64,000 nt of DNA from the NCBI RefSeq assembly GCF_000744815.1, contig NZ_JQMQ01000004.1:434001-498000 (forward strand). The letters run 5' to 3'. Within the stretch, counting starts at the first letter, position 1. Each line of letters starts with the position of its first letter. Positions 1 to 64,000 of the stretch are shown piece after piece. The translations under genes were made by a program, and so were the position numbers. The stretch comes from Phaeacidiphilus oryzae TH49 (lineage in GTDB: Bacteria > Actinomycetota > Actinomycetes > Streptomycetales > Streptomycetaceae). The notes beneath the pieces were generated by a model. The model searched no databases. It was not told where the DNA came from and saw only the letters and a list, made by a program, of their open reading frames with translations.

Positions 1-976
1 TGGTCGCGGCCGCCCGCGGCTCGTCGTGGTTCTCCAGGAAGCGGACCAGCCGCCGCTGGTACTGCTCGTCGGCGCCGAGGTGCGCCCGGACCGAGTCGGC
101 TCCCTCGTGGAGGATCCGGTCGTAGAGGCGCTTGTCGTAGCAGAAGTCGAAGCCCTGCTGCTGGAGCGCCCATTCGAGGTCCCAGTACGCCTCGGCCATG
201 AAGAGCATCCGCGGGCGCTCGGCCCGGACGGCCGCGACCACCTCGGACCAGAAGTCCGCTGCGGGCGGCTGCCCCGCCCGCGCGCCCCAGGTCCGCGCGA
301 AGACGTCGTTGAGCAGCAGCATCGCCATGTCGCAGCGCACCCCGTCGCAGATCCGCCCGATGTCCCGCAGCACCGCCGCGGTCGCCGCCCGCAGCTCGGG
401 GGCGAAGGCGTTCAGCTGCACCACGTCCGGCCAGGGCGGGAAGAACGGGTCCCGGCCGCGGGCCAGCACGGCGCTCCCGGTGTCCAGGAAGGCCGCCGGA
501 TCGCGCCGGAGGTCGTCGGCGTCGCCGTGGACGAAGTACTCGGGGTGCTCGCTCACCCAGGGGCTGTCCGGGGCCACGTGGTTGGGCACGTAGTCGAGCA
601 GCAGCCCGACGCCCCGGCCGTCCAGCTCGGCCCGGGCGGCGGCCAGACCGGCGGCCCCGCCGATCCCCTCGTCCACCTCGTAGCGCCGGATGCAGTACGG
701 GGAGCCGGCGATGTCCTCCTCCCGGACGTCCGGCAGGGCCGCGGCGAAGGAGGCGCGCAGCGCGCTGTCCCGCAGGGCGATGGACCGCCCCTCCGGGCTG
801 CGGTCCCACACCCCCATCAGCCACACCGCGTCCACGCCCGGCACCGCGATCTCGTCCCAGGCGTCCTTGGGCACGTCCCCGAGCCCGGTGGGGCGGCCGG
901 TGCGGCGGGCCAGTTCGCGCAGCCACACCCGGGTGTTCACCTCGTGGACGACAGGCTGGGCGGGAATGCCGGTCAT
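1..976 (-). CDS. alpha-amylase family (GH13) glycosidase, C-terminus cut by window edge
   Basis: The visible 325 residues are the N-terminal part of a GH13 TIM-barrel enzyme acting on alpha-glucosides. Family motifs in order: DYVPNH (region I), GVRCDMAM with the likely nucleophile Asp near residue 215, a Glu in MAEAY near residue 258 as probable acid/base, and ENHDEPR at the cut end. No signal peptide is seen, so it is probably cytoplasmic. The start ATG overlaps the stop of the upstream GH63-like gene (ATGA) and has its own GGAGG site, so the two are translationally coupled. The substrate cannot be read from the sequence; glycogen, trehalose or a glucoside osmolyte are possible. Confidence 0.85.
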   Translation of the reverse strand, partial: MTGIPAQPVVHEVNTRVWLRELARRTGRPTGLGDVPKDAWDEIAVPGVDAVWLMGVWDRSPEGRSIALRDSALRASFAAALPDVREEDIAGSPYCIRRYEVDEGIGGAAGLAAARAELDGRGVGLLLDYVPNHVAPDSPWVSEHPEYFVHGDADDLRRDPAAFLDTGSAVLARGRDPFFPPWPDVVQLNAFAPELRAATAAVLRDIGRICDGVRCDMAMLLLNDVFARTWGARAGQPPAADFWSEVVAAVRAERPRMLFMAEAYWDLEWALQQQGFDFCYDKRLYDRILHEGADSVRAHLGADEQYQRRLVRFLENHDEPRAAAT

Positions 977-3666
977 CGGTGCTCCCTCCGGGGGGTGGGG
1001 CGGAAGTCGGTCGGCCCGAGCCGGCCGAAGAGCTCCATCATGACGGCCACCAGGCCGGTCCACCCGGTCTGGTGGGAGGCCCCAAGGCCGGCGCCGTCGT
1101 CGCCGTGGAAGTACTCGTGGAAGGAGATCAGGTCCCGCCAGTGGGGGTCGTCTCGGAAGATGGTCTGGCCTCCGTAGACCGGCCGCCTGCCGTCCTCGTC
1201 ACGCAGGAAGATCCTGGTCAGCCGGTCGGAGATGTCCCGGGCCACCTCGAAGAGGGTCATCCGGACGCCGGAGCCGGTCGGGCACTCGACGGTCAGGTCG
1301 TCGCCGTAGAACCCGTAGAGGTTCATCAGTGCCCGGATGATCAGGGCGTTCATCGGCAGCCACACGGGGCCGCGCCAGTTGGAGTTGCCGCCGAACATGC
1401 CGGAGTCGGACTCCGCGGGCTGGTAGCCGACCCGGTACTCCTGGCCGTCCACCCAGAACGTGTAGGGGTGCTCGGCGTGGAAGCGGGAGAGCGCCCTGAT
1501 CCCGTACGGGCTCAGGAACTCGTCCTCGGACAGCAGCCGGGCGAGCACCCGCACCAGCTTCTTCTCGTCCACCACGGAGAGCAGCCTGGGGCCGCCGGCC
1601 GAGCCGGCCTGCAGCGAGGTCAGCGCCACCGAGAGCGAGGGGTGGCGGTCCGCGAACCGGCGCACCCGGTCGGCCAGATGCGGCAGCACCTCCAGCTGCT
1701 CGGGCCGGAAGACGGTGGACGCGCAGAGCGGCAGCAGGCCCACCATGGAGCGCACCTTCAGCCGCACCGAACGCCCGTCGGGGAGCTTCAGCACGTCGTA
1801 GAAGAAGCCGTCCTCCTCGTCCCACAGCTCGTCGTCGAGATCGCCGAGCCGGTCCAGGGAGGCGGCGATCCACAGGTAGTGCTCGACGAACTTCAGCACC
1901 ATCTCCTCGTACGAGGGGTCGTGGACCACCAGCTCCAGCGCGATCTGCAGCATCGACTGGCAGTAGAGGGCCATCCAGGCGGTGCCGTCGGCCTGCTCCA
2001 GGGTGCCCCCGGTGGGCAGCGGGGCGCTGCGGTCGAAGACGCCGATGTTGTCCAGGCCGAGGAAGCCGCCCTGAAAGACGTTCCGGCCGTCCGGGTCCTT
2101 GCGGTTGACCCACCAGGTGAAGTTGGCCAGCAGCTTCTGGAAGCTGCGGGCCAGGAACTCGTGGTCGGTGCGTCCGGTGGTGCGCTGCTCCAGCAGGTGG
2201 ACGAAGTAGACCGCCCAGGCGTGCACCGGCGGGTTGACGTCCGAGAAGTTCCACTCGTAGGCCGGGATCTGCCCGTTGGGGTGCTCGAAGGTGTCCCGGA
2301 GCAGCAGCTCCAGCTGCTGCTTGGCGAAGTCGATGTCCACGGCCGCCAGCGCCACCGCGTGGAAGGCCAGGTCCCAGGCGGCGAACCAGGGATACTCCCA
2401 GGTGTCCGGCATCGAGATGACGTCGTCGCTGTACATGTGGAACCAGTCGCGGTTGCGCACCCCGGGCCGGGGCGGGCTCCACGGGCTCATGCCGTGCTCG
2501 GCCAGCCAGGCCTCCAGGTCGAAGGCGTAGTACTGCTTCGACCAGAGCATCCCGGCCAGCGCCTGGCGGAGCACCCGGGCCTCGTCCTCGCTCGCCCCCT
2601 CCGGGGTCAGCTGCCGGTAGAACTCGTCGGCCTCGGCGGCGCGCGTCTCGAAGACCGAGTCGAAGCCCCGGGTCCAGGAGTGCCGGGAGCCGACCGGCGC
2701 CAGTCGCAGCCGCAGTGCGGCGGAACCGCCGGGGGGCAGTGTGAGGGTGTAGTGGGCGGCCGCCTTGGTGCCCTCCCGCGCCGGGTTGACGGCCCCCTCC
2801 TCGCCGTCGACGACGTACCGGCCGATGCCGTCCTTGACGTAGGGGGAGGCGTTGGGGGTGCCGAACAGCCGCTCGTTGTTGGTCTCGTTCTCGGTGAAGA
2901 GGACCGGCACCCGGTCGGCCAGGTGGAGTTCGTAGCTGCCGAGCGCGGGGTGCTCGGCCCGGACCGAGGTGGTCGAGCCGGCCCCGCCGACCGCCGACAG
3001 CCGGGGCCTCTCGGCGTCGTGGGCGCCGTCCCAGGACCAGGTGTTGCGGAACCACAGGGTCGGCAGGACGTGGAGGGTGGCCTCCTCGGGACCGCGGTTG
3101 CCCACCGTGATCCGCATCAGGATGTCGTCGTGGTCGGCCTTGGCGTACTCCACCGTCACGTCGAAGTACCGGCTCTCCTCGAAGACGCCGGTGTCCAGGA
3201 GCTCGTACTCGAACTCCTGCCGGGAGCGCCGGCCGTTGACCGCCACCAGGTCGTTGTACGGGAACTCGGCCTGCGGGTACTTGTAGAGGTAGCGCAGGTA
3301 GGAGTGGCTGGGGGTGCTGTCCAGGTAGAAGTAGTACTCCTTGACGTCCTCGCCGTGGTTGCCCTCGAAGTTGGTCAGGCCGAAGGCGCGCTCCTTGAGG
3401 ATCGGGTCGCGACCGTTCCACAGCGCGACCGCGAGGCACAGCCGCTGCCTGTCGTCGCAGATGCCGCCGAGGCCGTCCTCGCCCCAGCGGTAGGCCCGGG
3501 AGCGCGCGTGGTCGTGGGGGAAGTAGCTCCAGGCGTCGCCGCCGGGGCTGTAGTCCTCGCGGACCGTCCCCCACTGCCGTTCGCTCAGGTACGGGCCCCA
3601 CAGCCGGGACCGTGGGCTTCCGTCGGCCGTCGGGCCGACCCGCCCGGAGCGCGTCCGCGTGTTCAT
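973..3666 (-). CDS. GH63-like / MGH1-like glycoside hydrolase (glucosidase)
   Basis: An 897-residue cytoplasmic protein of the (alpha/alpha)6-barrel glycosidases related to GH63 and mannosyl/glucosylglycerate hydrolases. The N-terminal half is a beta-rich domain; the C-terminal half carries family blocks such as GQIPAYEWNFSDVNPP, FGGNSNWRGPVW and ASHQTGWTG. A Glu in HEYFHGDDG and an Asp in the central block are candidate catalytic acids. The start has an AGGAGG site 6 nt upstream. It overlaps the following GH13 gene by ATGA. The palindrome at 3779-3795, inside the tail of the preceding gene, suggests that the pair has its own promoter. Activity on a glucosylated compatible solute is an inference. 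Confidence 0.82.
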   Translation of the reverse strand: MNTRTRSGRVGPTADGSPRSRLWGPYLSERQWGTVREDYSPGGDAWSYFPHDHARSRAYRWGEDGLGGICDDRQRLCLAVALWNGRDPILKERAFGLTNFEGNHGEDVKEYYFYLDSTPSHSYLRYLYKYPQAEFPYNDLVAVNGRRSRQEFEYELLDTGVFEESRYFDVTVEYAKADHDDILMRITVGNRGPEEATLHVLPTLWFRNTWSWDGAHDAERPRLSAVGGAGSTTSVRAEHPALGSYELHLADRVPVLFTENETNNERLFGTPNASPYVKDGIGRYVVDGEEGAVNPAREGTKAAAHYTLTLPPGGSAALRLRLAPVGSRHSWTRGFDSVFETRAAEADEFYRQLTPEGASEDEARVLRQALAGMLWSKQYYAFDLEAWLAEHGMSPWSPPRPGVRNRDWFHMYSDDVISMPDTWEYPWFAAWDLAFHAVALAAVDIDFAKQQLELLLRDTFEHPNGQIPAYEWNFSDVNPPVHAWAVYFVHLLEQRTTGRTDHEFLARSFQKLLANFTWWVNRKDPDGRNVFQGGFLGLDNIGVFDRSAPLPTGGTLEQADGTAWMALYCQSMLQIALELVVHDPSYEEMVLKFVEHYLWIAASLDRLGDLDDELWDEEDGFFYDVLKLPDGRSVRLKVRSMVGLLPLCASTVFRPEQLEVLPHLADRVRRFADRHPSLSVALTSLQAGSAGGPRLLSVVDEKKLVRVLARLLSEDEFLSPYGIRALSRFHAEHPYTFWVDGQEYRVGYQPAESDSGMFGGNSNWRGPVWLPMNALIIRALMNLYGFYGDDLTVECPTGSGVRMTLFEVARDISDRLTRIFLRDEDGRRPVYGGQTIFRDDPHWRDLISFHEYFHGDDGAGLGASHQTGWTGLVAVMMELFGRLGPTDFRPTPRREHR

Positions 3667-3723
3667 CCGGATCCTCCTCGTTCTGGCGGCAGGCCACCGT
3701 GCCGACCCGTCTTCCGGGCCTGC

Positions 3724-5169
3724 TCACCGGCCTTGCCCGGTGGGGACGTCAGTCTCGGCCGCGGCCTCCGTGGGCACCTCACCTGCGGGGGGTGAGGGCC
3801 GCCGGCCCCCCGCGGCGGTGATCGCGATCTCGTAGCAGGCCAGCAGCACCGCGATGACGATGAGCGAGGTCCAGGACGAGAGCAGCAGGGCGATCAGCGC
3901 CGCGAGGACGGCGCCGCCGACCCGCAGGACGTCCGCGTGGCGGGACAGCCAGGGGCGCAGCCCGTGTTCCCGGAAGAGGCGGTCGCCGATCCGGGACCCG
4001 CGGGCCCCGGCCCACCGCAGGCCGGAGCCGGCCTGGCGGCGCAGCCACTTCGGCAGGCGTCCAGGGCCCACCAGATAGGCGATCACGGCCAGCGCGATGC
4101 CCAGCCACAGCAGCTGGTCGCCGCGGTCCCGCAGGGTGGTGAAGACGATCGACATGGCCGCCCGCATGCCGTCCCGGTAGATCCCGGCCGGCACCTGCCC
4201 CAGCAGTTCGCCCCGCACCGCCCGGAGCACGCTGCTGAGCACCGTGACCGAGACGATCAGCCACAGTCCGAGCTGGAGCAGCGTTCTCCGGCGTCCGGGG
4301 GAGACCCACAGCGCCACCCCGAGGAGCACCACCACGGCGATCAGCAGCCCGACCAGGGCGCGCTTGAAGAGCAGCACGGCGTCCTGCAACTGCCCGAGTC
4401 GGTGCCGGTTGTAGAGGGTGATCTGCCCGAAGTCCTGCGGCAGGCTGACCCCGAGGGCCTGCTGGATCCGGTCGTGGAGGCCCGGCGGGACCTCGCCCGA
4501 GGTGAGGGTGGGCAGGTCGATCTTCTTGCCGAACAGGGTGGGGAGTTGCTCCTGCAGCGCGTTGAGCGCGTTGTTCACCAGCGGCAGCAGGTTCAGCGTG
4601 ACCGTGCCGCCCTGCACCGTCACCCCCTCCGAGCGGTTCTCCAGCACGGCGACGATCCGCTCCTGGGTGAACCGGTTGGCCGCCCGCCACAGGGACTGGA
4701 ACCGCTCGGTCGCGAGCAGCCTGGAGAGCGAGGTCCGCAGCAGGGTGTGCACCTGGTCGGACGCCGGGCCGGCCAGGAAGGAGGCCTTCGGGGGCAGGGA
4801 CTGGGCGAGCCGCTGCTCCACGTTCAGCCGGTCGTAGATCTGGTCCGCGAGATAGCTGGAGACCGCCGTGTTCACCGCGGGGTCCTTCGGCAGCGGGCCC
4901 ACCGTGGCCACCCAGCGGTCGGTGTCGAAGGTGGTCCTGGCCCCCCACACCCCGACCACCGAGGTCACCGAGAGGACCGCCACCAGCGCGATCAGCACCG
5001 CCGCGATGATCCGCCGGGCGGTCAGCAGCCGCAACCGGCGGCGCTGCGCGGTCCCGGCCCGGGCGCGCAGCTCGGCGACCTCCGCCCGCAGCCTCAGGAC
5101 CTCTGCGTCGGTCGACTCGGCGGGTTCCGGAGCGCCGCCGGCCGGCAGGGGAGTGTCCTCTTCGCCCAT
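3724..5169 (-). CDS. integral membrane protein with N-terminal coiled coil
   Basis: A 481-residue protein of an uncharacterised actinobacterial family. Residues 22-38 form a short acidic coiled coil (EVLRLRAEVAELRARA), followed by a basic stretch and a first membrane helix at about 54-76. A roughly 190-residue domain between the first and second helices is probably extracytoplasmic. Further helices lie at about 270-290, 297-315, 350-370 and 415-440, and the tail is acidic. No enzymatic motif is visible. It is transcribed away from the DUF6325/DUF1269 pair, with a shared palindrome (5219-5235) 50 bp from its start. The next gene on the same strand begins 57 bp downstream. Confidence 0.75.
   Translation of the reverse strand: MGEEDTPLPAGGAPEPAESTDAEVLRLRAEVAELRARAGTAQRRRLRLLTARRIIAAVLIALVAVLSVTSVVGVWGARTTFDTDRWVATVGPLPKDPAVNTAVSSYLADQIYDRLNVEQRLAQSLPPKASFLAGPASDQVHTLLRTSLSRLLATERFQSLWRAANRFTQERIVAVLENRSEGVTVQGGTVTLNLLPLVNNALNALQEQLPTLFGKKIDLPTLTSGEVPPGLHDRIQQALGVSLPQDFGQITLYNRHRLGQLQDAVLLFKRALVGLLIAVVVLLGVALWVSPGRRRTLLQLGLWLIVSVTVLSSVLRAVRGELLGQVPAGIYRDGMRAAMSIVFTTLRDRGDQLLWLGIALAVIAYLVGPGRLPKWLRRQAGSGLRWAGARGSRIGDRLFREHGLRPWLSRHADVLRVGGAVLAALIALLLSSWTSLIVIAVLLACYEIAITAAGGRRPSPPAGEVPTEAAAETDVPTGQGR
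3779..3795. promoter_or_regulatory. TCACC-N7-GGTGA palindrome, site 1
   Basis: Inverted repeat TCACCTGCGGGGGGTGA with perfect 5-bp arms. It lies within the last codons of the 481-residue membrane protein gene and about 113 bp upstream of the GH63-like start at 3666. It shares arms and spacing with six other sites in the first 17 kb. Its position fits an internal promoter for the glycosidase pair. Confidence 0.5.
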
Positions 5170-5218
5170 GGGAGTTCCACCTCCGCGGCCACTGTGGCCG
5201 CGACCGCGCCGGCCTCCC

Positions 5219-5235
5219 TCACCTCCGGCGGGTGA
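5219..5235. promoter_or_regulatory. TCACC-N7-GGTGA palindrome, site 2 (divergent promoter)
   Basis: TCACCTCCGGCGGGTGA sits between divergent genes, 50 bp from the start at 5169 (minus) and 67 bp from the start at 5302 (plus). It could serve both. Perfect arms, 7-bp spacer. Confidence 0.55.
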
Positions 5236-5301
5236 CGTGCCGCCGGCGGCCTCCTGCTGGAATCACGCCAGGGGGCGGGGCGACCGTCGATGGGAGGCGC
5301 G

Positions 5302-5844
5302 ATGACAGAGATCGGACCGGTGCAGCTGCTGGTCGTGGGATTCGGCCCGGACGCCAAGTTCGAGGGCCGGGTCATCGACGAGCTGGTGGCGCTGGAGGAG
5401 AGCAGGCAGCTCCTCGTCCTCGACATCCTCTTCGTCGGCAAGGGCCGAGCCGGTGAGCTCTACACCCTGGACTACCAGGCCGAGGGGATGGGCGACACGG
5501 TGGCGGCACTGCTCGGGATCCCCAGGGAGCGAGTCCGGGCCGCCGAGGCGGAGGTGCCGAGCCTGGCCGAGGGCCACGCCTTCGGGCTGGGCATCGAGGC
5601 GATCAGGGCGATGGCCGACTCCCTCGACGAGGGGACCTCGGCGGCGTACGTCCTGCTGGAGCACGTCTGGGCGCGCAGGCTGCGCTCCGCGATCCGGGAC
5701 ACCGGAGGCGTGCCGGTCGCCGAGGGCTTCCTGACGCGTGAGGCGCTGGAGCCGGTGCTCGCAGAGGTCGCCGCGGCGGCCGTGCGGCGCGAAGGACCGG
5801 AGAAGGGCCGGGAGACCGGCGACAAGCGGAAGAGGAGGCACTGA
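5302..5844 (+). CDS. DUF6325-like protein
   Basis: A 180-residue soluble protein with the family pattern GPVQLLVVGF near the N-terminus, LLVLDILFV in the middle, and ALEPVLAEV followed by a highly charged, lysine/arginine-rich tail. The function is unknown; the family occurs next to DUF1269 proteins in actinobacterial stress loci. ATG at 5302 is preferred over ATG at 5290, because GGGAGG lies 5 nt before it and would otherwise fall inside the coding region. The stop overlaps the next start (TGATG), so the two genes form an operon. The palindrome 67 bp upstream probably marks its promoter. Confidence 0.75.
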   Translation: MTEIGPVQLLVVGFGPDAKFEGRVIDELVALEESRQLLVLDILFVGKGRAGELYTLDYQAEGMGDTVAALLGIPRERVRAAEAEVPSLAEGHAFGLGIEAIRAMADSLDEGTSAAYVLLEHVWARRLRSAIRDTGGVPVAEGFLTREALEPVLAEVAAAAVRREGPEKGRETGDKRKRRH

Positions 5845-6329
5845 TGGCCGATCTGGTTGTGCTCGGATTCTCCGACAAGGAGAAGGCGGAGGCCGTGCTG
5901 CGGCTCGCCAAGGACCTGTCCCGCCAGGAGCTGCTCGACCTGGAGGACTCGGCGCTCGCCTGGCGGACCATGGACGGCAAGCTGCATGTCCGGCAGACCT
6001 TCAGCACCACCAAGACGGGAGCGGTCGGCGGCGCGCTGTGGGGGACGCTCTTCGGCATGCTGTTCCTGATGCCGGTCTTCGGTGCGGCGGTGGGGGCGGC
6101 CACCGGCGCGGTCGCCGGCCGGCTCACCGACGTGGGCGTCAACGACGCCTTCGTGAAGGAGACCGCGGCCGCCCTTGAGCCGGGCCGCGCCGCCGTCTTC
6201 GCTCTGGTCCGGCGGAGCACCCCGGACCGTGTGCGGGAGGCGCTGCGGCCGTTCGGTCCCTCCGTCATCCGCACCTCGCTCACCAAGGACCGCGAAGAGG
6301 AACTGGTCCAGGCGCTGCAGGGCGGGTGA
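5844..6329 (+). CDS. DUF1269 family protein
   Basis: A 161-residue protein. It has the N-terminal ferredoxin-like strand MADLVVLGFSDKEKAEAVL, a glycine/alanine-rich hydrophobic hairpin at about 55-95 (GGALWGTLFGMLFLMPVFGA, then GAATGAVAGRL), and a C-terminal PDRVREALRPFG block ending in LTKDREEELVQAL. This is the usual architecture of DUF1269, a membrane-associated family of unknown function linked to stress islands. It is coupled to the DUF6325-like gene by a one-base overlap and an AGGAGG site. Confidence 0.88.
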   Translation: MADLVVLGFSDKEKAEAVLRLAKDLSRQELLDLEDSALAWRTMDGKLHVRQTFSTTKTGAVGGALWGTLFGMLFLMPVFGAAVGAATGAVAGRLTDVGVNDAFVKETAAALEPGRAAVFALVRRSTPDRVREALRPFGPSVIRTSLTKDREEELVQALQGG

Positions 6330-6382
6330 GCCCGGCAGGTCGGGCGGGCGGTCCTGAGCGGGCCCCCGCCCGGGAGCGGAAT

Positions 6383-6394
6383 TCACCCGGGTGA
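6383..6394. promoter_or_regulatory. short-spaced version of the palindrome, site 3
   Basis: TCACCCGGGTGA has the same 5-bp arms as the other sites, but the spacer is 2 bp instead of 7, about half a helical turn shorter. It lies 91 bp upstream of the LAL regulator start at 6485. It may be an autoregulatory variant. Confidence 0.4.
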
Positions 6395-6484
6395 GACCGG
6401 CGGAGGCCGCGCCTCCGCCGTGCCCGGGCGTCCATACTTGGCTGCGCAGCACCACTCCCGTTCCCCGAGAGCGAGGTGCCGCTC

Positions 6485-8797
6485 ATGGCCGAGGCATCGA
6501 ATCCGCGGTCCGCGGGTCCGCCGGGGGCGCCCGCCGGTCATCCGCCCGGACTGCCCTCCTGGCTGGTCCCGCGGCCACGTCTGACGGAGCGTCTGGCCCG
6601 GGGCGCCCTCGGGCCGCTGACCGTGGTGGTCGGCCCGGTGGGCGCCGGGAAGACCGCACTGGCCCTGGACTGGGTGCACACCGGACGGCTGCCGGGCCCG
6701 GTGGCCTGGGTGGCCTGCGACGGACGGGTGGAGGACCCGGCCGTCTTCTGGGGCCGGCTCACCGCCGCACTGCGGCAGGCCGGAGTGGCGGTCTCGGACG
6801 CCGACCCGGCCGGTCCCGCCCAGCTCCTGGTGGCCGGGCTGGCCGCCGACCTGGACCGGCACGGTGGACCGGTGGTGCTGGTCCTGGACGACTTCCAGCC
6901 CGCGCCCGGCTCGCCGCTCGCCGAGGGGGTCTCCTGCCTCCTCCGGCACACCGCACCCGATGTGCTGCGGCTGGTCGTGCTGGCCCGCCGGGACCCCCCG
7001 CTCCATCTCCACCGGGAGCGCCTCACCAGCGGCCTGGCCGAACTCCGCACCGCCGACCTCGCCTTCGACGACCAGGAGGCCGCGGCGCTCCTCGCGCAGC
7101 ACGGCATCGAGCTGCCCCGGCAGGCGGTGAGCACCCTTCGCCGACGGACCGACGGCTGGGCCGCCGGGCTGCGGCTGGCCGCGATGTCCATGGAGCGGCA
7201 GAGCGACCCGGCCGGGTTCGTGGCCCAGTTCGCCGGGGACGACGAGGCGATCGCCAGCTATCTGATCGAGGAGGTGCTGGACGTCCAGCCGCCGGGGATG
7301 CGCCGGCTGCTGCTGAGGACGAGCGTGCTGGAGCGGATGAACGCCGAGCTCGCCGCCGAGCTGGCCGGGGAGGAGGCCGGGGCGCACTTCGGCGCGCTGG
7401 TCCGGGAGAACTCCTTCCTCCAGCCGGTGGGACAGGGCTGGTATCGCTGCCACCAGATGTTCGCCGACGTCCTGCGGATGTGCCTCCGCCACGAGGCCCC
7501 GGGCCTCGTCGGTCCGCTCCACGACCGGGCCGCGGCCTGGCTCGGCGCGCATGGGCTGCTCGCCGACGCGGTCCGGCACCTCCTCGCCGCCGGGGAGCAC
7601 GACCGGGCCGCCCGGCTGATCGTCCACCGGCTGGCGATCGGCCAGGTCCTGGGCCTCGGCCCGGCCCGGCTGCCCGCCGAGCCGACCCCGCGTTCCGCGG
7701 TCGAGCCCAGCGCCGAGAGCCCGGAGGGGCTGCTGCTCGCCGCCGCGGCGGCGCACGCCAGAGGGGAGGAGCAAGCGGTCGTCCGGGACCTGGCGGCCGC
7801 CGAGGGGCTCCTCGACGAGTCGCCCGCGGAGGAGGAGCGCGACCGGATCGCCCGCTGCCGGCTGGCCCATGCGGTGATCCGCATGGAGCGGCTGCGGCTG
7901 CGCGCCCCGGAGGAGGCCAGGGCCGCCGCGGCCGACGCCGAGCGGGCCGCCGCCCAGCTGCCGCCGGGGGCGACGGCGGAACGCCCCGAGATCGCGGCGC
8001 TCACCCTCGCCCTGCGCGGCGGGGGCGAGCTGCGGGCGGGCGGCCTCAAGGCCGCCGAGACCTCCCTGACCAAGGCGCTCAAGGCCGCGGTGGCCGCCGG
8101 GAGCCCCGCGCTGCGCCGCGACAGCCTGATCGAGCTGGCACTGGTGGAGGCGCTGCGCGGGCGCTTCCGGGCCGCCGAGGAACTGGTCTCGCACGCCGCA
8201 CAGCCGCCACTGCCGTCCGGCCCGGCGGGCGGCCCGGCTCGGGCGTCCCTCCATCTGGTACGGGCCTGGCTCGCTCTGGCGCACGGTGTCCCGCCGGCCG
8301 CCCGGCGCGAGCTGGCCCGGGCCGAGGCGGTGCTCGCCGCCCGGCCCGACCCGTTCCTCTCGGACGTGGGCGCACTGGTCGGGGAGGTTGCCCGGATGGC
8401 GGTCCGCGGCGGGGAGGCGGGACCCGGCGGCGGGCCGGCGGCCGGTCGGCGGCTGCCCGGAGCGGTGCTCCAGACGGCGCAGGCGGTCTCCGCCGCGCTC
8501 CTCGCCCGCCGGCCCCAGGGCGCGGAGGGCGGCGGCGCCGGGGGCGTCCAGGCGGGGACGGCGGCCGGGGAGCCGCGGCCGGAGGCGGAGCAGCCGCCGT
8601 TCGCGGAGCGGCTCAGCCCCCGGGAGCAGGACGTGCTGGACCGGCTGGCCCAGATGATGACCACCGAGGAGATCGCCGAGGAGCTGTGCCTCTCCGTCAA
8701 CACCGTGAAGACGCATCTGAAGAGCGTCTACCGGAAGCTGGCGGTCTCCCGGCGCTCGGCCGCCGTCCGCCGGGCGCGCTCGCTGAACCTCCTGTGA
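6485..8797 (+). CDS. LAL/MalT-type LuxR-family transcriptional regulator
   Basis: A 770-residue STAND-type ATPase regulator. Walker A GPVGAGKT lies at about residues 50-57, and a Walker B-like VVLVLDDF near 133. A MalT-like winged region (RRTDGWAAGLRLA) and a helical-repeat region rich in Ala/Glu/Arg follow. The C-terminal LuxR HTH (about 705-765) contains LSPREQDVLDRLA and TTEEIAEELCLSVNTVKTHL. It is somewhat shorter than the usual 850-950 residues. ATG 6485 is preferred over GTG 6476 because GAGG sits 8 nt before it. It lies inside the palindrome-bearing gene cluster and converges on a second LuxR gene. It is the best local candidate for the regulator of that cluster (inference). Confidence 0.9.
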   Translation: MAEASNPRSAGPPGAPAGHPPGLPSWLVPRPRLTERLARGALGPLTVVVGPVGAGKTALALDWVHTGRLPGPVAWVACDGRVEDPAVFWGRLTAALRQAGVAVSDADPAGPAQLLVAGLAADLDRHGGPVVLVLDDFQPAPGSPLAEGVSCLLRHTAPDVLRLVVLARRDPPLHLHRERLTSGLAELRTADLAFDDQEAAALLAQHGIELPRQAVSTLRRRTDGWAAGLRLAAMSMERQSDPAGFVAQFAGDDEAIASYLIEEVLDVQPPGMRRLLLRTSVLERMNAELAAELAGEEAGAHFGALVRENSFLQPVGQGWYRCHQMFADVLRMCLRHEAPGLVGPLHDRAAAWLGAHGLLADAVRHLLAAGEHDRAARLIVHRLAIGQVLGLGPARLPAEPTPRSAVEPSAESPEGLLLAAAAAHARGEEQAVVRDLAAAEGLLDESPAEEERDRIARCRLAHAVIRMERLRLRAPEEARAAAADAERAAAQLPPGATAERPEIAALTLALRGGGELRAGGLKAAETSLTKALKAAVAAGSPALRRDSLIELALVEALRGRFRAAEELVSHAAQPPLPSGPAGGPARASLHLVRAWLALAHGVPPAARRELARAEAVLAARPDPFLSDVGALVGEVARMAVRGGEAGPGGGPAAGRRLPGAVLQTAQAVSAALLARRPQGAEGGGAGGVQAGTAAGEPRPEAEQPPFAERLSPREQDVLDRLAQMMTTEEIAEELCLSVNTVKTHLKSVYRKLAVSRRSAAVRRARSLNLL

Positions 8798-8815
8798 GGC
8801 CGTGCGGCCGCGCGG

Positions 8816-8834
8816 CCGAGGCGGTCGGCCTCGG
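8816..8834. terminator. hairpin between convergent LuxR genes
   Basis: CCGAGGC-GGTCG-GCCTCGG forms a perfect 7-bp stem with a 5-nt loop in the 56-bp gap between two convergent genes. There is no T-tract, as is common in actinomycetes. It could act in both directions. Confidence 0.55.
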
Positions 8835-8853
8835 ACCCGGCCGGCTCCCGGGC

Positions 8854-9321
8854 TCAGACCAGGCCCAGCTCCCGGGCCCGGTCCACGGCCTCGGTCCGGG
8901 AACCGGCCCCGAGCTTGCGGTACACCGCCCGGGTGTGGCTCTTGACGGTGTTGTGCGAGACGTACATCCCGTTGGCGATCTGGCGCAGCGACAGCTCCTC
9001 CGGCAGCCGGCGCAGTACGGCCAGCTGGCGGTCCGTCAGCCGGACGCGGCCCCCGCCGGACGATCCCGGCCGCTGCCGGTCCGCCGGCTCCGGCAGGCGG
9101 GCCAGCACCGCCGAGGCCTCCTCGACCAGCGCGCCCGTGCAACGCGGATCCGCCATCTCCTGGGCGATCCGCATCAGGGCGTCGGCGAGCCCCACCAGGC
9201 AGCTGGTGAGCGCCGCGTCGGCGGTCGCGCTGTCCAGCCTGCGGAGCCGGTCGTACAGGACGGACACCTCGCCGGTGCGCGCGTCGCCGGTGTCCGGCTC
9301 GATGCACAGTGTTGCGGTCAA
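8854..9321 (-). CDS. short LuxR-family HTH regulator
   Basis: A 155-residue protein. The N-terminal ~90 residues are helical and of unknown fold, with no receiver-domain Asp pattern. A typical LuxR HTH follows at about 93-150 (VRLTDRQLAVLRRLPEELSLR, NGMYVSHNTVKSHTRAVYRKL, TEAVDRARELGLV). TTG at 9321 is chosen because GAAGGAG lies just upstream; a longer reading to 9396 adds a non-conserved leader. The HTH keeps the VSxNTVKSH recognition helix of the family. It converges with the LAL regulator and may act with it on the local palindromes, but nothing in the sequence proves this. Confidence 0.8.
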   Translation of the reverse strand: MTATLCIEPDTGDARTGEVSVLYDRLRRLDSATADAALTSCLVGLADALMRIAQEMADPRCTGALVEEASAVLARLPEPADRQRPGSSGGGRVRLTDRQLAVLRRLPEELSLRQIANGMYVSHNTVKSHTRAVYRKLGAGSRTEAVDRARELGLV

Positions 9322-9420
9322 CGCGTCTCCTTCCCCCGCGCGTCCCGTCCCGCGTCCACAGTGGGACGCGGGCGGGGGGCGGAGGAAGGGGCCCAACGGC
9401 CTCCCAGCGGCCTGGACCCG

Positions 9421-9696
9421 TCAACTCCCGGCGTCGGAGGGGCTGGTGAGTCTGCGCACCTCGAGGAGCTCAAGGCCGAGGGCCTGGATGCGGTCGATGA
9501 CGGCGTACAGGGCGGCCTGGTCCAGGCCGCGGCCGAGGAGAGCGGTCTCGGCGGGACGGGTGACCACCGTCAGCTCCGCGAAGGCCGACTGGTAGGACTC
9601 GCCCATTCTGCCCCGGATCCGGATCTCGAAGTCGGCATCGCCGGTCGGGGAACCGGCCGGCTCGCGCTCCGGGGAGCCCGCCTGCGGTCCACCCAT
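9421..9696 (-). CDS. small conserved protein with FEIRIRG motif, function unknown
   Basis: A 91-residue soluble protein. After a flexible Gly/Pro/Glu-rich start comes a compact domain with FEIRIRGRMGESY, an AFAELTVVTRPAETALLGRG strand-turn segment, and a helix LYAVIDRIQALGLELLEVRR. The pattern suggests a small ferredoxin-like or ACT-like fold. ATG 9696 is chosen because AGGAGG is 7 nt upstream; another in-frame ATG at 9726 lacks such a site. It is divergent from a DUF7144 gene, with one palindrome (9766-9782) 70 bp upstream. Confidence 0.6.
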   Translation of the reverse strand: MGGPQAGSPEREPAGSPTGDADFEIRIRGRMGESYQSAFAELTVVTRPAETALLGRGLDQAALYAVIDRIQALGLELLEVRRLTSPSDAGS

Positions 9697-9765
9697 GACG
9701 GCACCTCCTCTGCGACCGCCTGGCACATCGCGCTCATTCTCGCGGCCGGACCGGTGGCGGCGGCA

Positions 9766-9782
9766 TCACCTCGGGCGGGTGA
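9766..9782. promoter_or_regulatory. TCACC-N7-GGTGA palindrome, site 4
   Basis: TCACCTCGGGCGGGTGA, perfect arms, lies 70 bp upstream of the small minus-strand gene starting at 9696. A second copy 66 bp further on faces the plus-strand gene. Confidence 0.55.
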
Positions 9783-9848
9783 GCGGCGGGCGGGCGGCGG
9801 TCGATGGGCAGTGGGTGGGGGTCGGCGGTCGGCGGCCCGGCCGGGGTT

Positions 9849-9865
9849 TCATCCCCGGTGGGTGA
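9849..9865. promoter_or_regulatory. TCACC-N7-GGTGA palindrome, site 5
   Basis: TCATCCCCGGTGGGTGA, one arm mismatch, is flanked by T and A so the repeat reads TTCATCC-N5-GGGTGAA. It lies 58 bp upstream of the DUF7144 gene at 9924. Confidence 0.5.
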
Positions 9866-9923
9866 ACCGGCGCCGAGCGCCCCCCGCCATCCTGATGAAT
9901 CCGCAGATCAGGAGGTTCCCAGA

Positions 9924-10394
9924 ATGGCCGAGCAGAGTTCACCCGGCGCCGTTCCCGGCCGCCCCGGAGGGCCCGAGCCGGAGCCGCACGTCCGCCCGCT
10001 CTCCATCGGCGGCGTGGTCTTCGCCGTGTTCGTGCTGGCGATCGTCGGCGGCTTCCACGCGATCGCGGGGCTGGCCACCATCCTCAACCACAACTACTCA
10101 CGGGCGCAGGGGGACTACGCCTTCGACTTCAGCGTCACCGCCCGCGGCTGGGTGGAGCTGGTCACCGGCATCGTGGTGGCGGCGGCGGCGTTCAACATCT
10201 TCAGCGGCAAGACCTGGGCCCGGGCGGTCGGCATGGCGGCCGCGGTGGTGAGCGCGCTGGAGAACTTCTTCTTCACGCCCTACTACCCGGTGTGGTCGGC
10301 GATCCTGATCGTCCTGGACATCGTGGTGATCTGGTCGCTGGCGGTGTACGGGCACCGGGAGGCGCACAAGGTCTACGGTGCCCCGCTGAGATAG
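9924..10394 (+). CDS. DUF7144-type small integral membrane protein
   Basis: A 156-residue protein with a 25-residue Gly/Pro-rich cytoplasmic start and four membrane helices: around IGGVVFAVFVLAIVGGFHAI, GWVELVTGIVVAAAAFNIF, ARAVGMAAAVVSAL and WSAILIVLDIVVIWSLAVYG. Characteristic spots are the YAFDFSVTARGW loop and the PYYPVWS turn. A paralogue lies at 17229-17639 and shares both. ATG 9924 has AGGAGG 8 nt upstream. The function of the family is unknown. It has its own palindrome upstream. Confidence 0.82.
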   Translation: MAEQSSPGAVPGRPGGPEPEPHVRPLSIGGVVFAVFVLAIVGGFHAIAGLATILNHNYSRAQGDYAFDFSVTARGWVELVTGIVVAAAAFNIFSGKTWARAVGMAAAVVSALENFFFTPYYPVWSAILIVLDIVVIWSLAVYGHREAHKVYGAPLR

Positions 10395-10402
10395 CCGGGC
10401 GG

Positions 10403-10421
10403 CCGGGGCCCCGGGCCCCGG
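10403..10421. terminator. GC palindrome between convergent genes
   Basis: CCGGGGCCC-C-GGGCCCCGG fills the 30-bp gap between the DUF7144 gene and the lipid kinase. It can form a strong hairpin. Its position between two stop codons suggests a bidirectional terminator, but such GC palindromes also arise by chance here. Confidence 0.4.
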
Positions 10422-10424
10422 GCC

Positions 10425-11746
10425 TCAGTGCGCCGAGGTCAGCCCCAGCCGGAACAGCAGCCGCCAGTCCAGCTCCGGGCGCTCCCGGTACATCCCCGGC
10501 CGCAGCCGCGGCACGAGCACCCGGAGCGCTCCCGGCAGTACCTCGCAGTGCACCGGTACCGGCAGCCGCACCGCCTCGCCGTCGATACCGGCCGGGACCG
10601 TCTCCTGGTCGGCATCGACCCGCACACTGGGGGCGGCCGCCCGGGCCAGGCCCGTGGAGTGCCGCCCCCGGAGCAGCCCGGCGGCCTGGGCGGCGCTGTC
10701 GACGGTCACCCCGACGCAGCCGAGGACACCGCCGTCGAGCCTCGACCGCCGTCCCAGGCCGACGATGTCGCGGTAGCCGTAGGGGTTGTTGCTCACCAGC
10801 AGGGCCTGCGGCTCATCGAAGACCCGCTCGCCGGCCCGGGCGGTCAACCGGGGCCCCCGGTGGCCGACCAGGAAGTCCGGCAGCAGCTCCAGCACGGTCC
10901 TGGTCTTGCCGTCCCGGTAGGCGGGGCTCTGCACCACCGCGGCGTAGGCGCCGAAGGAGACGTTGTTGACGAACGGCCGCCCGCCCGCCCGGCCGAGGTC
11001 GACCCGCAGCTCGACCCCGTCCCGCAGCGCCTCCAGCGCCTTCGCCGGATCCGCGCGGTCCAGCCCGAGGTCGAGGGCGAAGTGGTTGCGGGTGCCGGCC
11101 GGTATCACCAGGAACGGCAGCCCCAGTTCCGCGGCCACGTCCGCGACCAGTGCCTGGGTGCCGTCGCCGCCCGCGACGCCGAGGAGGTCGGCCCGGCCCC
11201 GGCCTCCGCGCGGGCCAGCGCGGCCACGTCGATCGCGGCCCCGCCGGCCGGCTCCAGCAGCACCACCCGGGCGCCCAGCTCCTCTGCCCGCTCGCGGAGG
11301 CCGAAGCGGCCCACCTTTCCGCCGCCGGAGCGCGGGTTCATGATCAGGACGGGGTGGGCGCACGGCGTCCGGGGGAACTCCGGCATGGCGGCCTCGGGCG
11401 TCCGCAGGGCCAGGGCCGTGCGCCCGGCAAGGGCCGCCAGCAGCCACAGCACCCACGCCGTCACGACGACCCAGAACAGATGGGCCCAGGCGAACACCAC
11501 GATCACCGTGACCGGCACCGCCACCGCCAGCACGGCGGTCAGCAGGCGGACCAGCCCGCGCCGGCTCAGCACCCACCACATCGCGGCGGCGGTCACCGCC
11601 AGGCCGCCGAGCCCGATCGCGAGGAGGGCGAACGTCCGCGGCCCGGCGAACACACCGAGGACCGCGGCGGCCGCGGCGGCGGCGAGCAGCGCTCCCCGCG
11701 CCAGCCACCGCTCCTGCCGCAGTCGGCTTCGCGTCATCGGTTCCAT
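10425..11746 (-). pseudogene. diacylglycerol/lipid kinase (YegS/DagK-like), split by a frameshift
   Basis: The N-terminal part (from 11746) has four predicted membrane helices, then VLIMNPRSGGGKVGRF, the start of a DAGK catalytic domain. Near 11190-11203 the frame changes. The rest of the domain continues in another frame, with the nucleotide-binding GVAGGDGTQALVA, PAGTRNHFALDLGLD and VNNVSFGAYAAVV, to the stop at 10425. Both halves are typical of one lipid kinase of about 440 residues. A single missing base (or two extra) in the run ggcccggccccggcc would explain it. This may be an assembly indel, since the whole domain is otherwise intact. Membrane lipid phosphorylation is the family role. 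Confidence 0.8.
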
Positions 11747-11782
11747 GCGGCTCAGTCTGGTCCTCGGACCGGACAGCCGGCC

Positions 11783-11799
11783 TCACCCGCCGGACGGGA
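11783..11799. promoter_or_regulatory. degenerate copy of the palindrome (site 9)
   Basis: TCACCCGCCGGACGGGA keeps the left arm and the 17-bp length, but the right arm is degraded. It lies 37 bp upstream of the lipid kinase start. This is weak evidence on its own. Confidence 0.22.
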
Positions 11800-11951
11800 C
11801 CCGGGCGGGCTCCCGGTGGCCTCCCCGGGCGGCCGGGGTGGCGCACCGGCCGCCCGTGAACGCCGGTTCCCGCCAGGCCCGTTGCCCCGACCTGCGTGCT
11901 GCCCCCCGTCCGCTCCGCGACCGATCCCGTCCGGCCCGGCCGGCCGGCGGT

Positions 11952-11968
11952 TCACACCGGCCGGGTGA
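11952..11968. promoter_or_regulatory. TCACC-N7-GGTGA palindrome, site 6
   Basis: TCACACCGGCCGGGTGA, one arm mismatch, lies 54 bp upstream of the DUF2252 gene at 12022. The remaining intergenic sequence (11800-11951) shows nothing I can name. Confidence 0.48.
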
Positions 11969-12021
11969 CGCAGGACCGCCCGCCCGCCCGCACTGTCCGC
12001 AGAGGACGGAGGGAGTGCGCC

Positions 12022-13425
12022 ATGATCGAGACCAGCAGCCGCCACCTCACGCCCCGGGAGCGGGCGGAGCGGGGCAGGGAAGCCCGCTCCCGGGTGCCGC
12101 GGTCCAGCCATGCCGAGTTCGCGCCCGGCGCCGACCGCCCGGACCCGGTCGACGTGATCGAGCGCCAGTCCGGCACCCGGCTGCCGGAACTGGTGCCGAT
12201 CCGCTACGGCCGAATGCTCGAATCCCCCTTCCGCTTCTACCGGGGCGCGGCCGCGATCATGGCCGGGGACCTGGCCGCGACCCCGGACAGCGGCATCCGG
12301 GCCCAGCTGTGCGGGGACGCCCACATGATGAACTTCCGGCTGCTGGCCTCCCCGGAGCGGCATCTGATGTTCGACGTCAACGACTTCGACGAGACCCTTC
12401 CCGGTCCGTGGGAGTGGGACGTCAAGCGGCTGGCGGTGAGCCTGGTGGTCGCGGGCCGCGGCAACGGCTTCGACCGCCAGGAGCGGTCCGCCGTCGTTGC
12501 CGCGACCGTCCGCTCCTACCGGGAGACGATGGCCCGGCTGGCCGCGATGCGCACCCTCGACGTCTGGTACCTGCGGATCGACGCCGACGAGGCGTACGCG
12601 GCGCTCTCCGCCCGGCTGGAGCCGGGGGCCAGGCGGCGCTTCACCAAGGCCATGAAGAAGGCCCGCAGCCGCGACCACCTGCGGGCCGTGCGCAAACTGG
12701 CCCGGGTGGGGGACGGCGGGCTGCGGCTGGTCCCCGACCCCCCGCTGCTGACGCCGCTCGGGGACCTGGAGCCGGGCAGCCACCAGGACTACCTGGAGAA
12801 GCAGTTGACCGTGCTGATCGACGGCTACGCCCGCTCGCTGCCGGCGGACCGCCGGGCCCTCCTCGACCAGTACCGGGTGGTGGACATGGCCCGCAAGGTG
12901 GTCGGCGTGGGCAGTGTGGGCACCCGCTGCTGGGTCCTGCTGCTCCTCGGCCGGGACGACGCCGACCCGCTGGTGCTCCAGGCCAAGCAGGCCGAGCCCT
13001 CCGTGCTGGAGGAGTACGCGGGGGCCGCCGCCCAGCAGAACCAGGGGGAGCGGGTGGTCGTCGGGCAGCGGCTGATGCAGGCCACCAGCGACGTCTTCCT
13101 CGGCTGGGAGCGCGCCACGGGACTCGACGGGCGCGAACGGGACTTCTACATCCGGCAGTTGTACGACTGGAAGGCGATCCCGCAGCCGGAGCTGATGACG
13201 CCCGGCGTGATGCGGCTCTTCGGCGAGCTCTGCGGAGTGACCCTGGCCCGCGCCCACGCGCGCTCCGGCGACCGCATCGCCATCGCCGCCTACCTGGGCC
13301 GCTCCGATCCCTTCGACCGGGCGGTGGCCCGCTTCGCGGAGGCCTACGCGGACCAGAACGAGCGGGACCACCGGACGCTGGCCGAGGCGGTGCGGACCGG
13401 GCGGGTGGCCGCGAAGTCGGAGTGA
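12022..13425 (+). CDS. DUF2252 family protein
   Basis: A 467-residue soluble protein of unknown biochemical role with a kinase-like fold. Recognisable family blocks are FYRGAAAIMAGDLA (about 72-85), the CGDAHMMNF and DVNDFDETLPGPWEWDVKRL segments (about 95-135) that resemble a phosphotransferase active site, and VVGQRLMQATSDVFLGW later. ATG 12022 has GGAGGGAG upstream and is the only start with a good ribosome site. It is monocistronic, with a palindrome 54 bp upstream. It converges on the YihY gene 25 bp downstream. Confidence 0.85.
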   Translation: MIETSSRHLTPRERAERGREARSRVPRSSHAEFAPGADRPDPVDVIERQSGTRLPELVPIRYGRMLESPFRFYRGAAAIMAGDLAATPDSGIRAQLCGDAHMMNFRLLASPERHLMFDVNDFDETLPGPWEWDVKRLAVSLVVAGRGNGFDRQERSAVVAATVRSYRETMARLAAMRTLDVWYLRIDADEAYAALSARLEPGARRRFTKAMKKARSRDHLRAVRKLARVGDGGLRLVPDPPLLTPLGDLEPGSHQDYLEKQLTVLIDGYARSLPADRRALLDQYRVVDMARKVVGVGSVGTRCWVLLLLGRDDADPLVLQAKQAEPSVLEEYAGAAAQQNQGERVVVGQRLMQATSDVFLGWERATGLDGRERDFYIRQLYDWKAIPQPELMTPGVMRLFGELCGVTLARAHARSGDRIAIAAYLGRSDPFDRAVARFAEAYADQNERDHRTLAEAVRTGRVAAKSE

Positions 13426-13450
13426 CGTCCGCCCCCGCCGAGGCGGCGGA

Positions 13451-14269
13451 TCACTCGGACTCCTTCCCGGCGTCGCCCGGAACATCGGCCCGAGCGCCGC
13501 CCGGAACGCCGCCCTTGACCAGCACCCGCCCCACGGCGATCCCGAAGACCACCACCGTGAACAGCAGGATGAGCCAGGAGAGCAGGCTGAACACCGAGCC
13601 GAGCGCCCCGTACCGGGCCTGGCTCATCCGCAGCGTCCGGGGCAGCCAGACCGCCGAGAGGGAGCAGAAGCCGATCACGCCACTGCCGGTCAGCAGCGCC
13701 CCGGGGAGCAGTGGCCGCCATCCCACCCGGGCGATGAGCAGCAGGTGCTGGGTCCACCACCACATCAGCACCGCCGCTGCCAGTTGCAGCGGCACCCCCA
13801 GCCCGGGGCCCGCGCCGAAGGCCCGGTGGAGGATGCCCTGGAGGATGAGCACGGTGATCCAGACCACCAGCCACACCGCCCACCGCCAGGCCGCCTTCAG
13901 CAGGCTGGCGTGCGGCAGCTCCCAGGCCCGCTCGCACATCCGCTGCAGCGCGCGGGTGAAGGCGGTCGCGGAGAGGACCGCGACCAGTACGCCTGCGGCC
14001 CCCCACTGGTGGAGCGCCGCGTCCCCGCCGGCGGTCAGCCGGTCGGTCTCCGACACCACCGGGCCGCCGGTCCCGATCAGGGTGTGGAGGGAGCTCAGCA
14101 GCTGGCGGCGGATGGCCTCAGGGCTGAACGAGGCGATGGCGATGAGCATCGGCAGCACGGCGAGGAAGGCCTGGGCGGCCAGCCGGGTCGCCATCTCCAG
14201 CAGGCTGACGCGGACCAGCTGCTGGGCGATGCGGCCCGCGAGCAGCCGGGCCGTATCGGCGATCGACAT
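13451..14269 (-). CDS. YihY/BrkB-family membrane protein
   Basis: A 272-residue inner-membrane protein with about six helices and the family's N-terminal pattern AAQAFLAVLPMLIAIASF. A conserved central loop LQRMCERAWELPHASLLKAA and a C-terminal polytopic part follow (YGALGSVFSLLSWLILLF). The function of YihY proteins is not established; RNase BN activity was once wrongly assigned to them. GGAGGG precedes the ATG at a good distance. It is divergent from the repeat protein, with the palindrome 14368-14384 between them. Confidence 0.85.
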   Translation of the reverse strand: MSIADTARLLAGRIAQQLVRVSLLEMATRLAAQAFLAVLPMLIAIASFSPEAIRRQLLSSLHTLIGTGGPVVSETDRLTAGGDAALHQWGAAGVLVAVLSATAFTRALQRMCERAWELPHASLLKAAWRWAVWLVVWITVLILQGILHRAFGAGPGLGVPLQLAAAVLMWWWTQHLLLIARVGWRPLLPGALLTGSGVIGFCSLSAVWLPRTLRMSQARYGALGSVFSLLSWLILLFTVVVFGIAVGRVLVKGGVPGGARADVPGDAGKESE

Positions 14270-14367
14270 GGCGGGGTCCCTCCCTGGCGCTCGGCGTCCT
14301 CCCGGCAGCGTCGGCCGCCGCGGGCCGGCCCACGTCGCCCATGCCGGGTGACGGCAGGACCGGCCGT

Positions 14368-14384
14368 TCACCCCGGGGGGATGA
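14368..14384. promoter_or_regulatory. TCACC-N7-GGTGA palindrome, site 7 (MalT-box-like half)
   Basis: TCACCCCGGGGGGATGA lies between divergent genes. The right side reads GGGGATGAGG, which equals the textbook E. coli MalT box GGGGAKGAGG. It is 99 bp from the YihY start and 36-63 bp from candidate starts of the repeat protein. Confidence 0.52.
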
Positions 14385-14419
14385 GGCGCGCGGGCCCCGG
14401 GTGGTGCTGCGGTCGACGA

Positions 14420-15169
14420 ATGACGGCAGCAAGCGTGGCGGGCAGAATGGCCGGCCTCGTCACCCGGCCGGCGCGAGCGGTGGCCGGAGCCCTGGACGAC
14501 GCGGCGGGCGCGCTGGTCCGCGGGCTGGTCTCGGCGGTCGTCGACCGGCTGGACCTGAACGCCCTCGCCGACCGGCTGGACCTGGACCGGATCGCCGACC
14601 GGGTGGACGTCAACCGGATCGCCGAGCGGGTCGACGTCCACCGCATCGCGGACCGGGTGGACGTCAACGGGATCGCCGACCGGGTGGACGTGGACCGGAT
14701 CGCCGAGCGGGTGGGCATCGACGCCGTGATCGACCGGATCGACCTGGTCGGCCTCACCCGCGAGGTGCTGGTCGAGATCGACCTGGGCCGGATCGTCCGC
14801 GACACCAGCGGCGGCATGGCGATCGATACCGCGGACAGCGTCCGCCTCCTCGCCGCCCGAGGCGACCGCACCGTAAACCGCCTCACCGACCGCCTCCTCC
14901 ACCGAACCCACCCCACACCCCCACCCGCCCCCGAGCCCACGCCCGGCCCCCCGACCGGCTCGCCGCCGGGGTTGTCCGCCAAGCCCGCGGACGGGCCTGC
15001 GCCCGGGTCCATGCCCACGCCTGGCCCCGCGGCCGCGCCCGCCCCCGTGCCCAGACCCGCGTACTCGGCAGGGCCCCCGGGCGGGCCCCCGCCCGGGCTC
15101 GGCGGCAGGGGCTCGGGCGTGGCCTCGTTTGGGGCTGGGCCCGGGGGCGCGGCTGGGTTCGTGCGGTGA
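14420..15169 (+). CDS. nonapeptide-repeat protein with Pro/Gly-rich tail (possible N-half of an RDD protein)
   Basis: About 249 residues. After a short Ala-rich segment come eight or so 9-residue repeats of the form ADRVDVNRI (about residues 40-115). A conserved block REVLVEIDLGRIVRDTSGGM, an SVRLLAARGDRTVNRLTDRLL helix and a 95-residue Pro/Gly/Ala-rich linker follow. Related actinobacterial proteins, as I recall them, carry such repeats fused to a C-terminal RDD membrane domain; here RDD is in the next frame. The start is uncertain: ATG 14420, 14447 or 14381 are in frame and none has a strong ribosome site. The stop overlaps the next GTG. Confidence 0.6.
   Translation: MTAASVAGRMAGLVTRPARAVAGALDDAAGALVRGLVSAVVDRLDLNALADRLDLDRIADRVDVNRIAERVDVHRIADRVDVNGIADRVDVDRIAERVGIDAVIDRIDLVGLTREVLVEIDLGRIVRDTSGGMAIDTADSVRLLAARGDRTVNRLTDRLLHRTHPTPPPAPEPTPGPPTGSPPGLSAKPADGPAPGSMPTPGPAAAPAPVPRPAYSAGPPGGPPPGLGGRGSGVASFGAGPGGAAGFVR
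14541..14757 (+). repeat. tandem 27-bp coding repeats (9-residue units)
   Basis: About eight imperfect 27-bp units encode nonapeptides such as ADRLDLDRI, ADRVDVNRI, AERVDVHRI and ADRVDVDRI. The Asp/Arg/hydrophobic positions are fixed, while N/H/D/G vary at one spot. The DNA units differ mostly at variable positions. Confidence 0.8.
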
Positions 15170-15627
15170 GGGCGGGGGGCGGCGGCGGGTTCGTGGGGGC
15201 GCGGGCCGAGGGGGAGGTCGCCGGGGTGGTCAGCCGGGTGGTGGCCGCGGTGCTGGACAGTCTGGTGCTCTCCGGGAGCGCGCTGCTCCTCCAGGCGGTG
15301 GCGGGGTATGTGCGGATGGTGGTCGACGGCCCGCCGTTCCGGGCGCCCGAGTTGCCCGGCTGGGTGGCCGGACTCGGTGGCTGGGCGGTCGCCGTGGGCT
15401 ATCTCGGCGGGTGCTGGGCCGGGGCCGGGTACTCGGTGGGAGGGCGGTTCATGGGCCTGCGGGTCACCGGCAGGCGGGGGGAGCGGCTGCCCGTGCTGCG
15501 CGCCCTGCTTCGCGCCGGGCTGTGCGTGTCGTTCCCGATGGGCCTGCTGTGGAGTCCGTTCAGCCGCCGCCGGGCCTCGTTGCAGGACCTCCTGGTCCGC
15601 AGTGAGGTGCGCTACGACCGCCGCTGA
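15166..15627 (+). CDS. RDD family membrane protein
   Basis: About 153 residues. The RDD domain starts at VSRVVAAVLDSLVLSGSALL (the Arg and Asp that name the family), followed by three or four hydrophobic helices. The conserved GGRFMGLRVTGRRGERLPVLRALLRAG segment and LQDLLVRSEV close the protein. GTG 15166 overlaps the preceding stop (GTGA), giving coupling. There is no separate ribosome site, which also fits the alternative that this is the C-terminal half of one frameshifted repeat-RDD protein. RDD proteins are membrane proteins, some proposed as transporters. Confidence 0.75.
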   Translation: MRAGGGGGFVGARAEGEVAGVVSRVVAAVLDSLVLSGSALLLQAVAGYVRMVVDGPPFRAPELPGWVAGLGGWAVAVGYLGGCWAGAGYSVGGRFMGLRVTGRRGERLPVLRALLRAGLCVSFPMGLLWSPFSRRRASLQDLLVRSEVRYDRR

Positions 15628-15659
15628 CGGCCCCGGCCCGCGCCCACCCCGCCCCCGGG

Positions 15660-17069
15660 TCAGCTGCGCTGCCCCGGGTGGCCCCGTGGCAGCCGGGACG
15701 CGGCGACCAGACCGCCGAGGCCGATCGCTCCGAGGACGACCAGCGCCACCCCGTACGGCCCGATCGCCGGATCGGCCACCAGGATGGTCCCCGCGATCGC
15801 CGTACCCACCGAGGAGCCCAGGTTGGAGACGCTGCGCGAGAGCCCGGAGATCTCCCCCTGGAGCTCCTCGCCGAAGCTGGACTGCACCACGTTCACCGCC
15901 GGGGTGAGCATCACCCCGATGCCCAGGCCGATCAGCAGCAGACCGGGCACGAAGCTCCACACGCTCGGCGAGGCGTGGGCGAAGCCGATCAGGATCGCCA
16001 GGCCGCCGACGGTGGTGGCGAAGCCGGCCATGATCAGCGTCCGCGGCGAGCGCCGCTCGGCGAAGCGCCGTGCGCCCAGCGAGGTGACCAGCAGCCCGAA
16101 GGTGGACGCGCTGAAGATCACCCCGGTCTTGATGGCGTCGTAGTGCCGCACCACCTGGAGGTACGCCGCCACCACGAAGGACAGCCCCATCAGCACGAGC
16201 CACTGGACGTGCTGGGTGATCAGCCCGAGGTTGGACGTCCGGTTGCGGAACAGCGAGGTGGTCAGCAGCGGCCGGGCGCCGGAGCGCTCCCGGGCGCGCA
16301 CCCAGGCGAAGAACCAGACCAGTACCAGCACGCCGGCGACCAGCAGTGCCAGCATCAGCCACAGGTTGTTGTCGGCCGCCAGGATGCCCAGCACCACCAG
16401 TGTGAGCCCGCAGGCGGAGAGGACCGCGCCCACCGTGTCGAACTCCTGCTCGGGGTCGGCCGGCAGCGGGTCCACCAGCTGCCGGCTGAGCAGCACGATC
16501 GCCAGGACGACCAGGGCCTGGAAGACGAAGGCCGCCCGCCAGCTGAGCGCCGAGGTGATCAGCCCGCCCAGCAGCGGGCCGGCGGCGGCCCCGATGCCGC
16601 CCATCGCCATGATCGCCCCGAAGGCCCGGGCGCGGTCGGTGACCTCGGTGAAGAGGAGGGTGGTGAGGATGTAGACCGGCGGGATGAGGAGGGCGGTGCC
16701 GATGCCCTCCAGGATCGAGTTGCCCAGGATCAGGACGCCGAGCCCGGGCGCCGCGGCGCTCAGCAGCGCGCCGACGCCGTACACCGACAGGCCGGCGACC
16801 AGGCAGCGCTTCCGCCCGTAGCGGTCGCTCAGGATGCCGCCCGGGATCATCAGTGCCGCCATCACCAGCAGGAACACGGTGATGGCGGTCTGCACCCCCT
16901 GCACGGTGGTGTGGAGGTCCTTGCTGATGTCGTCGATCATCACGTTCATGTTGGAGCCGGCGAAGCTGCAGATGAACTGGGCGAGGGCGAGGGGCAGCAG
17001 CACCCGCCGCCGATGCGGGACGCCGCCGTGCCGCGCGTCTCCTCCGGCCGGAGTGGACGGTGGGGTCAT
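15660..17069 (-). CDS. MFS transporter, DHA2-like drug/proton antiporter
   Basis: A 469-residue polytopic protein. Motif A GGILSDRYGRKR lies after helix 2, and the conserved GIGTALLIPPVYILTTLLF and GPLLGGLITSALSWRAAF (motif C region) follow. The total helix count is about 14, typical of DHA2 exporters. ATG 17069 is preferred to 17135 because GGAGG lies 7 nt upstream and the longer leader is not conserved. It is divergent from the DUF7144 paralogue, with a shared palindrome. The substrate is unknown. Confidence 0.85.
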   Translation of the reverse strand: MTPPSTPAGGDARHGGVPHRRRVLLPLALAQFICSFAGSNMNVMIDDISKDLHTTVQGVQTAITVFLLVMAALMIPGGILSDRYGRKRCLVAGLSVYGVGALLSAAAPGLGVLILGNSILEGIGTALLIPPVYILTTLLFTEVTDRARAFGAIMAMGGIGAAAGPLLGGLITSALSWRAAFVFQALVVLAIVLLSRQLVDPLPADPEQEFDTVGAVLSACGLTLVVLGILAADNNLWLMLALLVAGVLVLVWFFAWVRARERSGARPLLTTSLFRNRTSNLGLITQHVQWLVLMGLSFVVAAYLQVVRHYDAIKTGVIFSASTFGLLVTSLGARRFAERRSPRTLIMAGFATTVGGLAILIGFAHASPSVWSFVPGLLLIGLGIGVMLTPAVNVVQSSFGEELQGEISGLSRSVSNLGSSVGTAIAGTILVADPAIGPYGVALVVLGAIGLGGLVAASRLPRGHPGQRS

Positions 17070-17130
17070 CGCTTCGCCTCCGATCGACGGCCTGGGCGAG
17101 AACAGCCTTCCGACCGGCGCCGCCACCGGC

Positions 17131-17149
17131 GTCACCCTAGGAGGGTGAC
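17131..17149. promoter_or_regulatory. TCACC-N7-GGTGA palindrome, site 8 (best copy)
   Basis: GTCACCCTAGGAGGGTGAC is the longest copy, with 7-bp arms around a CTAG-containing centre. It lies 62 bp from the MFS start (minus) and 80 bp from the DUF7144 start (plus). Confidence 0.6.
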
Positions 17150-17228
17150 GACCGCACCCCTCCCCGCCGGACCAGACTCAGCTACGCGGTGGTGCAACGG
17201 CACCCCGACCGAGCTAGGAGGTCCTGTC

Positions 17229-17639
17229 ATGATCTCTACCGGTGGCCGCTCGGAAGGCGCCCAGACGGCAGCCGTCGGCCTGACGCTCTTCGCGGCGATC
17301 ATGCTCTTCATCTCTGGAACCTTGGACTTCTTCCGGGGCCTGATGGGGATTCTCGAGGACAAGGTCTTCCTGACCACGCGCGGCTATGCGTTCGAGTTCG
17401 ACCTGACCGCGTGGGGCTGGATCCATCTGATCCTGGGGGTGATCGGGGTCGTGGTCGGCGCCGGCCTGCTGGCCGGGATGAAGTGGGCGCGGATCCTGGC
17501 GATCATCATCGCCGGGCTGCTGATCATCGCCAACTTCCTGTCGATCCCGTACTACCCGTTCTGGTCGATCACCGTGATCGCCCTGGACGCCTTGATCATC
17601 TGGGGCCTGTGCGTGGTCCGTCGGGATGACATGCCCTAG
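17229..17639 (+). CDS. DUF7144-type small integral membrane protein (paralogue)
   Basis: A 136-residue, four-helix membrane protein. It shares the YAFEFDLTAWGWIHL loop and IPYYPFWSITVIALD turn with the protein at 9924-10394, but has a shorter N-terminus. AGGAGG lies 8 nt before the ATG. The SulP gene starts 8 bp after its stop, so the two are co-transcribed. This is the second small membrane protein of this family under the same kind of palindrome. Confidence 0.82.
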   Translation: MISTGGRSEGAQTAAVGLTLFAAIMLFISGTLDFFRGLMGILEDKVFLTTRGYAFEFDLTAWGWIHLILGVIGVVVGAGLLAGMKWARILAIIIAGLLIIANFLSIPYYPFWSITVIALDALIIWGLCVVRRDDMP

Positions 17640-17647
17640 CCGCCGCG

Positions 17648-19483
17648 GTGACTGACGGCGCGCGGACGGCGGACGAGGCGGCGGGCCCGGAGCACGGTGG
17701 CCGCCGACTCGCCCGCCCGCGCGTGGCGGCGGTGCTCCGCTTCCTCCCCGGTCTGCGGAGGCTGCGCGACTACCGGCGCTCCTGGCTCGCCAAGGACCTG
17801 ATCGCCGGCTTCGTGCTGAGCACCCTCCTGGTGCCGCAGGGCATGGCCTACGCGGAACTGGCCGGGCTGCCGGCCATCACCGGGCTCTACACCTCGGTGC
17901 TGTGCCTCCTCGCCTATGCCGTCTTCGGGCCGTCCCGGTATCTGGTGCTGGGGCCCGACTCCTCGCTCGGGCCGATGATCGCGGCCACCATCCTGCCGCT
18001 GGCCGGGGCGGGCGGCGACCCCGAGCGGGCGGTCGCGCTGGCGTCCATGCTGGCTTTGCTGGTCGGGGCGATCACCCTGCTGGCCGGCGTGGCCCGGCTC
18101 GGCTTCATCGCCGATCTGATCTCCAAGCCCACCATGATCGGCTATCTCAACGGCCTCGCCCTGACCATCCTCGTCGGCCAACTGCCCAAGCTCTTCGGCT
18201 TCTCCACCGAGGCCAGCGGCCTGATCCAGGAGACCGAGGCGTTCGTCAAGGGGCTGGCCGACGGGAAGACCGTCCCGGCCGCCCTCGGGGTCGGCCTCGG
18301 GTGCATCGCGCTGATCCTCCTGCTGCAGGCCTTCCTGCCGAAGGTGCCGGCCGTCCTGATCATGGTGGTGCTGGCGATCACCGTCTCCTCGGTCTTCCAC
18401 CTCGACCAGCACGGCGTCAAGACGGTGGGCACCCTGCCCCGCGGGTTCCCCCCGCTCACCCTGCCGCAGGTGGAGCTGAAGGACTTCGGGCCGCTGATCG
18501 CCGGGGCCCTGGGCATCGCCGTCGTCTCGCTGGCCGACAGCATCTCGAACGCCACCGCCTTCGCCGCCCGGACCGGCGACCAGGTGCGGGGGAACGAGGA
18601 GATGATCGCGATCGGCGCGGCCGGCCTGGCCGCCGGGCTCTTCCAGGGGTTCCCGATGAGCACCAGCGGGACCCGGACCGCGGTGGCCGAGCGGGCCGGC
18701 GCCAAGTCCCAGCTCACCGGGGTGGTGGGGGCGGTGCTGATCGTGCTGATGCTGGTGCTGCTGCCGGGCCTGTTCCGCTCGCTGCCGCAGCCGGCACTGG
18801 CCGCGGTGGTCGTCACCGCGGCCTTCTCGCTGGCCGATCCGGTGGGCGCGGCACGGCTGTGGCGCCGGCGGAGGGCCGAGTTCGTCCTCACCATGACCGC
18901 CTTCGTCGGCGTGGCCGTCCTCGGGGTGCTGCCCGGGATCGCGGTGGCCGTGGGGCTGTCCATCCTCAACGTCTTCCGCCGCGCCTGGTGGCCGTACAGC
19001 ACGGTGCTCGGGCGGGTTCCGGGGGTGCAGGGTTACCACGACGTGCGGATCCACCCGAACGCGGAGCGGCTGCCGGGCCTGGTGCTGCTGCGCTTCGACG
19101 CCCCGCTCTTCTTCGCCAACGCCAAGTCCTTCCGCGGCGAGGTGCTGCGCAGCACCCGGACCGGGCCGGCGGCCCGGCGGGTGGTGATCGCCGCCGAGCC
19201 GGTCACGGACATCGACACCACCGCCGCCGACGTCCTCCAGGACCTGGACGAGGAACTCGCCGCCCAGGGCGTGCGGTTGGAGTTCGCGGAGCTCAAGCAC
19301 CTGGTTCGGGAGAAGATCGAGCACTACGGGATGACCCGCCGCCTTCCCCCGGACCGGTTCCATCCGACCGTCGAGGCCGCGGTCGCGGCCTACCGGGCGG
19401 AGACCGGTGCCCGGTGGGAGCCGCCGCCCGACCGCCCGCCCGCGGAGGGGGAGGGCGGCCGGCCGGACCGGGCGCCGGGCTGA
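17648..19483 (+). CDS. SulP/SLC26-family anion transporter with STAS domain
   Basis: A 611-residue transporter. The SulP signature region reads VPQGMAYAELAGLPAITGLY, followed by FGPSRYLVLGPDSS. About 12-14 helices run to residue 450. A C-terminal STAS domain (about 465-580) has LLRFDAPLFFANAKSF and VTDIDTTAADVLQDLDEEL. Substrates in the family are sulfate, bicarbonate or dicarboxylates; the sequence does not decide between them. The start is GTG with no good ribosome site, so it is probably translated by coupling to the DUF7144 gene 8 bp upstream. Confidence 0.9.
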   Translation: MTDGARTADEAAGPEHGGRRLARPRVAAVLRFLPGLRRLRDYRRSWLAKDLIAGFVLSTLLVPQGMAYAELAGLPAITGLYTSVLCLLAYAVFGPSRYLVLGPDSSLGPMIAATILPLAGAGGDPERAVALASMLALLVGAITLLAGVARLGFIADLISKPTMIGYLNGLALTILVGQLPKLFGFSTEASGLIQETEAFVKGLADGKTVPAALGVGLGCIALILLLQAFLPKVPAVLIMVVLAITVSSVFHLDQHGVKTVGTLPRGFPPLTLPQVELKDFGPLIAGALGIAVVSLADSISNATAFAARTGDQVRGNEEMIAIGAAGLAAGLFQGFPMSTSGTRTAVAERAGAKSQLTGVVGAVLIVLMLVLLPGLFRSLPQPALAAVVVTAAFSLADPVGAARLWRRRRAEFVLTMTAFVGVAVLGVLPGIAVAVGLSILNVFRRAWWPYSTVLGRVPGVQGYHDVRIHPNAERLPGLVLLRFDAPLFFANAKSFRGEVLRSTRTGPAARRVVIAAEPVTDIDTTAADVLQDLDEELAAQGVRLEFAELKHLVREKIEHYGMTRRLPPDRFHPTVEAAVAAYRAETGARWEPPPDRPPAEGEGGRPDRAPG

Positions 19484-19496
19484 CCGGCCGTTCCGT

Positions 19497-22400
19497 TCAG
19501 ACGCTGATCTCCGGTGCCGGCACCTGGAGTTGGGTGATCTGGAGGAAGCCGGTCGAGGTGTCCGGCGCCGGGCTGGTCATGTCCAGCCGGATCGCCGTGG
19601 TGCTGACCGGCCGGAAGGTGACGGTGGTCGGCTGGTTGGACCGGGTCGCCCAGGCCACCTGCTGTCCGGCGGCCGCGGTCCAGCGCGTCCCGTCCCAGTA
19701 CGAGACGGTCAGCGTCTTGGGCAGCACCCGCGCGGAGCCGATGGTGAAGTAGGCGACCACGGTGTCCACCCGCTGGCCGTCCGGCCAGCTCACCGAGACC
19801 CACTCGGAGGCGTGCGCCTTGCTCACCGCCGGGAGGACGTTGGTGGCCGACTTGTCGTAGTAGTTCGACCAGCCGCCGGAGCCGGTGTCGCCGTCCAGCA
19901 TCCCGGCCGGCACCTCGTCCGGGCCGCCGGAGTAGCCGGCGTCCGCGGTCGGCTTGGCCGGGCTGGTGGCCAGGGCGATGTTCCGGTTCGGGGTGAACGC
20001 GTCGGTGACCCGGACGGTGGCCGTGACCGCCTGCCCGGCGGCCGTGCCCCGGACGGTGAACGTCCCGGCCGAGGCGTAGCGGCTCGCGGGGAAGGACTCC
20101 CAGCTCACGGGTTCGAGGCGGGTCACCCCGTCCGTGTCGTGGACGGTGGCCACGGCGGGGAGATACGGCGGGGCGCCGGTCGGGGTCACCGTCGCGAAGG
20201 GCTCGGCGCCCGCCGCGGTGTAGCCGCTGACGGTGGCCACCGCGGTGACCGAGGTGCCGGGCACGCTGCCGCTGACCGTGCGGCTGCCGGTGCCGGCGGC
20301 CCCCGCCCGCCCCCAGCGGACGGCCAGCTCCTTGGTCGAGCCGTCCGCGTAGACGCCGGTCACCGTCGAGGGCAGGGCGGGCCGCTGTCCGGCGGGGGTG
20401 CGGAGGTACACCGGCTGCGCCCCCACCAGCCCGCGGGCCGAGGCGTCGACGGCGAAGACGGCGGTGGCCCCGGGGGCGAGACCGGGGGCGGTCGCGGTGA
20501 TGCGGATCGGCCCGCCGGCCGAGCCGGCCTGGACGATGGCCACCGCCTTGCCGTTGAAGGCGCTGTGGGTGGCGGACTGGTAGCCTTCGCCGTCGTCCTC
20601 CTTGCCGTTGTCGGCCCCGGCGAACCGTCCGGCGCCGGAGACCCGGAAGGTGATCGCGTCGGCGGCGTCCGGTACGACCACGCCGTTCCGGTCGACCATC
20701 TCCACGGTGACGTAGCACAGCGCCCTGCCGTCCGCGGCCAGCAGCGGCCGGTCGGGGGTGAGCCGCAGCGCGTGCGGCTGCCCGGCGGTGCTGATCCGGT
20801 CCCGTGCCACCACCCGGCCGCTGCCGTCCCGGGCGATCGCCACCAGGGTGCCCGGCTCGAACGGCACGTTCCAGGTCAGATGGAGCTTGCCGGTGCTGCC
20901 GTTCGGGCTGGTGTAGCTGCCGGAGGGGAAGTTCTTGTCGTCCCCGGTCGGCTCGGTGGTCTCCAGATAGCGGGTGCCGTCGGTGCCGACCTTGACGTCG
21001 TACCGCTTGACGCCCAACGAGCGGCCGTTGAGCTGCAGTTCGACGCTGCGGACGTTGGAGTACGCCCAGACCTGGACCTCCTCGCCGCTGCGGTGGCCGG
21101 TCCACTTCATCGGCACCAGGTGGACCATCGGCGGCGAGGTCCACTGGGACTGGAAGGCGTAGTAGGCGTCCTTGGCGAAGCCGGCCGTGTCCACGAAGCC
21201 GAAGGCCGAGGTCTTCACCGGGAACTGCCCGTACGGGGTGGGCTCGCCGATGTAGTCGGTGCCGGTCCAGACGAACTGCCCCAGGCTGTAGCGCCGGTCG
21301 CGCTCCAGCTTCAGCACGTACTCGTGGCTCATCGTCCACGAGGAGAGGTTGTTGTCGTAGGCGGAGGGGAGCCGCTTGCCCGGGGTGTAGTTCTCGCCGG
21401 TGTTGACATACGTCGGGTCCTGGTAGACCCCGCGGGCGGAGGTGCAGGAGGAGGACTCCGACTGGTAGAAGACCATCGAGGGATACCGCTGGTGGAAGGT
21501 GTCCATCACGGTCGCCGGCTCGTAGCTGAAGCCCATCAGGTCCAGGTTGAGCATCATCTGCTCGGCCGCCGAGCCGGCCGCGGGCGGGGTCCGGTACTGG
21601 TCGCAGTTGGCGGTGATCGGCCGGGTGGTGTCGATCCGCCTGATGTCGTCCATCAGCCGCTTCTCGATCGGCAGGCTGGAGGCGTCGGTGAAGTACGGGA
21701 TCTCGTTGCCGATCGACCACATGACGACCGCGGGGGAGTTCTTCGCGGAGTGCACCATCTCGGCGATGTCGGAGTCCGACCACTCGTCGAAGTACAGGTG
21801 GTAGTCGTACGGGTTCTTGCCGATCCGCCAGCAGTCGAAGGCCTCGACCATCATCACGATGCCGAGCCGCTGGCAGACGTCGATCATCTCCGGCGAGGGC
21901 GGGTTGTGCGAGGTGCGCAGCGCGTTGACGCCGGCGGCCCGGAGGGTGCTCATCTGCCGCCACAGCGCGTCGTAGTTGTTCACCGAGCCCAGGGCGCCCT
22001 GGTCGTTGTGGAGGCAGACACCCTGGAGCTTCAGCCGGGAGCCGTTGAGGGCGAACCCGGCGTTCGCGTCGAAGTCCAGCCAGCGGATGCCGAAGACCGT
22101 CCGGTAGCTGTCGACCACCTGTCCGCCGACCACCACCTCACTGCGCAGGGTGTAGAGGTAGGGGTCGTCGGTCGACCACAGACGCGGGTCGGCGACCCGC
22201 AGGTCCACACTGGTCCCGTGGCCGTCGGCCACCGTCCGGCCGGAGGCGTCCAGCACGGTGGAGACCACGTCGGCGGCGCTGCTCCCGGGGCCCTCCACCG
22301 CGGTCTCCACATGGACGGCGGCATAGCCCCTCTTCACCGTGGCGGCCAGGTCCGGCGTGGTCACGAAGGTGCCCCAGCGGGCGATCCGCACCTGGTCCGT

Positions 22401-23060
22401 CACGGTCAGATGGACGTTGCGGGTGATCCCGGTGCCGGAGTACCAGCGGCTGCTGGGCGTCCGGTTCTGCACCACCACTGCCAGCACGTTGGGAGTGCTG
22501 CCGTCGGTGTGCGCCCTGCCGCTGATGTCGAAGGAGAACCCGATGTATCCGTACGGGTGGTTTCCGAGCAGTTCCCCGTTGAGGTACACGTACGAGTTCA
22601 TGTACACCCCGTCGAAGTCGACGGTGATGTGCTTGCCGGCCATCGAGGCCGGCAGGGTGAACGTCTTGCGGTACCAGCCGAGGCCGCCGGGGAAGTAGCC
22701 CGTCCCGTTCTTCTCGGTGGGATCCGGCTGCTGCTCGATGCTCCAGTCGTGCGGCAGCGCGAGCTGCCGCCAGCCCGAGTCGTCGAAGCCGGGGGCGGCG
22801 GCCTTGGGGTCGTCGGAGTTCCCGTACACGCCGGACGGATCGGTGGTGTCCTTGAGGTTCACCAGATGGAACCGCCAGCCGTGGTTGAACTCCACGGTCC
22901 GGTCCCCCTGGTTGAGTACCCCGTCGGCCGGGCCGGCGCCGAGCGGCCCCTCGGCGCCGGTCGCGGCGGACGCGCTGGGCTGGCCGAGTCCCCAGGTGAG
23001 AGCGGATCCGACGGCGACGGCACCGGTGCCGGCCACGAACGTCCTGCGACTGATCTCCAT
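19497..23060 (-). CDS. exported GH2 beta-galactosidase-type glycosidase, multidomain
   Basis: A 1187-residue enzyme with a Tat-type signal (SRRTFVAG, then a hydrophobic stretch ending ASAA). The GH2 sugar-binding domain, Ig-like domain and TIM barrel follow. The likely acid/base is Glu453 in MWSIGNEI and the likely nucleophile Glu535 in YQSESSS. After the barrel come a DUF4982-like beta domain, a GH2 C5-type domain, two Big4-like domains and a C-terminal F5/8-type segment that may bind sugars. It is secreted and probably attacks beta-galactosides on plant or microbial polysaccharides. GAGG precedes ATG 23060. It is monocistronic and convergent with SulP 13 bp away. Confidence 0.88.
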   Translation of the reverse strand: MEISRRTFVAGTGAVAVGSALTWGLGQPSASAATGAEGPLGAGPADGVLNQGDRTVEFNHGWRFHLVNLKDTTDPSGVYGNSDDPKAAAPGFDDSGWRQLALPHDWSIEQQPDPTEKNGTGYFPGGLGWYRKTFTLPASMAGKHITVDFDGVYMNSYVYLNGELLGNHPYGYIGFSFDISGRAHTDGSTPNVLAVVVQNRTPSSRWYSGTGITRNVHLTVTDQVRIARWGTFVTTPDLAATVKRGYAAVHVETAVEGPGSSAADVVSTVLDASGRTVADGHGTSVDLRVADPRLWSTDDPYLYTLRSEVVVGGQVVDSYRTVFGIRWLDFDANAGFALNGSRLKLQGVCLHNDQGALGSVNNYDALWRQMSTLRAAGVNALRTSHNPPSPEMIDVCQRLGIVMMVEAFDCWRIGKNPYDYHLYFDEWSDSDIAEMVHSAKNSPAVVMWSIGNEIPYFTDASSLPIEKRLMDDIRRIDTTRPITANCDQYRTPPAAGSAAEQMMLNLDLMGFSYEPATVMDTFHQRYPSMVFYQSESSSCTSARGVYQDPTYVNTGENYTPGKRLPSAYDNNLSSWTMSHEYVLKLERDRRYSLGQFVWTGTDYIGEPTPYGQFPVKTSAFGFVDTAGFAKDAYYAFQSQWTSPPMVHLVPMKWTGHRSGEEVQVWAYSNVRSVELQLNGRSLGVKRYDVKVGTDGTRYLETTEPTGDDKNFPSGSYTSPNGSTGKLHLTWNVPFEPGTLVAIARDGSGRVVARDRISTAGQPHALRLTPDRPLLAADGRALCYVTVEMVDRNGVVVPDAADAITFRVSGAGRFAGADNGKEDDGEGYQSATHSAFNGKAVAIVQAGSAGGPIRITATAPGLAPGATAVFAVDASARGLVGAQPVYLRTPAGQRPALPSTVTGVYADGSTKELAVRWGRAGAAGTGSRTVSGSVPGTSVTAVATVSGYTAAGAEPFATVTPTGAPPYLPAVATVHDTDGVTRLEPVSWESFPASRYASAGTFTVRGTAAGQAVTATVRVTDAFTPNRNIALATSPAKPTADAGYSGGPDEVPAGMLDGDTGSGGWSNYYDKSATNVLPAVSKAHASEWVSVSWPDGQRVDTVVAYFTIGSARVLPKTLTVSYWDGTRWTAAAGQQVAWATRSNQPTTVTFRPVSTTAIRLDMTSPAPDTSTGFLQITQLQVPAPEISV

Positions 23061-23146
23061 CACGGCCTCGCAGCGGGAGTTGGCTGAATGAGTGGGGCCT
23101 GTGCGCATGCATGGGGTGCGTGATGGAGTGAGAACGTATACGACCT

Positions 23147-23174
23147 CCAACAGAAGCGGAAGGGCGCCAACAGA
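23147..23174. promoter_or_regulatory. CCAACAGA direct repeat upstream of the GH2 gene
   Basis: Two copies of CCAACAGA (23147-23154 and 23167-23174) lie 20 bp apart, two helical turns, about 87-114 bp upstream of the GH2 start. A TATACG element at 23136-23141 on the minus strand could be the -10 box. A direct-repeat activator site is possible. Confidence 0.35.
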
Positions 23175-23295
23175 TACGCCCAAGTCCGGTCTCGGCCAAC
23201 CGTGTTCGGGCGGCCCCGCCCCTGCCCGCCAGTCGGTGACGTTGCCCCCGATCGACTTCGTGGCGCACAGCGGCTGCCCGCACCGGCGGCCGCGC

Positions 23296-25053
23296 TCAGC
23301 GTTGCCCACCCAGGATGATCTTCCAGACCCGCGTGGCCACCTGCAGATTGAGTCGGGTGTCCACATCCGCCAGGTCGCGGTCGCTGATCTCACGAATGCG
23401 CTGCAGTCGGTAGCGCAGGGTGCTGCGGTGGACCGTCAGCGCGGCGGCCGCGTCGTCGTAGTTGCCCCCGCAGTCGAAGTAGCGCGCGAGCGTCTCCACC
23501 AACTCTGTGCTGTGCCTTGCGTCGTAGTCGATCAGCTGGCCGAGCCATTCTCGCACGAAGCCTTCGAGCTCCTGGAGATCGTTGCCGGGCCCCAGGATCC
23601 GGTAGAGCCCCAGATCGTCGAAGAAGGTCGTCCCGCTGCGCCGGCGGGAGTTCTGACGGACCTCCAGGGCCCGCAGTGCTTCCAGATAGCAGCGGGGAAT
23701 GTCGCTCGGTGAGACGTATCGGGTGCTCACCCCGATCGCTCCGTCGGGCGTCCCCAGTTCATGGGCCAGCGCCGCATGCACGGCAGCGTGGTGCGGCCTC
23801 TCCTCGGTCAGCACGACCACGCGGTCGCGGCGACGGGTGATCAGCGGACGGACCGCTGCGGTGGCCATCACTCGCTCGACGGCGCGGGTGAAAGAGTCGT
23901 CTACGGCGTTGCTCGGCCAGTGCACCACGGCCACGTAATGGGGGCGCCGCAGGTCATGGCCGAGGGCTTCGGCCCGGGTGTAGACGCCCGTATCGTCAGC
24001 GCCTTCCAGCAGGTCGTCCATCAGCTGACGGCGCAGCCGCATCTCGACCTCGGTGAGTTCACGCACATGCAGGAGTTCCAGGGCGAGCAACCGCTGGGCG
24101 TGATCCAAGGCGAACATCATGTGCTTGTCGGCAGTCGCTTCCGGGTCCTCGAGGGCGAGTACACCGAGGAGGTCGCCTCGCGGCTGGGCCAGGACGACCA
24201 CCCGGTCCTTGACTCTGACCGGACCCGCTCCGCGCACGACCCGCCGGAGCATCTCCTCCTGCTCGCGCGGGGAGCGTACCGGATAGGGGTCGGGCCGGCC
24301 GGGACCGGCCCAGGACCTCAGGTTGCCGAACCGGTCCTCGATGAGCGACGGCAGCCCGGTGAGTTCGTACAGCGCTTGGGTGATGGCGTCCTCGCCACCG
24401 CCCAGGGCAGCGACGTGGGCGAGGGACTCGTCCACGGTCATCTGCAGGTGCAGCTCGGAGCGCACTGTGTCCAACTGCCGCAGTGCGGTGTCCCGTTCGG
24501 TGCGCAGCCGGCTCAGTTCGCCGACCGAATCGCGGTGGGCGTGGGAGGCCGCCAGCGACATGGCCGCCGCGGTGAGCTCCACCAGGGCGGAGAGGAGGAA
24601 GCACCCCTGTTCATCGGGGTCGGAGTGGGAGGAGACCACGATGCAGCCGAGCCGGCCGCCGACCCCGTGCAGACCGAACGCCCAGTTCCAGGACCGCCCG
24701 GGAAGAGACGTGGGGCCGTCGGTCTCACCCGCCTGGTCCATCCGTGGGTCGTCGACCGTGGGCGCTCCCGCGTCGTGGACGGGGACGCGGGACAAACCGT
24801 CGCCCGTCCCGAGGTATCCGGCCTCTGCGCGGTAGGGGCCGAGGGCGCTGACGTGACGCATGGCCAGCCGCACGATCTCACTCTGCTCCGCGCAGGTGAA
24901 CAGTGCGTGGCACAGCGCCAGCAGCCCGTGGGGGTCCAGCGCCGCGAGTGGACGGGGGTCGTGCCGCTCGGCGCCCGCAGTGTTGCCCGCCTCGCGAGCC
25001 GCTTCCTGACCGGAACCGTGAGCGGGCCGCCCTCGCGACGGGCGGGAGGCCAT
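23296..25053 (-). CDS. PucR/CdaR-type transcriptional regulator
   Basis: A 585-residue protein. The N-terminal half contains one or two GAF-like sensor segments (about 50-180 and 225-330) joined by a helix. A GGDEF-like/CdaR middle domain follows (VAVVHWPSNAVDD to EVRQNSRR). The C-terminal PucR HTH has ETLARYFDCGGNYDDAAAAL and HRSTLRYRLQRIREISDRDL. The start ATG has GGAG 8 nt upstream. It is transcribed away from the dnaK operon, with 346 bp between them, and it may control that operon or the neighbouring GH2 gene. The ligand is unknown. Confidence 0.85.
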   Translation of the reverse strand: MASRPSRGRPAHGSGQEAAREAGNTAGAERHDPRPLAALDPHGLLALCHALFTCAEQSEIVRLAMRHVSALGPYRAEAGYLGTGDGLSRVPVHDAGAPTVDDPRMDQAGETDGPTSLPGRSWNWAFGLHGVGGRLGCIVVSSHSDPDEQGCFLLSALVELTAAAMSLAASHAHRDSVGELSRLRTERDTALRQLDTVRSELHLQMTVDESLAHVAALGGGEDAITQALYELTGLPSLIEDRFGNLRSWAGPGRPDPYPVRSPREQEEMLRRVVRGAGPVRVKDRVVVLAQPRGDLLGVLALEDPEATADKHMMFALDHAQRLLALELLHVRELTEVEMRLRRQLMDDLLEGADDTGVYTRAEALGHDLRRPHYVAVVHWPSNAVDDSFTRAVERVMATAAVRPLITRRRDRVVVLTEERPHHAAVHAALAHELGTPDGAIGVSTRYVSPSDIPRCYLEALRALEVRQNSRRRSGTTFFDDLGLYRILGPGNDLQELEGFVREWLGQLIDYDARHSTELVETLARYFDCGGNYDDAAAALTVHRSTLRYRLQRIREISDRDLADVDTRLNLQVATRVWKIILGGQR

Positions 25054-25068
25054 AGATCACTCCGTTCT

Positions 25069-25085
25069 CCTCCGGTAAACGGAGG
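25069..25085. promoter_or_regulatory. inverted repeat over the PucR-type gene leader
   Basis: CCTCCG-GTAAA-CGGAGG lies 16-32 nt upstream of the ATG at 25053. On the mRNA it can form a hairpin that includes a GGAGG-like sequence, or it may be a protein operator for autoregulation. Confidence 0.35.
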
Positions 25086-25399
25086 CGACCGAGGGATCGC
25101 GCTCCATGCCGACCCAGTTTAGGGAAAATCATCCGGCTTGTCCGATTCTGCGGCTTGCTCTCGCGGGCCGATCGACCGTGGTGCTTTCTGACCTGACGGG
25201 TGTAGGCGGAGGGCGCCGCTCTCGTGCCAGTCTGAGTTCGTCAGCGATGGTCGGGCGCGCCGGCGGCCGCTGGAGGACCGTCCCGATCAGGGGCCTCGTA
25301 GTGCGGACGGCCGGCATCGGGCGTGGTGCGACCTCGGGCTGCTGAACCGCGCGCGACTCCAAGGGCGAACGGGGCCGCCCCTCGCGGAAGGAGTTCCTC
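25086..25399. other. dnaK upstream region, no classical heat-shock operator seen
   Basis: This non-coding stretch precedes dnaK. I see a direct repeat CGGCTTG (25134-25140 and 25151-25157) and an A/T-rich patch at about 25118-25131 (cagtttagggaaaatc). I find no CIRCE (TTAGCACTC-N9-GAGTGCTAA) and no HspR HAIR box (CTTGAGT-N7-ACTCAAG). AAGGAG at 25388-25393 is the dnaK ribosome site. Confidence 0.5.
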
Positions 25400-27316
<1,917 letters not shown>

Positions 27317-27326
27317 GGTGCCCGCC

Positions 27327-27911
27327 ATGCCCATCCCACCCCGGGGCCGAGAGCCCGAGCCTCCGCCAGAAGGCGCCGTACAGCCGCCGCGCGGGGACCT
27401 GACGCAGCCTTCCCCGCCGACCGAGGAGGCCGAGCCGGGGCCCGACGCCGCAGCCGGCACCGCCACACCCGAGGACGAGTACGCGGTCGCGCTGCGAGAA
27501 GCCGAGGACCGCTGGCGTCGCGCCCTTGCCGACCTCGACAACCTGCGCAAACGCCATGCCAAGGAGCTGCAGCGGGAGGGCGCGGCCGAACGCGCCCGTA
27601 CAGCTGCGTCCTTCCTGCCCGTCATCGACAACCTGGAACTCGCCCTCAGCCACGCGGCCGCCGACCCAGGTGCGATCGTCGAAGGTGTCCGAGCCGTGCG
27701 CGACCAGGCCGTGAACGTGCTGGAGCGGCTGGGGTACCCGCGCCACGCGGAGAGGGGAGTGCCGTTCGACCCGGCACGGCACGAGGTCGTCGGCGTGGTC
27801 CAGGATCCCGACGCCGATCCGAACACCGTGGTCGAGGTGCTGCGACCCGGTTACGGGGAGGCCGAGCGGCAACTGCGGCCTGCCGCCGTGACCGTGGCCA
27901 AGCGGGAGTGA
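27327..27911 (+). CDS. grpE: GrpE nucleotide-exchange factor
   Basis: A 194-residue protein. The N-terminal 45 residues are Pro/Glu-rich and disordered. The GrpE coiled coil (about 48-90: EDRWRRALADLDNLRKRHAKE) and the beta-wing domain (FDPARHEVVGVV, GYGEAERQLRPAAVTVAK) follow. It releases ADP from DnaK. ATG 27327 with GAGG 8 nt upstream is preferred over GTG 27318, which overlaps that ribosome site. It lies 10 bp after dnaK. Confidence 0.94.
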   Translation: MPIPPRGREPEPPPEGAVQPPRGDLTQPSPPTEEAEPGPDAAAGTATPEDEYAVALREAEDRWRRALADLDNLRKRHAKELQREGAAERARTAASFLPVIDNLELALSHAAADPGAIVEGVRAVRDQAVNVLERLGYPRHAERGVPFDPARHEVVGVVQDPDADPNTVVEVLRPGYGEAERQLRPAAVTVAKRE

Positions 27912-27917
27912 CCCTCC

Positions 27918-28853
27918 ATGGCACGCGACTTCTACGAGGTGCTGGGCGTTCCACGGACCGCCGACCGGGACGAGATTCAGCGGGCCTACCGCACCCTGGC
28001 CCGCAGGTACCACCCCGACGTCAACAAGGACCCCCAGGCGGAGGAGCGGTTCAAGGAGATCAACGAGGCCTTCAGCGTCCTGTCCGACCCAGAGCAGCGA
28101 GCCCGGTACGACCGCTTCGGCGAGGACTTCCGCAAGATCCCGGAGGACTGGGACGAGCGGGTCGCCGCCGGAGCCGGAGCCGGAGCCGGCAGCGGCTTCC
28201 GGTGGAACGCCGCCGGCGGACCCCGGGCGCGCTACGCCACGGCAGGCTTCGGGGGCGAGCGGGTCGACATCGACGATCTGTTCGGCTCGCTGTTCGGCGG
28301 TGCCGGGCGCGTGCCCGGCGCCGACCAGGAGGCCGAACTGCCGCTCACCGTCGAGGAGGCGTACCGGGGCGGCCGCCGGTCGGTCACCCTCGCCGGGCCG
28401 GCCGGGCAGCGGCGCTACCAGGTCGACGTGCCGCCCGGCACCATCGACGGGCAGCGCATCCGGCTGGCCGGCGAGGGCGGCCGCGGGAGCGGCAGCGAGG
28501 CTCCCGCCGGGGACCTGTACCTGAGGGTGCGGATCCAGCCGCACCCCGAGTTCCGCCTCGACGGCCGGGACGTCCACGTGAGGCTCCCGGTCACCCCCTG
28601 GGAGGCGGCGCTGGGCGCGACGGTGCCGGTGCCCACACCTGGCGGCGGCACGGCGAAGGTGACCGTGCCCGCCGGATCCTCCAGCGGACGGCGCCTTCGG
28701 CTGCGCGGCGAGGGCATGCCGAACCCGCGCGGCGCGAACGGAGACCTGTACGCGGAGCTGCGGATCATGGTGCCGCCCCGGTTGAGCGACCGGGAGCGCG
28801 AGCTGCTGGAGGAACTTGCCGCCGTCTCCTCGTTCGACCCCAGGAGAAGCTGA
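27918..28853 (+). CDS. cbpA: DnaJ/CbpA-type co-chaperone (no zinc finger)
   Basis: A 311-residue protein. The J-domain is at 1-68 with HPD in [10 protein letters not shown], followed by a Gly/Phe-rich stretch, then two beta C-terminal domains (about 125-300) ending in [13 protein letters not shown]. The four CxxCxGxG zinc motifs of canonical DnaJ are absent, so it is the CbpA class. It delivers substrates to DnaK. It lies 6 bp after grpE and overlaps the next gene by TGATG, consistent with the CbpA-CbpM pairing known in other bacteria. Confidence 0.93.
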
Positions 28854-29211
28854 TGAGCGACCGACCGGCCGGGCCCCGCCCGCCGCACGCACGCACGACC
28901 GAGATGGGCGTGCGGTACGCGATCGTGCCCATGCCCGGACTCTCCCTGGAGACCGTGGCCCGCCACTCAGGCCTCCATCCCGACCTGATCCGTCGGTTCG
29001 TCGCCCTCGGACTGGTGGACGCCGGCCGTGACGCCTCCGGACGGCTGGAGTTCGCGCCGACGGCCCCGGCCGTCCTGGCCCGGGTCCAGCGGCTGCGTAC
29101 CGGGCTGTGCCTGAACTACGCGTCCCTCGGTCTGGTACTCGACCTGCTCGACCGCATCAGCCTGCTCGAAGCCGCGCTGCGGCGTGGAGGCATGAGGAGT
29201 GATCTACCACC

Positions 29212-29221
<10 letters not shown>
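28853..29221 (+). CDS. CbpM-like / MerR-type chaperone modulator
   Basis: A 122-residue protein with a MerR-like winged-helix half ([30 protein letters not shown]) and a C-terminal helical part ([21 protein letters not shown]). CbpM proteins bind the J-domain of CbpA and restrain it; the same fold in HspR represses heat-shock operons. Which role applies is not decided by the sequence. It lacks the long C-terminal tail of HspR. It overlaps dnaJ by one base and clpB by 10 bases. Confidence 0.72.
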
Positions 29222-31847
<2,626 letters not shown>

Positions 31848-31851
<4 letters not shown>

Positions 31852-32294
31852 GCACCGTGGAGGCCACCAAGGTCACCTGTCCGCACTGCGGGCGCACCAA
31901 CCGGGTGCCGGCGGCCGCCGAGGGCCGCCCCACCTGCGGCAACTGCAAGCAGCCGCTGCCCTGGATAGCCGACGCGGGCGACGACGACTTCACCGAGGTC
32001 GTCGAGCAGGCCACTGTGCCCGTCGTAGTCGACCTGTGGGCCACCTGGTGCGGCCCCTGCCGCATGGTGAGCCCCGCGCTGGAGAAGGTCGCCACCGAGC
32101 TCGCGGGAACGATCAAACTGGCCAAGGTCGACATCGACAAGAACCCGCGCCTGGCGCGGCGGTTCGAGGTCCAGGCGGTACCGACGCTGCTGGTCCTCGA
32201 CAAAGGACAGACCCTCGCCCGGCAATCAGGCGCCGCACCTGCCGCTGCCCTGCGGCGGTGGGTGGAGCAGTCGATCACAGCCCGGGAAGGATGA
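31848..32294 (+). CDS. trxC: thioredoxin 2-type (zinc-ribbon thioredoxin)
   Basis: A 148-residue thioredoxin with an N-terminal zinc ribbon (Cys11, Cys14, Cys30, Cys33 in CPHC and CGNC) and active site WCGPC (Cys68, Cys71), then cis-Pro in AVPTLLVLD. This is the Trx2/TrxC architecture. It starts inside the clpB stop (ATGA), so it is translated with the chaperones. It probably keeps thiols reduced under oxidative or heat stress. The reductase-like gene two positions on lacks cysteines, so its electron donor is not obvious. Confidence 0.93.
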
Positions 32295-32299
32295 TTCCG

Positions 32300-32563
32300 A
32301 TGACCCTCCACGCAGACCCGCACCTCGCCCTTGTCCGACCGGTCCAGCCGCTGACCCCGGAAGGGTGTCAGGAGTGTCTGCTGCTGGGCTCCCCATGGGT
32401 CCACCTCCGGCTCTGCCTGACCTGCGGCCATGTCGGCTGCTGCGATTCCTCACCCAACCGGCACGCCCGCCGGCACGCCGCCGCCGACGGTCATCCGATC
32501 GTGGCGTCCCTGGAGCCCGGCGAGGACTGGCGCTGGTGCTACGTCCATGAGGCGTTCGTGTGA
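32300..32563 (+). CDS. UBP-type zinc-finger protein
   Basis: An 87-residue protein that is essentially one ZnF-UBP domain. It has Cys23/Cys26 in CQEC, Cys39 and Cys42 in LCLTCGHVGC, and His residues in NRHARRHAAADGHP, ending DWRWCYVHEAF. In eukaryotes the domain binds the ubiquitin tail; the bacterial role is unknown. ATG 32300 has GGAAGG 8 nt upstream; ATG 32291 would overlap the trx stop. It overlaps the following flavoprotein by TGATG, so it is likely a partner in the same redox unit. Confidence 0.85.
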   Translation: MTLHADPHLALVRPVQPLTPEGCQECLLLGSPWVHLRLCLTCGHVGCCDSSPNRHARRHAAADGHPIVASLEPGEDWRWCYVHEAFV

Positions 32564-34344
32564 TGCCCGGCGAGGAGACACGGCCGGGCGCAGCGCCTGT
32601 GCCGGCCGAGGCCGAGGAGAGCGTCCCCTTCGAGACCCCCGACGTCTACGGCGCCTATCCCCGCCTGTCGGACGACCAGATGGCCCGCCTCGGGCAGCAT
32701 GGCCGGCGGCGCGCGGTCGACGCCGGTGACGTGCTGATCCGGGAGGGGGAGCGCTGCGAGACGTTCTACGTCGTCCTGAGCGGCTCGATCGCCATCGTCG
32801 AGGGCCACGGCACGCCCGATGAACACCTGCTGCGCGTGCACGGCCCTGGCCGCTTCGTCGGCGAACTCGGCCTCCTGAACGGACAGGTGGCCTTCTACAC
32901 CGCCGTGGTCAGGGACCCCGGCGAGATCCTCGCCCTGTCCATCGACCAGCTGCGTGAGCTGGTGACCCGGGACTCCGCCCTTGGTGACGTGGTGTTGCGT
33001 GCCTGCCTGGGCCGCCGTGCTCTGCTCGTCGGACAGGGCGCCGGTTTCCGCATCATCGGCTCGCGGTACTCGCCCGACACCCGGCGGCTGCGCGAGTTCG
33101 CCGCCCGCAACCGGCTGCCGCACCGCTGGATCGACCTGGAGACGGATGAGGAGGCCGAAGCGCTGCTGCGGCGCTTCGCGGTCGATCCGGAGGAGACGCC
33201 GCTGGTGATCTGGCGGGACACGACGCTGCTGCGCAATCCGAGCAACGCCGAACTCGCCCGGTTCATCGGCTTGCCGCCCCTGGAGGCAGGCGGTCACCGC
33301 GGCGATCTCCTGATCGTCGGCTCCGGTCCGGCAGGTCTCGCCGCCGCGGTGAACGCCGCCTCGGAGGGACTCGGCACGACCGTGGTCGAGACGCTGGCCA
33401 CCGGCGGCCAGGCCGGGACGTCCTCCCGTATCGAGAACTGCTTCGGCTTCCCTTCCGGCATCTCCGGCGCCGAACTCACCGAGCGCGCTGTGCTCCAGGC
33501 GGACAAGTTCGGCGCCCGGATCAGCGTCCCTGCGGAGGCGGCCCGGCTCGAACGGCGCGATGGCCACTACGCCGTCGGGTTCACCGACGGCAGTGAGATC
33601 ACCGCCCGTACCGTCGTCCTGGCCACCGGCGCCCGCTATCGCCGCCTCCAGGTACCCGGCATCGAGCCGTTGGAGGGCGCGAGTGTCCACTACTCGGCGA
33701 CGGTCTACGAGGCCCAGCAGTGCCGTACCGATCCGGTGGCGGTGGTCGGCGGCGGCAACTCCGCAGGCCAGGCCGTGCTCTTCCTGGCCGGGTACGCACC
33801 GCGGGCGTATTTGCTCGTCCGTGGGCCAAGCCTGGAGGAGCACATGTCCCGCTACCTGATCGATCAGATCGAGCGCCACCCCCGAGTGCAGGTACTGCTG
33901 CACACCGAGGTGACCGAGGCACTCGGCGACAAGGCACTTGAGGCGCTCACCGTGGTCGACCACCGTACGGGCGAGCAGCGCCATCTCGCGGTGCAGGCCC
34001 TGTTCGTCTTCACCGGCGCCGACCCCCACACCGACTGGCTGGCCGGCGCGCTCGCGCTGGACGCGCGCGGCTATGTGCTCACCGGCACTGAGGCGCAGGC
34101 CTGTTCCGCCCCCGATGTGTGGCAGAGTCAGGGCCGCGACTGCCTGACGCTGGAGACCAGCATGCCCGGCGTCTTCGCCGCCGGCGATGTCCGCAGCGGC
34201 TCGGTGAAGCGCGTGGCCTCCGCGGTCGGCGAAGGCGCGATGAGCATCCACTTCGTCCACCGCTACCTGGGCCACACGGCCGCGCCCGGCGGCACCGACA
34301 GCTCTCCGCACACCCGACCGAAGGAGTCCGCTTGGCTTGCCTGA
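32563..34344 (+). CDS. cyclic-nucleotide-binding domain + thioredoxin-like + thioredoxin-reductase-like flavoprotein
   Basis: 593 residues with three parts. A CNBD (about 40-150) has GDVLIREGERCETFYVVLSG and GRFVGELGLLNGQ. A degenerate thioredoxin/glutaredoxin-like domain (about 160-240) has GSRYSPDTRRLREF and no active Cys. A TrxR-fold FAD/NAD(P)H module has VGSGPAGLAAAV near 252, GGGNSAGQA near 395 and GVFAAGDVRSGSVKR. Where TrxR has CATC this protein has SATV (about 378-381), so it cannot be a standard thioredoxin reductase. It closes the chaperone-redox operon. Its activity could respond to cAMP or a similar ligand (inference). Confidence 0.85.
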   Translation: MPGEETRPGAAPVPAEAEESVPFETPDVYGAYPRLSDDQMARLGQHGRRRAVDAGDVLIREGERCETFYVVLSGSIAIVEGHGTPDEHLLRVHGPGRFVGELGLLNGQVAFYTAVVRDPGEILALSIDQLRELVTRDSALGDVVLRACLGRRALLVGQGAGFRIIGSRYSPDTRRLREFAARNRLPHRWIDLETDEEAEALLRRFAVDPEETPLVIWRDTTLLRNPSNAELARFIGLPPLEAGGHRGDLLIVGSGPAGLAAAVNAASEGLGTTVVETLATGGQAGTSSRIENCFGFPSGISGAELTERAVLQADKFGARISVPAEAARLERRDGHYAVGFTDGSEITARTVVLATGARYRRLQVPGIEPLEGASVHYSATVYEAQQCRTDPVAVVGGGNSAGQAVLFLAGYAPRAYLLVRGPSLEEHMSRYLIDQIERHPRVQVLLHTEVTEALGDKALEALTVVDHRTGEQRHLAVQALFVFTGADPHTDWLAGALALDARGYVLTGTEAQACSAPDVWQSQGRDCLTLETSMPGVFAAGDVRSGSVKRVASAVGEGAMSIHFVHRYLGHTAAPGGTDSSPHTRPKESAWLA

Positions 34345-34397
34345 GCCGTGGGCCCAGCCGCGCGCGGGCGGCGAATTGTCGAGGCCGGCTTCGCCAC

Positions 34398-34847
34398 TCA
34401 GAGGAGGAGGTCGAAGACGGCTCGGGCCTCGTCCCAATGCTGGGGCTGGGGATTCTTCAGCTCGGGGTGGAGGATTTTGAAGCTCTGAGCAAGGGCCAGG
34501 CTGAGTCCGCCGATGATGTCCGGGTAGGCCGCCTCGGTCTCCTCGTCGGGTGTGCGGTCCAGCGCGGGGTGGGTGGCGAGCTGTTCCAGGATCGGCTTGA
34601 GCTCTACTTCGTGGTCGAGCCGCTGGAAACGGTGGATGCTCTCCTGCAGGCCTTTCGTGATCGGCAGGTCGCGGGTCCGGATGATGTCGCGCTCGTTGGC
34701 CTTGGCAGCGGCCTGGGCGACGACCAGCAGATCGTAGAGCTTGGCGTCCACGAAGTCGCTGTAGCGCTTGAGATCGTTCTTGTCGACGTTCAGCCCCGCG
34801 GCGGCGCGGAAGAACCTTTCGAACCTGGCGATGGACATCACAGTCAT
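34398..34847 (-). CDS. DUF1931 histone-fold protein
   Basis: A 149-residue protein of the DUF1931 family, whose known structures contain paired histone folds. Typical blocks are ARFERFFRAAAGLNVDKNDL, KLYDLLVVAQAAAKANERD and DLPITKGLQESIHRF. It may bind DNA or oligomerise; no function is established. GGAGG 8 nt before ATG 34847 supports this start; an upstream in-frame ATG at 34940 lacks one. It converges on the flavoprotein gene and is divergent from the FUSC gene. Confidence 0.85.
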   Translation of the reverse strand: MTVMSIARFERFFRAAAGLNVDKNDLKRYSDFVDAKLYDLLVVAQAAAKANERDIIRTRDLPITKGLQESIHRFQRLDHEVELKPILEQLATHPALDRTPDEETEAAYPDIIGGLSLALAQSFKILHPELKNPQPQHWDEARAVFDLLL

Positions 34848-34926
34848 GACGGCAACCTCCGACTGCGGGCGCCTCGGTGGCTCCCGGCCCTGGGTTTCGA
34901 GTTCAGCCTGGCCGACGGGGGCGCGC

Positions 34927-34940
34927 GAATGCATGCGCAT
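34927..34940. promoter_or_regulatory. ATGCATGCGCATGC palindromic element
   Basis: GCATGCGCATGC (34929-34940) is a perfect 12-bp palindrome, 82-93 bp upstream of the DUF1931 start. The 11-mer ATGCATGCGCA recurs on the minus strand at 23102-23112, about 42 bp upstream of the GH2 gene. A candidate operator; no regulator is known for it. Confidence 0.3.
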
Positions 34941-35041
34941 GCCGAGCCCAATTAGCCTCCCCGTGTTGCCCTGCCAGGCCGGGGTGACCTGCGTCGCGCG
35001 GCGAAGGCGACCAGCAGGACGTTCCGGCTAGGCTCACCTCC

Positions 35042-37222
35042 GTGACGTGGCTGCGGGGCTTCCGGGAGGTCGTGCGATCCGGACTCACGATCGAGGAGAC
35101 GCGGCTGGAGCCCCTGCTCGCGCTGCGCACGGCTGCCGGGGTGGCGATCGTCGTCGGACCGGCGCTGTGGCTGTTCTCTCCTGCACACGCCGCGTCCGCC
35201 GCCCTCGGTGCCTACTCCGCGGGCGGGGCCACTTTTCAGCGCACCTGGCGTCCACGCAAGGTGATCGCGCTCGGCGCGGGCGCGGGCCTGGCGCTCAGCA
35301 CCTTCGTGGGCTACCTGGCGGCGGGGCGACTCGTGACCTTCCTCCCACTGCTGGCCGTATGGGCCTTCGCCGCAGGGATGGCGTGGGCCGTCGGATCGAC
35401 CGCTGGGATCGTCGCAGCGACGACGGTCGGCAGCATGCTGGTGACCGTCACCCTGCCGACGAGCATCGGGCAAGCCCTGGAACACGCGGGGGTCATCGCG
35501 CTCGGAGGCCTGGCACAGGCCCTGCTGATCTTGCTGTTCCCGATCCGCCGTTGGGGGGCGCATCGTGACGCCCTCGCTGACGCGCTCGCCGCCGTGGCGG
35601 ACTACGCCCGCAGGCTGCGGCAGGACCCGACCGCCCCGTTCGACCCGGAGCCGTTGATGACGGCCCGGGACGCGGCCGCCGTGACGCCATCACAGGCCCG
35701 AAGCCGTCCCCCCGTCCTCCACGGCCCCCGAGGCCTCGCCGAGCGCATCCGGCCGGTCGTCACCGCGCTCGCCGACCCGGAGGTCGGCGCCCCGCCGGAG
35801 GGGCCCGGGAGGGACCGGGCACGGGAGTTGCTCAACGCGACCGCCGACGTCCTGGACGCGGCCGCCCGTTCGGTCCGCCGGGGCACCCCCGTCGGTGTAC
35901 CGCCCGGGAGCGCGGACGTCCTCCGCGTCGACGCGGAGCACGAGGTGCTGGAGGGACCGGCCCGGCAGGCCGCCGAGCGGCTCGTGGAACTGCTCGGCGA
36001 GGCATGGGAGATCGCCGGGAGCGGCGGCGCCTCCAGGAAGACGCCCCCGCCGCCCGGTCCCTCAAGCGACGCCCCGCTCCTGGTGCGCCCGACAATGTTC
36101 CGGCTTCTCCCGATCGTCGTCCGGGCGATCCGCCGTGAGCTCCGCCGGGACTCGCCCGTGTTCCGGCACGCGGTTCGCCTGGCGGCGGTGGCCCCGCTCG
36201 GCTATCTGATCGCCGCCCGGCTACCCGTCGCCCACGGCTACTGGGCGCCCCTCACCTCGGTGATGGTGATGCGGCCGGACTTCCACCGGACGTACGCGCG
36301 CGCGGTGGCCCGTTTCGCCGGGACCCTCGCAGGAGTCGCGCTCGCCACCGGGATGGTGCGGGCGTTGGGCCCGGACGCCCATGTGTTCGACGCACTGGCG
36401 GTGGTCTCGGCGGGCCTGTCCTACACGCTGATCCGGACCGGCTACGCCTACTCCCAGTGCTTCACTGCCGCGTACGTCGTCTTCCTGCTCGGCATGGGCG
36501 GCCAGGGCTGGGAGCAGACGGTCCCGGAGCGGGTGGTGCTCACCCTCCTCGGCGGGGCCTTGGCCATGCTGGCATACGTGGTGTTTCCGGCATGGGAGAC
36601 GCCGCGGCTGCGGGGCCGGCTCGCAGACTGGCTCGCCGCCGACGGCCGCTATGCGGCCGCGGTGCTCCGCAGCCACGCCGAGCCGTCTCCGGAGCATCGC
36701 GCCGACATGCGCAGGGCCCTGCTGGCGAGCAGGGAGGCGGGCGCTGCCTGGCAGGAGGCCTACCACCGCGCAAGACAGGAACCGGTCCGCCCCCGAGGGC
36801 TGACGTCGCGCGAGGCGCAGGAGGCGCAGGAGGCGGTCAAGCGCTTCGGCCGGGCGGCGATGCTGATGGAGAGCCATGTCCCGCGAGCCGACAGCCCTGT
36901 CACGCCAGAGGCGGAGCGGTACGCCGAGGCCCTGGAGGCGGACACCGCGCAGGCGGCCGCCGACATCCGCGAGCACAGGAACCCGGACTGGGGGCGTGTG
37001 GAGGACGCGCTCCACGCCTGGGAGGGCTCCGCCGCCAGGGACCGGAGCCCGGCGCTGCGGCGCGGGGCGGAACTGCAGAAACGGGCCTTGGAGGACCTCG
37101 CGACGGCCGTGAACCGCACACCCCTGGAACGGGACGTCGACTCCGCTCGCGAGGAGCAGCGGGTCCAGGCGGCTGCGGCGGCGGAGGATGACGGATCGGG
37201 AGCCCTGCCCCGGGGTGGGTGA
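35042..37222 (+). CDS. FUSC-family membrane protein
   Basis: A 726-residue protein. The N-terminal hydrophobic block has five or six helices (about 25-175), with a soluble linker at about 175-335. A second block of about six helices (about 350-500) contains the FUSC pattern HGYWAPLTSVMVMRPDF. A long, helical, charged C-terminal domain ends at about 725. FUSC proteins are putative aromatic acid or small-molecule exporters. The start is GTG with no strong ribosome site. It stands alone, between the DUF1931 gene and an acidic membrane protein. Confidence 0.83.
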   Translation: MTWLRGFREVVRSGLTIEETRLEPLLALRTAAGVAIVVGPALWLFSPAHAASAALGAYSAGGATFQRTWRPRKVIALGAGAGLALSTFVGYLAAGRLVTFLPLLAVWAFAAGMAWAVGSTAGIVAATTVGSMLVTVTLPTSIGQALEHAGVIALGGLAQALLILLFPIRRWGAHRDALADALAAVADYARRLRQDPTAPFDPEPLMTARDAAAVTPSQARSRPPVLHGPRGLAERIRPVVTALADPEVGAPPEGPGRDRARELLNATADVLDAAARSVRRGTPVGVPPGSADVLRVDAEHEVLEGPARQAAERLVELLGEAWEIAGSGGASRKTPPPPGPSSDAPLLVRPTMFRLLPIVVRAIRRELRRDSPVFRHAVRLAAVAPLGYLIAARLPVAHGYWAPLTSVMVMRPDFHRTYARAVARFAGTLAGVALATGMVRALGPDAHVFDALAVVSAGLSYTLIRTGYAYSQCFTAAYVVFLLGMGGQGWEQTVPERVVLTLLGGALAMLAYVVFPAWETPRLRGRLADWLAADGRYAAAVLRSHAEPSPEHRADMRRALLASREAGAAWQEAYHRARQEPVRPRGLTSREAQEAQEAVKRFGRAAMLMESHVPRADSPVTPEAERYAEALEADTAQAAADIREHRNPDWGRVEDALHAWEGSAARDRSPALRRGAELQKRALEDLATAVNRTPLERDVDSAREEQRVQAAAAAEDDGSGALPRGG

Positions 37223-37378
37223 ACGCGATCGTGCACGCGGCGATGCGCGGGCCTGGCCGGGAGGTGGCCGGCCGAGCCGGTCGTACGGGCGGCGTGCCGC
37301 CGTGTGTACCGGATCGTTACGAGCGGGCTGTGCGAAGGCTTATCCATCTCTCAGAATCCACCCCTAGCGTGGCCGCCC

Positions 37379-38134
37379 ATGGACACGAACAAGGACGACA
37401 AGAGCACCCGCGAGACCGTCGCACTCAAGGAGCGCGCGGAGAGCGAAGAGGCGGGCACCCAGGAAGGCGCCGAGAAGACCGTGGACGCGAACGCGCAAGA
37501 GCCGGCCGAGGCCGCTGCGGAGCCTGCATCGGTGCCCGAGCAGCAGGCGGGGTCGCAGCAGGAGACTGAGCCGGCCGAGGCCCCGGTGGAAGCCCCGGTG
37601 GAGGGCAACGAGGACGGCGCGGGGGCGGAAGCCGAGGCGGAGACCGGCGCCGAGGCGGAGACCGACGCAGAGGCAGGGGCTGAGGCCGAGGCCGGGCAGC
37701 CGCCGCTCGCCGCCGGCAGCGGGGTGCTGCCGGGCGCCGGGGCGGTGGTCGCCGCCGGGCTCGGCGTGGCCTCGCTGGGCGGTACCTGGCTGGGCACCAT
37801 GCTCTCCGATCGGGCCCAGCTCGTCGGACAGATCTATGCCCAGGCCAACTCCGGCAAGATGACCTCCGCCGAGCAGATCTCCAAGCTCTACGGCACCCCC
37901 TGGCACACCGTGGCCGCCGTCAACGGGATCTTCGCGCTGGTCGCCCTGGTGCTCGCCGGGCTGGTGCTGGTGCTCACCGGCAAGCGGGCGGCGACCTTCC
38001 AGCACCCCGGCTGGGTGCGGGCGGTCTCCTGGGGCGCCGGGGTGCTCGGGGTGGTCGGTCTGCTGATCGCGATCGCGATGTACACCGACCTGTTCGCCGC
38101 CCTGCCGGCGGTGGCCGGCACCTCCGCCGGCTGA
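37379..38134 (+). CDS. membrane protein with acidic, Ala/Glu-repeat N-terminus
   Basis: 251 residues. The first ~115 are extremely acidic and repetitive (EAEAETGAEAETDAEAGAEA) and probably disordered in the cytoplasm. Three membrane helices follow (about 120-145, 180-205, 215-238), with a conserved-looking segment SGKMTSAEQISKLYGTPWHT between the first two. I do not recognise the family. An in-frame upstream ATG at 37304 gives a longer reading, but the Met at 37379 is the natural start of the acidic tract. It is monocistronic. Confidence 0.6.
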   Translation: MDTNKDDKSTRETVALKERAESEEAGTQEGAEKTVDANAQEPAEAAAEPASVPEQQAGSQQETEPAEAPVEAPVEGNEDGAGAEAEAETGAEAETDAEAGAEAEAGQPPLAAGSGVLPGAGAVVAAGLGVASLGGTWLGTMLSDRAQLVGQIYAQANSGKMTSAEQISKLYGTPWHTVAAVNGIFALVALVLAGLVLVLTGKRAATFQHPGWVRAVSWGAGVLGVVGLLIAIAMYTDLFAALPAVAGTSAG

Positions 38135-38142
38135 TCCCCGGC

Positions 38143-38164
38143 GGCAGGAGGACGACCGCCTGCC
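38143..38164. terminator. weak hairpin after the acidic membrane protein
   Basis: GGCAGG (38143-38148) and CCTGCC (38159-38164) can pair around a 10-nt loop, 9 bp after the stop at 38134, between convergent genes. Six base pairs, so support is modest. Confidence 0.3.
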
Positions 38165-38249
38165 CCTCGACCGCGTAACCGTGTGACTGTGTGACCGGCG
38201 GTGTGCCGTGCCTTCGCGGAGGCCGGCCGCCGTCTTCGCGCGCGGGCCC

Positions 38250-38552
38250 TCAGGAGGCGCCCGTGGTGGTGTGCCCGGTGCCCGTCCCGGCGCCCGGCGG
38301 CTGGGCCGAGGTGCCGGTGTTGGAGCCGGTGCCTGAGCCGCCGGTCTGGTTCCCGGTGCCCCCCTGGTCGCCGGAGTCGCGCTCGGCGTGGAGCCCGGGC
38401 AGATGGGCGGTGAGGTCCGGCAGCGCGTGGGCGTAGCCGGCCGTCAGCGCGGCGGCCGCGGCCGCCGCGGCCAGCGAGACCCGGCGGGTCCACGTCCCGA
38501 CCCGCCGAAGCCCCTCGTCCCGGCGGCGGATGCGAACGACGTCCCTGTTCAT
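38250..38552 (-). CDS. small single-helix protein coupled to ApbE
   Basis: 100 residues. A basic N-terminus (VVRIRRRDEGLRRVGTW) precedes one Ala-rich hydrophobic helix (VSLAAAAAAAALTAGYAHAL), then a Ser/Gly/Thr-rich tail. The C-terminus is probably outside the membrane. Its start overlaps the stop of the ApbE gene (ATGA), so they are one operon. I see no DxxSGAT flavinylation motif, so it is not an obvious substrate of ApbE. The family is not recognised. Confidence 0.6.
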   Translation of the reverse strand: MNRDVVRIRRRDEGLRRVGTWTRRVSLAAAAAAAALTAGYAHALPDLTAHLPGLHAERDSGDQGGTGNQTGGSGTGSNTGTSAQPPGAGTGTGHTTTGAS

Positions 38553-39528
38553 GGTTCCTGGTCGTCTCCTCTGCTGTTCTCGCGGCGGCCTGGCCGGTCC
38601 GGCGGCCAGCCGCCCAGGGTGAGGACGGATCCGTCGACCCGGACCAGCCGGGCCGGCAGGCCCCGGCGGCGCAGCCGCTCGGGTGCGGCGGAGCCGAGGA
38701 CGACGGCCGCGGTGGCCTCGGTGTTGGCCTCGACGCAGTCCGCCGCCGCGACGCTGACGGTGCGCCAGACCGGCGGCGGAACGTCGCCGGTGGCCGGGTC
38801 GACGATGTGGTGGAGTACGCGCCCGCCGCGCCGCCAACTGCGGGCGGCCGTACCGGAGGTGGCCAGTCCGCCGGCGCGGATCGAGACCACCGGCCGGTCC
38901 GGGCTCGAGGGCGCCGAGTGGACGTCGGCGACCTCGATCTGCCAGCCGCCCTCGGGCGGTTCGCCGGCCGCCGACAGGTCGCCGCCGAGGCCGACGAGCA
39001 CCCCGCGGCCGCAGGCCTCGGCCGCGCGCCGGGCGGCGCGGTCCGCGCACAGCGCCTTGGCCGTCGCGCCCAGGTCGAGGGCGACTCCGGCGGCCAGCCG
39101 CAGCCGCCGGGTCGCGGGATCCCACCGCACGCCGCGCAGGCCGGCGGGCCGGAGGACGACCGCCGGACGGACGTCCTCCGGGCGGACGGAGGCGAAGGTC
39201 CGGTCGTAACCGAGGGCGGAGACCGAGGCCCCGACGGTGGGGTCGACGGCGCCCGCCGTGGCCTCCGCCGCCCGGAAGGCGGTGTCCAGGGCCTCGGCGA
39301 AGAGCGGTCCCGCGGTCAGCGGGGGCCGCCCGCCGCGGCGTTGGCCCGGGACAGCTCGGAGTCCTCGCGGAACCGGCTGCAGGCCAGATCGATCGCCGCC
39401 AACTCGCCGTCCAGCACCCGCCGGGCGGTGTCGAGCGCAGCCGGCTCCGGCCCGGCGACCAGCAGCACGGCGGTGGTGCCGAGGGCCGGGAAGCGAGCGC
39501 TCGCGGGAGCGGCGGCGTTGGTACCCAC
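38549..39528 (-). pseudogene. apbE: ApbE FAD:protein FMN transferase, split by a frameshift
   Basis: The N-terminal ~70 residues from GTG 39528 end with the ApbE motif SRFREDSELSRANAAAG, then hit a stop (39316-39318). The downstream frame continues the same family: FAEALDTAFRAAEATAGAVDP, SALGYDRTFASV, LDLGATAKALCADRA, GVLVGLGGDLS, HHIVDPATGD, and the Mg site region ANTEATAAVVLG. One lost base in the run cgggggccgcccgcc joins the two. The protein would attach FMN covalently to Thr/Ser of partner proteins. This could be an assembly indel, because the domain is otherwise complete. It is coupled to the small gene at 38250 and divergent from the enoyl-CoA hydratase. Confidence 0.8.
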
Positions 39529-39647
39529 CCCACCAGTCTCCGACCGAGGACGTCCAGGACCGGTACAGAACTCCTTCGGAAGCGGTAAAGGCGAGTGGGA
39601 GGATCCTCGGGAACCGACGAGATCCGGCTCCGGGAGGACCAACCGCC

Positions 39648-40451
39648 ATGCCCACCGTGCTGACCAGCCGTCCGCTGCCCGGCGTCACCGTCCTCACCCT
39701 CAACCGGCCCCAGGCGCTGAACGCCCTCACCCACACCCTGGTCGGCGAGCTGGCGGAGGCCCTCGACGACGTCCACCGGGACCGGGACTGCCGCGTCCTG
39801 GTGCTCACCGGCGCGGGCCGCGCCTTCTGCGCCGGCCTCGACCTCAACGGCTACGGCGACGCCCGACTCGCCGAGGAGGAGGGGCCGGTGATCCGTGGCC
39901 TGGGCCGGCAGCGCGAGATCGCCGCGCTCGCCCAGCGGCTGCACGAGCTGCGGCAACCGGTGATCTCCGCGGTGAACGGCCCGGCCGCGGGCGGCGGGCT
40001 GGCCCTGGTCTGCGCCTCGGACATCCGGATCGCCGCCACCCCGGCGGTCTTCGCCGTCTCCTTCATCCGGGCCGGCTTCTCCGCCTGCGACATCGGCGTC
40101 TCCTGGCTGCTGCCGCGGATCGTCGGAGCCGGCCGTGCGCACGAACTGATGCTCACCGGGCGGCGGTTCGACGCGGCCGAGGCGCGGGCCATCGGTCTGG
40201 TGACGGACGTGTCCGAGCCCGACGAGCTGCTGGCGGAGGCGGTGCGGAAGGCCGAGGAGATCATGCTGAACCCGCCGGTCTCGGTGGAGCTGACCAAGCA
40301 GGGGATGTGGCTGGCGCTGGAGACGCCGTCCTTCGACGCGGCCGTCGAGTTCGAGAACCGCCAGCAGCTCTTCACGGCGCTCACCGAGGACCGCGCCGAG
40401 GCGACGGCCGCCTTCCTGGAGAAGCGCCCGCCCCACTACCGGCGACGCTGA
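39648..40451 (+). CDS. enoyl-CoA hydratase/isomerase family protein
   Basis: A 267-residue crotonase-fold enzyme: LTLNRPQALNALTHTLVGEL at the start, oxyanion-hole region GAGRAFCAGLDLNGYG (about 56-71), then SAVNGPAAGGGLALVCASDI (about 108-127). The usual first catalytic Glu region reads VSWLLPRIVGAGRAHELMLTG. It hydrates or isomerises an acyl-CoA; the exact reaction is not decided by sequence. GGGAGG is 13 nt before the ATG. It is divergent from ApbE and not in an obvious beta-oxidation cluster. Confidence 0.85.
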   Translation: MPTVLTSRPLPGVTVLTLNRPQALNALTHTLVGELAEALDDVHRDRDCRVLVLTGAGRAFCAGLDLNGYGDARLAEEEGPVIRGLGRQREIAALAQRLHELRQPVISAVNGPAAGGGLALVCASDIRIAATPAVFAVSFIRAGFSACDIGVSWLLPRIVGAGRAHELMLTGRRFDAAEARAIGLVTDVSEPDELLAEAVRKAEEIMLNPPVSVELTKQGMWLALETPSFDAAVEFENRQQLFTALTEDRAEATAAFLEKRPPHYRRR

Positions 40452-40464
40452 CCGGCTGCCGGGT

Positions 40465-40546
40465 GCTGAGCCGCCGACCGCCGCCGCCGCAGACCGCCGC
40501 CGCCGCAGACCGCCGCTGCCGCCGACCGCCCCCAAGGCGGCTCAGC
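40465..40546. terminator. long-range hairpin with a tandem repeat in its loop
   Basis: GCTGAGCCGCC (40465-40475) and GGCGGCTCAGC (40536-40546) are perfect 11-bp arms around a 60-nt loop. They lie between convergent genes. The right arm includes the NAD kinase stop codon. The loop is filled by a 16-bp tandem repeat. A bidirectional terminator is likely. Confidence 0.5.
40477..40524. repeat. 16-bp tandem repeat, three copies
   Basis: ACCGCCGCCGCCGCAG occurs twice exactly (40477-40492 and 40493-40508) and a third time with a few changes (40509-40524). It may vary in copy number between strains. Confidence 0.75.
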
Positions 40547-41615
40547 GCCCGGGCGCAGGCGTCTCCGGTGCGGTCAGCAGGGAGAGATGGGCGAGGTCCC
40601 CGGGCGGGGGAGTGGTCACCGACCAGAGCGGTGCCGGTGAGCCGTCGGCGACCGCCGCCGGCGCGTCGGTCAGGTTCATCCGCTTGCGCAGCCGGCCGTA
40701 GAAGTCCATCGGCTCCAGGCGCACGGTCCGCAGCCGGCGCGGGGCCGCGTAGACGGCGATCCAGTCGCCGGGGTCGAGGACGCCGCGCAGCTGGCCGTCG
40801 ATGGTCACCGCGGCCTGCCCGGAGCGCTCCAGGACGCGCAGTCCGACCGGCTCGTCGGGAGCCGTCACCACCGAGCGGTCGAAGGTCATGTGCGGCGCGA
40901 CCGGCGTGAAGACCAGGGCTTCCGCCCGCGGGGAGACCACCGGCCCGCCGGAGGCGAAGCTGTAGGCGGTGGAACCGGTGGGTGTCGCCACCAGCAGCGC
41001 GTCGGCCGAGTACGACGCCAGCAGCCGCCCGCCGATGTACACCCCGACCGACACCTGACGGTCGCGGGCCAGCTTCTCCAGCACCACGTCGTTGAGGGCG
41101 GTGACGTCCAGCGGCATCCCCCAGTCGCGGTCCACCTCGCAGTCCGGGCGCACCGGCGGCGGCGGGAGCTGCGGCCGCCGGCCGTAGGCCATCAGCGCCT
41201 CCAGCCCGGACGGGACCTCCAGCCGGCGGGAGGCCCGCAGGGCCAGCAGCAGGCGCTGGTCGATCTCGAACCGCCCGGTGCGGACGGCCTCCAGCGCCGA
41301 GCGCACCTCGTCGGCCGAGACCTCGGTCAGGAATCCCACCCGGCCCAGGTCGACCCCGAGCACCAGGGCGTCGTTCTTGGCGGCCAGCCGCGCACCGCGC
41401 AGAAAGGTGCCGTCCCCGCCCAGTGTGACGACCAGATCAGGGCGGCCGGCGGCGTCCACCTCCTCGCGGGCGCTGCGCCGCACGCCGTCCCGCCAGACGT
41501 CGATGTCGCTGCTCCGCACGCCGTGCTCGGCGCACCAGGCCCGGACCTCCGCGGCCGCCCGCACCGCCTCCGGGCGCCCGCCGTGCACCACAAGTCCGAG
41601 GTTCTCCACCGTCAT
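40542..41615 (-). CDS. ppnK: NAD kinase
   Basis: A 357-residue enzyme making NADP from NAD and ATP. Family motifs: LVVTLGGDGTFLRGARLA near 70-85, LGVDLGRVGFLTEV, TALNDVVLEKLA (the NNDxV segment) and LLVATPTGSTAYSFASGGP near 215-235. GTG 41630 gives a longer reading, but ATG 41615 has GGAGG 5 nt before it. It is longer than many NAD kinases (about 300 residues) because of a Pro-rich insertion near residue 150 and a C-terminal tail. It stands alone; 275 bp separate it from the divergent GNAT gene. Confidence 0.92.
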   Translation of the reverse strand: MTVENLGLVVHGGRPEAVRAAAEVRAWCAEHGVRSSDIDVWRDGVRRSAREEVDAAGRPDLVVTLGGDGTFLRGARLAAKNDALVLGVDLGRVGFLTEVSADEVRSALEAVRTGRFEIDQRLLLALRASRRLEVPSGLEALMAYGRRPQLPPPPVRPDCEVDRDWGMPLDVTALNDVVLEKLARDRQVSVGVYIGGRLLASYSADALLVATPTGSTAYSFASGGPVVSPRAEALVFTPVAPHMTFDRSVVTAPDEPVGLRVLERSGQAAVTIDGQLRGVLDPGDWIAVYAAPRRLRTVRLEPMDFYGRLRKRMNLTDAPAAVADGSPAPLWSVTTPPPGDLAHLSLLTAPETPAPGR

Positions 41616-41858
41616 CTCCGCCTCCGGCACCGCCTAGGCCGGCGGGCTCCCAGCACGCCGGTCCGCCCGGCCACGGTACGCGCAGGTGTACGGGAAGCGG
41701 CGGTACGGTCGCCCGGCGGGACGAGTCGTGTCGCCCTGGCGCCCGGCGGGGCGCCGCCGGCCCGGTGCCGGTCGCGGCAGCGCGCGGTCGACGCCGGCCG
41801 CCAGGTCCAGGAACGGATACGGGGACACCAGCCACGGGGAGCTGTGGGAAAGGACTTG

Positions 41859-41872
41859 TGGGAGCGCTCCCA
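41859..41872. promoter_or_regulatory. perfect CebR-type operator TGGGAGCGCTCCCA
   Basis: TGGGAGCGCTCCCA is the exact 14-bp consensus of the Streptomyces cellobiose repressor CebR (LacI family), extended to GTGGGAGCGCTCCCAC. It lies 18 bp before the GNAT start at 41891, a position where a repressor would block transcription. No cebEFG or bglC gene is in this window. Confidence 0.8.
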
Positions 41873-41890
41873 CTCCGGCAGCATGCGGCC

Positions 41891-42577
41891 ATGACGATCT
41901 CGGATGCCCACATCCGGCCCTATCGCCCGACCGACCGCGACGCCCTCTTCGACGTCTGTGTCCGCACCGCCGAGAACGGGGGCGACTCCCGCGCGCTCTA
42001 CCCGGACCCGGAACTGGTGCCCAGCATCTTCGCCGCGCCCTACGCCGAACTGGAGCCGGAACTCGCCTTCGTCCTGGAGGACGGGGGCAGAGCGGTCGGC
42101 TACGTCCTCGGGACGGCGGACACGCCGGCCTTCGTCCGCCGGTTCCGCGAGGAGTGGCTGCCGAAGGTCTCCGACCGCTTCCCGCCGCTGCGAACCGCCC
42201 CGGCGACGCCGACCGAGACCATGGTCCACCTCCTCCACACCCCCGAGCGGATGATCGTGCCGGAGCTCGCCGGATACCCCGCCCATCTCCACATCGACCT
42301 GCTGCCGAGCCATCAGCGGGCGGGCCACGGGCGGGAGTTGATGAACACCTTCCTGGCCGCGCTGGCCCGCCGGGGCGTAGAGCGGGTCCACCTCGGGATG
42401 GTCACCGCCAACACCCCGGCCCGGGCCTTCTACGACCGCCTCGGCTTCCGCGTCCTCCCGGTGCCGGACCCCGGCCCCCTCACCTACCTCGGCCGCGAGA
42501 CCGCGCAGCAGGGGCCCGGGCGGGCGCCGGAGCAGCAGCCGAACCCGGAGCAGCAGCAGGCGCAGCAGCCGGCCTAG
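41891..42577 (+). CDS. GNAT-family N-acetyltransferase
   Basis: 228 residues. The N-terminal IRPYRPTDRDALFDVCVRTA and FVLEDGGRAVGYVLGTADT start the GNAT fold; the acetyl-CoA P-loop is HIDLLPSHQRAGHGRELM. LGMVTANTPARAFYDRLGF closes it. A low-complexity Gln/Pro tail ends the protein. This subgroup resembles acetyltransferases found near glycosidase genes, and the CebR box at its promoter suggests expression in response to cello-oligosaccharides. The substrate is unknown. Its stop overlaps the convergent peroxiredoxin stop (CTAG). Confidence 0.82.
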   Translation: MTISDAHIRPYRPTDRDALFDVCVRTAENGGDSRALYPDPELVPSIFAAPYAELEPELAFVLEDGGRAVGYVLGTADTPAFVRRFREEWLPKVSDRFPPLRTAPATPTETMVHLLHTPERMIVPELAGYPAHLHIDLLPSHQRAGHGRELMNTFLAALARRGVERVHLGMVTANTPARAFYDRLGFRVLPVPDPGPLTYLGRETAQQGPGRAPEQQPNPEQQQAQQPA

Positions 42578-43059
42578 CCGCCGTGCGGCACATGCGCGGT
42601 GATCTCGGCCGCCGAGGGGAAGGTGACGCCCAGCACGCCCACCTGCTTCCAGACCACCGTCCCCGCCGCGTCCAGAACGAAGACCGAGCGGCGCAGGCCG
42701 AGGCCCGGCACGGCGATCCCGTAGCGGCGGGCGGTCTCCCGGCCGGTGTCCGCGAGCAGCGGGAAGGCCAGGCCGTGCTTGCGGGCGAAGGCCTCGTGGC
42801 TGTCCAGCCCCTGCGGGCTGATCGCCCAGACCTCGGCCCCGACCTCGGCGAAGCCGGCCAGCTCGCTGGTGTACGAGCACAGCTGCCGGGTGCAGACGGG
42901 GGTGTCGTCCCCCGGATAGAAGACCAGTACCAGCGGCCGCCCGCGGTGCTCGGAGAGGGTCAGCTCTCCGCGCTGCGGGCTTCCGTCCGGGCCGCTGAGC
43001 AGTACCGAGGGGAGGGTGAAGTCGGGCGCGACGGCGCCGACTTCGGGGGTCTTGGCCAT
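42574..43059 (-). CDS. BCP/PrxQ-type peroxiredoxin
   Basis: A 161-residue thiol peroxidase. APDFTLPS opens the fold; the peroxidatic Cys is in FYPGDDTPVCTRQLC, with a second Cys five residues later as in atypical 2-Cys BCP enzymes. VWAISPQGLDSHEAF and LGLRRSVFVLDAAGTV follow. It reduces H2O2 or organic peroxides with thioredoxin. ATG 43059 has AAGGAG about 9 nt upstream; longer in-frame starts to 43206 lack family similarity. It converges on the GNAT gene and is divergent from the flavoprotein at 43257. Confidence 0.9.
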   Translation of the reverse strand: MAKTPEVGAVAPDFTLPSVLLSGPDGSPQRGELTLSEHRGRPLVLVFYPGDDTPVCTRQLCSYTSELAGFAEVGAEVWAISPQGLDSHEAFARKHGLAFPLLADTGRETARRYGIAVPGLGLRRSVFVLDAAGTVVWKQVGVLGVTFPSAAEITAHVPHGG

Positions 43060-43256
43060 GGCGTGGCGCTCCTTGGGTGCGGTGGTGCGGCGGGTCGGCG
43101 CTCTGCTGGTCGCGCCATTGTCCACCAGCGCGCTCACCGCGCCCGGCGGGGTACCTCCCCTGGTCGCGGGCGGAGGGTGGCATGGCATGCTTCGCTCACC
43201 GACCATGGGTGATCGACTTCCGCTCGACCCCCGCCCCGTACCGTGAAAGGCCCGCC

Positions 43257-44618
43257 ATGCCGCCGACGCCGCCGCAGCCGACGCCGAGTCCGTCCGCCGG
43301 CGACCCGCCCGCCCCGCAGGACGGGAGCGGCGGCGAGGACGCCGCGGTGATCGTGGTCGGCGCCGGTCCCGCCGGATCAGCCGCGGCCTACCACCTCGCC
43401 AAGGCCGGGGTGGACGTCCTGGTGCTGGAGAAGTCCGAGTTCCCCCGGGAGAAGGTCTGCGGCGACGGGCTCACCCCGCGGGCCGTCCACCAGCTGATCC
43501 GGATGGGCGTCGACATCGACGGCCCCGGCTGGGCCCGCTCGCGCGGCATGCGCTGGGTGGCCGGCGAGCGCCAGGCCCTGATCGAGTGGCCCAAGGTGGG
43601 GAAGTACCCCGACTTCGGCCTCTCCCGCAGCCGTTACGACTTCGACGACATCCTGGCCGGCCACGCCACCGGGGCCGGCGCCCGGCTGCGCACCGGCGCC
43701 AAGGTGACCGGCCCGCTCACCGACCGGGCCGGGCGGGTGGTCGGGGTGACCGCCGAACTCGGCCCGGAGAAGCGGCCGGTGGAGTTCCGCTCCCGGCTGG
43801 TGATCGCCGCCGACGGCGCCTCCGCGCGACTCGCCCTGGCCCTGGGACGGCAGCGCGACGAGCGGGCGCTGATCGCCACCGCGGCCCGCCGCTACTACCG
43901 CAGCCCGCAGCGCTCCCAGGAGGAGTACCTGGAGCTCTGGGCGGACCTCCGCGGCCCGGACGGCGACCGCCTGCTGCCCGGATACGGCTGGATCTTCCCG
44001 ATGGGCGACGGCAGGGTCAACGTCGGCCTGGGCGCCCTTCGCGGCCGGAAGTCCGGACAGGTCGACCTGCGGGCCACGATGGACCGCTGGCTGGCCCGCA
44101 CCCCGGAGGAGTGGGGCCTGCGGCCGGACGCCGACGGGCACTCCGAGAACGCGGAGGGCAGGGTGCAGAGCGCGGCCCTGCCGCTGGGCTTCAACCGCCA
44201 TCCCCAGTATGGCCGCGGGCTGCTGCTGGTCGGCGACAGCGGCGGGATGGTCAGCCCCTGGAACGGGGAGGGCATCGCCCAGGCCCTGGAGGCCGGCGAG
44301 GTGGCCGCCGAGGCCGTCGCCGCCGCCCTGGCCCGCCCCGAGGGAGCGGGCCACGAGGAGGCCCTCGCCCGGTACCCGGCCGAGATGGCCCGCCGCTGGG
44401 GCCGGCACTACCGACTCGGCGTCGCCCTCTCCCGCCACCTGTTCAGCCGCGGCGGCTTCCAACCCCTGCTCAACCGCTGGGTGATGGGCTCCCCGACCCT
44501 CCTCGACACCCTCGCCCGCCTGCTGATCGGCCTGACCGACGACCCGCCGGCGGACACCGCGGACCGCGTCCTCCACACCCTCCTCCACCTGGTACCCGAG
44601 CAGTCGCCGAGCGTGTAG
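43257..44618 (+). CDS. geranylgeranyl-reductase-family FAD oxidoreductase
   Basis: A 453-residue flavoprotein. A Pro-rich leader of about 30 residues precedes the FAD motif VVGAGPAGSAAAYHL (about 33-47). EFPREKVCGDGLTPRAV, VIAADGASARLALALG, YGWIFPMGDGRVNVGLG and LLVGDSGGMVSPWNGEGI follow, all typical of prenyl-chain reductases. It may reduce double bonds of polyprenyl groups such as menaquinone side chains. A homologue usually sits by the nuo operon in Streptomyces; here no nuo genes are near. AAAGG lies before the start. It is monocistronic. Confidence 0.87.
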   Translation: MPPTPPQPTPSPSAGDPPAPQDGSGGEDAAVIVVGAGPAGSAAAYHLAKAGVDVLVLEKSEFPREKVCGDGLTPRAVHQLIRMGVDIDGPGWARSRGMRWVAGERQALIEWPKVGKYPDFGLSRSRYDFDDILAGHATGAGARLRTGAKVTGPLTDRAGRVVGVTAELGPEKRPVEFRSRLVIAADGASARLALALGRQRDERALIATAARRYYRSPQRSQEEYLELWADLRGPDGDRLLPGYGWIFPMGDGRVNVGLGALRGRKSGQVDLRATMDRWLARTPEEWGLRPDADGHSENAEGRVQSAALPLGFNRHPQYGRGLLLVGDSGGMVSPWNGEGIAQALEAGEVAAEAVAAALARPEGAGHEEALARYPAEMARRWGRHYRLGVALSRHLFSRGGFQPLLNRWVMGSPTLLDTLARLLIGLTDDPPADTADRVLHTLLHLVPEQSPSV

Positions 44619-44644
44619 CCGGGGCGGCCCGGCGACCCGGCGGT

Positions 44645-45379
44645 CTAGCGGCCGTTGCGGCGCCGCAGGCGGGACTCCGCCCAGGGGACCAGCGCCAGCA
44701 GCAGGAGGCTGTAGTACTGCAGGGCGGGTACGGCCAGCGCCAGCGCGAAGGCCAGGATCAGCGCCACCAGGTTGCCGCAGGCGTCGACGTACGCGTCGGC
44801 GATCCTGCGGCGAGCCGTGGAGCGCTCGCCGGCCAGGTGCTCGGGGTGGCTCCTGAGCACCCGCAGCATCGCCCACTGGCAGACCATCGCGGCCAGCAGG
44901 TTGGCGTAGTAGAGCGCCGCCGCGAACCGCTCGGTGCCGAACGTGCCGACGATCTCGGTCGGCAGGGGGAGCACCACGATGGCGAGGAGCCAGCCCATGT
45001 TCCCCACCACCAGCGCCCGGTCGAGCGAGCCGACCGCGGAGAAGACCCGGTGGTGGGAGAGCCAGAACCGGGCCACCACGGCGAAGCTCAGCAGGAAGCT
45101 CCAGATCTTGTCGACGTGACCGGTGATGACGTCGACGGCGTGCTCGTGGGCGCCGGCCACCTCGGGGACCAGGTCCACCAGCGGCAGGATCAGCAGGGTG
45201 AGGGAGATCGCGGTCACCGCGTCGGTGAACAGCAGCAGCCGCTCGGCCGGCAGCCCGGCCTCCGCTTCGCCGGGCTCGGCGTTCCCGGGGTCGGCGCCCC
45301 CGGGCTCGGCGACGCCGGCCGGTCTGCTCGCGTCGGATCCGGCCGGGCCGGCCTCCGCGCCGAAGCCGCTGGGGCTCAT
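44645..45379 (-). CDS. TMEM175-family (DUF1211) potassium channel-like protein
   Basis: A 244-residue protein. A Gly/Pro/Glu-rich start of about 45 residues leads into RLLLFTDAVTAISLTLLIL, the filter-lining first helix pattern of bacterial TMEM175 channels (normally RxxxFSDAVxAI). Five more helices follow (FLLSFAVVARFWLSHHRVF is characteristic). It probably conducts K+ as a tetramer. Thr replaces the usual Ser in the F(S/T)D motif. The GGAGGAG ribosome site lies just upstream, and a perfect palindrome (45395-45406) sits before that. Confidence 0.85.
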   Translation of the reverse strand: MSPSGFGAEAGPAGSDASRPAGVAEPGGADPGNAEPGEAEAGLPAERLLLFTDAVTAISLTLLILPLVDLVPEVAGAHEHAVDVITGHVDKIWSFLLSFAVVARFWLSHHRVFSAVGSLDRALVVGNMGWLLAIVVLPLPTEIVGTFGTERFAAALYYANLLAAMVCQWAMLRVLRSHPEHLAGERSTARRRIADAYVDACGNLVALILAFALALAVPALQYYSLLLLALVPWAESRLRRRNGR

Positions 45380-45394
45380 CCTCGTACTCCTCCG

Positions 45395-45406
45395 CAGTGA
45401 TCACTG
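45395..45406. promoter_or_regulatory. palindrome CAGTGATCACTG before the TMEM175 gene
   Basis: A perfect 12-bp palindrome, 16-27 bp upstream of the ATG at 45379, next to the GGAGG site. It could be a repressor operator. The AT content is high for this DNA. Confidence 0.35.
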
Positions 45407-45512
45407 GCAGCGGGGGGATCCTACCCGCGGTGCGTCGGCGGCCTGACCGGCGAACAGTGCCGGGAACGGCGAGGCAGCGGGGGCAGGGACAGCAGAGCCG
45501 GGGCCCCGCGCG

Positions 45513-47009
45513 TCAGTCGTAGTGCCGCAGTCGCGGCCAGAGCGCCGTCCAGGGCGCCTTCGGACCGGTGCAGACGTCGATCGGCAGGTCGTTCCAGTCG
45601 TTCTGGACCTGGTCGGGCGGGTTGAAGACGGCCAGCCGGCGGCAGTCGGCGAAGTACGGCCTCAGCCGGGCGGCCGCGTCCACGGTCAGCACGGTGCGGT
45701 CCGAGGCGGTGCCGGGGCCCCACAGCCAGTAGTTGTTGTGGGCGGAGAGCACCGGCGGCAGCCGGTCCCGCCCGCCGAACAGCTGGAGCGCGCCGGCCTC
45801 GGCGTAGCTGCCGGTGAAGACGGCGGTGGGCGCCTCGCCCGAGCGGCGCAGCTCCGCGTCGAGCCTCACCACCTGGGCGGTGAGCTGCGGCCAGCCCACC
45901 GTGTCGGTGACGGTGTGCTCCTGCACGCTCCGGTGGAGGCTCGCGACCGGTACCAGCGGCAGGGTGAGGACGTTCACCAGCACCCCGAGGGTGGCGCAGA
46001 CGGCGACCACCACCCGCTCCCCGCGCGACCGCTGGACCCAGTGCTCGGCCGAGGCGGCCCCCGCGCCGAGGACCAGCGGCAGCAGCCCGTCCGTGTAGTA
46101 GACCTTCCCCGGCACCCAGGCCAGCACATAGAGCACCACCAGGGTGACCGCGACCGCGAGGAACCGCAGCTCGGCGGTCCGCCAGAGCCGGCCCACTCCG
46201 GCCACGGCCAGCGGCACGCCCAGCACCCCGGCGTAGAGCAGCTGCCCGGGCAGGCCGACGAGGTAGTCGCCGGTGCTGGTGTTCTGCGCGTGGAGGGCGC
46301 CCGCCATGGCCAGTTGGGGCCAGCCGTGCCTCGCCTGCCAGACCAGGTTGGGCGCCCAGAGCGCCAGCGCGAGGGCGCCGCCGGCCCAGGGCCACCGGGT
46401 GGCCGGCACGGCACGCTGGGCGGGGTCGGTGAGGAGGCCGACCACCAGCGCGCCGACGGCCAGCACCACCAGATACTCGTTCTGCAGCCCGAGGCCGGCC
46501 GCCGCCCCCGCCCCGAGCCACCACCGCGGCCGCTCACGGAGCTGCGCCGTGGCCACGCACCAGACCACCACGGCCCAGGCGAGGAGGTCGTAGGGGGTGG
46601 TGTTCCCGATGTGGCAGGCGCCGACCAGTACCGGCGCGGTGGCGGTGGCCAGCGCCGCGAGCGTCCGCCCGGTCCGGCCCGCCCCGAACAGCGCCGCCGT
46701 CCGGGCCGCGATGACCACGACCGCCCCGCCGGCCAGCGCCGGGAGGATGCGGATCGCCGCCGGATCGACGCCGAGGAGTCCTGTGGTGCGGGTCAGCAGC
46801 GGGGCGAGCGGCGGCTGGTCCACGTAGCCGAACGCCGGATGGCGGCCGGCCACCACGAAGTACAACTCGTCCTGCTGGAACCCGTACCGCCCGCTGAACG
46901 CCAGCTCCACGGCGACGAAGACGGCGCCGATCACCCACGCCGGCCACGGAACCCGATCGCGGGAGGCCGGCGCCGACCCGACGGCCGCGGCCGTGCGTAT
47001 GGAGGTCAC
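45513..47009 (-). CDS. GT39-like integral membrane glycosyltransferase
   Basis: A 498-residue polytopic protein with about 11-12 helices. The first loop has GFQQDELYFVVAGRHPAFGYVDQPP, with Asp47-Glu48 as the catalytic acidic pair of GT-C enzymes and the DQPP segment of the PMT/ArnT-like group. A soluble C-terminal domain of about 130 residues includes AVFTGSYAEAGALQLFG and NNYWLWGPG. It would transfer a sugar from a polyprenyl donor outside the membrane. The start is GTG with a weak ribosome site. It is monocistronic. Confidence 0.83.
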   Translation of the reverse strand: MTSIRTAAAVGSAPASRDRVPWPAWVIGAVFVAVELAFSGRYGFQQDELYFVVAGRHPAFGYVDQPPLAPLLTRTTGLLGVDPAAIRILPALAGGAVVVIAARTAALFGAGRTGRTLAALATATAPVLVGACHIGNTTPYDLLAWAVVVWCVATAQLRERPRWWLGAGAAAGLGLQNEYLVVLAVGALVVGLLTDPAQRAVPATRWPWAGGALALALWAPNLVWQARHGWPQLAMAGALHAQNTSTGDYLVGLPGQLLYAGVLGVPLAVAGVGRLWRTAELRFLAVAVTLVVLYVLAWVPGKVYYTDGLLPLVLGAGAASAEHWVQRSRGERVVVAVCATLGVLVNVLTLPLVPVASLHRSVQEHTVTDTVGWPQLTAQVVRLDAELRRSGEAPTAVFTGSYAEAGALQLFGGRDRLPPVLSAHNNYWLWGPGTASDRTVLTVDAAARLRPYFADCRRLAVFNPPDQVQNDWNDLPIDVCTGPKAPWTALWPRLRHYD

Positions 47010-47201
47010 GCCCCTGGTCTACCAGACGGGCCCGCCCCGGGGGCGCCGGATGAGCACCGGGCACGGCCCGGCCACGCGGAGAGGGCCGGATGTCGCCCCC
47101 TCACAGGTCCGTCCCCGGGAACTGTCGACGAACGGCATGGGGCGGGCGGCCCCCGGCACATAGCGTCGTGAGCGGCACAGTGGGAGTTTTGACGTGAGGA
47201 C

Positions 47202-47580
47202 ATGCCAGTGTTGACCGCCAGTAATCCGGCAGGTATCGAAGAGCCCAGGGCACAGGGGGAGCCGGTGCGCCCCCTCGGGGCGATCGAGAGGCTGCTGTAC
47301 CGCTACGGCGACCGGAATCTGATCCACCATGCGATCGTCGCGGAGTTCCCGGTCCCCCTCGCCTACCGGCAGGTGCGGCAGGCGGCGCCGGTTCTTCGCC
47401 GCGGCGGGACGGCTGCTGGACAACCCGTGGGGGACGGTGGTGAGCGGCGACCTCCGCTTCCCGGAGGCCGAGGGCGAGCGCACGCCCGAGATCGAGCGGG
47501 CCGCCGCGTACCTCGCGCGCTACCGGGAGGCCGCGCACCACGACCCGGAACTCGTCACCCGGCTGTTGGCCGCCCGCTGA
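47202..47580 (+). pseudogene. composite remnant: acyltransferase-like N-end joined to monooxygenase-like C-end
   Basis: The first ~55 codons (frame from 47202) read RPLGAIERLLYRYGDRNLIHH, similar to the start of PapA5/condensation-type acyltransferases. At about 47380 similarity stops. From about 47390 another frame reads FFAAAGRLLDNPWGTVVSGD and EIERAAAYLARYREAAHHD to the stop at 47580, like the C-terminus of FAD-dependent monooxygenases. The middles of both genes are missing. A deletion joining two genes is the simplest explanation. The open frame that continues into the next gene is not a real fusion. Confidence 0.55.
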
Positions 47581-47687
47581 CCGGCGCCGCCGCCGGGCCG
47601 CGGGCGTGCGGGTTGGCCCGGTTGTCGGTGGGGGAGGCTACCGTGGTCGTTGTTCTTCGCCGGGACGATCGATGGGGGTGGGGCCGC

Positions 47688-48641
47688 ATGCGGGCTGCCG
47701 AGCTGAGCAGTTGGGGTACCGAGGTCCGTCTCGTCGAGCGCCCGGAGCCGGTGCCCGGCGCCGGCGAGGTGCGGGTGGGGATGGAGGCGGCCAACGTCGG
47801 CCACCTGGACCTGACGGTGATGTCCGGGACCTTCGCCCACCGCCCGGAACTGCCCTTCACCCCGGGCACCTCCGGAGTGGGCCGGGTGATCGGCACCGCC
47901 GAGGGGGAGGAGCGGTGGAAGGGCCGCCGGGTGCTGCTCCGCGGCGGCGGCCTCGGCCTCGAGCGGCCCGGCACCTGGGCCGAGCGGACCGTGGTCAGCG
48001 GCGCGGTGCTGCGCGAGATACCGGAGTCGGCCGACGCCGGGCTGGCGGCCACCTGCTACTCGCCGCTGTCCACCGGCTGGGCCTCGGTGGACGCGGTCGG
48101 GCGGGTCCAGGCGGGGGAGGTGGTGGTGGTCACCGGCGCCTCCGGAGCGGTCGGTTCGATGTGCGTCCAACTCGCCCACCGCGCCGGCGCCAGGGTGCTC
48201 GCGATGGTGAGCGGGCCGGAGCGGACAGGGCTGGTGCCGGCGGGCGCCGAGGAGGTGCTGGCCGGCTGGGACGAGGAGGCGGTGCGCCGGATCGCCGCCG
48301 CGGGCGGCGCCGACGTGCTGATCGACCCGGTCGGCGGGGACACCCTGCCCCTGCTGCTGCCCGCGCTGCGCCCCGGCGCCCGGGTGGTCCTGGTCGGCTA
48401 TGTCCGGGGTAAGGCGCTCAGCGTGGACCTGCCCAACCTCCTCGCGGCCGACGTCAGCCTGCTGCCGGTGAACATGATCCGCCGCGAGGTGCCCGACGAG
48501 GTCTTCGACGGTCTCCTCGGCGACCTGATCGAGGGCCGGCTGACTCTCGGCACCGCTGTGCGCCCCCTGTCGGAGATCTCCGAGGCCCTCCGCGTCCTCC
48601 AGGCGCCGGGCACGGGCGGCACGGTGGCGGTGACCTGCTGA
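47688..48641 (+). CDS. zinc-type alcohol dehydrogenase-like / quinone oxidoreductase (MDR family)
   Basis: A 317-residue medium-chain dehydrogenase: ELPFTPGTSGVGRVIGTAEG in the N-terminal domain, the Rossmann motif VVVVTGASGAVGSMCVQLAHRAGARV near 147-172, and VLIDPVGGDTLPLLLPALRPGARVVLVG. No catalytic or structural zinc cysteines are visible, so it belongs with the zinc-free quinone reductases. Cofactor NADPH is likely; the substrate is unknown. The start has a GGGG-rich upstream sequence. It converges on the PucR-type gene 33 bp away. Confidence 0.83.
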   Translation: MRAAELSSWGTEVRLVERPEPVPGAGEVRVGMEAANVGHLDLTVMSGTFAHRPELPFTPGTSGVGRVIGTAEGEERWKGRRVLLRGGGLGLERPGTWAERTVVSGAVLREIPESADAGLAATCYSPLSTGWASVDAVGRVQAGEVVVVTGASGAVGSMCVQLAHRAGARVLAMVSGPERTGLVPAGAEEVLAGWDEEAVRRIAAAGGADVLIDPVGGDTLPLLLPALRPGARVVLVGYVRGKALSVDLPNLLAADVSLLPVNMIRREVPDEVFDGLLGDLIEGRLTLGTAVRPLSEISEALRVLQAPGTGGTVAVTC

Positions 48642-48674
48642 CCTGACCGACGGGCGCGGACGGCGCGGCCGGCC

Positions 48675-50507
48675 TCAGGTGGAGCGGGCGGCGATCGCTC
48701 TGAGCTGGTGCAGCCGGAGCCCGATCTGGAGTTGCAGGTCGTTCTCGTGGCGCCAGTCGAGGCCGAGCACCTTGCTCGCCCGGTCCAGCCGCTTGAGCAG
48801 GGTGTTGACGTGGAGGTGGAGTGCCCGGGCGGTGGCCGCCACATTGGCGTGGTGGACGTAGTAGGCGTTGAGGGTCTCCACGAGTTCGGTGCCGCGTCGG
48901 CGGTCGTAGTCGAGGAGGGGGCCGAGGGAGTCGGCGATGAAGCGGTCGAGCTCGTGGACCCGTTCGGGGTCGAAGACCAGGGCGTAGAGGGCGTATCGCC
49001 CGGTGGTGGCCCCCAGGTCGGTGTGGCCGATCGCCCGCATCACGGCCCCGCAGCGGCTGGCTGTGGTGTAGGCGCGTGACCAGTCGTGGTTGGCCACCCG
49101 CTCGCCCACGACGTGGACCGGTTCGCCGAGGGCGCGACGCAGCCGCCGGTGCACCTCGACCACGATTCGGTCGTGGTCGTGGTCCTGGTCCTGCTGGTCG
49201 TGCTCGTGGTCCTGGGCGCAGGGGAGGACCATCGTGGCCCTGCCCAGATGCTCCCCGGCCAGGCCGGCGTGGTCCCGCGCGATGTCGTGGAGATGGCGGG
49301 TGATCTCGGTGGCCGACACCGCGTCGGAGTCGGCGACGAGGACCAGGTCCAGCCGGTCGGCGTCGATGCCGCGGGCCCGGGTGCGGGCCCGCTGCGCCGG
49401 GCTGATCCCGGGGCTGCCGACCATCAGCTCGGTGAGGAGCTCTCCGCTCATCCGCTCGCTGGCCTCGGCGACGGCCCGCTCCTTGAGGATGAGCAGCCCC
49501 ATGATGTGGCTGGCCCGCTCCAGGGTCCGCAGATCCATCTCGCCCGCGGCACCGTCCCCGGAGCCCGCCTCCCGGCTCCACACCAGCGCGCCCAGCCGGC
49601 TGTCGCCCGCCCGGATCGAGGCCACGCTCCGGGCGGTTCCGGTGGCGTCCACCGAGGTCGTGCAGCGGCCCGACCGGGGCGCCCGCCCGACGGCCTCGGC
49701 CAGCTCCGCGTCGGTCGGCGGCCGGCAGGGCCGTGTCGCCGAACCCCGGCGGACCAGCGTGGCGTTGGATCTGTCCAGGAGCGCGACGTTCCCGCCCAGC
49801 TGGTCGGCGAGGAGCTGCGCCACCTCGTCGGGTGCGCCGCCCTCCAGCACCGCGTCGGTCAGCGCCTCGTGGATGGCCTGCGCCCGCTCCAGCACCTCCA
49901 TATGGTCCTCGATCCTGCGGTAGGCGATCCGCAGCTCCCCCAGGGCGTTCCGGCTCGCCTCGTAGAGCCGGGCATTGTCGAGGGCGACCGCGGCGTGATC
50001 GGCGAACGCGGTCAGCAGGGCGATCTCGTCGGCCCGGAAGGAGCGCTCGGAGCGGTCCGCCGCGAACAGGGCGCCCACCGCCTCGCCCCGGATGATCAGT
50101 GGCACGCCGAGGAGGGCGACGAGGGCCTCGGTGTCGACCAGCCGGTCGAAGTCCGCATCGTGGTCGAAGAGGGTGCTGGCGGCGTAGTCGCTCACCCAGT
50201 GCGGGCTCCGGGAGGCCAGCACCCGGCCGCCGAGCCCCGCCTGCGCCGGGATGCCGGCCGCCAGGAAGGTGGCGGAGATGGTGCCCTCCGAGGCCCTGGC
50301 CGTCAGCCGGCCGTCCTCGCCGACCAGGGAGAGATAGGTGAAGTCGGTGCCGATCAGGTCGTGGGCGTGGCGGACGATCGACCGCAGCACCTCGTCGAGT
50401 TCGCCCAGCGCGGTGAGCGACTTGGCGGTCGCGTACAAGGAGGAGAGTTCCCGCTGCCGGCGCGCGAGCGCATACGGCTCCGCCTCGTCGTCGGGGTCGC
50501 CGGCCAC
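48675..50507 (-). CDS. GAF-PucR transcriptional regulator with His/Asp-rich insert
   Basis: 610 residues. Parts in order: linker helix, GAF domain (about 30-190, with ASEGTISATFLAAGIPAQAGLGGRV), a second sensor-like region (about 205-350), a CdaR-type middle domain, and a C-terminal HTH (VETLNAYYVHHANVAATARAL and LHVNTLLKRLDRASKVLG). An unusual insert DHEHDQQDQDHDHD lies in the middle domain. GTG 50507 is chosen because GAGGAGG lies about 9 nt upstream; the longer reading to 50621 crosses the promoter region and inverted repeat. It is divergent from the MHS transporter and probably controls that cluster. Confidence 0.8.
   Translation of the reverse strand: MAGDPDDEAEPYALARRQRELSSLYATAKSLTALGELDEVLRSIVRHAHDLIGTDFTYLSLVGEDGRLTARASEGTISATFLAAGIPAQAGLGGRVLASRSPHWVSDYAASTLFDHDADFDRLVDTEALVALLGVPLIIRGEAVGALFAADRSERSFRADEIALLTAFADHAAVALDNARLYEASRNALGELRIAYRRIEDHMEVLERAQAIHEALTDAVLEGGAPDEVAQLLADQLGGNVALLDRSNATLVRRGSATRPCRPPTDAELAEAVGRAPRSGRCTTSVDATGTARSVASIRAGDSRLGALVWSREAGSGDGAAGEMDLRTLERASHIMGLLILKERAVAEASERMSGELLTELMVGSPGISPAQRARTRARGIDADRLDLVLVADSDAVSATEITRHLHDIARDHAGLAGEHLGRATMVLPCAQDHEHDQQDQDHDHDRIVVEVHRRLRRALGEPVHVVGERVANHDWSRAYTTASRCGAVMRAIGHTDLGATTGRYALYALVFDPERVHELDRFIADSLGPLLDYDRRRGTELVETLNAYYVHHANVAATARALHLHVNTLLKRLDRASKVLGLDWRHENDLQLQIGLRLHQLRAIAARST
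49169..49213 (-). repeat. simple coding repeat (His/Asp/Gln-rich)
   Basis: A hexamer-like stretch built from gtcgtg and gtcctg units encodes DHEHDQQDQDHDHD in the PucR-type regulator. It interrupts a strand-helix boundary of the middle domain and looks like a slippage expansion. Metal binding is conceivable. Confidence 0.65.
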
Positions 50508-50559
50508 GCTGCCATCCCTCCTCGGCTTCGGGTGGGTGAATGGCCCACCGAATCGGTGC

Positions 50560-50582
50560 GAGGTGTGGATGATGTACACCTC
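50560..50582. promoter_or_regulatory. inverted repeat GAGGTGT-N9-ACACCTC in the divergent promoter
   Basis: Perfect 7-bp arms lie in the 144-bp gap between the GAF-PucR regulator and the MHS transporter. An A/T-rich patch (ccttaatataacc, about 50602-50614) next to it may hold a -10 box. A plausible binding site for the regulator. Confidence 0.5.
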
Positions 50583-50651
50583 AATCACGGAGTAACGGCG
50601 CCTTAATATAACCGCCATCACCTGCCTGCGCTATCGACGAAGGCGGCATTC

Positions 50652-52040
50652 ATGGCAACCCCCCTCACCCAACCCGAAGGACAGTCCGGCCGCCTCGCCG
50701 CCGGTCTGCCCGCGCCCCGTTCCCGGGGCTTCCGCAGACTCCTGGCCGCGGGGCTGATCGGAAGCTCGATCGAGTGGTACGACTTCTTCCTCTACGGCAC
50801 CGCGGCCGCACTGGTCTTCCCGCATGTGTTCTTCCCCCACTCCTCGGCACTGACGGGCACCCTCCTCGCCTTAAGCACGTTCTGGGCCGGCTTCGTGGCA
50901 CGTCCGATCGGCGGGGTGCTCGCCGGCCACCTCGGGGACAGATACGGGCGCAAGCCCGTGGTCGTCGGCTGCCTGGCCCTGATGGGGGCCGCCACCTTCC
51001 TGATCGGCTGCCTGCCCAGCGCGGGCGCCGTCGGCGCGCTGGCCCCGACACTGCTGGTGGTGCTGCGCTTCGTGCAGGGGCTCGCCACCGGCGGCCAGTG
51101 GGGCGGCATCGTCCTCCTCCTCACCGAGTCCGCCGGCCCCAAACGCCGGGGATTCGCCGGGACCTTCGGTCAGACCAGCGTCCCGGTGGCAGTGATCATC
51201 TCCAACCTGGTCTTCATGGCCGCCAGCGGTCTGATGTCCGACCACTCGTTCCTCGCCTGGGGCTGGCGCATCCCCTTCCTGTTCAGTGCCGTGATCTTCT
51301 CGGTGGTCCTCTACATCCAGGCCAGGGTGGAGGACACCCCCGAGTTCCGCGAGCTGCGGCGCACCGCGGGCCGGCCGGAACGCGCGGTGGTGCGGGCTCC
51401 GCTGGCGCAGGTCATCCGCAGCAGGTGGGGGACCGTCCTGCTCGGCTGCGGTCTCCTCTCGGCCACCAACAGCCTCTTCTACGTCAGCATCTCGGGCCTC
51501 CTCAGCTACGCCACCGACTCCCTCGGGGTGAAGCGCGACCCCCTCCTCGCGATCGTCCTCCTCAGCTCGGTGGCGATGCTGGTGACCATCCCGTGGTCGG
51601 GGCACATCTCGGACCGGGTGGGGCGCAGGCCGCTGATCCTGATCGGCGGACTGGGCGTCGCCGTCTGGGCCTTCCCCTACTTCTGGCTCGTCGGCACCGC
51701 GTCACTGCCGCTGATCTTCGTGGCCGTGGTGGTGGGCTTCGTGTTCCAGTGCCTGACCTACGGGCCCATCGCCAGCTTCCTCGGGGAGCTCTTCGCCCCC
51801 GGCATCCGGTACTCGGGCGCCTCGATGGCCTACCAGCTCTCCGCCGTGGTGGTCAGTGGCGGCACACCGTTCCTGATGACCGCGCTCATCGCGGGGACCG
51901 GCAGCACCATGCCGGTGGCGGCCTACATCCTGCTGATGGGGCTGATCACCTTCGCCAGCGCCTGGTTCCTGCCCGAGACCAACCCGGCAGAGGTCCGCAG
52001 CGACCCGCAGATGATCCCTGGTACGCAGCTCTACGGCTGA
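50652..52040 (+). CDS. MHS-family metabolite:H+ symporter (MFS), with a TTA codon
   Basis: A 462-residue, 12-helix transporter. GSSIEWYDFFLYGTAAALVF is the hallmark start of the metabolite:H+ symporter family (KgtP, ProP, ShiA, PcaK-like), with HLGDRYGRKPVVV as motif A. Codon 74 (50871-50873) is TTA, which in Streptomyces needs the bldA tRNA and delays expression to late growth. It is the only TTA codon I noticed in the window. It heads a unit with the tannase-like and acyl-CoA ligase genes, suggesting uptake of an organic or aromatic acid. Confidence 0.87.
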   Translation: MATPLTQPEGQSGRLAAGLPAPRSRGFRRLLAAGLIGSSIEWYDFFLYGTAAALVFPHVFFPHSSALTGTLLALSTFWAGFVARPIGGVLAGHLGDRYGRKPVVVGCLALMGAATFLIGCLPSAGAVGALAPTLLVVLRFVQGLATGGQWGGIVLLLTESAGPKRRGFAGTFGQTSVPVAVIISNLVFMAASGLMSDHSFLAWGWRIPFLFSAVIFSVVLYIQARVEDTPEFRELRRTAGRPERAVVRAPLAQVIRSRWGTVLLGCGLLSATNSLFYVSISGLLSYATDSLGVKRDPLLAIVLLSSVAMLVTIPWSGHISDRVGRRPLILIGGLGVAVWAFPYFWLVGTASLPLIFVAVVVGFVFQCLTYGPIASFLGELFAPGIRYSGASMAYQLSAVVVSGGTPFLMTALIAGTGSTMPVAAYILLMGLITFASAWFLPETNPAEVRSDPQMIPGTQLYG

Positions 52041-52077
52041 GCGGTCCGCACCCACGAGATTCGGAGAAGAGGCCAGC

Positions 52078-53781
52078 ATGGACAGAACATCGGCCCGATA
52101 CGCCGGGACGCGTCGGCTCGCCGTGCTGGCGACCGTGCTGCTGCTGGCGGGGGCACCGGGCGCGCTGGGCGGCACCCGGGCGTCCGCGGCGTCCGCGGCG
52201 ACCGCGGCGACCGCGCCCGCCGCCGGCGCCGCGGCACCGGCCGCGGACTGCGGCGACCTGAACGGCCTGGAGATCCCGGCCTCGGTGATGAGCCTGCCGA
52301 CCAGCGGCGGCCGCGTCGAGTCGGCCTCGGCCGTGACCGGCGTCGTCAGCGGCAGGACGATCCGGTACTGCCAGATCGACGCCGCCCTCCTCCCCGTCGA
52401 CCGGTCCGCGCCCGACATCAGGATGCGAGTCGACGTGCCCGACGCCTGGAACGGCAAGGCGCTGATGTTCGGCGGCGGTGGCTTCGACGGAACCGTCCCC
52501 GACCTGACGGAGAACGTGCCGTTCGGCCCCACCGACGAGCCGGCGCCGCTGGCCCGGGGGTACGCCACCTTCGCGAGCGACTCCGGCCATCAGCAGAGCC
52601 CGACCGCGCCCCCGTCCCTGGACGGGTCGTTCGGGGCGAACGACGAGGCGCTGATGAACTTCGCGGCCGGGGACGCGCTCAAGAAGACCCGCGACGCGAG
52701 CCTCTTCCTCATCCGGCGCGCCTACGGCAGGCAGCCCACCGAGGTCTACTTCGCGGGCGGCTCGACGGGCGGGCGGGAGGCCCTCGTGGTCGCCCAGCGG
52801 TGGCCCACCGCCTTCAACGGCGTGATCGCCGCCTACCCGGCCTGGAACAACCTCAGCGAGGTGCTGGACCTGGGGCATCTGGCGCAGGTCCTGTCCCGCC
52901 CGGACGCCTTCCCCGGACCGCAGAAGCAGACGCTCCTCTACGACAGCGTCATCAAGGCCTGCGACGGCCTCGACGGCATCCGGGACGGGGTGGTCTCGAA
53001 CCCGGGCGGCTGCCGTTTCGACCCCCGCACCCTTCGCTGCCCGGGCGGCACCGACGCCGGGCCGACCTGCCTGTCGGACCCTCAGATCGCGGCGGTCACC
53101 GCGATGTCCACCCCGTTCCGCTGGCCCTACCGGATCGCCAGCGGTGAGACCGGGTACCCGGGCTTCCCTTTCCTCTCGGGCGCCGACATGCGGACCCCGT
53201 TCCTCGGCTTCGGCACCACCGCGCCGGCCGATCCGATGCCCGTGACCAGCGGCTACGGGATGCAGTACTGGGACCAGTGGGTGAAGTACTTCCTCACCCG
53301 CGACCCCGGCCAGGACTCGCTGCTGGTGGACCCCGCCCACCCCGGGAAGTGGCTCGACCGGATCAGCCGCCTGTCCACCATCGAGGACCGCAACGAGGCC
53401 GATCTCGCCCCCTTCGCCCGCGCGGGGGGCAAGCTGATCCTGCTGCACGGCGCCGCCGACGAACTGGTCTCGCCGTACTCCACGAGCGACTACTACAACC
53501 GGGTGCGCGGCCTCCTGGGTCCCTCGGCGACCCGCGGGTTCCTGCGGTACTACCTGGTGCCCGGGGCGAACCACGCGGACTACGGCACGCCCGCGTTCGC
53601 GGCGAGCTGGGACTCGCTCTCGGCGCTCGAGCGCTGGGTGGAGCAGGGGCAGCCGCCCGCCGACCCGGTGGTGGCCGACTCCGCCCACCACCGCACCCGT
53701 CCGCTCTGCGCCTACCCGGACTGGCCCCGGTACCGGGCCGGCGACCCGGACAGCGCCGCCAGCTTCCGGTGCGCCCGCTGA
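52078..53781 (+). CDS. secreted tannase/feruloyl esterase family enzyme
   Basis: A 567-residue protein with an N-terminal signal peptide (LAVLATVLLLAGAPGALG), then an Ala-rich segment. The catalytic Ser (about 228) is in FAGGSTGGREA, the Asp in HGAADELVSPYS (about 460) and the His in GANHADYG (about 499). Eight cysteines, including CDGLDGIRDGVVSNPGGC, fit the disulfides of this alpha/beta-hydrolase family, which includes tannases, feruloyl esterases and MHETase. It would release aromatic acids from plant esters outside the cell. It lies 37 bp after the symporter. Confidence 0.88.
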   Translation: MDRTSARYAGTRRLAVLATVLLLAGAPGALGGTRASAASAATAATAPAAGAAAPAADCGDLNGLEIPASVMSLPTSGGRVESASAVTGVVSGRTIRYCQIDAALLPVDRSAPDIRMRVDVPDAWNGKALMFGGGGFDGTVPDLTENVPFGPTDEPAPLARGYATFASDSGHQQSPTAPPSLDGSFGANDEALMNFAAGDALKKTRDASLFLIRRAYGRQPTEVYFAGGSTGGREALVVAQRWPTAFNGVIAAYPAWNNLSEVLDLGHLAQVLSRPDAFPGPQKQTLLYDSVIKACDGLDGIRDGVVSNPGGCRFDPRTLRCPGGTDAGPTCLSDPQIAAVTAMSTPFRWPYRIASGETGYPGFPFLSGADMRTPFLGFGTTAPADPMPVTSGYGMQYWDQWVKYFLTRDPGQDSLLVDPAHPGKWLDRISRLSTIEDRNEADLAPFARAGGKLILLHGAADELVSPYSTSDYYNRVRGLLGPSATRGFLRYYLVPGANHADYGTPAFAASWDSLSALERWVEQGQPPADPVVADSAHHRTRPLCAYPDWPRYRAGDPDSAASFRCAR

Positions 53782-53866
53782 CCTACGGGACCCGTCCGAC
53801 CTCCTTGTCCACGCTGTTCCCGCCGGCGGGCCCGCCGGCACATCCGAGAGAGTAGGTGCCCCCCGG

Positions 53867-55501
53867 GTGCTGGGCTTGATGCAAGACCGTCCGCTGTCCC
53901 TGCCGCACGTCTTCCGCCGGGCCGAACGCTACTTCGGGCACAAGTCCGTGGTGTCCGGCCGCCTCGACGGGGAGGTGACGATGACCTGGGCCGAGGTGTG
54001 CGCGCGGGTACGGCGGCTGGCCGCCGCCCTCGACGAGCTGGGCGTACCGGCCGGGGCCCGGGTGGGGACCTTCGCGTGGAACAGCCACCGCCATGTCGAG
54101 CTGTATCTGGCGGTGCCCTGCACCGGGCGGGTGCTCCACACCGTCAACCACCGGCTCTTCGGCGAGCAGATCAGCTATATCGTCAACGACGCCGAGGACG
54201 ACGTCCTGTTCGTCGACCGCACCATCCTGCCCGTGGTCTGGCCCCTGATCGGCACCTTCGCCACCGTGCGCGCCGTGGTGGTGATGGACGACGGGGGCGA
54301 GGCCGAAGTCCCCGAGGACGACCGGATCGTCGACTACGAGGACCTCATCGCCCGGGCCGGGGAGGCCGGGGACACCGGGCGGGAGTTCGCGGTCGACGAC
54401 GAGAACACCGCGGCGGCCCTCTGCTACACCTCCGGCACCACGGGGGACCCGAAGGGCGTCCTCTACAGCCACCGGGCCGTGGTGCTGCACGCCGCCCTGC
54501 TGCTGATGGTCGACACCTTCGGCATCGGCGAACGCGATGTGATCATGCCGATCGTGCCCATGTTCCACGTCAACGCCTGGGGCCTGCCCTATGCCGCCAT
54601 GCTCTGCGGGGCCGACCTGGTGCTCCCCGGGCCGGGGACGGCGCCGGCCCGGCTGGCCGCTCTGCTCTCCCGCCACCGGGTCACCTTCGGGGCCGCGGTG
54701 GCCACCGTCTGGCGTGCGCTGCTGCCCCACCTCGACCGGCACGACCTGTCCGCCGTACGGCAGATCGTGTCCGGCGGAGGCGCGGTCGACGAGGCGCTCA
54801 CCCGTGCCTACCAGGACGCCATCGGGGTGCCGCTGACCAACGCGTGGGGGATGACCGAGACCAGCCCGGTGGTCACCACCTCGCGGATCGGCACGGCGCA
54901 GGACGGCCGCACCCGCGAGGAGCAGCGGGCCCTCCTCGGCACGCCGGGCCCGGCGGTGCCGCTCACCGAGGTCCGGATCGTCGGGGAGGACGGGCGCGAG
55001 GCCCCCTGGGACGGCAGGGCCCGCGGGGAGCTGGAGGTCAGCGGCCCGACCATCGCCGCCCGGTACTTCGGCGGGCGTCCCGCGGCGGAGGCCTTCACCG
55101 CGGACGGATGGCTGCGCACCGGCGATGTGGCGACGATCGACCGGTACGGCTACCTGCGCATCGTGGACCGCTCCAAGGACCTGGTGAAGTCGGGGGGCGA
55201 ATGGATCTCCTCGGTCGAGTTGGAGAACGCCATCATGGACCACCCCGATGTCGCCGAGGCCGCCGTGATCGGGGTCGCCGACGCCCGATGGGGCGAGCGG
55301 CCGGTGGCCTGCGTCGTCCTCCGCCCGGGGGCGGAGCTCACCGCCGAGGCGGTCCGCGGTCACCTCCGCTCCCGGGTGGCCTCCTGGTGGCTGCCGGACC
55401 GGGTGGACTTCCTGGACGAGATCCCCAAGACCGCCACCGGGAAGTTCTCCAAGCAGCGGCTCCGGTCCCGGTACGCGGCCGACGGTCCTGCCGGCAGCTG
55501 A
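53867..55501 (+). CDS. acyl-CoA synthetase / AMP-dependent ligase
   Basis: A 544-residue ANL-superfamily enzyme. The P-loop YTSGTTGDPKG is at about 186-196. LTNAWGMTETSPV, GWLRTGDVATIDRYGY, KDLVKSGGEWISSVELE and the catalytic Lys in KTATGKFSK near the C-terminus follow. It makes an acyl- or aryl-CoA through an acyl-AMP. The sequence is close to the medium/long-chain fatty-acid ligase group, but the context (symporter, aromatic esterase) fits an aromatic acid equally well. GTG 53867 or ATG 53879 could start it; neither has a strong ribosome site. Confidence 0.88.
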   Translation: MLGLMQDRPLSLPHVFRRAERYFGHKSVVSGRLDGEVTMTWAEVCARVRRLAAALDELGVPAGARVGTFAWNSHRHVELYLAVPCTGRVLHTVNHRLFGEQISYIVNDAEDDVLFVDRTILPVVWPLIGTFATVRAVVVMDDGGEAEVPEDDRIVDYEDLIARAGEAGDTGREFAVDDENTAAALCYTSGTTGDPKGVLYSHRAVVLHAALLLMVDTFGIGERDVIMPIVPMFHVNAWGLPYAAMLCGADLVLPGPGTAPARLAALLSRHRVTFGAAVATVWRALLPHLDRHDLSAVRQIVSGGGAVDEALTRAYQDAIGVPLTNAWGMTETSPVVTTSRIGTAQDGRTREEQRALLGTPGPAVPLTEVRIVGEDGREAPWDGRARGELEVSGPTIAARYFGGRPAAEAFTADGWLRTGDVATIDRYGYLRIVDRSKDLVKSGGEWISSVELENAIMDHPDVAEAAVIGVADARWGERPVACVVLRPGAELTAEAVRGHLRSRVASWWLPDRVDFLDEIPKTATGKFSKQRLRSRYAADGPAGS

Positions 55502-55523
55502 CGGCAGGCTTCCCGGGCCCGCC

Positions 55524-55631
55524 TTAGTGCTGTCCGCCCGTGGAGTGGATCACCTGGCCGGTGATCCAGCTGCCGCGCGGGCCGGCCAGGAAGGAGACCG
55601 CGTCGGCGACGTCCTGCGGCCGGCCGACTCT
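55524..55631 (-). pseudogene. C-terminal remnant of a short-chain dehydrogenase
   Basis: Thirty-five codons read [20 protein letters not shown] and [15 protein letters not shown], the usual C-terminal end of classical SDR enzymes. The Rossmann part, the YxxxK site and a start are absent, and the sequence upstream is unrelated. It is a truncated relic. Confidence 0.75.
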
Positions 55632-55786
55632 CCGACTTCTCGGGGGAGCCCACGCCCCCGTGTACCGGGAGGTCTCCGACCTCTCCCCGAGCACGGTCGC
55701 TGCCGTCTGGCCCTCCTCGGCGCTGGAGCGGGCGGTGGCCGCCTCCGTCCCGTCCGCGGTCGGCTGAGCGGCGTCTCGGCGGGCCA

Positions 55787-55819
55787 TTGAACAGTCCAGG
55801 CTAATAAACCTATTATTAG
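55787..55819 (+). promoter_or_regulatory. promoter with embedded AT-rich operator for the MarR operon
   Basis: TTGAAC (55787-55792), an 18-bp spacer and TATTAT (55811-55816) resemble a housekeeping promoter. A perfect inverted repeat CTAATAA-ACCTA-TTATTAG (55801-55819) overlaps the -10 box. Transcription would start near 55823-55825, at the GTG itself, so the mRNA is probably leaderless. MarR-family self-repression is likely. Confidence 0.75.
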
Positions 55820-55824
55820 TAGCC

Positions 55825-56307
55825 GTGGTGGTAGAGAACACGGCAAGCAGCGGCCGCCTCGGCGGCGTGGACGGGCAGGACGGCGGGGGGACCCGGCGGC
55901 TCGCCGCCGACCTGCGGCTGGCGGTCGGCCGGGTGACCCGGCGGTTGCGTCAGAGGCACGCGGTCGGCGACCTCTCGCTCTCCGAGGTCTCGGTGCTGGC
56001 CCGGCTGGCCGCCGACGGCCCGGATTCCCCCAGCACCCTCGCCGAGCGGGAGCGGGTCCGGCCGCAGGCGATGACCGGCACCCTGGGCGGACTGGAACAG
56101 CGCGGCCTCGTCAGCCGAGGTCCGGACGCCGCCGACGGCCGCCGCAGCATCGTGGCGATCACCGCGGAGGGGCGGGCGATCCTCGCCGAACGCCGCTCGG
56201 AGTCGGAGGACCGGCTGGCGGCCGTCCTCCAGGAGTTCAGCCCGCAGGAGCGCGCCGCCCTGGGCGCGGCGCTGCCACTGCTCGACCGATTGGCGGCCCG
56301 GCTGTGA
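55825..56307 (+). CDS. MarR-family transcriptional regulator
   Basis: A 160-residue winged-helix protein: [40 protein letters not shown] as recognition helix, [20 protein letters not shown] as wing, and C-terminal dimer helices. The start GTG lies where transcription is expected to begin, with no ribosome site. The stop overlaps the start of the MFS gene (GTGA). It probably represses itself and the exporter until a drug or phenolic ligand binds. Confidence 0.88.
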
Positions 56308-58130
56308 GCACCGGCATCACCGGATCCGGAGGGTCCGCGCACGGCGGCGGCCTGGGCGCGCGCCTCGCGCTGCGCTCGGCCCGCCACCGGGGCACGCCCC
56401 CCGGCCCGAACTACAAGTGGGTGGCACTGTCCAACACCACCCTGGGTGTCCTGATCGCCACGATGGACGCCTCCATCGTGATCATCTCGCTGCCGGCGAT
56501 CTTCCGCGGGATCGGGCTCGACCCGCTGGCCCCCGGCAACATCGGCTATCTGCTGTGGATGATTTTGGGCTATCTGCTGGTCTCGGCCGTGCTGGTGGTG
56601 GTCCTCGGCCGGCTCGGCGACATGTTCGGCCGGGTCAGGATCTACAACCTGGGCTTCTTCATCTTCGCCTGCGCCTCGGTGGCCCTCTCCCTGGACCCGC
56701 TGAAGGCCGGCGCGGGGGCGCTGTGGCTGATCCTCTGGCGGATCGTGCAGGCCTTCGGCGGCTCCATGCTGACCGCCAACTCGGCCGCCATCCTCACCGA
56801 CGCCTTCCCGGCCCGGCAGCGCGGAATGGCCCTCGGTATCAACCAGATCACCGCGCTGGCCGGGCAGTTCCTCGGCCTGCTGGCCGGCGGGCTGCTGGCC
56901 GCGGTGGACTGGCGTGCGGTCTTCTGGGTGAGCGTTCCGGTCAGCGTCACCGGCACCGTCTGGTCCTATCTCAGCCTGCGGGAGACGGCCGCGGGCCGCC
57001 GCGGCCGGATCGACTGGATGGGCAACCTCACCTTCGCCGCCGGCGCCGGCATCCTGCTGGCCGGCATCACCTACGGCATCCAGCCGTACGGCGGCAGCGC
57101 CACCGGCTGGGGCAACCCCAAGGTGCTGACCGGGCTGTTCGGCGGCATCGCGCTGCTGCTGCTGTTCTGCTTCATCGAGACCCGGCGGGCCGAGCCCATG
57201 TTCCACCTCGGCCTCTTCAGGATCCGGGCCTTCGCCGCGGGCAACCTCGCCGCGCTCCTCACCGCGATCGCCCGGGGCGGGCTGCAGTTCATGCTGATCA
57301 TCTGGCTGCAGGGGATCTGGCTGCCGCTGCACGGCTACGCGTTCGAGGACACCCCGCTGTGGGCGGGGATCTTCATGCTGCCGCTCACCGCGGGCTTCCT
57401 GGTCGCCGGCCCGGTCTCCGGCTACCTCTCCGACCGGTTCGGCGCCCGGCTGTTCTCCACCACCGGACTGATCGTGGTGGCCGCCTCCTTCCTCGGACTC
57501 CTCACGCTGCCGGTCGACTTCTCCTACGGGGTCTTCGCGCTTCTGCTGCTGCTCAACGGCATCGGGCAGGGGATGTTCTCCTCGCCCAACACCTCCTCGA
57601 TCATGGGCAGCGTGCCGGCCGAGTACCGGGGCGTCGCCTCCGGCATGCGCTCGACGTTCCAGAACTCCGGTACCGCGCTGTCCATCGGGGTCTTCTTCTC
57701 GCTGATGGTCTCCGGACTCGCGTCCTCCCTGCCGAAGGCGCTGAGCAGCGGGCTCACCGCGCACGGCGTCCCGCCCGCGGCCGCCGCCCACGCCGCCTCG
57801 CTGCCGCCGGTGAGCACCCTGTTCGCCACCTTCCTCGGCAACAACCCGATCGAGCACCTCCTCTCCTCCGGCGGGACGCTGGACCGGCTGACGCAGGCCC
57901 AGCGCTCGGCGCTGACCGGGCACCGGTTCTTCCCCGAGCTGGTCTCCGGGCCCTTCCACCACGGCCTGACCATCGTCTTCTCGGTGGCCGCCGGGATGGC
58001 GCTGGTCTCCGCCGTCGCCTCGGCGCTGCGTGGTACCCACCGGCCCGCCGAGCCGTCACCCAGCCCCCCGAACCGTCCGCGGCCGGTCGCCGAGCAGAGG
58101 GAGGCGACCCGGCGCGGCGACGGAGTGTAA
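56304..58130 (+). CDS. MFS transporter, DHA2 family (14 helices)
   Basis: A 608-residue exporter. The first helix has TLGVLIATMDASIVIISLPAIF (motif D-like), motif A is LGRLGDMFGRVRIYNLGF, and the WRAVFWVSVPVSV region follows helix 6. The usual DHA2 hydrophobic pattern with an extracytoplasmic insertion before the last helix closes it. The start GTG overlaps the MarR stop, so it is co-translated with its likely repressor. A multidrug or secondary-metabolite efflux role is suggested. Confidence 0.87.
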   Translation: MSTGITGSGGSAHGGGLGARLALRSARHRGTPPGPNYKWVALSNTTLGVLIATMDASIVIISLPAIFRGIGLDPLAPGNIGYLLWMILGYLLVSAVLVVVLGRLGDMFGRVRIYNLGFFIFACASVALSLDPLKAGAGALWLILWRIVQAFGGSMLTANSAAILTDAFPARQRGMALGINQITALAGQFLGLLAGGLLAAVDWRAVFWVSVPVSVTGTVWSYLSLRETAAGRRGRIDWMGNLTFAAGAGILLAGITYGIQPYGGSATGWGNPKVLTGLFGGIALLLLFCFIETRRAEPMFHLGLFRIRAFAAGNLAALLTAIARGGLQFMLIIWLQGIWLPLHGYAFEDTPLWAGIFMLPLTAGFLVAGPVSGYLSDRFGARLFSTTGLIVVAASFLGLLTLPVDFSYGVFALLLLLNGIGQGMFSSPNTSSIMGSVPAEYRGVASGMRSTFQNSGTALSIGVFFSLMVSGLASSLPKALSSGLTAHGVPPAAAAHAASLPPVSTLFATFLGNNPIEHLLSSGGTLDRLTQAQRSALTGHRFFPELVSGPFHHGLTIVFSVAAGMALVSAVASALRGTHRPAEPSPSPPNRPRPVAEQREATRRGDGV

Positions 58131-58178
58131 GGCTCCGCCCGGTGCCGCTGACACCTCGTCCTCTGGTCCGGCGGCGGC

Positions 58179-58225
58179 ATCCGCGCGAGGCTTGCGCCTC
58201 GAACGCGGAACACCGCCGCGCGGAT
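58179..58225 (+). other. structured leader of the APC permease
   Basis: Outer arms ATCCGCGCG (58179-58187) and CGCGCGGAT (58217-58225) and an inner hairpin CGAGGC-TTGC-GCCTCG (58186-58201) can form competing or nested structures, ending 22 bp before the permease start. It could be a terminator of the MFS gene or a regulatory leader. Confidence 0.4.
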
Positions 58226-58247
58226 CACGAGAGAGGTGGACCCGCCC

Positions 58248-59701
58248 ATGACGGCCGACCCCCTGCCCGCCACGACCACCGAGCCGCCCGCGCCCGGCCG
58301 CGGACTCAAGCGCGGCACCCTCGGCCTCGGGGCGCGGTGGTGATGTCGGCCGCGCTGATGGGGCCGGCGGTCTCGGTCTACTTCAATCCCCAACTGGTCG
58401 CCGCCCAGGCGGGATCGGCCACGCCGTTCGTCTTCGTCCTCTCCATGGCGGCCGCGCTGATCGTGGCCAACGGGATCATGGAGATGGCCCGTGAACTGCC
58501 CAGCGCCGGCGCGTTCTACACCTATGTCACGCGCGGGGTGGGCGCCAGGACCGGGTTCGTCACCGGCGGGCTGATGTTCCTCGCCTACGCGCTCCTGGTC
58601 CCCGCCGAGCTGGCACTGATCGGGAGTTACACCCACGACCTGCTGGCACAGCACGGGATCCGGGTCCCCTGGGTGGTGATATCCCTGGTCGCGGCGGCGC
58701 TGATGACGCTGCTCTCGGCCCGGGGGATCGGCGGGTCGATCAAGGTCGCGCTGGTCATGTTCTCCTGCGAGGTGGCGGTGATCCTGCTGCTCAGCGTGAT
58801 CATCGTGGCCAAGGGCGGAGCCCACGGGCTGTCCGCGACCCCGCTGCTGCCCACCAGCTCCACCAAGGGCCTGAGCGGCATCGCCCTCGGCATGGTCTAC
58901 GGCGTCCTGTCCTTCGTCGGCTTCGAGGCGGCGGCCACCCTGGGGGAGGAGACCCGCAACCCGCGGCGGAACATCCCGCGCGGGCTGGTCTACGCGGTCG
59001 TCCTGGTCGGCGCCATCTACCTGTTCTGCACCTACGCCGAGACCGTCGGCTTCGGGACCTCCGACGGCGCCATGGCGCAGCTGGCGGCGGACGCGGCCCC
59101 CTTCACCACCCTCGGCCACGCCTACGCGCCCTGGATGGACCTCCTCATCGGCCTGGCCGGGGTCTCCAGCATCTTCGCCGTCACCGTCAACTCCAACAAC
59201 GGCATCGTCCGGATCCTCTACGCGATGGGCCGGGAGGGGATGCTGCCCCGCCGACTCGCCGTGGTCAGCCCCCGGTTGGGCACCCCCGCGTTCGCGGTGT
59301 ACGTGCAGGCCGCCTTCGCCGTGCTGGTGACCGTGGCCATGGGCTTCTGGGTGGGGCCCTTCACCACCTACGCCTACCTCGGCGCCGTGCTGACCTTCGC
59401 CATCATCCCGGTCTACTGGCTGACCAACGTCGCCTGCATGCGGTTCTTCCGCAAGCAGCACCCCGAGCAGTTCAGGCCGCTGCGGCACGTCGTCCTGCCG
59501 GTGCTGGCGATCGTGCTGATGGTGATCCCCGTCTACGGCAGCGTCTGGCCGGTGCCGGCCGCCCCGTACGACTGGTTCCCGTACGCGGTGCTGGGCTGCA
59601 TCGCGCTGCTGGCCGCCGTCGCCGCGGGACTCGGCCGGCGGCGCCCCGAACTGCTCCGCCGGGCGGGCGAGGTGCTGGCCGGGGTGGACGAGAGCGCCTG
59701 A
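58248..59701 (+). pseudogene. APC-family amino acid permease, frameshift near the start
   Basis: From ATG 58248 (GAGAGAGG upstream) about 31 codons read to LKRGTLGLG and then a stop at 58341. The next frame continues with VVMSAALMGPAVSVYF, typical of APC permeases, and runs intact to 59701. This part has about 12 helices and the family segments ELPSAGAFYTYVTRG, SFVGFEAAATLGEETRNPRR and NSNNGIVRILYAMGREGML. Two extra bases (or one missing) in ggggcgcggtgg separate the halves. Translation could start at ATG 58343, but that would lose most of helix 1. An assembly error is possible. Confidence 0.8.
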
Positions 59702-59781
59702 GCCGAGCGGAACGTCGTCTACGACTTCTGGTGATCGGCGAGAGTTCGGAACCGAACCATTCCTCTCGATGTCCTGGCAAC

Positions 59782-59810
59782 TGTGAGCTCCCTGTGGGGG
59801 GTGTGAGCTC
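59782..59810. promoter_or_regulatory. TGTGAGCTC direct repeat before the SH3 protein gene
   Basis: TGTGAGCTC occurs at 59782-59790 and 59802-59810, 20 bp apart, upstream of the gene at 59857. A purine-rich gagaga run (about 59822-59845) follows. A candidate activator site. Confidence 0.4.
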
Positions 59811-59856
59811 GGAAGTGCCGAGCGAGAGAGAAGAGAGACAGAGAGTGGGAAACAAC

Positions 59857-60252
59857 ATGCGTGCACTGTCTGCCCGTCGGCTGCTGGCCACCGGGGCGGT
59901 CCTCGCTGTCGCGGGGTCGGGGGCGCTGCTGGCGGCGGTTCCGGCCGGTGCGGCGACCCCGGCGGCGGCGCCTGTGGCGGCGCACTCCGCGCCCGCCGCC
60001 ACGCCGAAGGCGGCCGCCCAGCCGAAGGGCAAGGTGGTGTCCAAGGTGGCACTGTCGGTCAGGTCCGGGGCCTCCACCAGCACCAAGCGGCTGGGCACCG
60101 TCGCGCCCGGGGCGGTCATCGCCCTGCAGTGCAAGGTGGTCGGGCAGAACGTGGACGGCAACCGGCTCTGGTACCGCCTGGGCGCCGGAAAGGCCGGGTA
60201 CGTCAGCGCCCGGTACGTGCAGAACCTCTCCACGGTGCCGTACTGCAAGTGA
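59857..60252 (+). CDS. secreted bacterial SH3-domain protein
   Basis: 131 residues. Signal peptide MRALSARRLLATGAVLAVAG is followed by an Ala/Pro-rich linker. A bacterial SH3 domain (about 65-131: SKVALSVRSGASTSTKRLG, WYRLGAGKAGYVSARYVQN) ends in YCK. The two cysteines of the domain may form a disulfide. Such proteins bind peptidoglycan or act as small secreted cell-wall proteins. GTG 59845 is an alternative start. A strong terminator hairpin follows. Confidence 0.82.
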   Translation: MRALSARRLLATGAVLAVAGSGALLAAVPAGAATPAAAPVAAHSAPAATPKAAAQPKGKVVSKVALSVRSGASTSTKRLGTVAPGAVIALQCKVVGQNVDGNRLWYRLGAGKAGYVSARYVQNLSTVPYCK

Positions 60253-60281
60253 CGCCGGCCGGGACACCGTGAGATGAGTGC

Positions 60282-60325
60282 CGGTGCCGGGGCGGAACCC
60301 CCCGGGGAGTTCCGCCCCGGCACCG
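60282..60325. terminator. strong hairpin after the SH3 protein gene
   Basis: A perfect 17-bp stem (60282-60298 with 60309-60325, core TGCCGGGGCGGAAC) and a 10-nt loop. It lies 30 bp after the stop and 39 bp before the next start. There is no T-tract. Confidence 0.75.
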
Positions 60326-60363
60326 ACCTCGATCAGTGGCGGGCCCAGGGGGATGATGCCGTC

Positions 60364-61476
60364 ATGGATCTCCACGATCAGTACGGGCTGACCCGGGTCG
60401 TCAACGCCAGGGGGCCGTTCACACCGCTCGGGGTCTCGCGCACCGACCCGGAGGTCGCCGCCGCCACGGCGGAGGCGCTCGGCGGGTTCTTCGTCATGGA
60501 CGAGCTGCAGGCGCTGGCGAGCCGCGAGCTGGCCGCCGCCACCGGAGCGGAGGCCGGCACCGTCGTCCACTGCACGGCCTCGGCGATCACCCTGGCGGTC
60601 GCCGCGAGCATGGCCGGCGAGTCCCCGGAGCGGGTGGCCGCCCTGCCGGACACCGCCGGGATGCCCGCCCGGGCGGTGCTGCCGGCCGGGCACGCGGTGG
60701 ACTACGGCCAGCCCATCGTGCAGGCCGTCCGCCTCTCCGGCGCCACGGCCGTCCTCGCCGGCAGCGGTACGGAGTGCACCGCGGAGGACCTCGCGCGGGC
60801 CCTCGACCACCCCGGAACCGCGTGTCTGCTGCTGGTCTCCTCCCGGCTGACCCGCGGCGCCGTCCCCTTCGCGGACGCGGTGGCGGCGGCACATCGCCTC
60901 GGCGTCCCGGTGGTGGTGGACGGCGCGGCCCAGGTGCTGCGGGTCCGCGAACTCCTGGCTACCGGGGCCGATCTGGTACTGGTCAGCGGACAGAAGTACC
61001 TGGGCGCTCCGACCGCGGGCCTGGTCCTCGGCCGGGCCGGGCTGATCGCCGCGGTGCGGGCCCAGGAGAAGGGCATCGGCCGGGGGATGAAGGCGACCAA
61101 GGAGGCGATTCTGGGCGTCCTCGCCGCGCTTCGGCTCAGCCGGGAGGGCAGCGCCGACGATCCGGGAGCCTGGCGGAAGCAGGCCGAGCGGGTGGCCCGG
61201 TTCGCCCAGCGGGCCGCCGAGCTGCCGGGGATCGAGGCGGCCGCCGCCCCCGACCCCACCGGCCTGCCGTTTCCGCGCGTCGGCCTGCGGGTCGACGCCT
61301 CCCGGGCCGGGATGGACGCGAAGGCCCTGGCGGCCGCGCTGAGGAGCGGATCCCCGCAGATCTGGGTGATCGACCAGGACGCGGACCGCGGCCGCCTGCT
61401 GCTTGAGCTCGTGCCCCTGACGGACGCCGAGGTGGAGCTGGTCCTCGCCCGGCTGGCGCTGCTGATCGCGGGCTGA
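60364..61476 (+). CDS. SelA-like PLP-dependent enzyme (D-glucosaminate-6-P ammonia-lyase family)
   Basis: A 370-residue fold-type I PLP protein. RVVNARGPFTPLGVSRTDPEV starts the family pattern. TVVHCTASAITLAVAASMAG contacts the cofactor phosphate, VVVDGAAQVL holds the Asp, and the Lys of VSGQKYLGAPTAG binds PLP. This group includes L-seryl-tRNA(Sec) selenium transferase and DgaE-type lyases; no selenium genes are near. The substrate is unknown. An in-frame ATG at 60274 would run through the terminator hairpin, so 60364 is preferred. Confidence 0.8.
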   Translation: MDLHDQYGLTRVVNARGPFTPLGVSRTDPEVAAATAEALGGFFVMDELQALASRELAAATGAEAGTVVHCTASAITLAVAASMAGESPERVAALPDTAGMPARAVLPAGHAVDYGQPIVQAVRLSGATAVLAGSGTECTAEDLARALDHPGTACLLLVSSRLTRGAVPFADAVAAAHRLGVPVVVDGAAQVLRVRELLATGADLVLVSGQKYLGAPTAGLVLGRAGLIAAVRAQEKGIGRGMKATKEAILGVLAALRLSREGSADDPGAWRKQAERVARFAQRAAELPGIEAAAAPDPTGLPFPRVGLRVDASRAGMDAKALAAALRSGSPQIWVIDQDADRGRLLLELVPLTDAEVELVLARLALLIAG

Positions 61477-61488
61477 CCGCCCGGGACC

Positions 61489-61878
61489 TCAGGCGTCCGG
61501 GCTGCTGCTTGCGTAGGTCCGCAGGCGCTCCACCACCGCCAGCACGACCGCCTGGTCCTCGGGTCGGGTGATCCCGAGGGCGAGGAGCGCCTGACCGGGG
61601 GTGATCTCCGAGGCGGTGCCCCCGGCGGGCAGTCCGTCCTCGCCGCCGCCCGCCCGGCGGGCCATCTCGTCGGCGGTCACCCCCAGGTAGGGCGCCAGCT
61701 TCAGCATGCTCTTGTAGCTGGGGGCGGCCTGGCCGTTGTAGAAGCGGCTGAGTTGGCCGGCGTCCACGCCGGAGATCCGGGCGAGTTCCGCGGTGGCACC
61801 GCGCCGCTCGGGGTCGCGGCCGGCCGCGGCGGCCGTCTCCCGCAGCCAGGTGGCGAAGTCGGTCAGCTCGTCTGCCAT
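61489..61878 (-). CDS. XRE-type HTH regulator
   Basis: A 129-residue protein with a helix-turn-helix of the Cro/XRE type (ELARISGVDAGQLSRFYNGQ, SYKSMLKLAPYLGVTADEMA) at about 30-75. A Gly/Asp-rich linker and a C-terminal helical segment (PGQALLALGITRPEDQAVVL) follow. The target is unknown. It is convergent with the PLP enzyme 12 bp away and divergent from the GH3 gene. Confidence 0.8.
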   Translation of the reverse strand: MADELTDFATWLRETAAAAGRDPERRGATAELARISGVDAGQLSRFYNGQAAPSYKSMLKLAPYLGVTADEMARRAGGGEDGLPAGGTASEITPGQALLALGITRPEDQAVVLAVVERLRTYASSSPDA

Positions 61879-62054
61879 GCCCGGAGACTATCGCGGGCCG
61901 GCTCGGCCCACCCGGGACGGGGCGGCGGCGCGGGCCGTGATGCCGGACGGGTATCCGGGGGTCCGGCGGCGTGGCTCATGGCCGCCCCGGTGCGCGGGCA
62001 GCAGGCTGGGGGGACGCCCGTGACGGAGGAGGAGCGGCGAGGGATGCGAAAGCC

Positions 62055-63278
62055 GTGGTGCGGAGAGGGACGGCGAGCCGGCGGTCGGGCGGTGGCCGCC
62101 GGTCGGGGCCGGCCGCCGGTCGGGCGGTGGCCGTGGCGTTGGCGGTGCTGCTGGCCGGGCCGCTGGCCGCGTCCTGCTCCTCGACCGCCGGGCCGTCCCG
62201 TCCGGCGGCCTCGCCCCGCTCGCGGCCGCCCTCGCCTACGCCGTCACCCTCGCCCCCGAGCGCCAGCCGCGGGCTGACGCCGGCGCAGCTGGTGGGCCAG
62301 CATCTGGTGTACTCCTATCCCGGCGACACGCCCCCGCAGGCGCTGCTGCAGCGGATCCGCGCCGGCGAGGTCGCCGGAGTGATCTTCTTCAAGGAGAACG
62401 TGGCCAGCGCCGCCGGACTGCGCTCGGCGGTGGACCAGCTGCGCCGGGCCCAGCAGGCGAGTCCGGTCCACCGGCCGCTGCTGCTGATGACGGATCAGGA
62501 AGGCGGCCAGGTCCGCCGGGTGCCCGGGGCGCCCGCGTCCTCCGCCAGGATGATCGGGGCCACCGGCAGCACGGCCGCCGCCGCGGCGGCGGGCCGGGAC
62601 GCCGGACGGAATCTGCGCTCCCTCGGGCTCACCGTCAACCTCGCTCCGGTGCTCGACGTCTACCGCAGTCCCGGCGACCTCACGGACCAGGCGCAGCGCT
62701 CGTTCAGCCAGGACCCCGCGGCGGTCGGCGCCATGGGCACCGCGTTCGCCGTCGCTCAGCAGGCCGCCGGGGTCGCCTCGACCGCCAAGCACTTCCCGGG
62801 CCTGGGCGCGGCCGCCGCGGCGGAGAACACCGATCTGCGGCCGGTCACCCTCGACCTGCCCCTGGCGCAGCTGCGGGAGCGGGACGAGGCCCCCTACCGG
62901 CAGGCGATCACGGCCGGTGTGAAGCTGGTGATGCTGAGCTGGGCACGCTATCCGGCGCTGGACGCGGCGCACCCGGCCGGCCTGTCGCCCACCGTGGTCC
63001 GCACCGAGCTGCGCGGTCGGCTCGGCTTCACCGGGGTCACCATCACCGACGCACTGGAGGCCAAGGCCCTGGACCCGGTGGGGCCCACCGGCACCCGGGC
63101 GGTCGCCGCGGCGGGCGCGGGGATGGACCTCCTCCTCTGCTCGGCCCGCGCCGTGGGGCAGGGGGACGCCGCCGCCCAGGCGCTCGGCGCCGCCCTGCGG
63201 GACCACCGGCTCGACCCCGCGGCGTTCCGCGCCTCGGCGGACCGGATCCTGGCGCTGCGGGCGACCCTGGCGGGTTGA
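62055..63278 (+). CDS. GH3 beta-N-acetylhexosaminidase-type lipoprotein
   Basis: About 407 residues. A basic start, hydrophobic stretch and lipobox LAASC mark a lipoprotein; a Ser/Pro-rich linker follows. The GH3 barrel has IFFKENVASA, LLMTDQEGGQVRRVPGAP, STAKHFPGLG (about 243-252) and GVTITDALEAKAL with the likely nucleophile Asp. It resembles NagZ, but the usual GHGxxxxDSH loop is replaced by GLGAAAAAENTD, as in some Streptomyces homologues. GTG 62055 is a guess; in-frame GTG 61971 and 62058 are also possible. It probably trims cell-wall or chitin sugars outside the cell. Confidence 0.78.
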   Translation: MVRRGTASRRSGGGRRSGPAAGRAVAVALAVLLAGPLAASCSSTAGPSRPAASPRSRPPSPTPSPSPPSASRGLTPAQLVGQHLVYSYPGDTPPQALLQRIRAGEVAGVIFFKENVASAAGLRSAVDQLRRAQQASPVHRPLLLMTDQEGGQVRRVPGAPASSARMIGATGSTAAAAAAGRDAGRNLRSLGLTVNLAPVLDVYRSPGDLTDQAQRSFSQDPAAVGAMGTAFAVAQQAAGVASTAKHFPGLGAAAAAENTDLRPVTLDLPLAQLRERDEAPYRQAITAGVKLVMLSWARYPALDAAHPAGLSPTVVRTELRGRLGFTGVTITDALEAKALDPVGPTGTRAVAAAGAGMDLLLCSARAVGQGDAAAQALGAALRDHRLDPAAFRASADRILALRATLAG

Positions 63279-63311
63279 GCGCGGGGCGAGCGGCCCGCGG
63301 CCCGTGGGCGT

Positions 63312-63357
63312 CCCCGGCCGGAGCGGGTCGGCCGGAGGCCGCCCGCCCCGGCCGGGG
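63312..63357. terminator. hairpin between convergent GH3 and lectin genes
   Basis: CCCCGGCCGGAGCGGG (63312-63327) and CCCGCCCCGGCCGGGG (63342-63357) pair over 16 bp with one mismatch, between two stop codons. Likely bidirectional. Confidence 0.6.
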
Positions 63358-63380
63358 GGGGCGTACATGGCGCTGAGCGG

Positions 63381-64000
63381 TCAGCCCAGGGACCACTGCT
63401 GGTTGGTCTGCCCGTTGCAGGTCCACAGCTCGACGCCGGCGCCGTCGGCCGTGGAGGCACCGGTGACGTCGAGGCACAGGCCGGACTGGACGCCGGTCAC
63501 CGTGCCGTCGGCGTTCACCGACCACTGCTGGTTGGTCTGGCCGTTGCACGTCCAGGTCTCGACCTTGGTGCCCGGGGCCGTCTGGTTGTCGTAGGCGTCC
63601 AGGCACAGCCGGCTGCCGGCGAGGTCGACCGTCAGCTGTCCCGAGGAGGTGCGTGTCCAGATCTGGTTCGAGCCGCCGTTGCAGTCCCAGACGTCCACCT
63701 GGGTGCCGGGCGTGGCGGAGCCTCCCGGCACGTCCAGGCACTTGCCCGCCCCGACCGCGTGGAGTTCACCGCTGCCGGCCGTGGTGCCGCCGCTGCCTCC
63801 GGAGACCCGGAACATGACCGTCCCGTGGGCCGGGACGGACGCGCTGATGGTCCCGGTGGTGGTGCTCACCGCTCCCGTCCACAGGTTGGTCAGCGAGTAG
63901 TCGGCGGCGCCGCTCTTCCCGACGGCGGCGGCGGTGGTGGAGATGGTGGCGGGGGAGCCGTTCTCGTTGAACAGCGCCACCGACACGTCCCCGTTGGCCA
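63381..64000 (-). CDS. ricin-B lectin domain end of a secreted glycosidase (N-terminus outside window)
   Basis: The visible 206 residues start inside a beta-sandwich domain (VSVALFNENGSPATIS, SLTNLWTGAVSTTTGTIS, PAHGTVMFRVSGG) typical of the end of GH27 alpha-galactosidases. They continue into a ricin-type beta-trefoil of three repeats with NQIWTRTSSGQL, NQQWSVNADGTV and NQQWSLG, and the Cys pairs GKCLD/DCNGG. The lectin part binds sugars. It is probably a secreted alpha-galactosidase with a carbohydrate-binding module; the catalytic domain lies beyond position 64000. Confidence 0.8.
   Translation of the reverse strand, partial: ANGDVSVALFNENGSPATISTTAAAVGKSGAADYSLTNLWTGAVSTTTGTISASVPAHGTVMFRVSGGSGGTTAGSGELHAVGAGKCLDVPGGSATPGTQVDVWDCNGGSNQIWTRTSSGQLTVDLAGSRLCLDAYDNQTAPGTKVETWTCNGQTNQQWSVNADGTVTGVQSGLCLDVTGASTADGAGVELWTCNGQTNQQWSLG

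Follow-up and report, generated by a model that had tools for sequence, protein, structure and literature searches.

The closest described counterpart of the palindrome reported here is the operator of the LAL regulator MalT in Actinoplanes SE50/110, which activates a 51-gene region through TCATCC-N5-GGATGA, as documented by deletion and overexpression (PMC7567727). That site lies over the −35 region, its 3′ end 34.4 ± 1.0 nt from the transcription start, and the regulon shows raised expression on maltose (PMC7567727). The region also holds a second LuxR gene, and its deletion had no more than slight effects, according to unpublished data mentioned in PMC7567727. The boxes of Escherichia coli MalT, also a LAL protein, have the half-site GGA(T/G)GA, one base from the GGGTGA found here, and are described as a repeated hexanucleotide core, not a single palindrome of fixed form (as given in PMC7567727 and PMC9628970). 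BldM of Streptomyces venezuelae, another regulator with a LuxR-type helix-turn-helix (HTH), recognizes a palindrome with the same half-site (Group I consensus TCACcCgnncGgGTGA), but it is a response regulator rather than a LAL, and its spacer is one base shorter (PMC4125116).

LAL regulators have been called a poorly studied family (PMC3282765). The one footprint study of a Streptomyces LAL that we found among open-access texts concerns SCO6993 of Streptomyces coelicolor, which likewise binds short palindromes; it gives no consensus site, the footprinted sequences are unlike the motif reported below, and SCO6993 is presented as repressing antibiotic regulators (PMC9628970). OsdR/DevR also has a LuxR-type HTH and governs stress-linked genes in Streptomyces, but it was rejected as the regulator here, since its consensus AGGGCCGATCGGCCCT (PMC5069765) differs and the sites of our locus do not fit it.

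A clustered palindrome and its sites

We analysed a window of 64,000 nucleotides from Phaeacidiphilus oryzae TH49, whose preliminary description had proposed a 17-bp palindrome before nearly every unit of a 14-kb island of genes. Between positions 3001 and 17500 there are four exact copies of TCACC-N7-GGTGA (starting at 3779, 5219, 9766 and 17132), against a mean of 0.015 and a maximum of 1 in 400 dinucleotide shuffles; with up to one mismatch allowed, eight were found against a mean of 0.55 and a maximum of 4, again in 400 such shuffles. The 7.8-Mb home genome contains 16 exact copies, and only 2 of a reversed control pattern. Four of these 16 fall within 13.4 kb and thus form a cluster. The sites lie 36–112 nt before start codons, in agreement with the 35–115 bp first claimed, and orthologous genes in six Streptomyces contigs (L046–L051) are likewise preceded by the palindrome, a check that the preliminary description had itself proposed. 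The clustered motif is therefore real. It is hardly conceivable that we are looking at chance palindromes of GC-rich DNA: 12 of the 16 exact genome sites do lie outside the island, two of them sharing a flank that resembles a tRNA gene by eye, but the shuffles, the conservation footprints, and the spacer and hexamer tests given below weigh against this explanation.

Most sites are followed by a −10-like hexamer, nAnnnT, so that the full bipartite form reads TCACCY-N5-RGGTGA, 22 nt, nAnnnT, often with GG next. The exact palindrome at 3779–3795 (minus strand; hexamer at offset 23, 3751–3756) would serve a gene for a GH63/MGH1-like hydrolase (973–3666, minus), and is conserved in L046, L048, L050 and L051. 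It lies within the 3′ end of an upstream 481-aa membrane-protein frame, yet is conserved there. The exact, conserved palindrome at 5219–5235 (minus) stands between the gene for that membrane protein (3724–5169, minus) and the genes p181-DUF1269-LAL (plus); the hexamer is at offset 23 on the minus side (5191–5196), and the plus side has TGGAAT, without the A. A third exact site, 9766–9782 (minus; hexamer at offset 25, 9736–9741), would serve p91 (9421–9696, minus), and is conserved in L046 and L048–L051. The fourth, at 17132–17148 with no strand assigned, separates an MFS gene (15660–17069, minus) from a DUF7144 gene (17229–17639, plus), and has hexamers at offset 23 on the minus side and offset 25 on the plus side.

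Sites with mismatches show the same arrangement. At 9849–9865 (plus; one mismatch, hexamer at offset 23), before another DUF7144 gene (9924–10394, plus), one half-site is GGATGA, a form kept in L046, L048, L049 and L050 and not seen in L051. The site at 11952–11968 (plus; one mismatch, offset 23) would serve a DUF2252 gene (12022–13425, plus), and its deviant GTGTGA arm is identical in L048, L050 and L051. A site listed from the start as degenerate, 11783–11799 (minus), has two arm mismatches and a hexamer at offset 24 before a lipid-kinase gene (start 11746, minus); one-mismatch sites stand at the corresponding position in L048, L050 and L051, which bears the listing out. The original list of seven 17-bp sites stood for the four exact ones and for 9849 and 11952. 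It failed for 14368, which has one arm mismatch, no hexamer on either side and no counterpart in L048–L051, and was rejected. The list was also incomplete: 14335–14351 (minus; one mismatch, offset 23) had been overlooked, and its GGGCGA arm is kept in L048–L051 before the BrkB/YihY-like gene that it would serve (13451–14269, minus). A further candidate at 14460, with two mismatches and a hexamer, was attributed to chance on account of its position inside the p240 frame. The claim of no sites beyond 17.2 kb needs one amendment: 43196 has exact arms, and was dropped for lack of a hexamer at 22–25 nt. As for the “stress” character attributed to the island, it is a putative label taken from gene families only.

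The shorter-spacer palindrome that had been counted with the others is conserved, but is a separate element. This spacer-2 sequence, TCACCCGGGTGA (6383–6394, no strand assigned), stands once in the window before the LAL gene and before LAL in all six Streptomyces contigs, with two copies in L048 and L049. No nAnnnT hexamer was found 18–29 nt from it in the window or the six contigs, and as such it is absent from the 20 LAL loci chosen by protein similarity (below); we therefore consider it different from the N7 palindrome. A conserved CAYACTT follows some 39–40 nt on, judged by eye. Across 35 family loci, spacers N2 (11 palindromes) and N11 (14) were raised as well; nine of the 11 N2 palindromes are the element before LAL. 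Many of the N11 palindromes look, by eye, like part of conserved MFS coding sequence.

The LAL gene as the common partner of the motif

The LAL gene of the island (6476–8797, plus) encodes a MalT-like protein of 773 aa with the architecture of the LAL family, an ATPase part with a Walker A pattern and a C-terminal LuxR-type HTH (GerE domain at 712–767; Pfam GerE 1.1e-14, weak AAA). It scored 221.9 bits (1.4e-65) with the MalT equivalog NF003420 of NCBIfam, which is under the curated cut-off of 537. In a tree of the 34 of 68 HTH-bearing frames that passed filters on length and Walker A, it groups with six Streptomyces LALs, beside 19 other LALs of the family, which we take to be Streptomycetaceae from its named Streptomyces relatives. 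A plasmid search with the LAL gave 50 records, all below 60% identity and none covering 80%. In another family, f18, the recognition helix of the LAL HTHs is nearly identical and there are almost no sites, which counts against the reading proposed below.

The link between LAL and motif was examined from both directions. When all 20 non-home LAL-HTH matches in the family were taken as loci by protein similarity, N7 palindromes numbered 30, and every other spacer from 0 to 15 gave 0–7; in the 17 loci that the motif had played no part in selecting, the figures were 24 and 0–6. Exact N7 sites were absent from six of the 20. Among the loci analysed, four include some undetermined bases (N). Spacing decides against BldM, whose consensus TCACcCgnncGgGTGA shares both half-sites and which would make the island a developmental target. 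Its sites are 16-bp palindromes with an N6 spacer (PMC4125116), of which the 20 LAL loci contain none; the home genome has 31 exact N6 sites, none in the island. BldM was ruled out on this ground, and we regard its involvement as very unlikely. In the motif-first direction, among the matches listed, LAL was present in all ten of the multi-site clusters examined. By rough gene calls it was the one family present in nine of the ten, with none of nine single-site loci, the runner-up reaching seven of ten.

These comparisons also bear on the short LuxR-type protein encoded at 8854–9396 (minus; Pfam GerE 3.5e-13), which might bind the palindrome and leave the LAL a bystander. It sits in the island, carries a LuxR-type HTH, and is present in the six Streptomyces contigs, which were themselves retrieved with that protein. 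At other LAL loci with the same motif and hexamer, however, its only matches are to the HTH region of the LAL or to further LuxR HTHs; the gene that motif loci have in common is LAL, and the slight effects of deleting the second LuxR gene of Actinoplanes point the same way. With no link to the motif beyond the island type of the window, it was set aside as an improbable regulator.

The hexamer follows the LAL as well. In 72 LAL-linked sites, a set without duplicates that pools motif-first and protein-first choices among 35 loci, nAnnnT occurs 22–24 nt downstream in 64, compared with 4 of 72 at control offsets, and all 24 sites of 17 protein-first loci have it. It is rarer elsewhere, in one of 12 far sites of the home genome and two of nine single-site loci without LAL; the first 30 family motif matches, picked without regard to LAL, include ten. 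All three perfect palindromes with a hexamer in the home genome lie in the island, as do seven of the 25 bipartite matches with up to one mismatch (reversed pattern, 2). In 61 family genomes, where the reversed pattern gave 4 matches against 60, 26 of 39 symmetrical bipartite matches have a LAL-HTH match no more than 15 kb away, compared with none of the 21 others.

The remaining 13 symmetrical matches are away from any LAL-HTH match, as would be expected if a regulator encoded elsewhere bound the sites and LAL genes were merely frequent targets. Among ten LAL-distant places inspected, one has a weaker LAL adjoining the site and one a LuxR HTH more than 8 kb away; at L212, with three bipartite matches, no LAL was seen. 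We give this explanation only a slight chance, since LAL is the one gene shared by motif loci and the Actinoplanes counterpart acts on its own region, as shown by deletion (PMC7567727).

A proposed activator-dependent promoter of the MalT type

The motif, its conservation, its tie to LAL genes and the fixed hexamer are observed. On this basis we propose, with a probability of roughly 0.8, that the palindrome is the docking site of the island's MalT-like LAL, which activates its own island; binding, activation, start sites and operons are predictions from sequence. The palindrome would act as the operator half of a promoter that depends on an activator, and a LAL dimer would occupy it through the C-terminal HTH, one subunit per half-site. 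Hexamer placement predicts starts about 35 nt from the site end, so that the site would cover the −35 region with its centre near −43, and bound LAL should work by class II activation, in contact with RNA polymerase. Apart from A(−11) and T(−7), little of the hexamer is retained, and such promoters should therefore need an activator. The LAL may thus turn on the surrounding genes and perhaps itself, the latter being unsure because the LAL-operon side of 5219 lacks the hexamer A and the 6383 palindrome precedes LAL. The earlier suggestion of one dimeric regulator with constant spacing at most island promoters agrees with the spacer test, the hexamer and the conservation before orthologs.

The island thus appears to be a close half-site variant of the Actinoplanes MalT system rather than an undescribed kind, and the statement that no published motif matches does not hold, as both the MalT operator and TCACcCgnncGgGTGA are close. 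The likeness extends to a 17-bp palindrome of 6-5-6 layout that recurs at many promoters in a single LAL-holding region, the same spacer, the promoter position predicted here, mostly unknown or membrane genes and a second LuxR gene (PMC7567727). A class II glutamine amidotransferase belongs to the Actinoplanes region (PMC7567727), and a bipartite site faces one in L101 too. The half-site differs by one base, GGATGA there and mostly GGGTGA here; the Actinoplanes system belongs to Micromonosporaceae, and the gene contents were compared in part only (PMC7567727). Exact TCATCC-N5-GGATGA occurs at 17 places in 118 genomes of the class, four of them within 9 kb of a LAL-HTH match, so in this sample that form is mostly not LAL-linked; of the other 13, 12 have no LAL match and one has a LuxR-type HTH 5 kb away. 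At 15 LAL loci outside the family, the TCACC form is exact only three times, TCATC-N7-GATGA occurs four times and mixed arms three times and once; eight of these 11 sites have the hexamer.

A broader reading, which we offer tentatively and consider doubtful, is that in this family the MalT-type half-site shifted from GGATGA to GGGTGA, that of the developmental regulator BldM, so that within one genome a single spacer base separates the N7 LAL from the N6 BldM regulons, and that several LALs with near-identical DNA-binding domains and divergent bodies each read the same operator in their own island. If this were true, different signals could call overlapping sets of protective genes through several LALs. 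Two LuxR-type dimers that share a half-site yet keep their own promoters would be a clean test case. A bipartite promoter tied to a LAL subgroup may make targets predictable from sequence throughout a large bacterial family, placing the one Actinoplanes example within a wider system and giving many genes without known function a candidate regulator.

Palindromes of the island and their conservation

The island spans 973-17639 of the window (bases 434001-498000 of contig C4 in a 7.8-Mb genome), and encodes mostly membrane proteins or proteins of unknown function: a GH63/MGH1-like hydrolase, a 481-aa protein, p181, DUF1269, a large ATP-binding LuxR family (LAL) regulator, a short LuxR protein, p91, DUF7144, a lipid kinase, DUF2252, BrkB, MFS, and a second DUF7144 protein. 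A pattern scan for TCACC-N7-GGTGA located exact palindromes at 3779, 5219, 9766, and 17132, and copies with one mismatch at 9849, 11952, 14335, and 14368. Region 3001-17500 holds four exact palindromes and eight with at most one mismatch, against means of 0.015 and 0.55 in 400 shuffles. The whole genome has 16 exact palindromes and two matches to the reversed pattern.

Six Streptomyces contigs, retrieved by a search with the short LuxR protein, share many island genes and carry two to three exact palindromes each at corresponding places. When aligned with the window, the arms and a downstream −10-like hexamer (nAnnnT) appeared as conserved blocks amid divergent DNA. Deviant arms were also retained: GGATGA upstream of DUF7144 in 4/5 other aligned sequences, GTGTGA upstream of DUF2252 in 3/3, and GGGCGA upstream of BrkB (14335) in 4/4. 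The preliminary description was largely right in its observation; its list of sites lacked 14335. Conservation before orthologous genes, whose absence it had named as refuting, was found in these contigs. The palindrome is very probably functional.

The lipid-kinase gene (10425-11746, − strand) is divided between two reading frames, the N-terminal part at 11105-11746 and the catalytic part in frame 10425-11846. Both parts match orthologues in three of the Streptomyces contigs (L048, L050, and L051), each of which is in a single frame, and the split may reflect either a frameshift or a sequencing error.

A hexamer at fixed distance from the palindrome

Promoter architecture was examined at 72 distinct exact sites from 35 LAL-linked loci. 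In 64/72, at least one flank had a hexamer beginning 22-24 nt past the palindrome, compared with 4/72 at the control offset of 42-44 nt. At exactly 23 nt it occurred in 47/144 oriented flanks; other offsets averaged 2.1 of 144, the largest being 18 at 24 nt. In these 47 flanks the two positions after the T were G at 72% and 74%, and the first hexamer position was T at only 13%. Hexamer frequency was 1/12 at home-genome sites outside the island, 2/9 in single-site loci lacking LAL, and 10/30 among the first 30 motif matches of the family (probably Streptomycetaceae).

Within the window, gene-directed hexamers lie at 23-25 nt from 3779, 5219, 9766, 9849, 11783, 11952, 14335, and 17132, and none was found at 14368; the 5219 flank facing p181-DUF1269-LAL has a hexamer without its A. 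Palindrome plus hexamer gave three perfect matches in the home genome, all within the island, and 25 with at most one mismatch, including seven island sites; the reversed control gave two. Across 61 family genomes, 60 exact bipartite matches were found (reversed control, four). Y/R symmetry was kept in 39, of which 26 lay within 15 kb of a LAL-HTH match, compared with 0/21 of the others.

With the hexamer taken as −12 to −7, the site would end about 35 nt upstream of the predicted start, its centre near −43, over the −35 region. Class II activators usually sit over the −35 region. A LAL dimer would bind there and activate the island promoters.

An exact arm match at 43196-43212, between genes for an AhpC/TSA peroxiredoxin and an FAD oxidoreductase, has no hexamer at 22-25 nt and is probably background. 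A one-mismatch palindrome with a hexamer at 23 nt (L169:9897-9913, a home-genome locus; C4:663796) lies inside the longest frame, yet upstream of an internal start codon that is plausible for a PPK2 gene. Nearby are P-type ATPase, Usp, PRC-barrel, and DUF7144 genes, and the surroundings are a possible second target region. For the Actinoplanes relatives, too, ppk2 is named (PMC7567727).

The LAL protein as candidate regulator

Ten clustered places, chosen among the motif matches listed from 101 family genomes and then fetched, all contained a LAL gene. By rough gene calls, LAL was the sole family to reach 9/10 cluster loci, with 0/9 single-site loci; the runner-up reached 7/10 cluster loci. 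A protein-first search of 60 other family genomes with the LAL HTH (E ≤ 1e-12) gave 20 matches in 19 genomes. A spacer scan of all 20 loci (396 kb) counted 30 N7 sites, 0-7 for each of 15 other spacers, and none for N6. At least one exact N7 site was present in 14/20 loci and none in the other 6/20. The 17 loci never selected by motif had 24 N7 sites versus 0-6 for other spacers, and the hexamer was present at 24/24 of their sites.

One full-length LAL of the island kind (6476-8797, +) is encoded in the home genome. The short LuxR protein (8854-9396, −) matched other LAL loci in HTH parts only. BldM shares the half-site (PMC4125116), but its spacer is N6 rather than the island's N7; the home genome's 31 N6 sites include none within the island. 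Against LAL stand the 6/20 protein-first loci with no exact site and the missing A in the hexamer of the 5219 flank towards p181-DUF1269-LAL; in addition, 13/39 symmetrical bipartite matches lay away from LAL-HTH matches. Among ten such places fetched, a weaker LAL adjoined the site in one, a LuxR HTH lay >8 kb off in another, and neither was found in 8/10. One of these eight, L212, has three bipartite matches within 3.2 kb, two in near-identical surroundings, with no LAL match. In another family (f18), the recognition helix of the LALs is almost identical, and sites are nearly absent. LAL is proposed with good confidence as the regulator.

Upstream of the LAL gene, the palindrome TCACCCGGGTGA (6383-6394) is present in the window and 6/6 Streptomyces contigs (7/7 islands), as two tandem copies in L048 and L049. 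No hexamer was found 18-29 nt from these copies; CAYACTT, judged by eye, is conserved about 39-40 nt downstream. The scan of the 20 protein-first loci did not find TCACCCGGGTGA (0 for N2), which may serve as operator for a different regulator of LAL.

Relation to the MalT system of Actinoplanes

MalT of Actinoplanes sp. SE50/110 is a LAL and the activator of a region of 51 genes; its site, TCATCC-5nt-GGATGA, has its 3′ end 34.4 ± 1.0 nt from mapped starts (PMC7567727). In the same study, both deletion and overexpression of malT affected at least 37 genes, none belonging to maltose metabolism, and four further species have similar regions. The island palindrome agrees with this site in length, spacer, and position (predicted starts here, mapped there), and differs in one base of the half-site. 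The preliminary claim of an undescribed kind does not hold: the palindrome belongs to a widespread variant of the MalT system of Actinoplanes that differs in its half-site. Fifteen LAL loci from other families contain four TCATC, four mixed, and three TCACC forms, with the hexamer at 8/11 sites, and thus suggest one system with two half-site forms. Counting against one system, exact TCATCC-N5-GGATGA is rare (17 places in 118 genomes), and only 4/17 lie near LAL-HTH matches.

Genome G068 carries two separate LAL islands, L054 and L055, with an identical operator, which would permit cross-talk between them.
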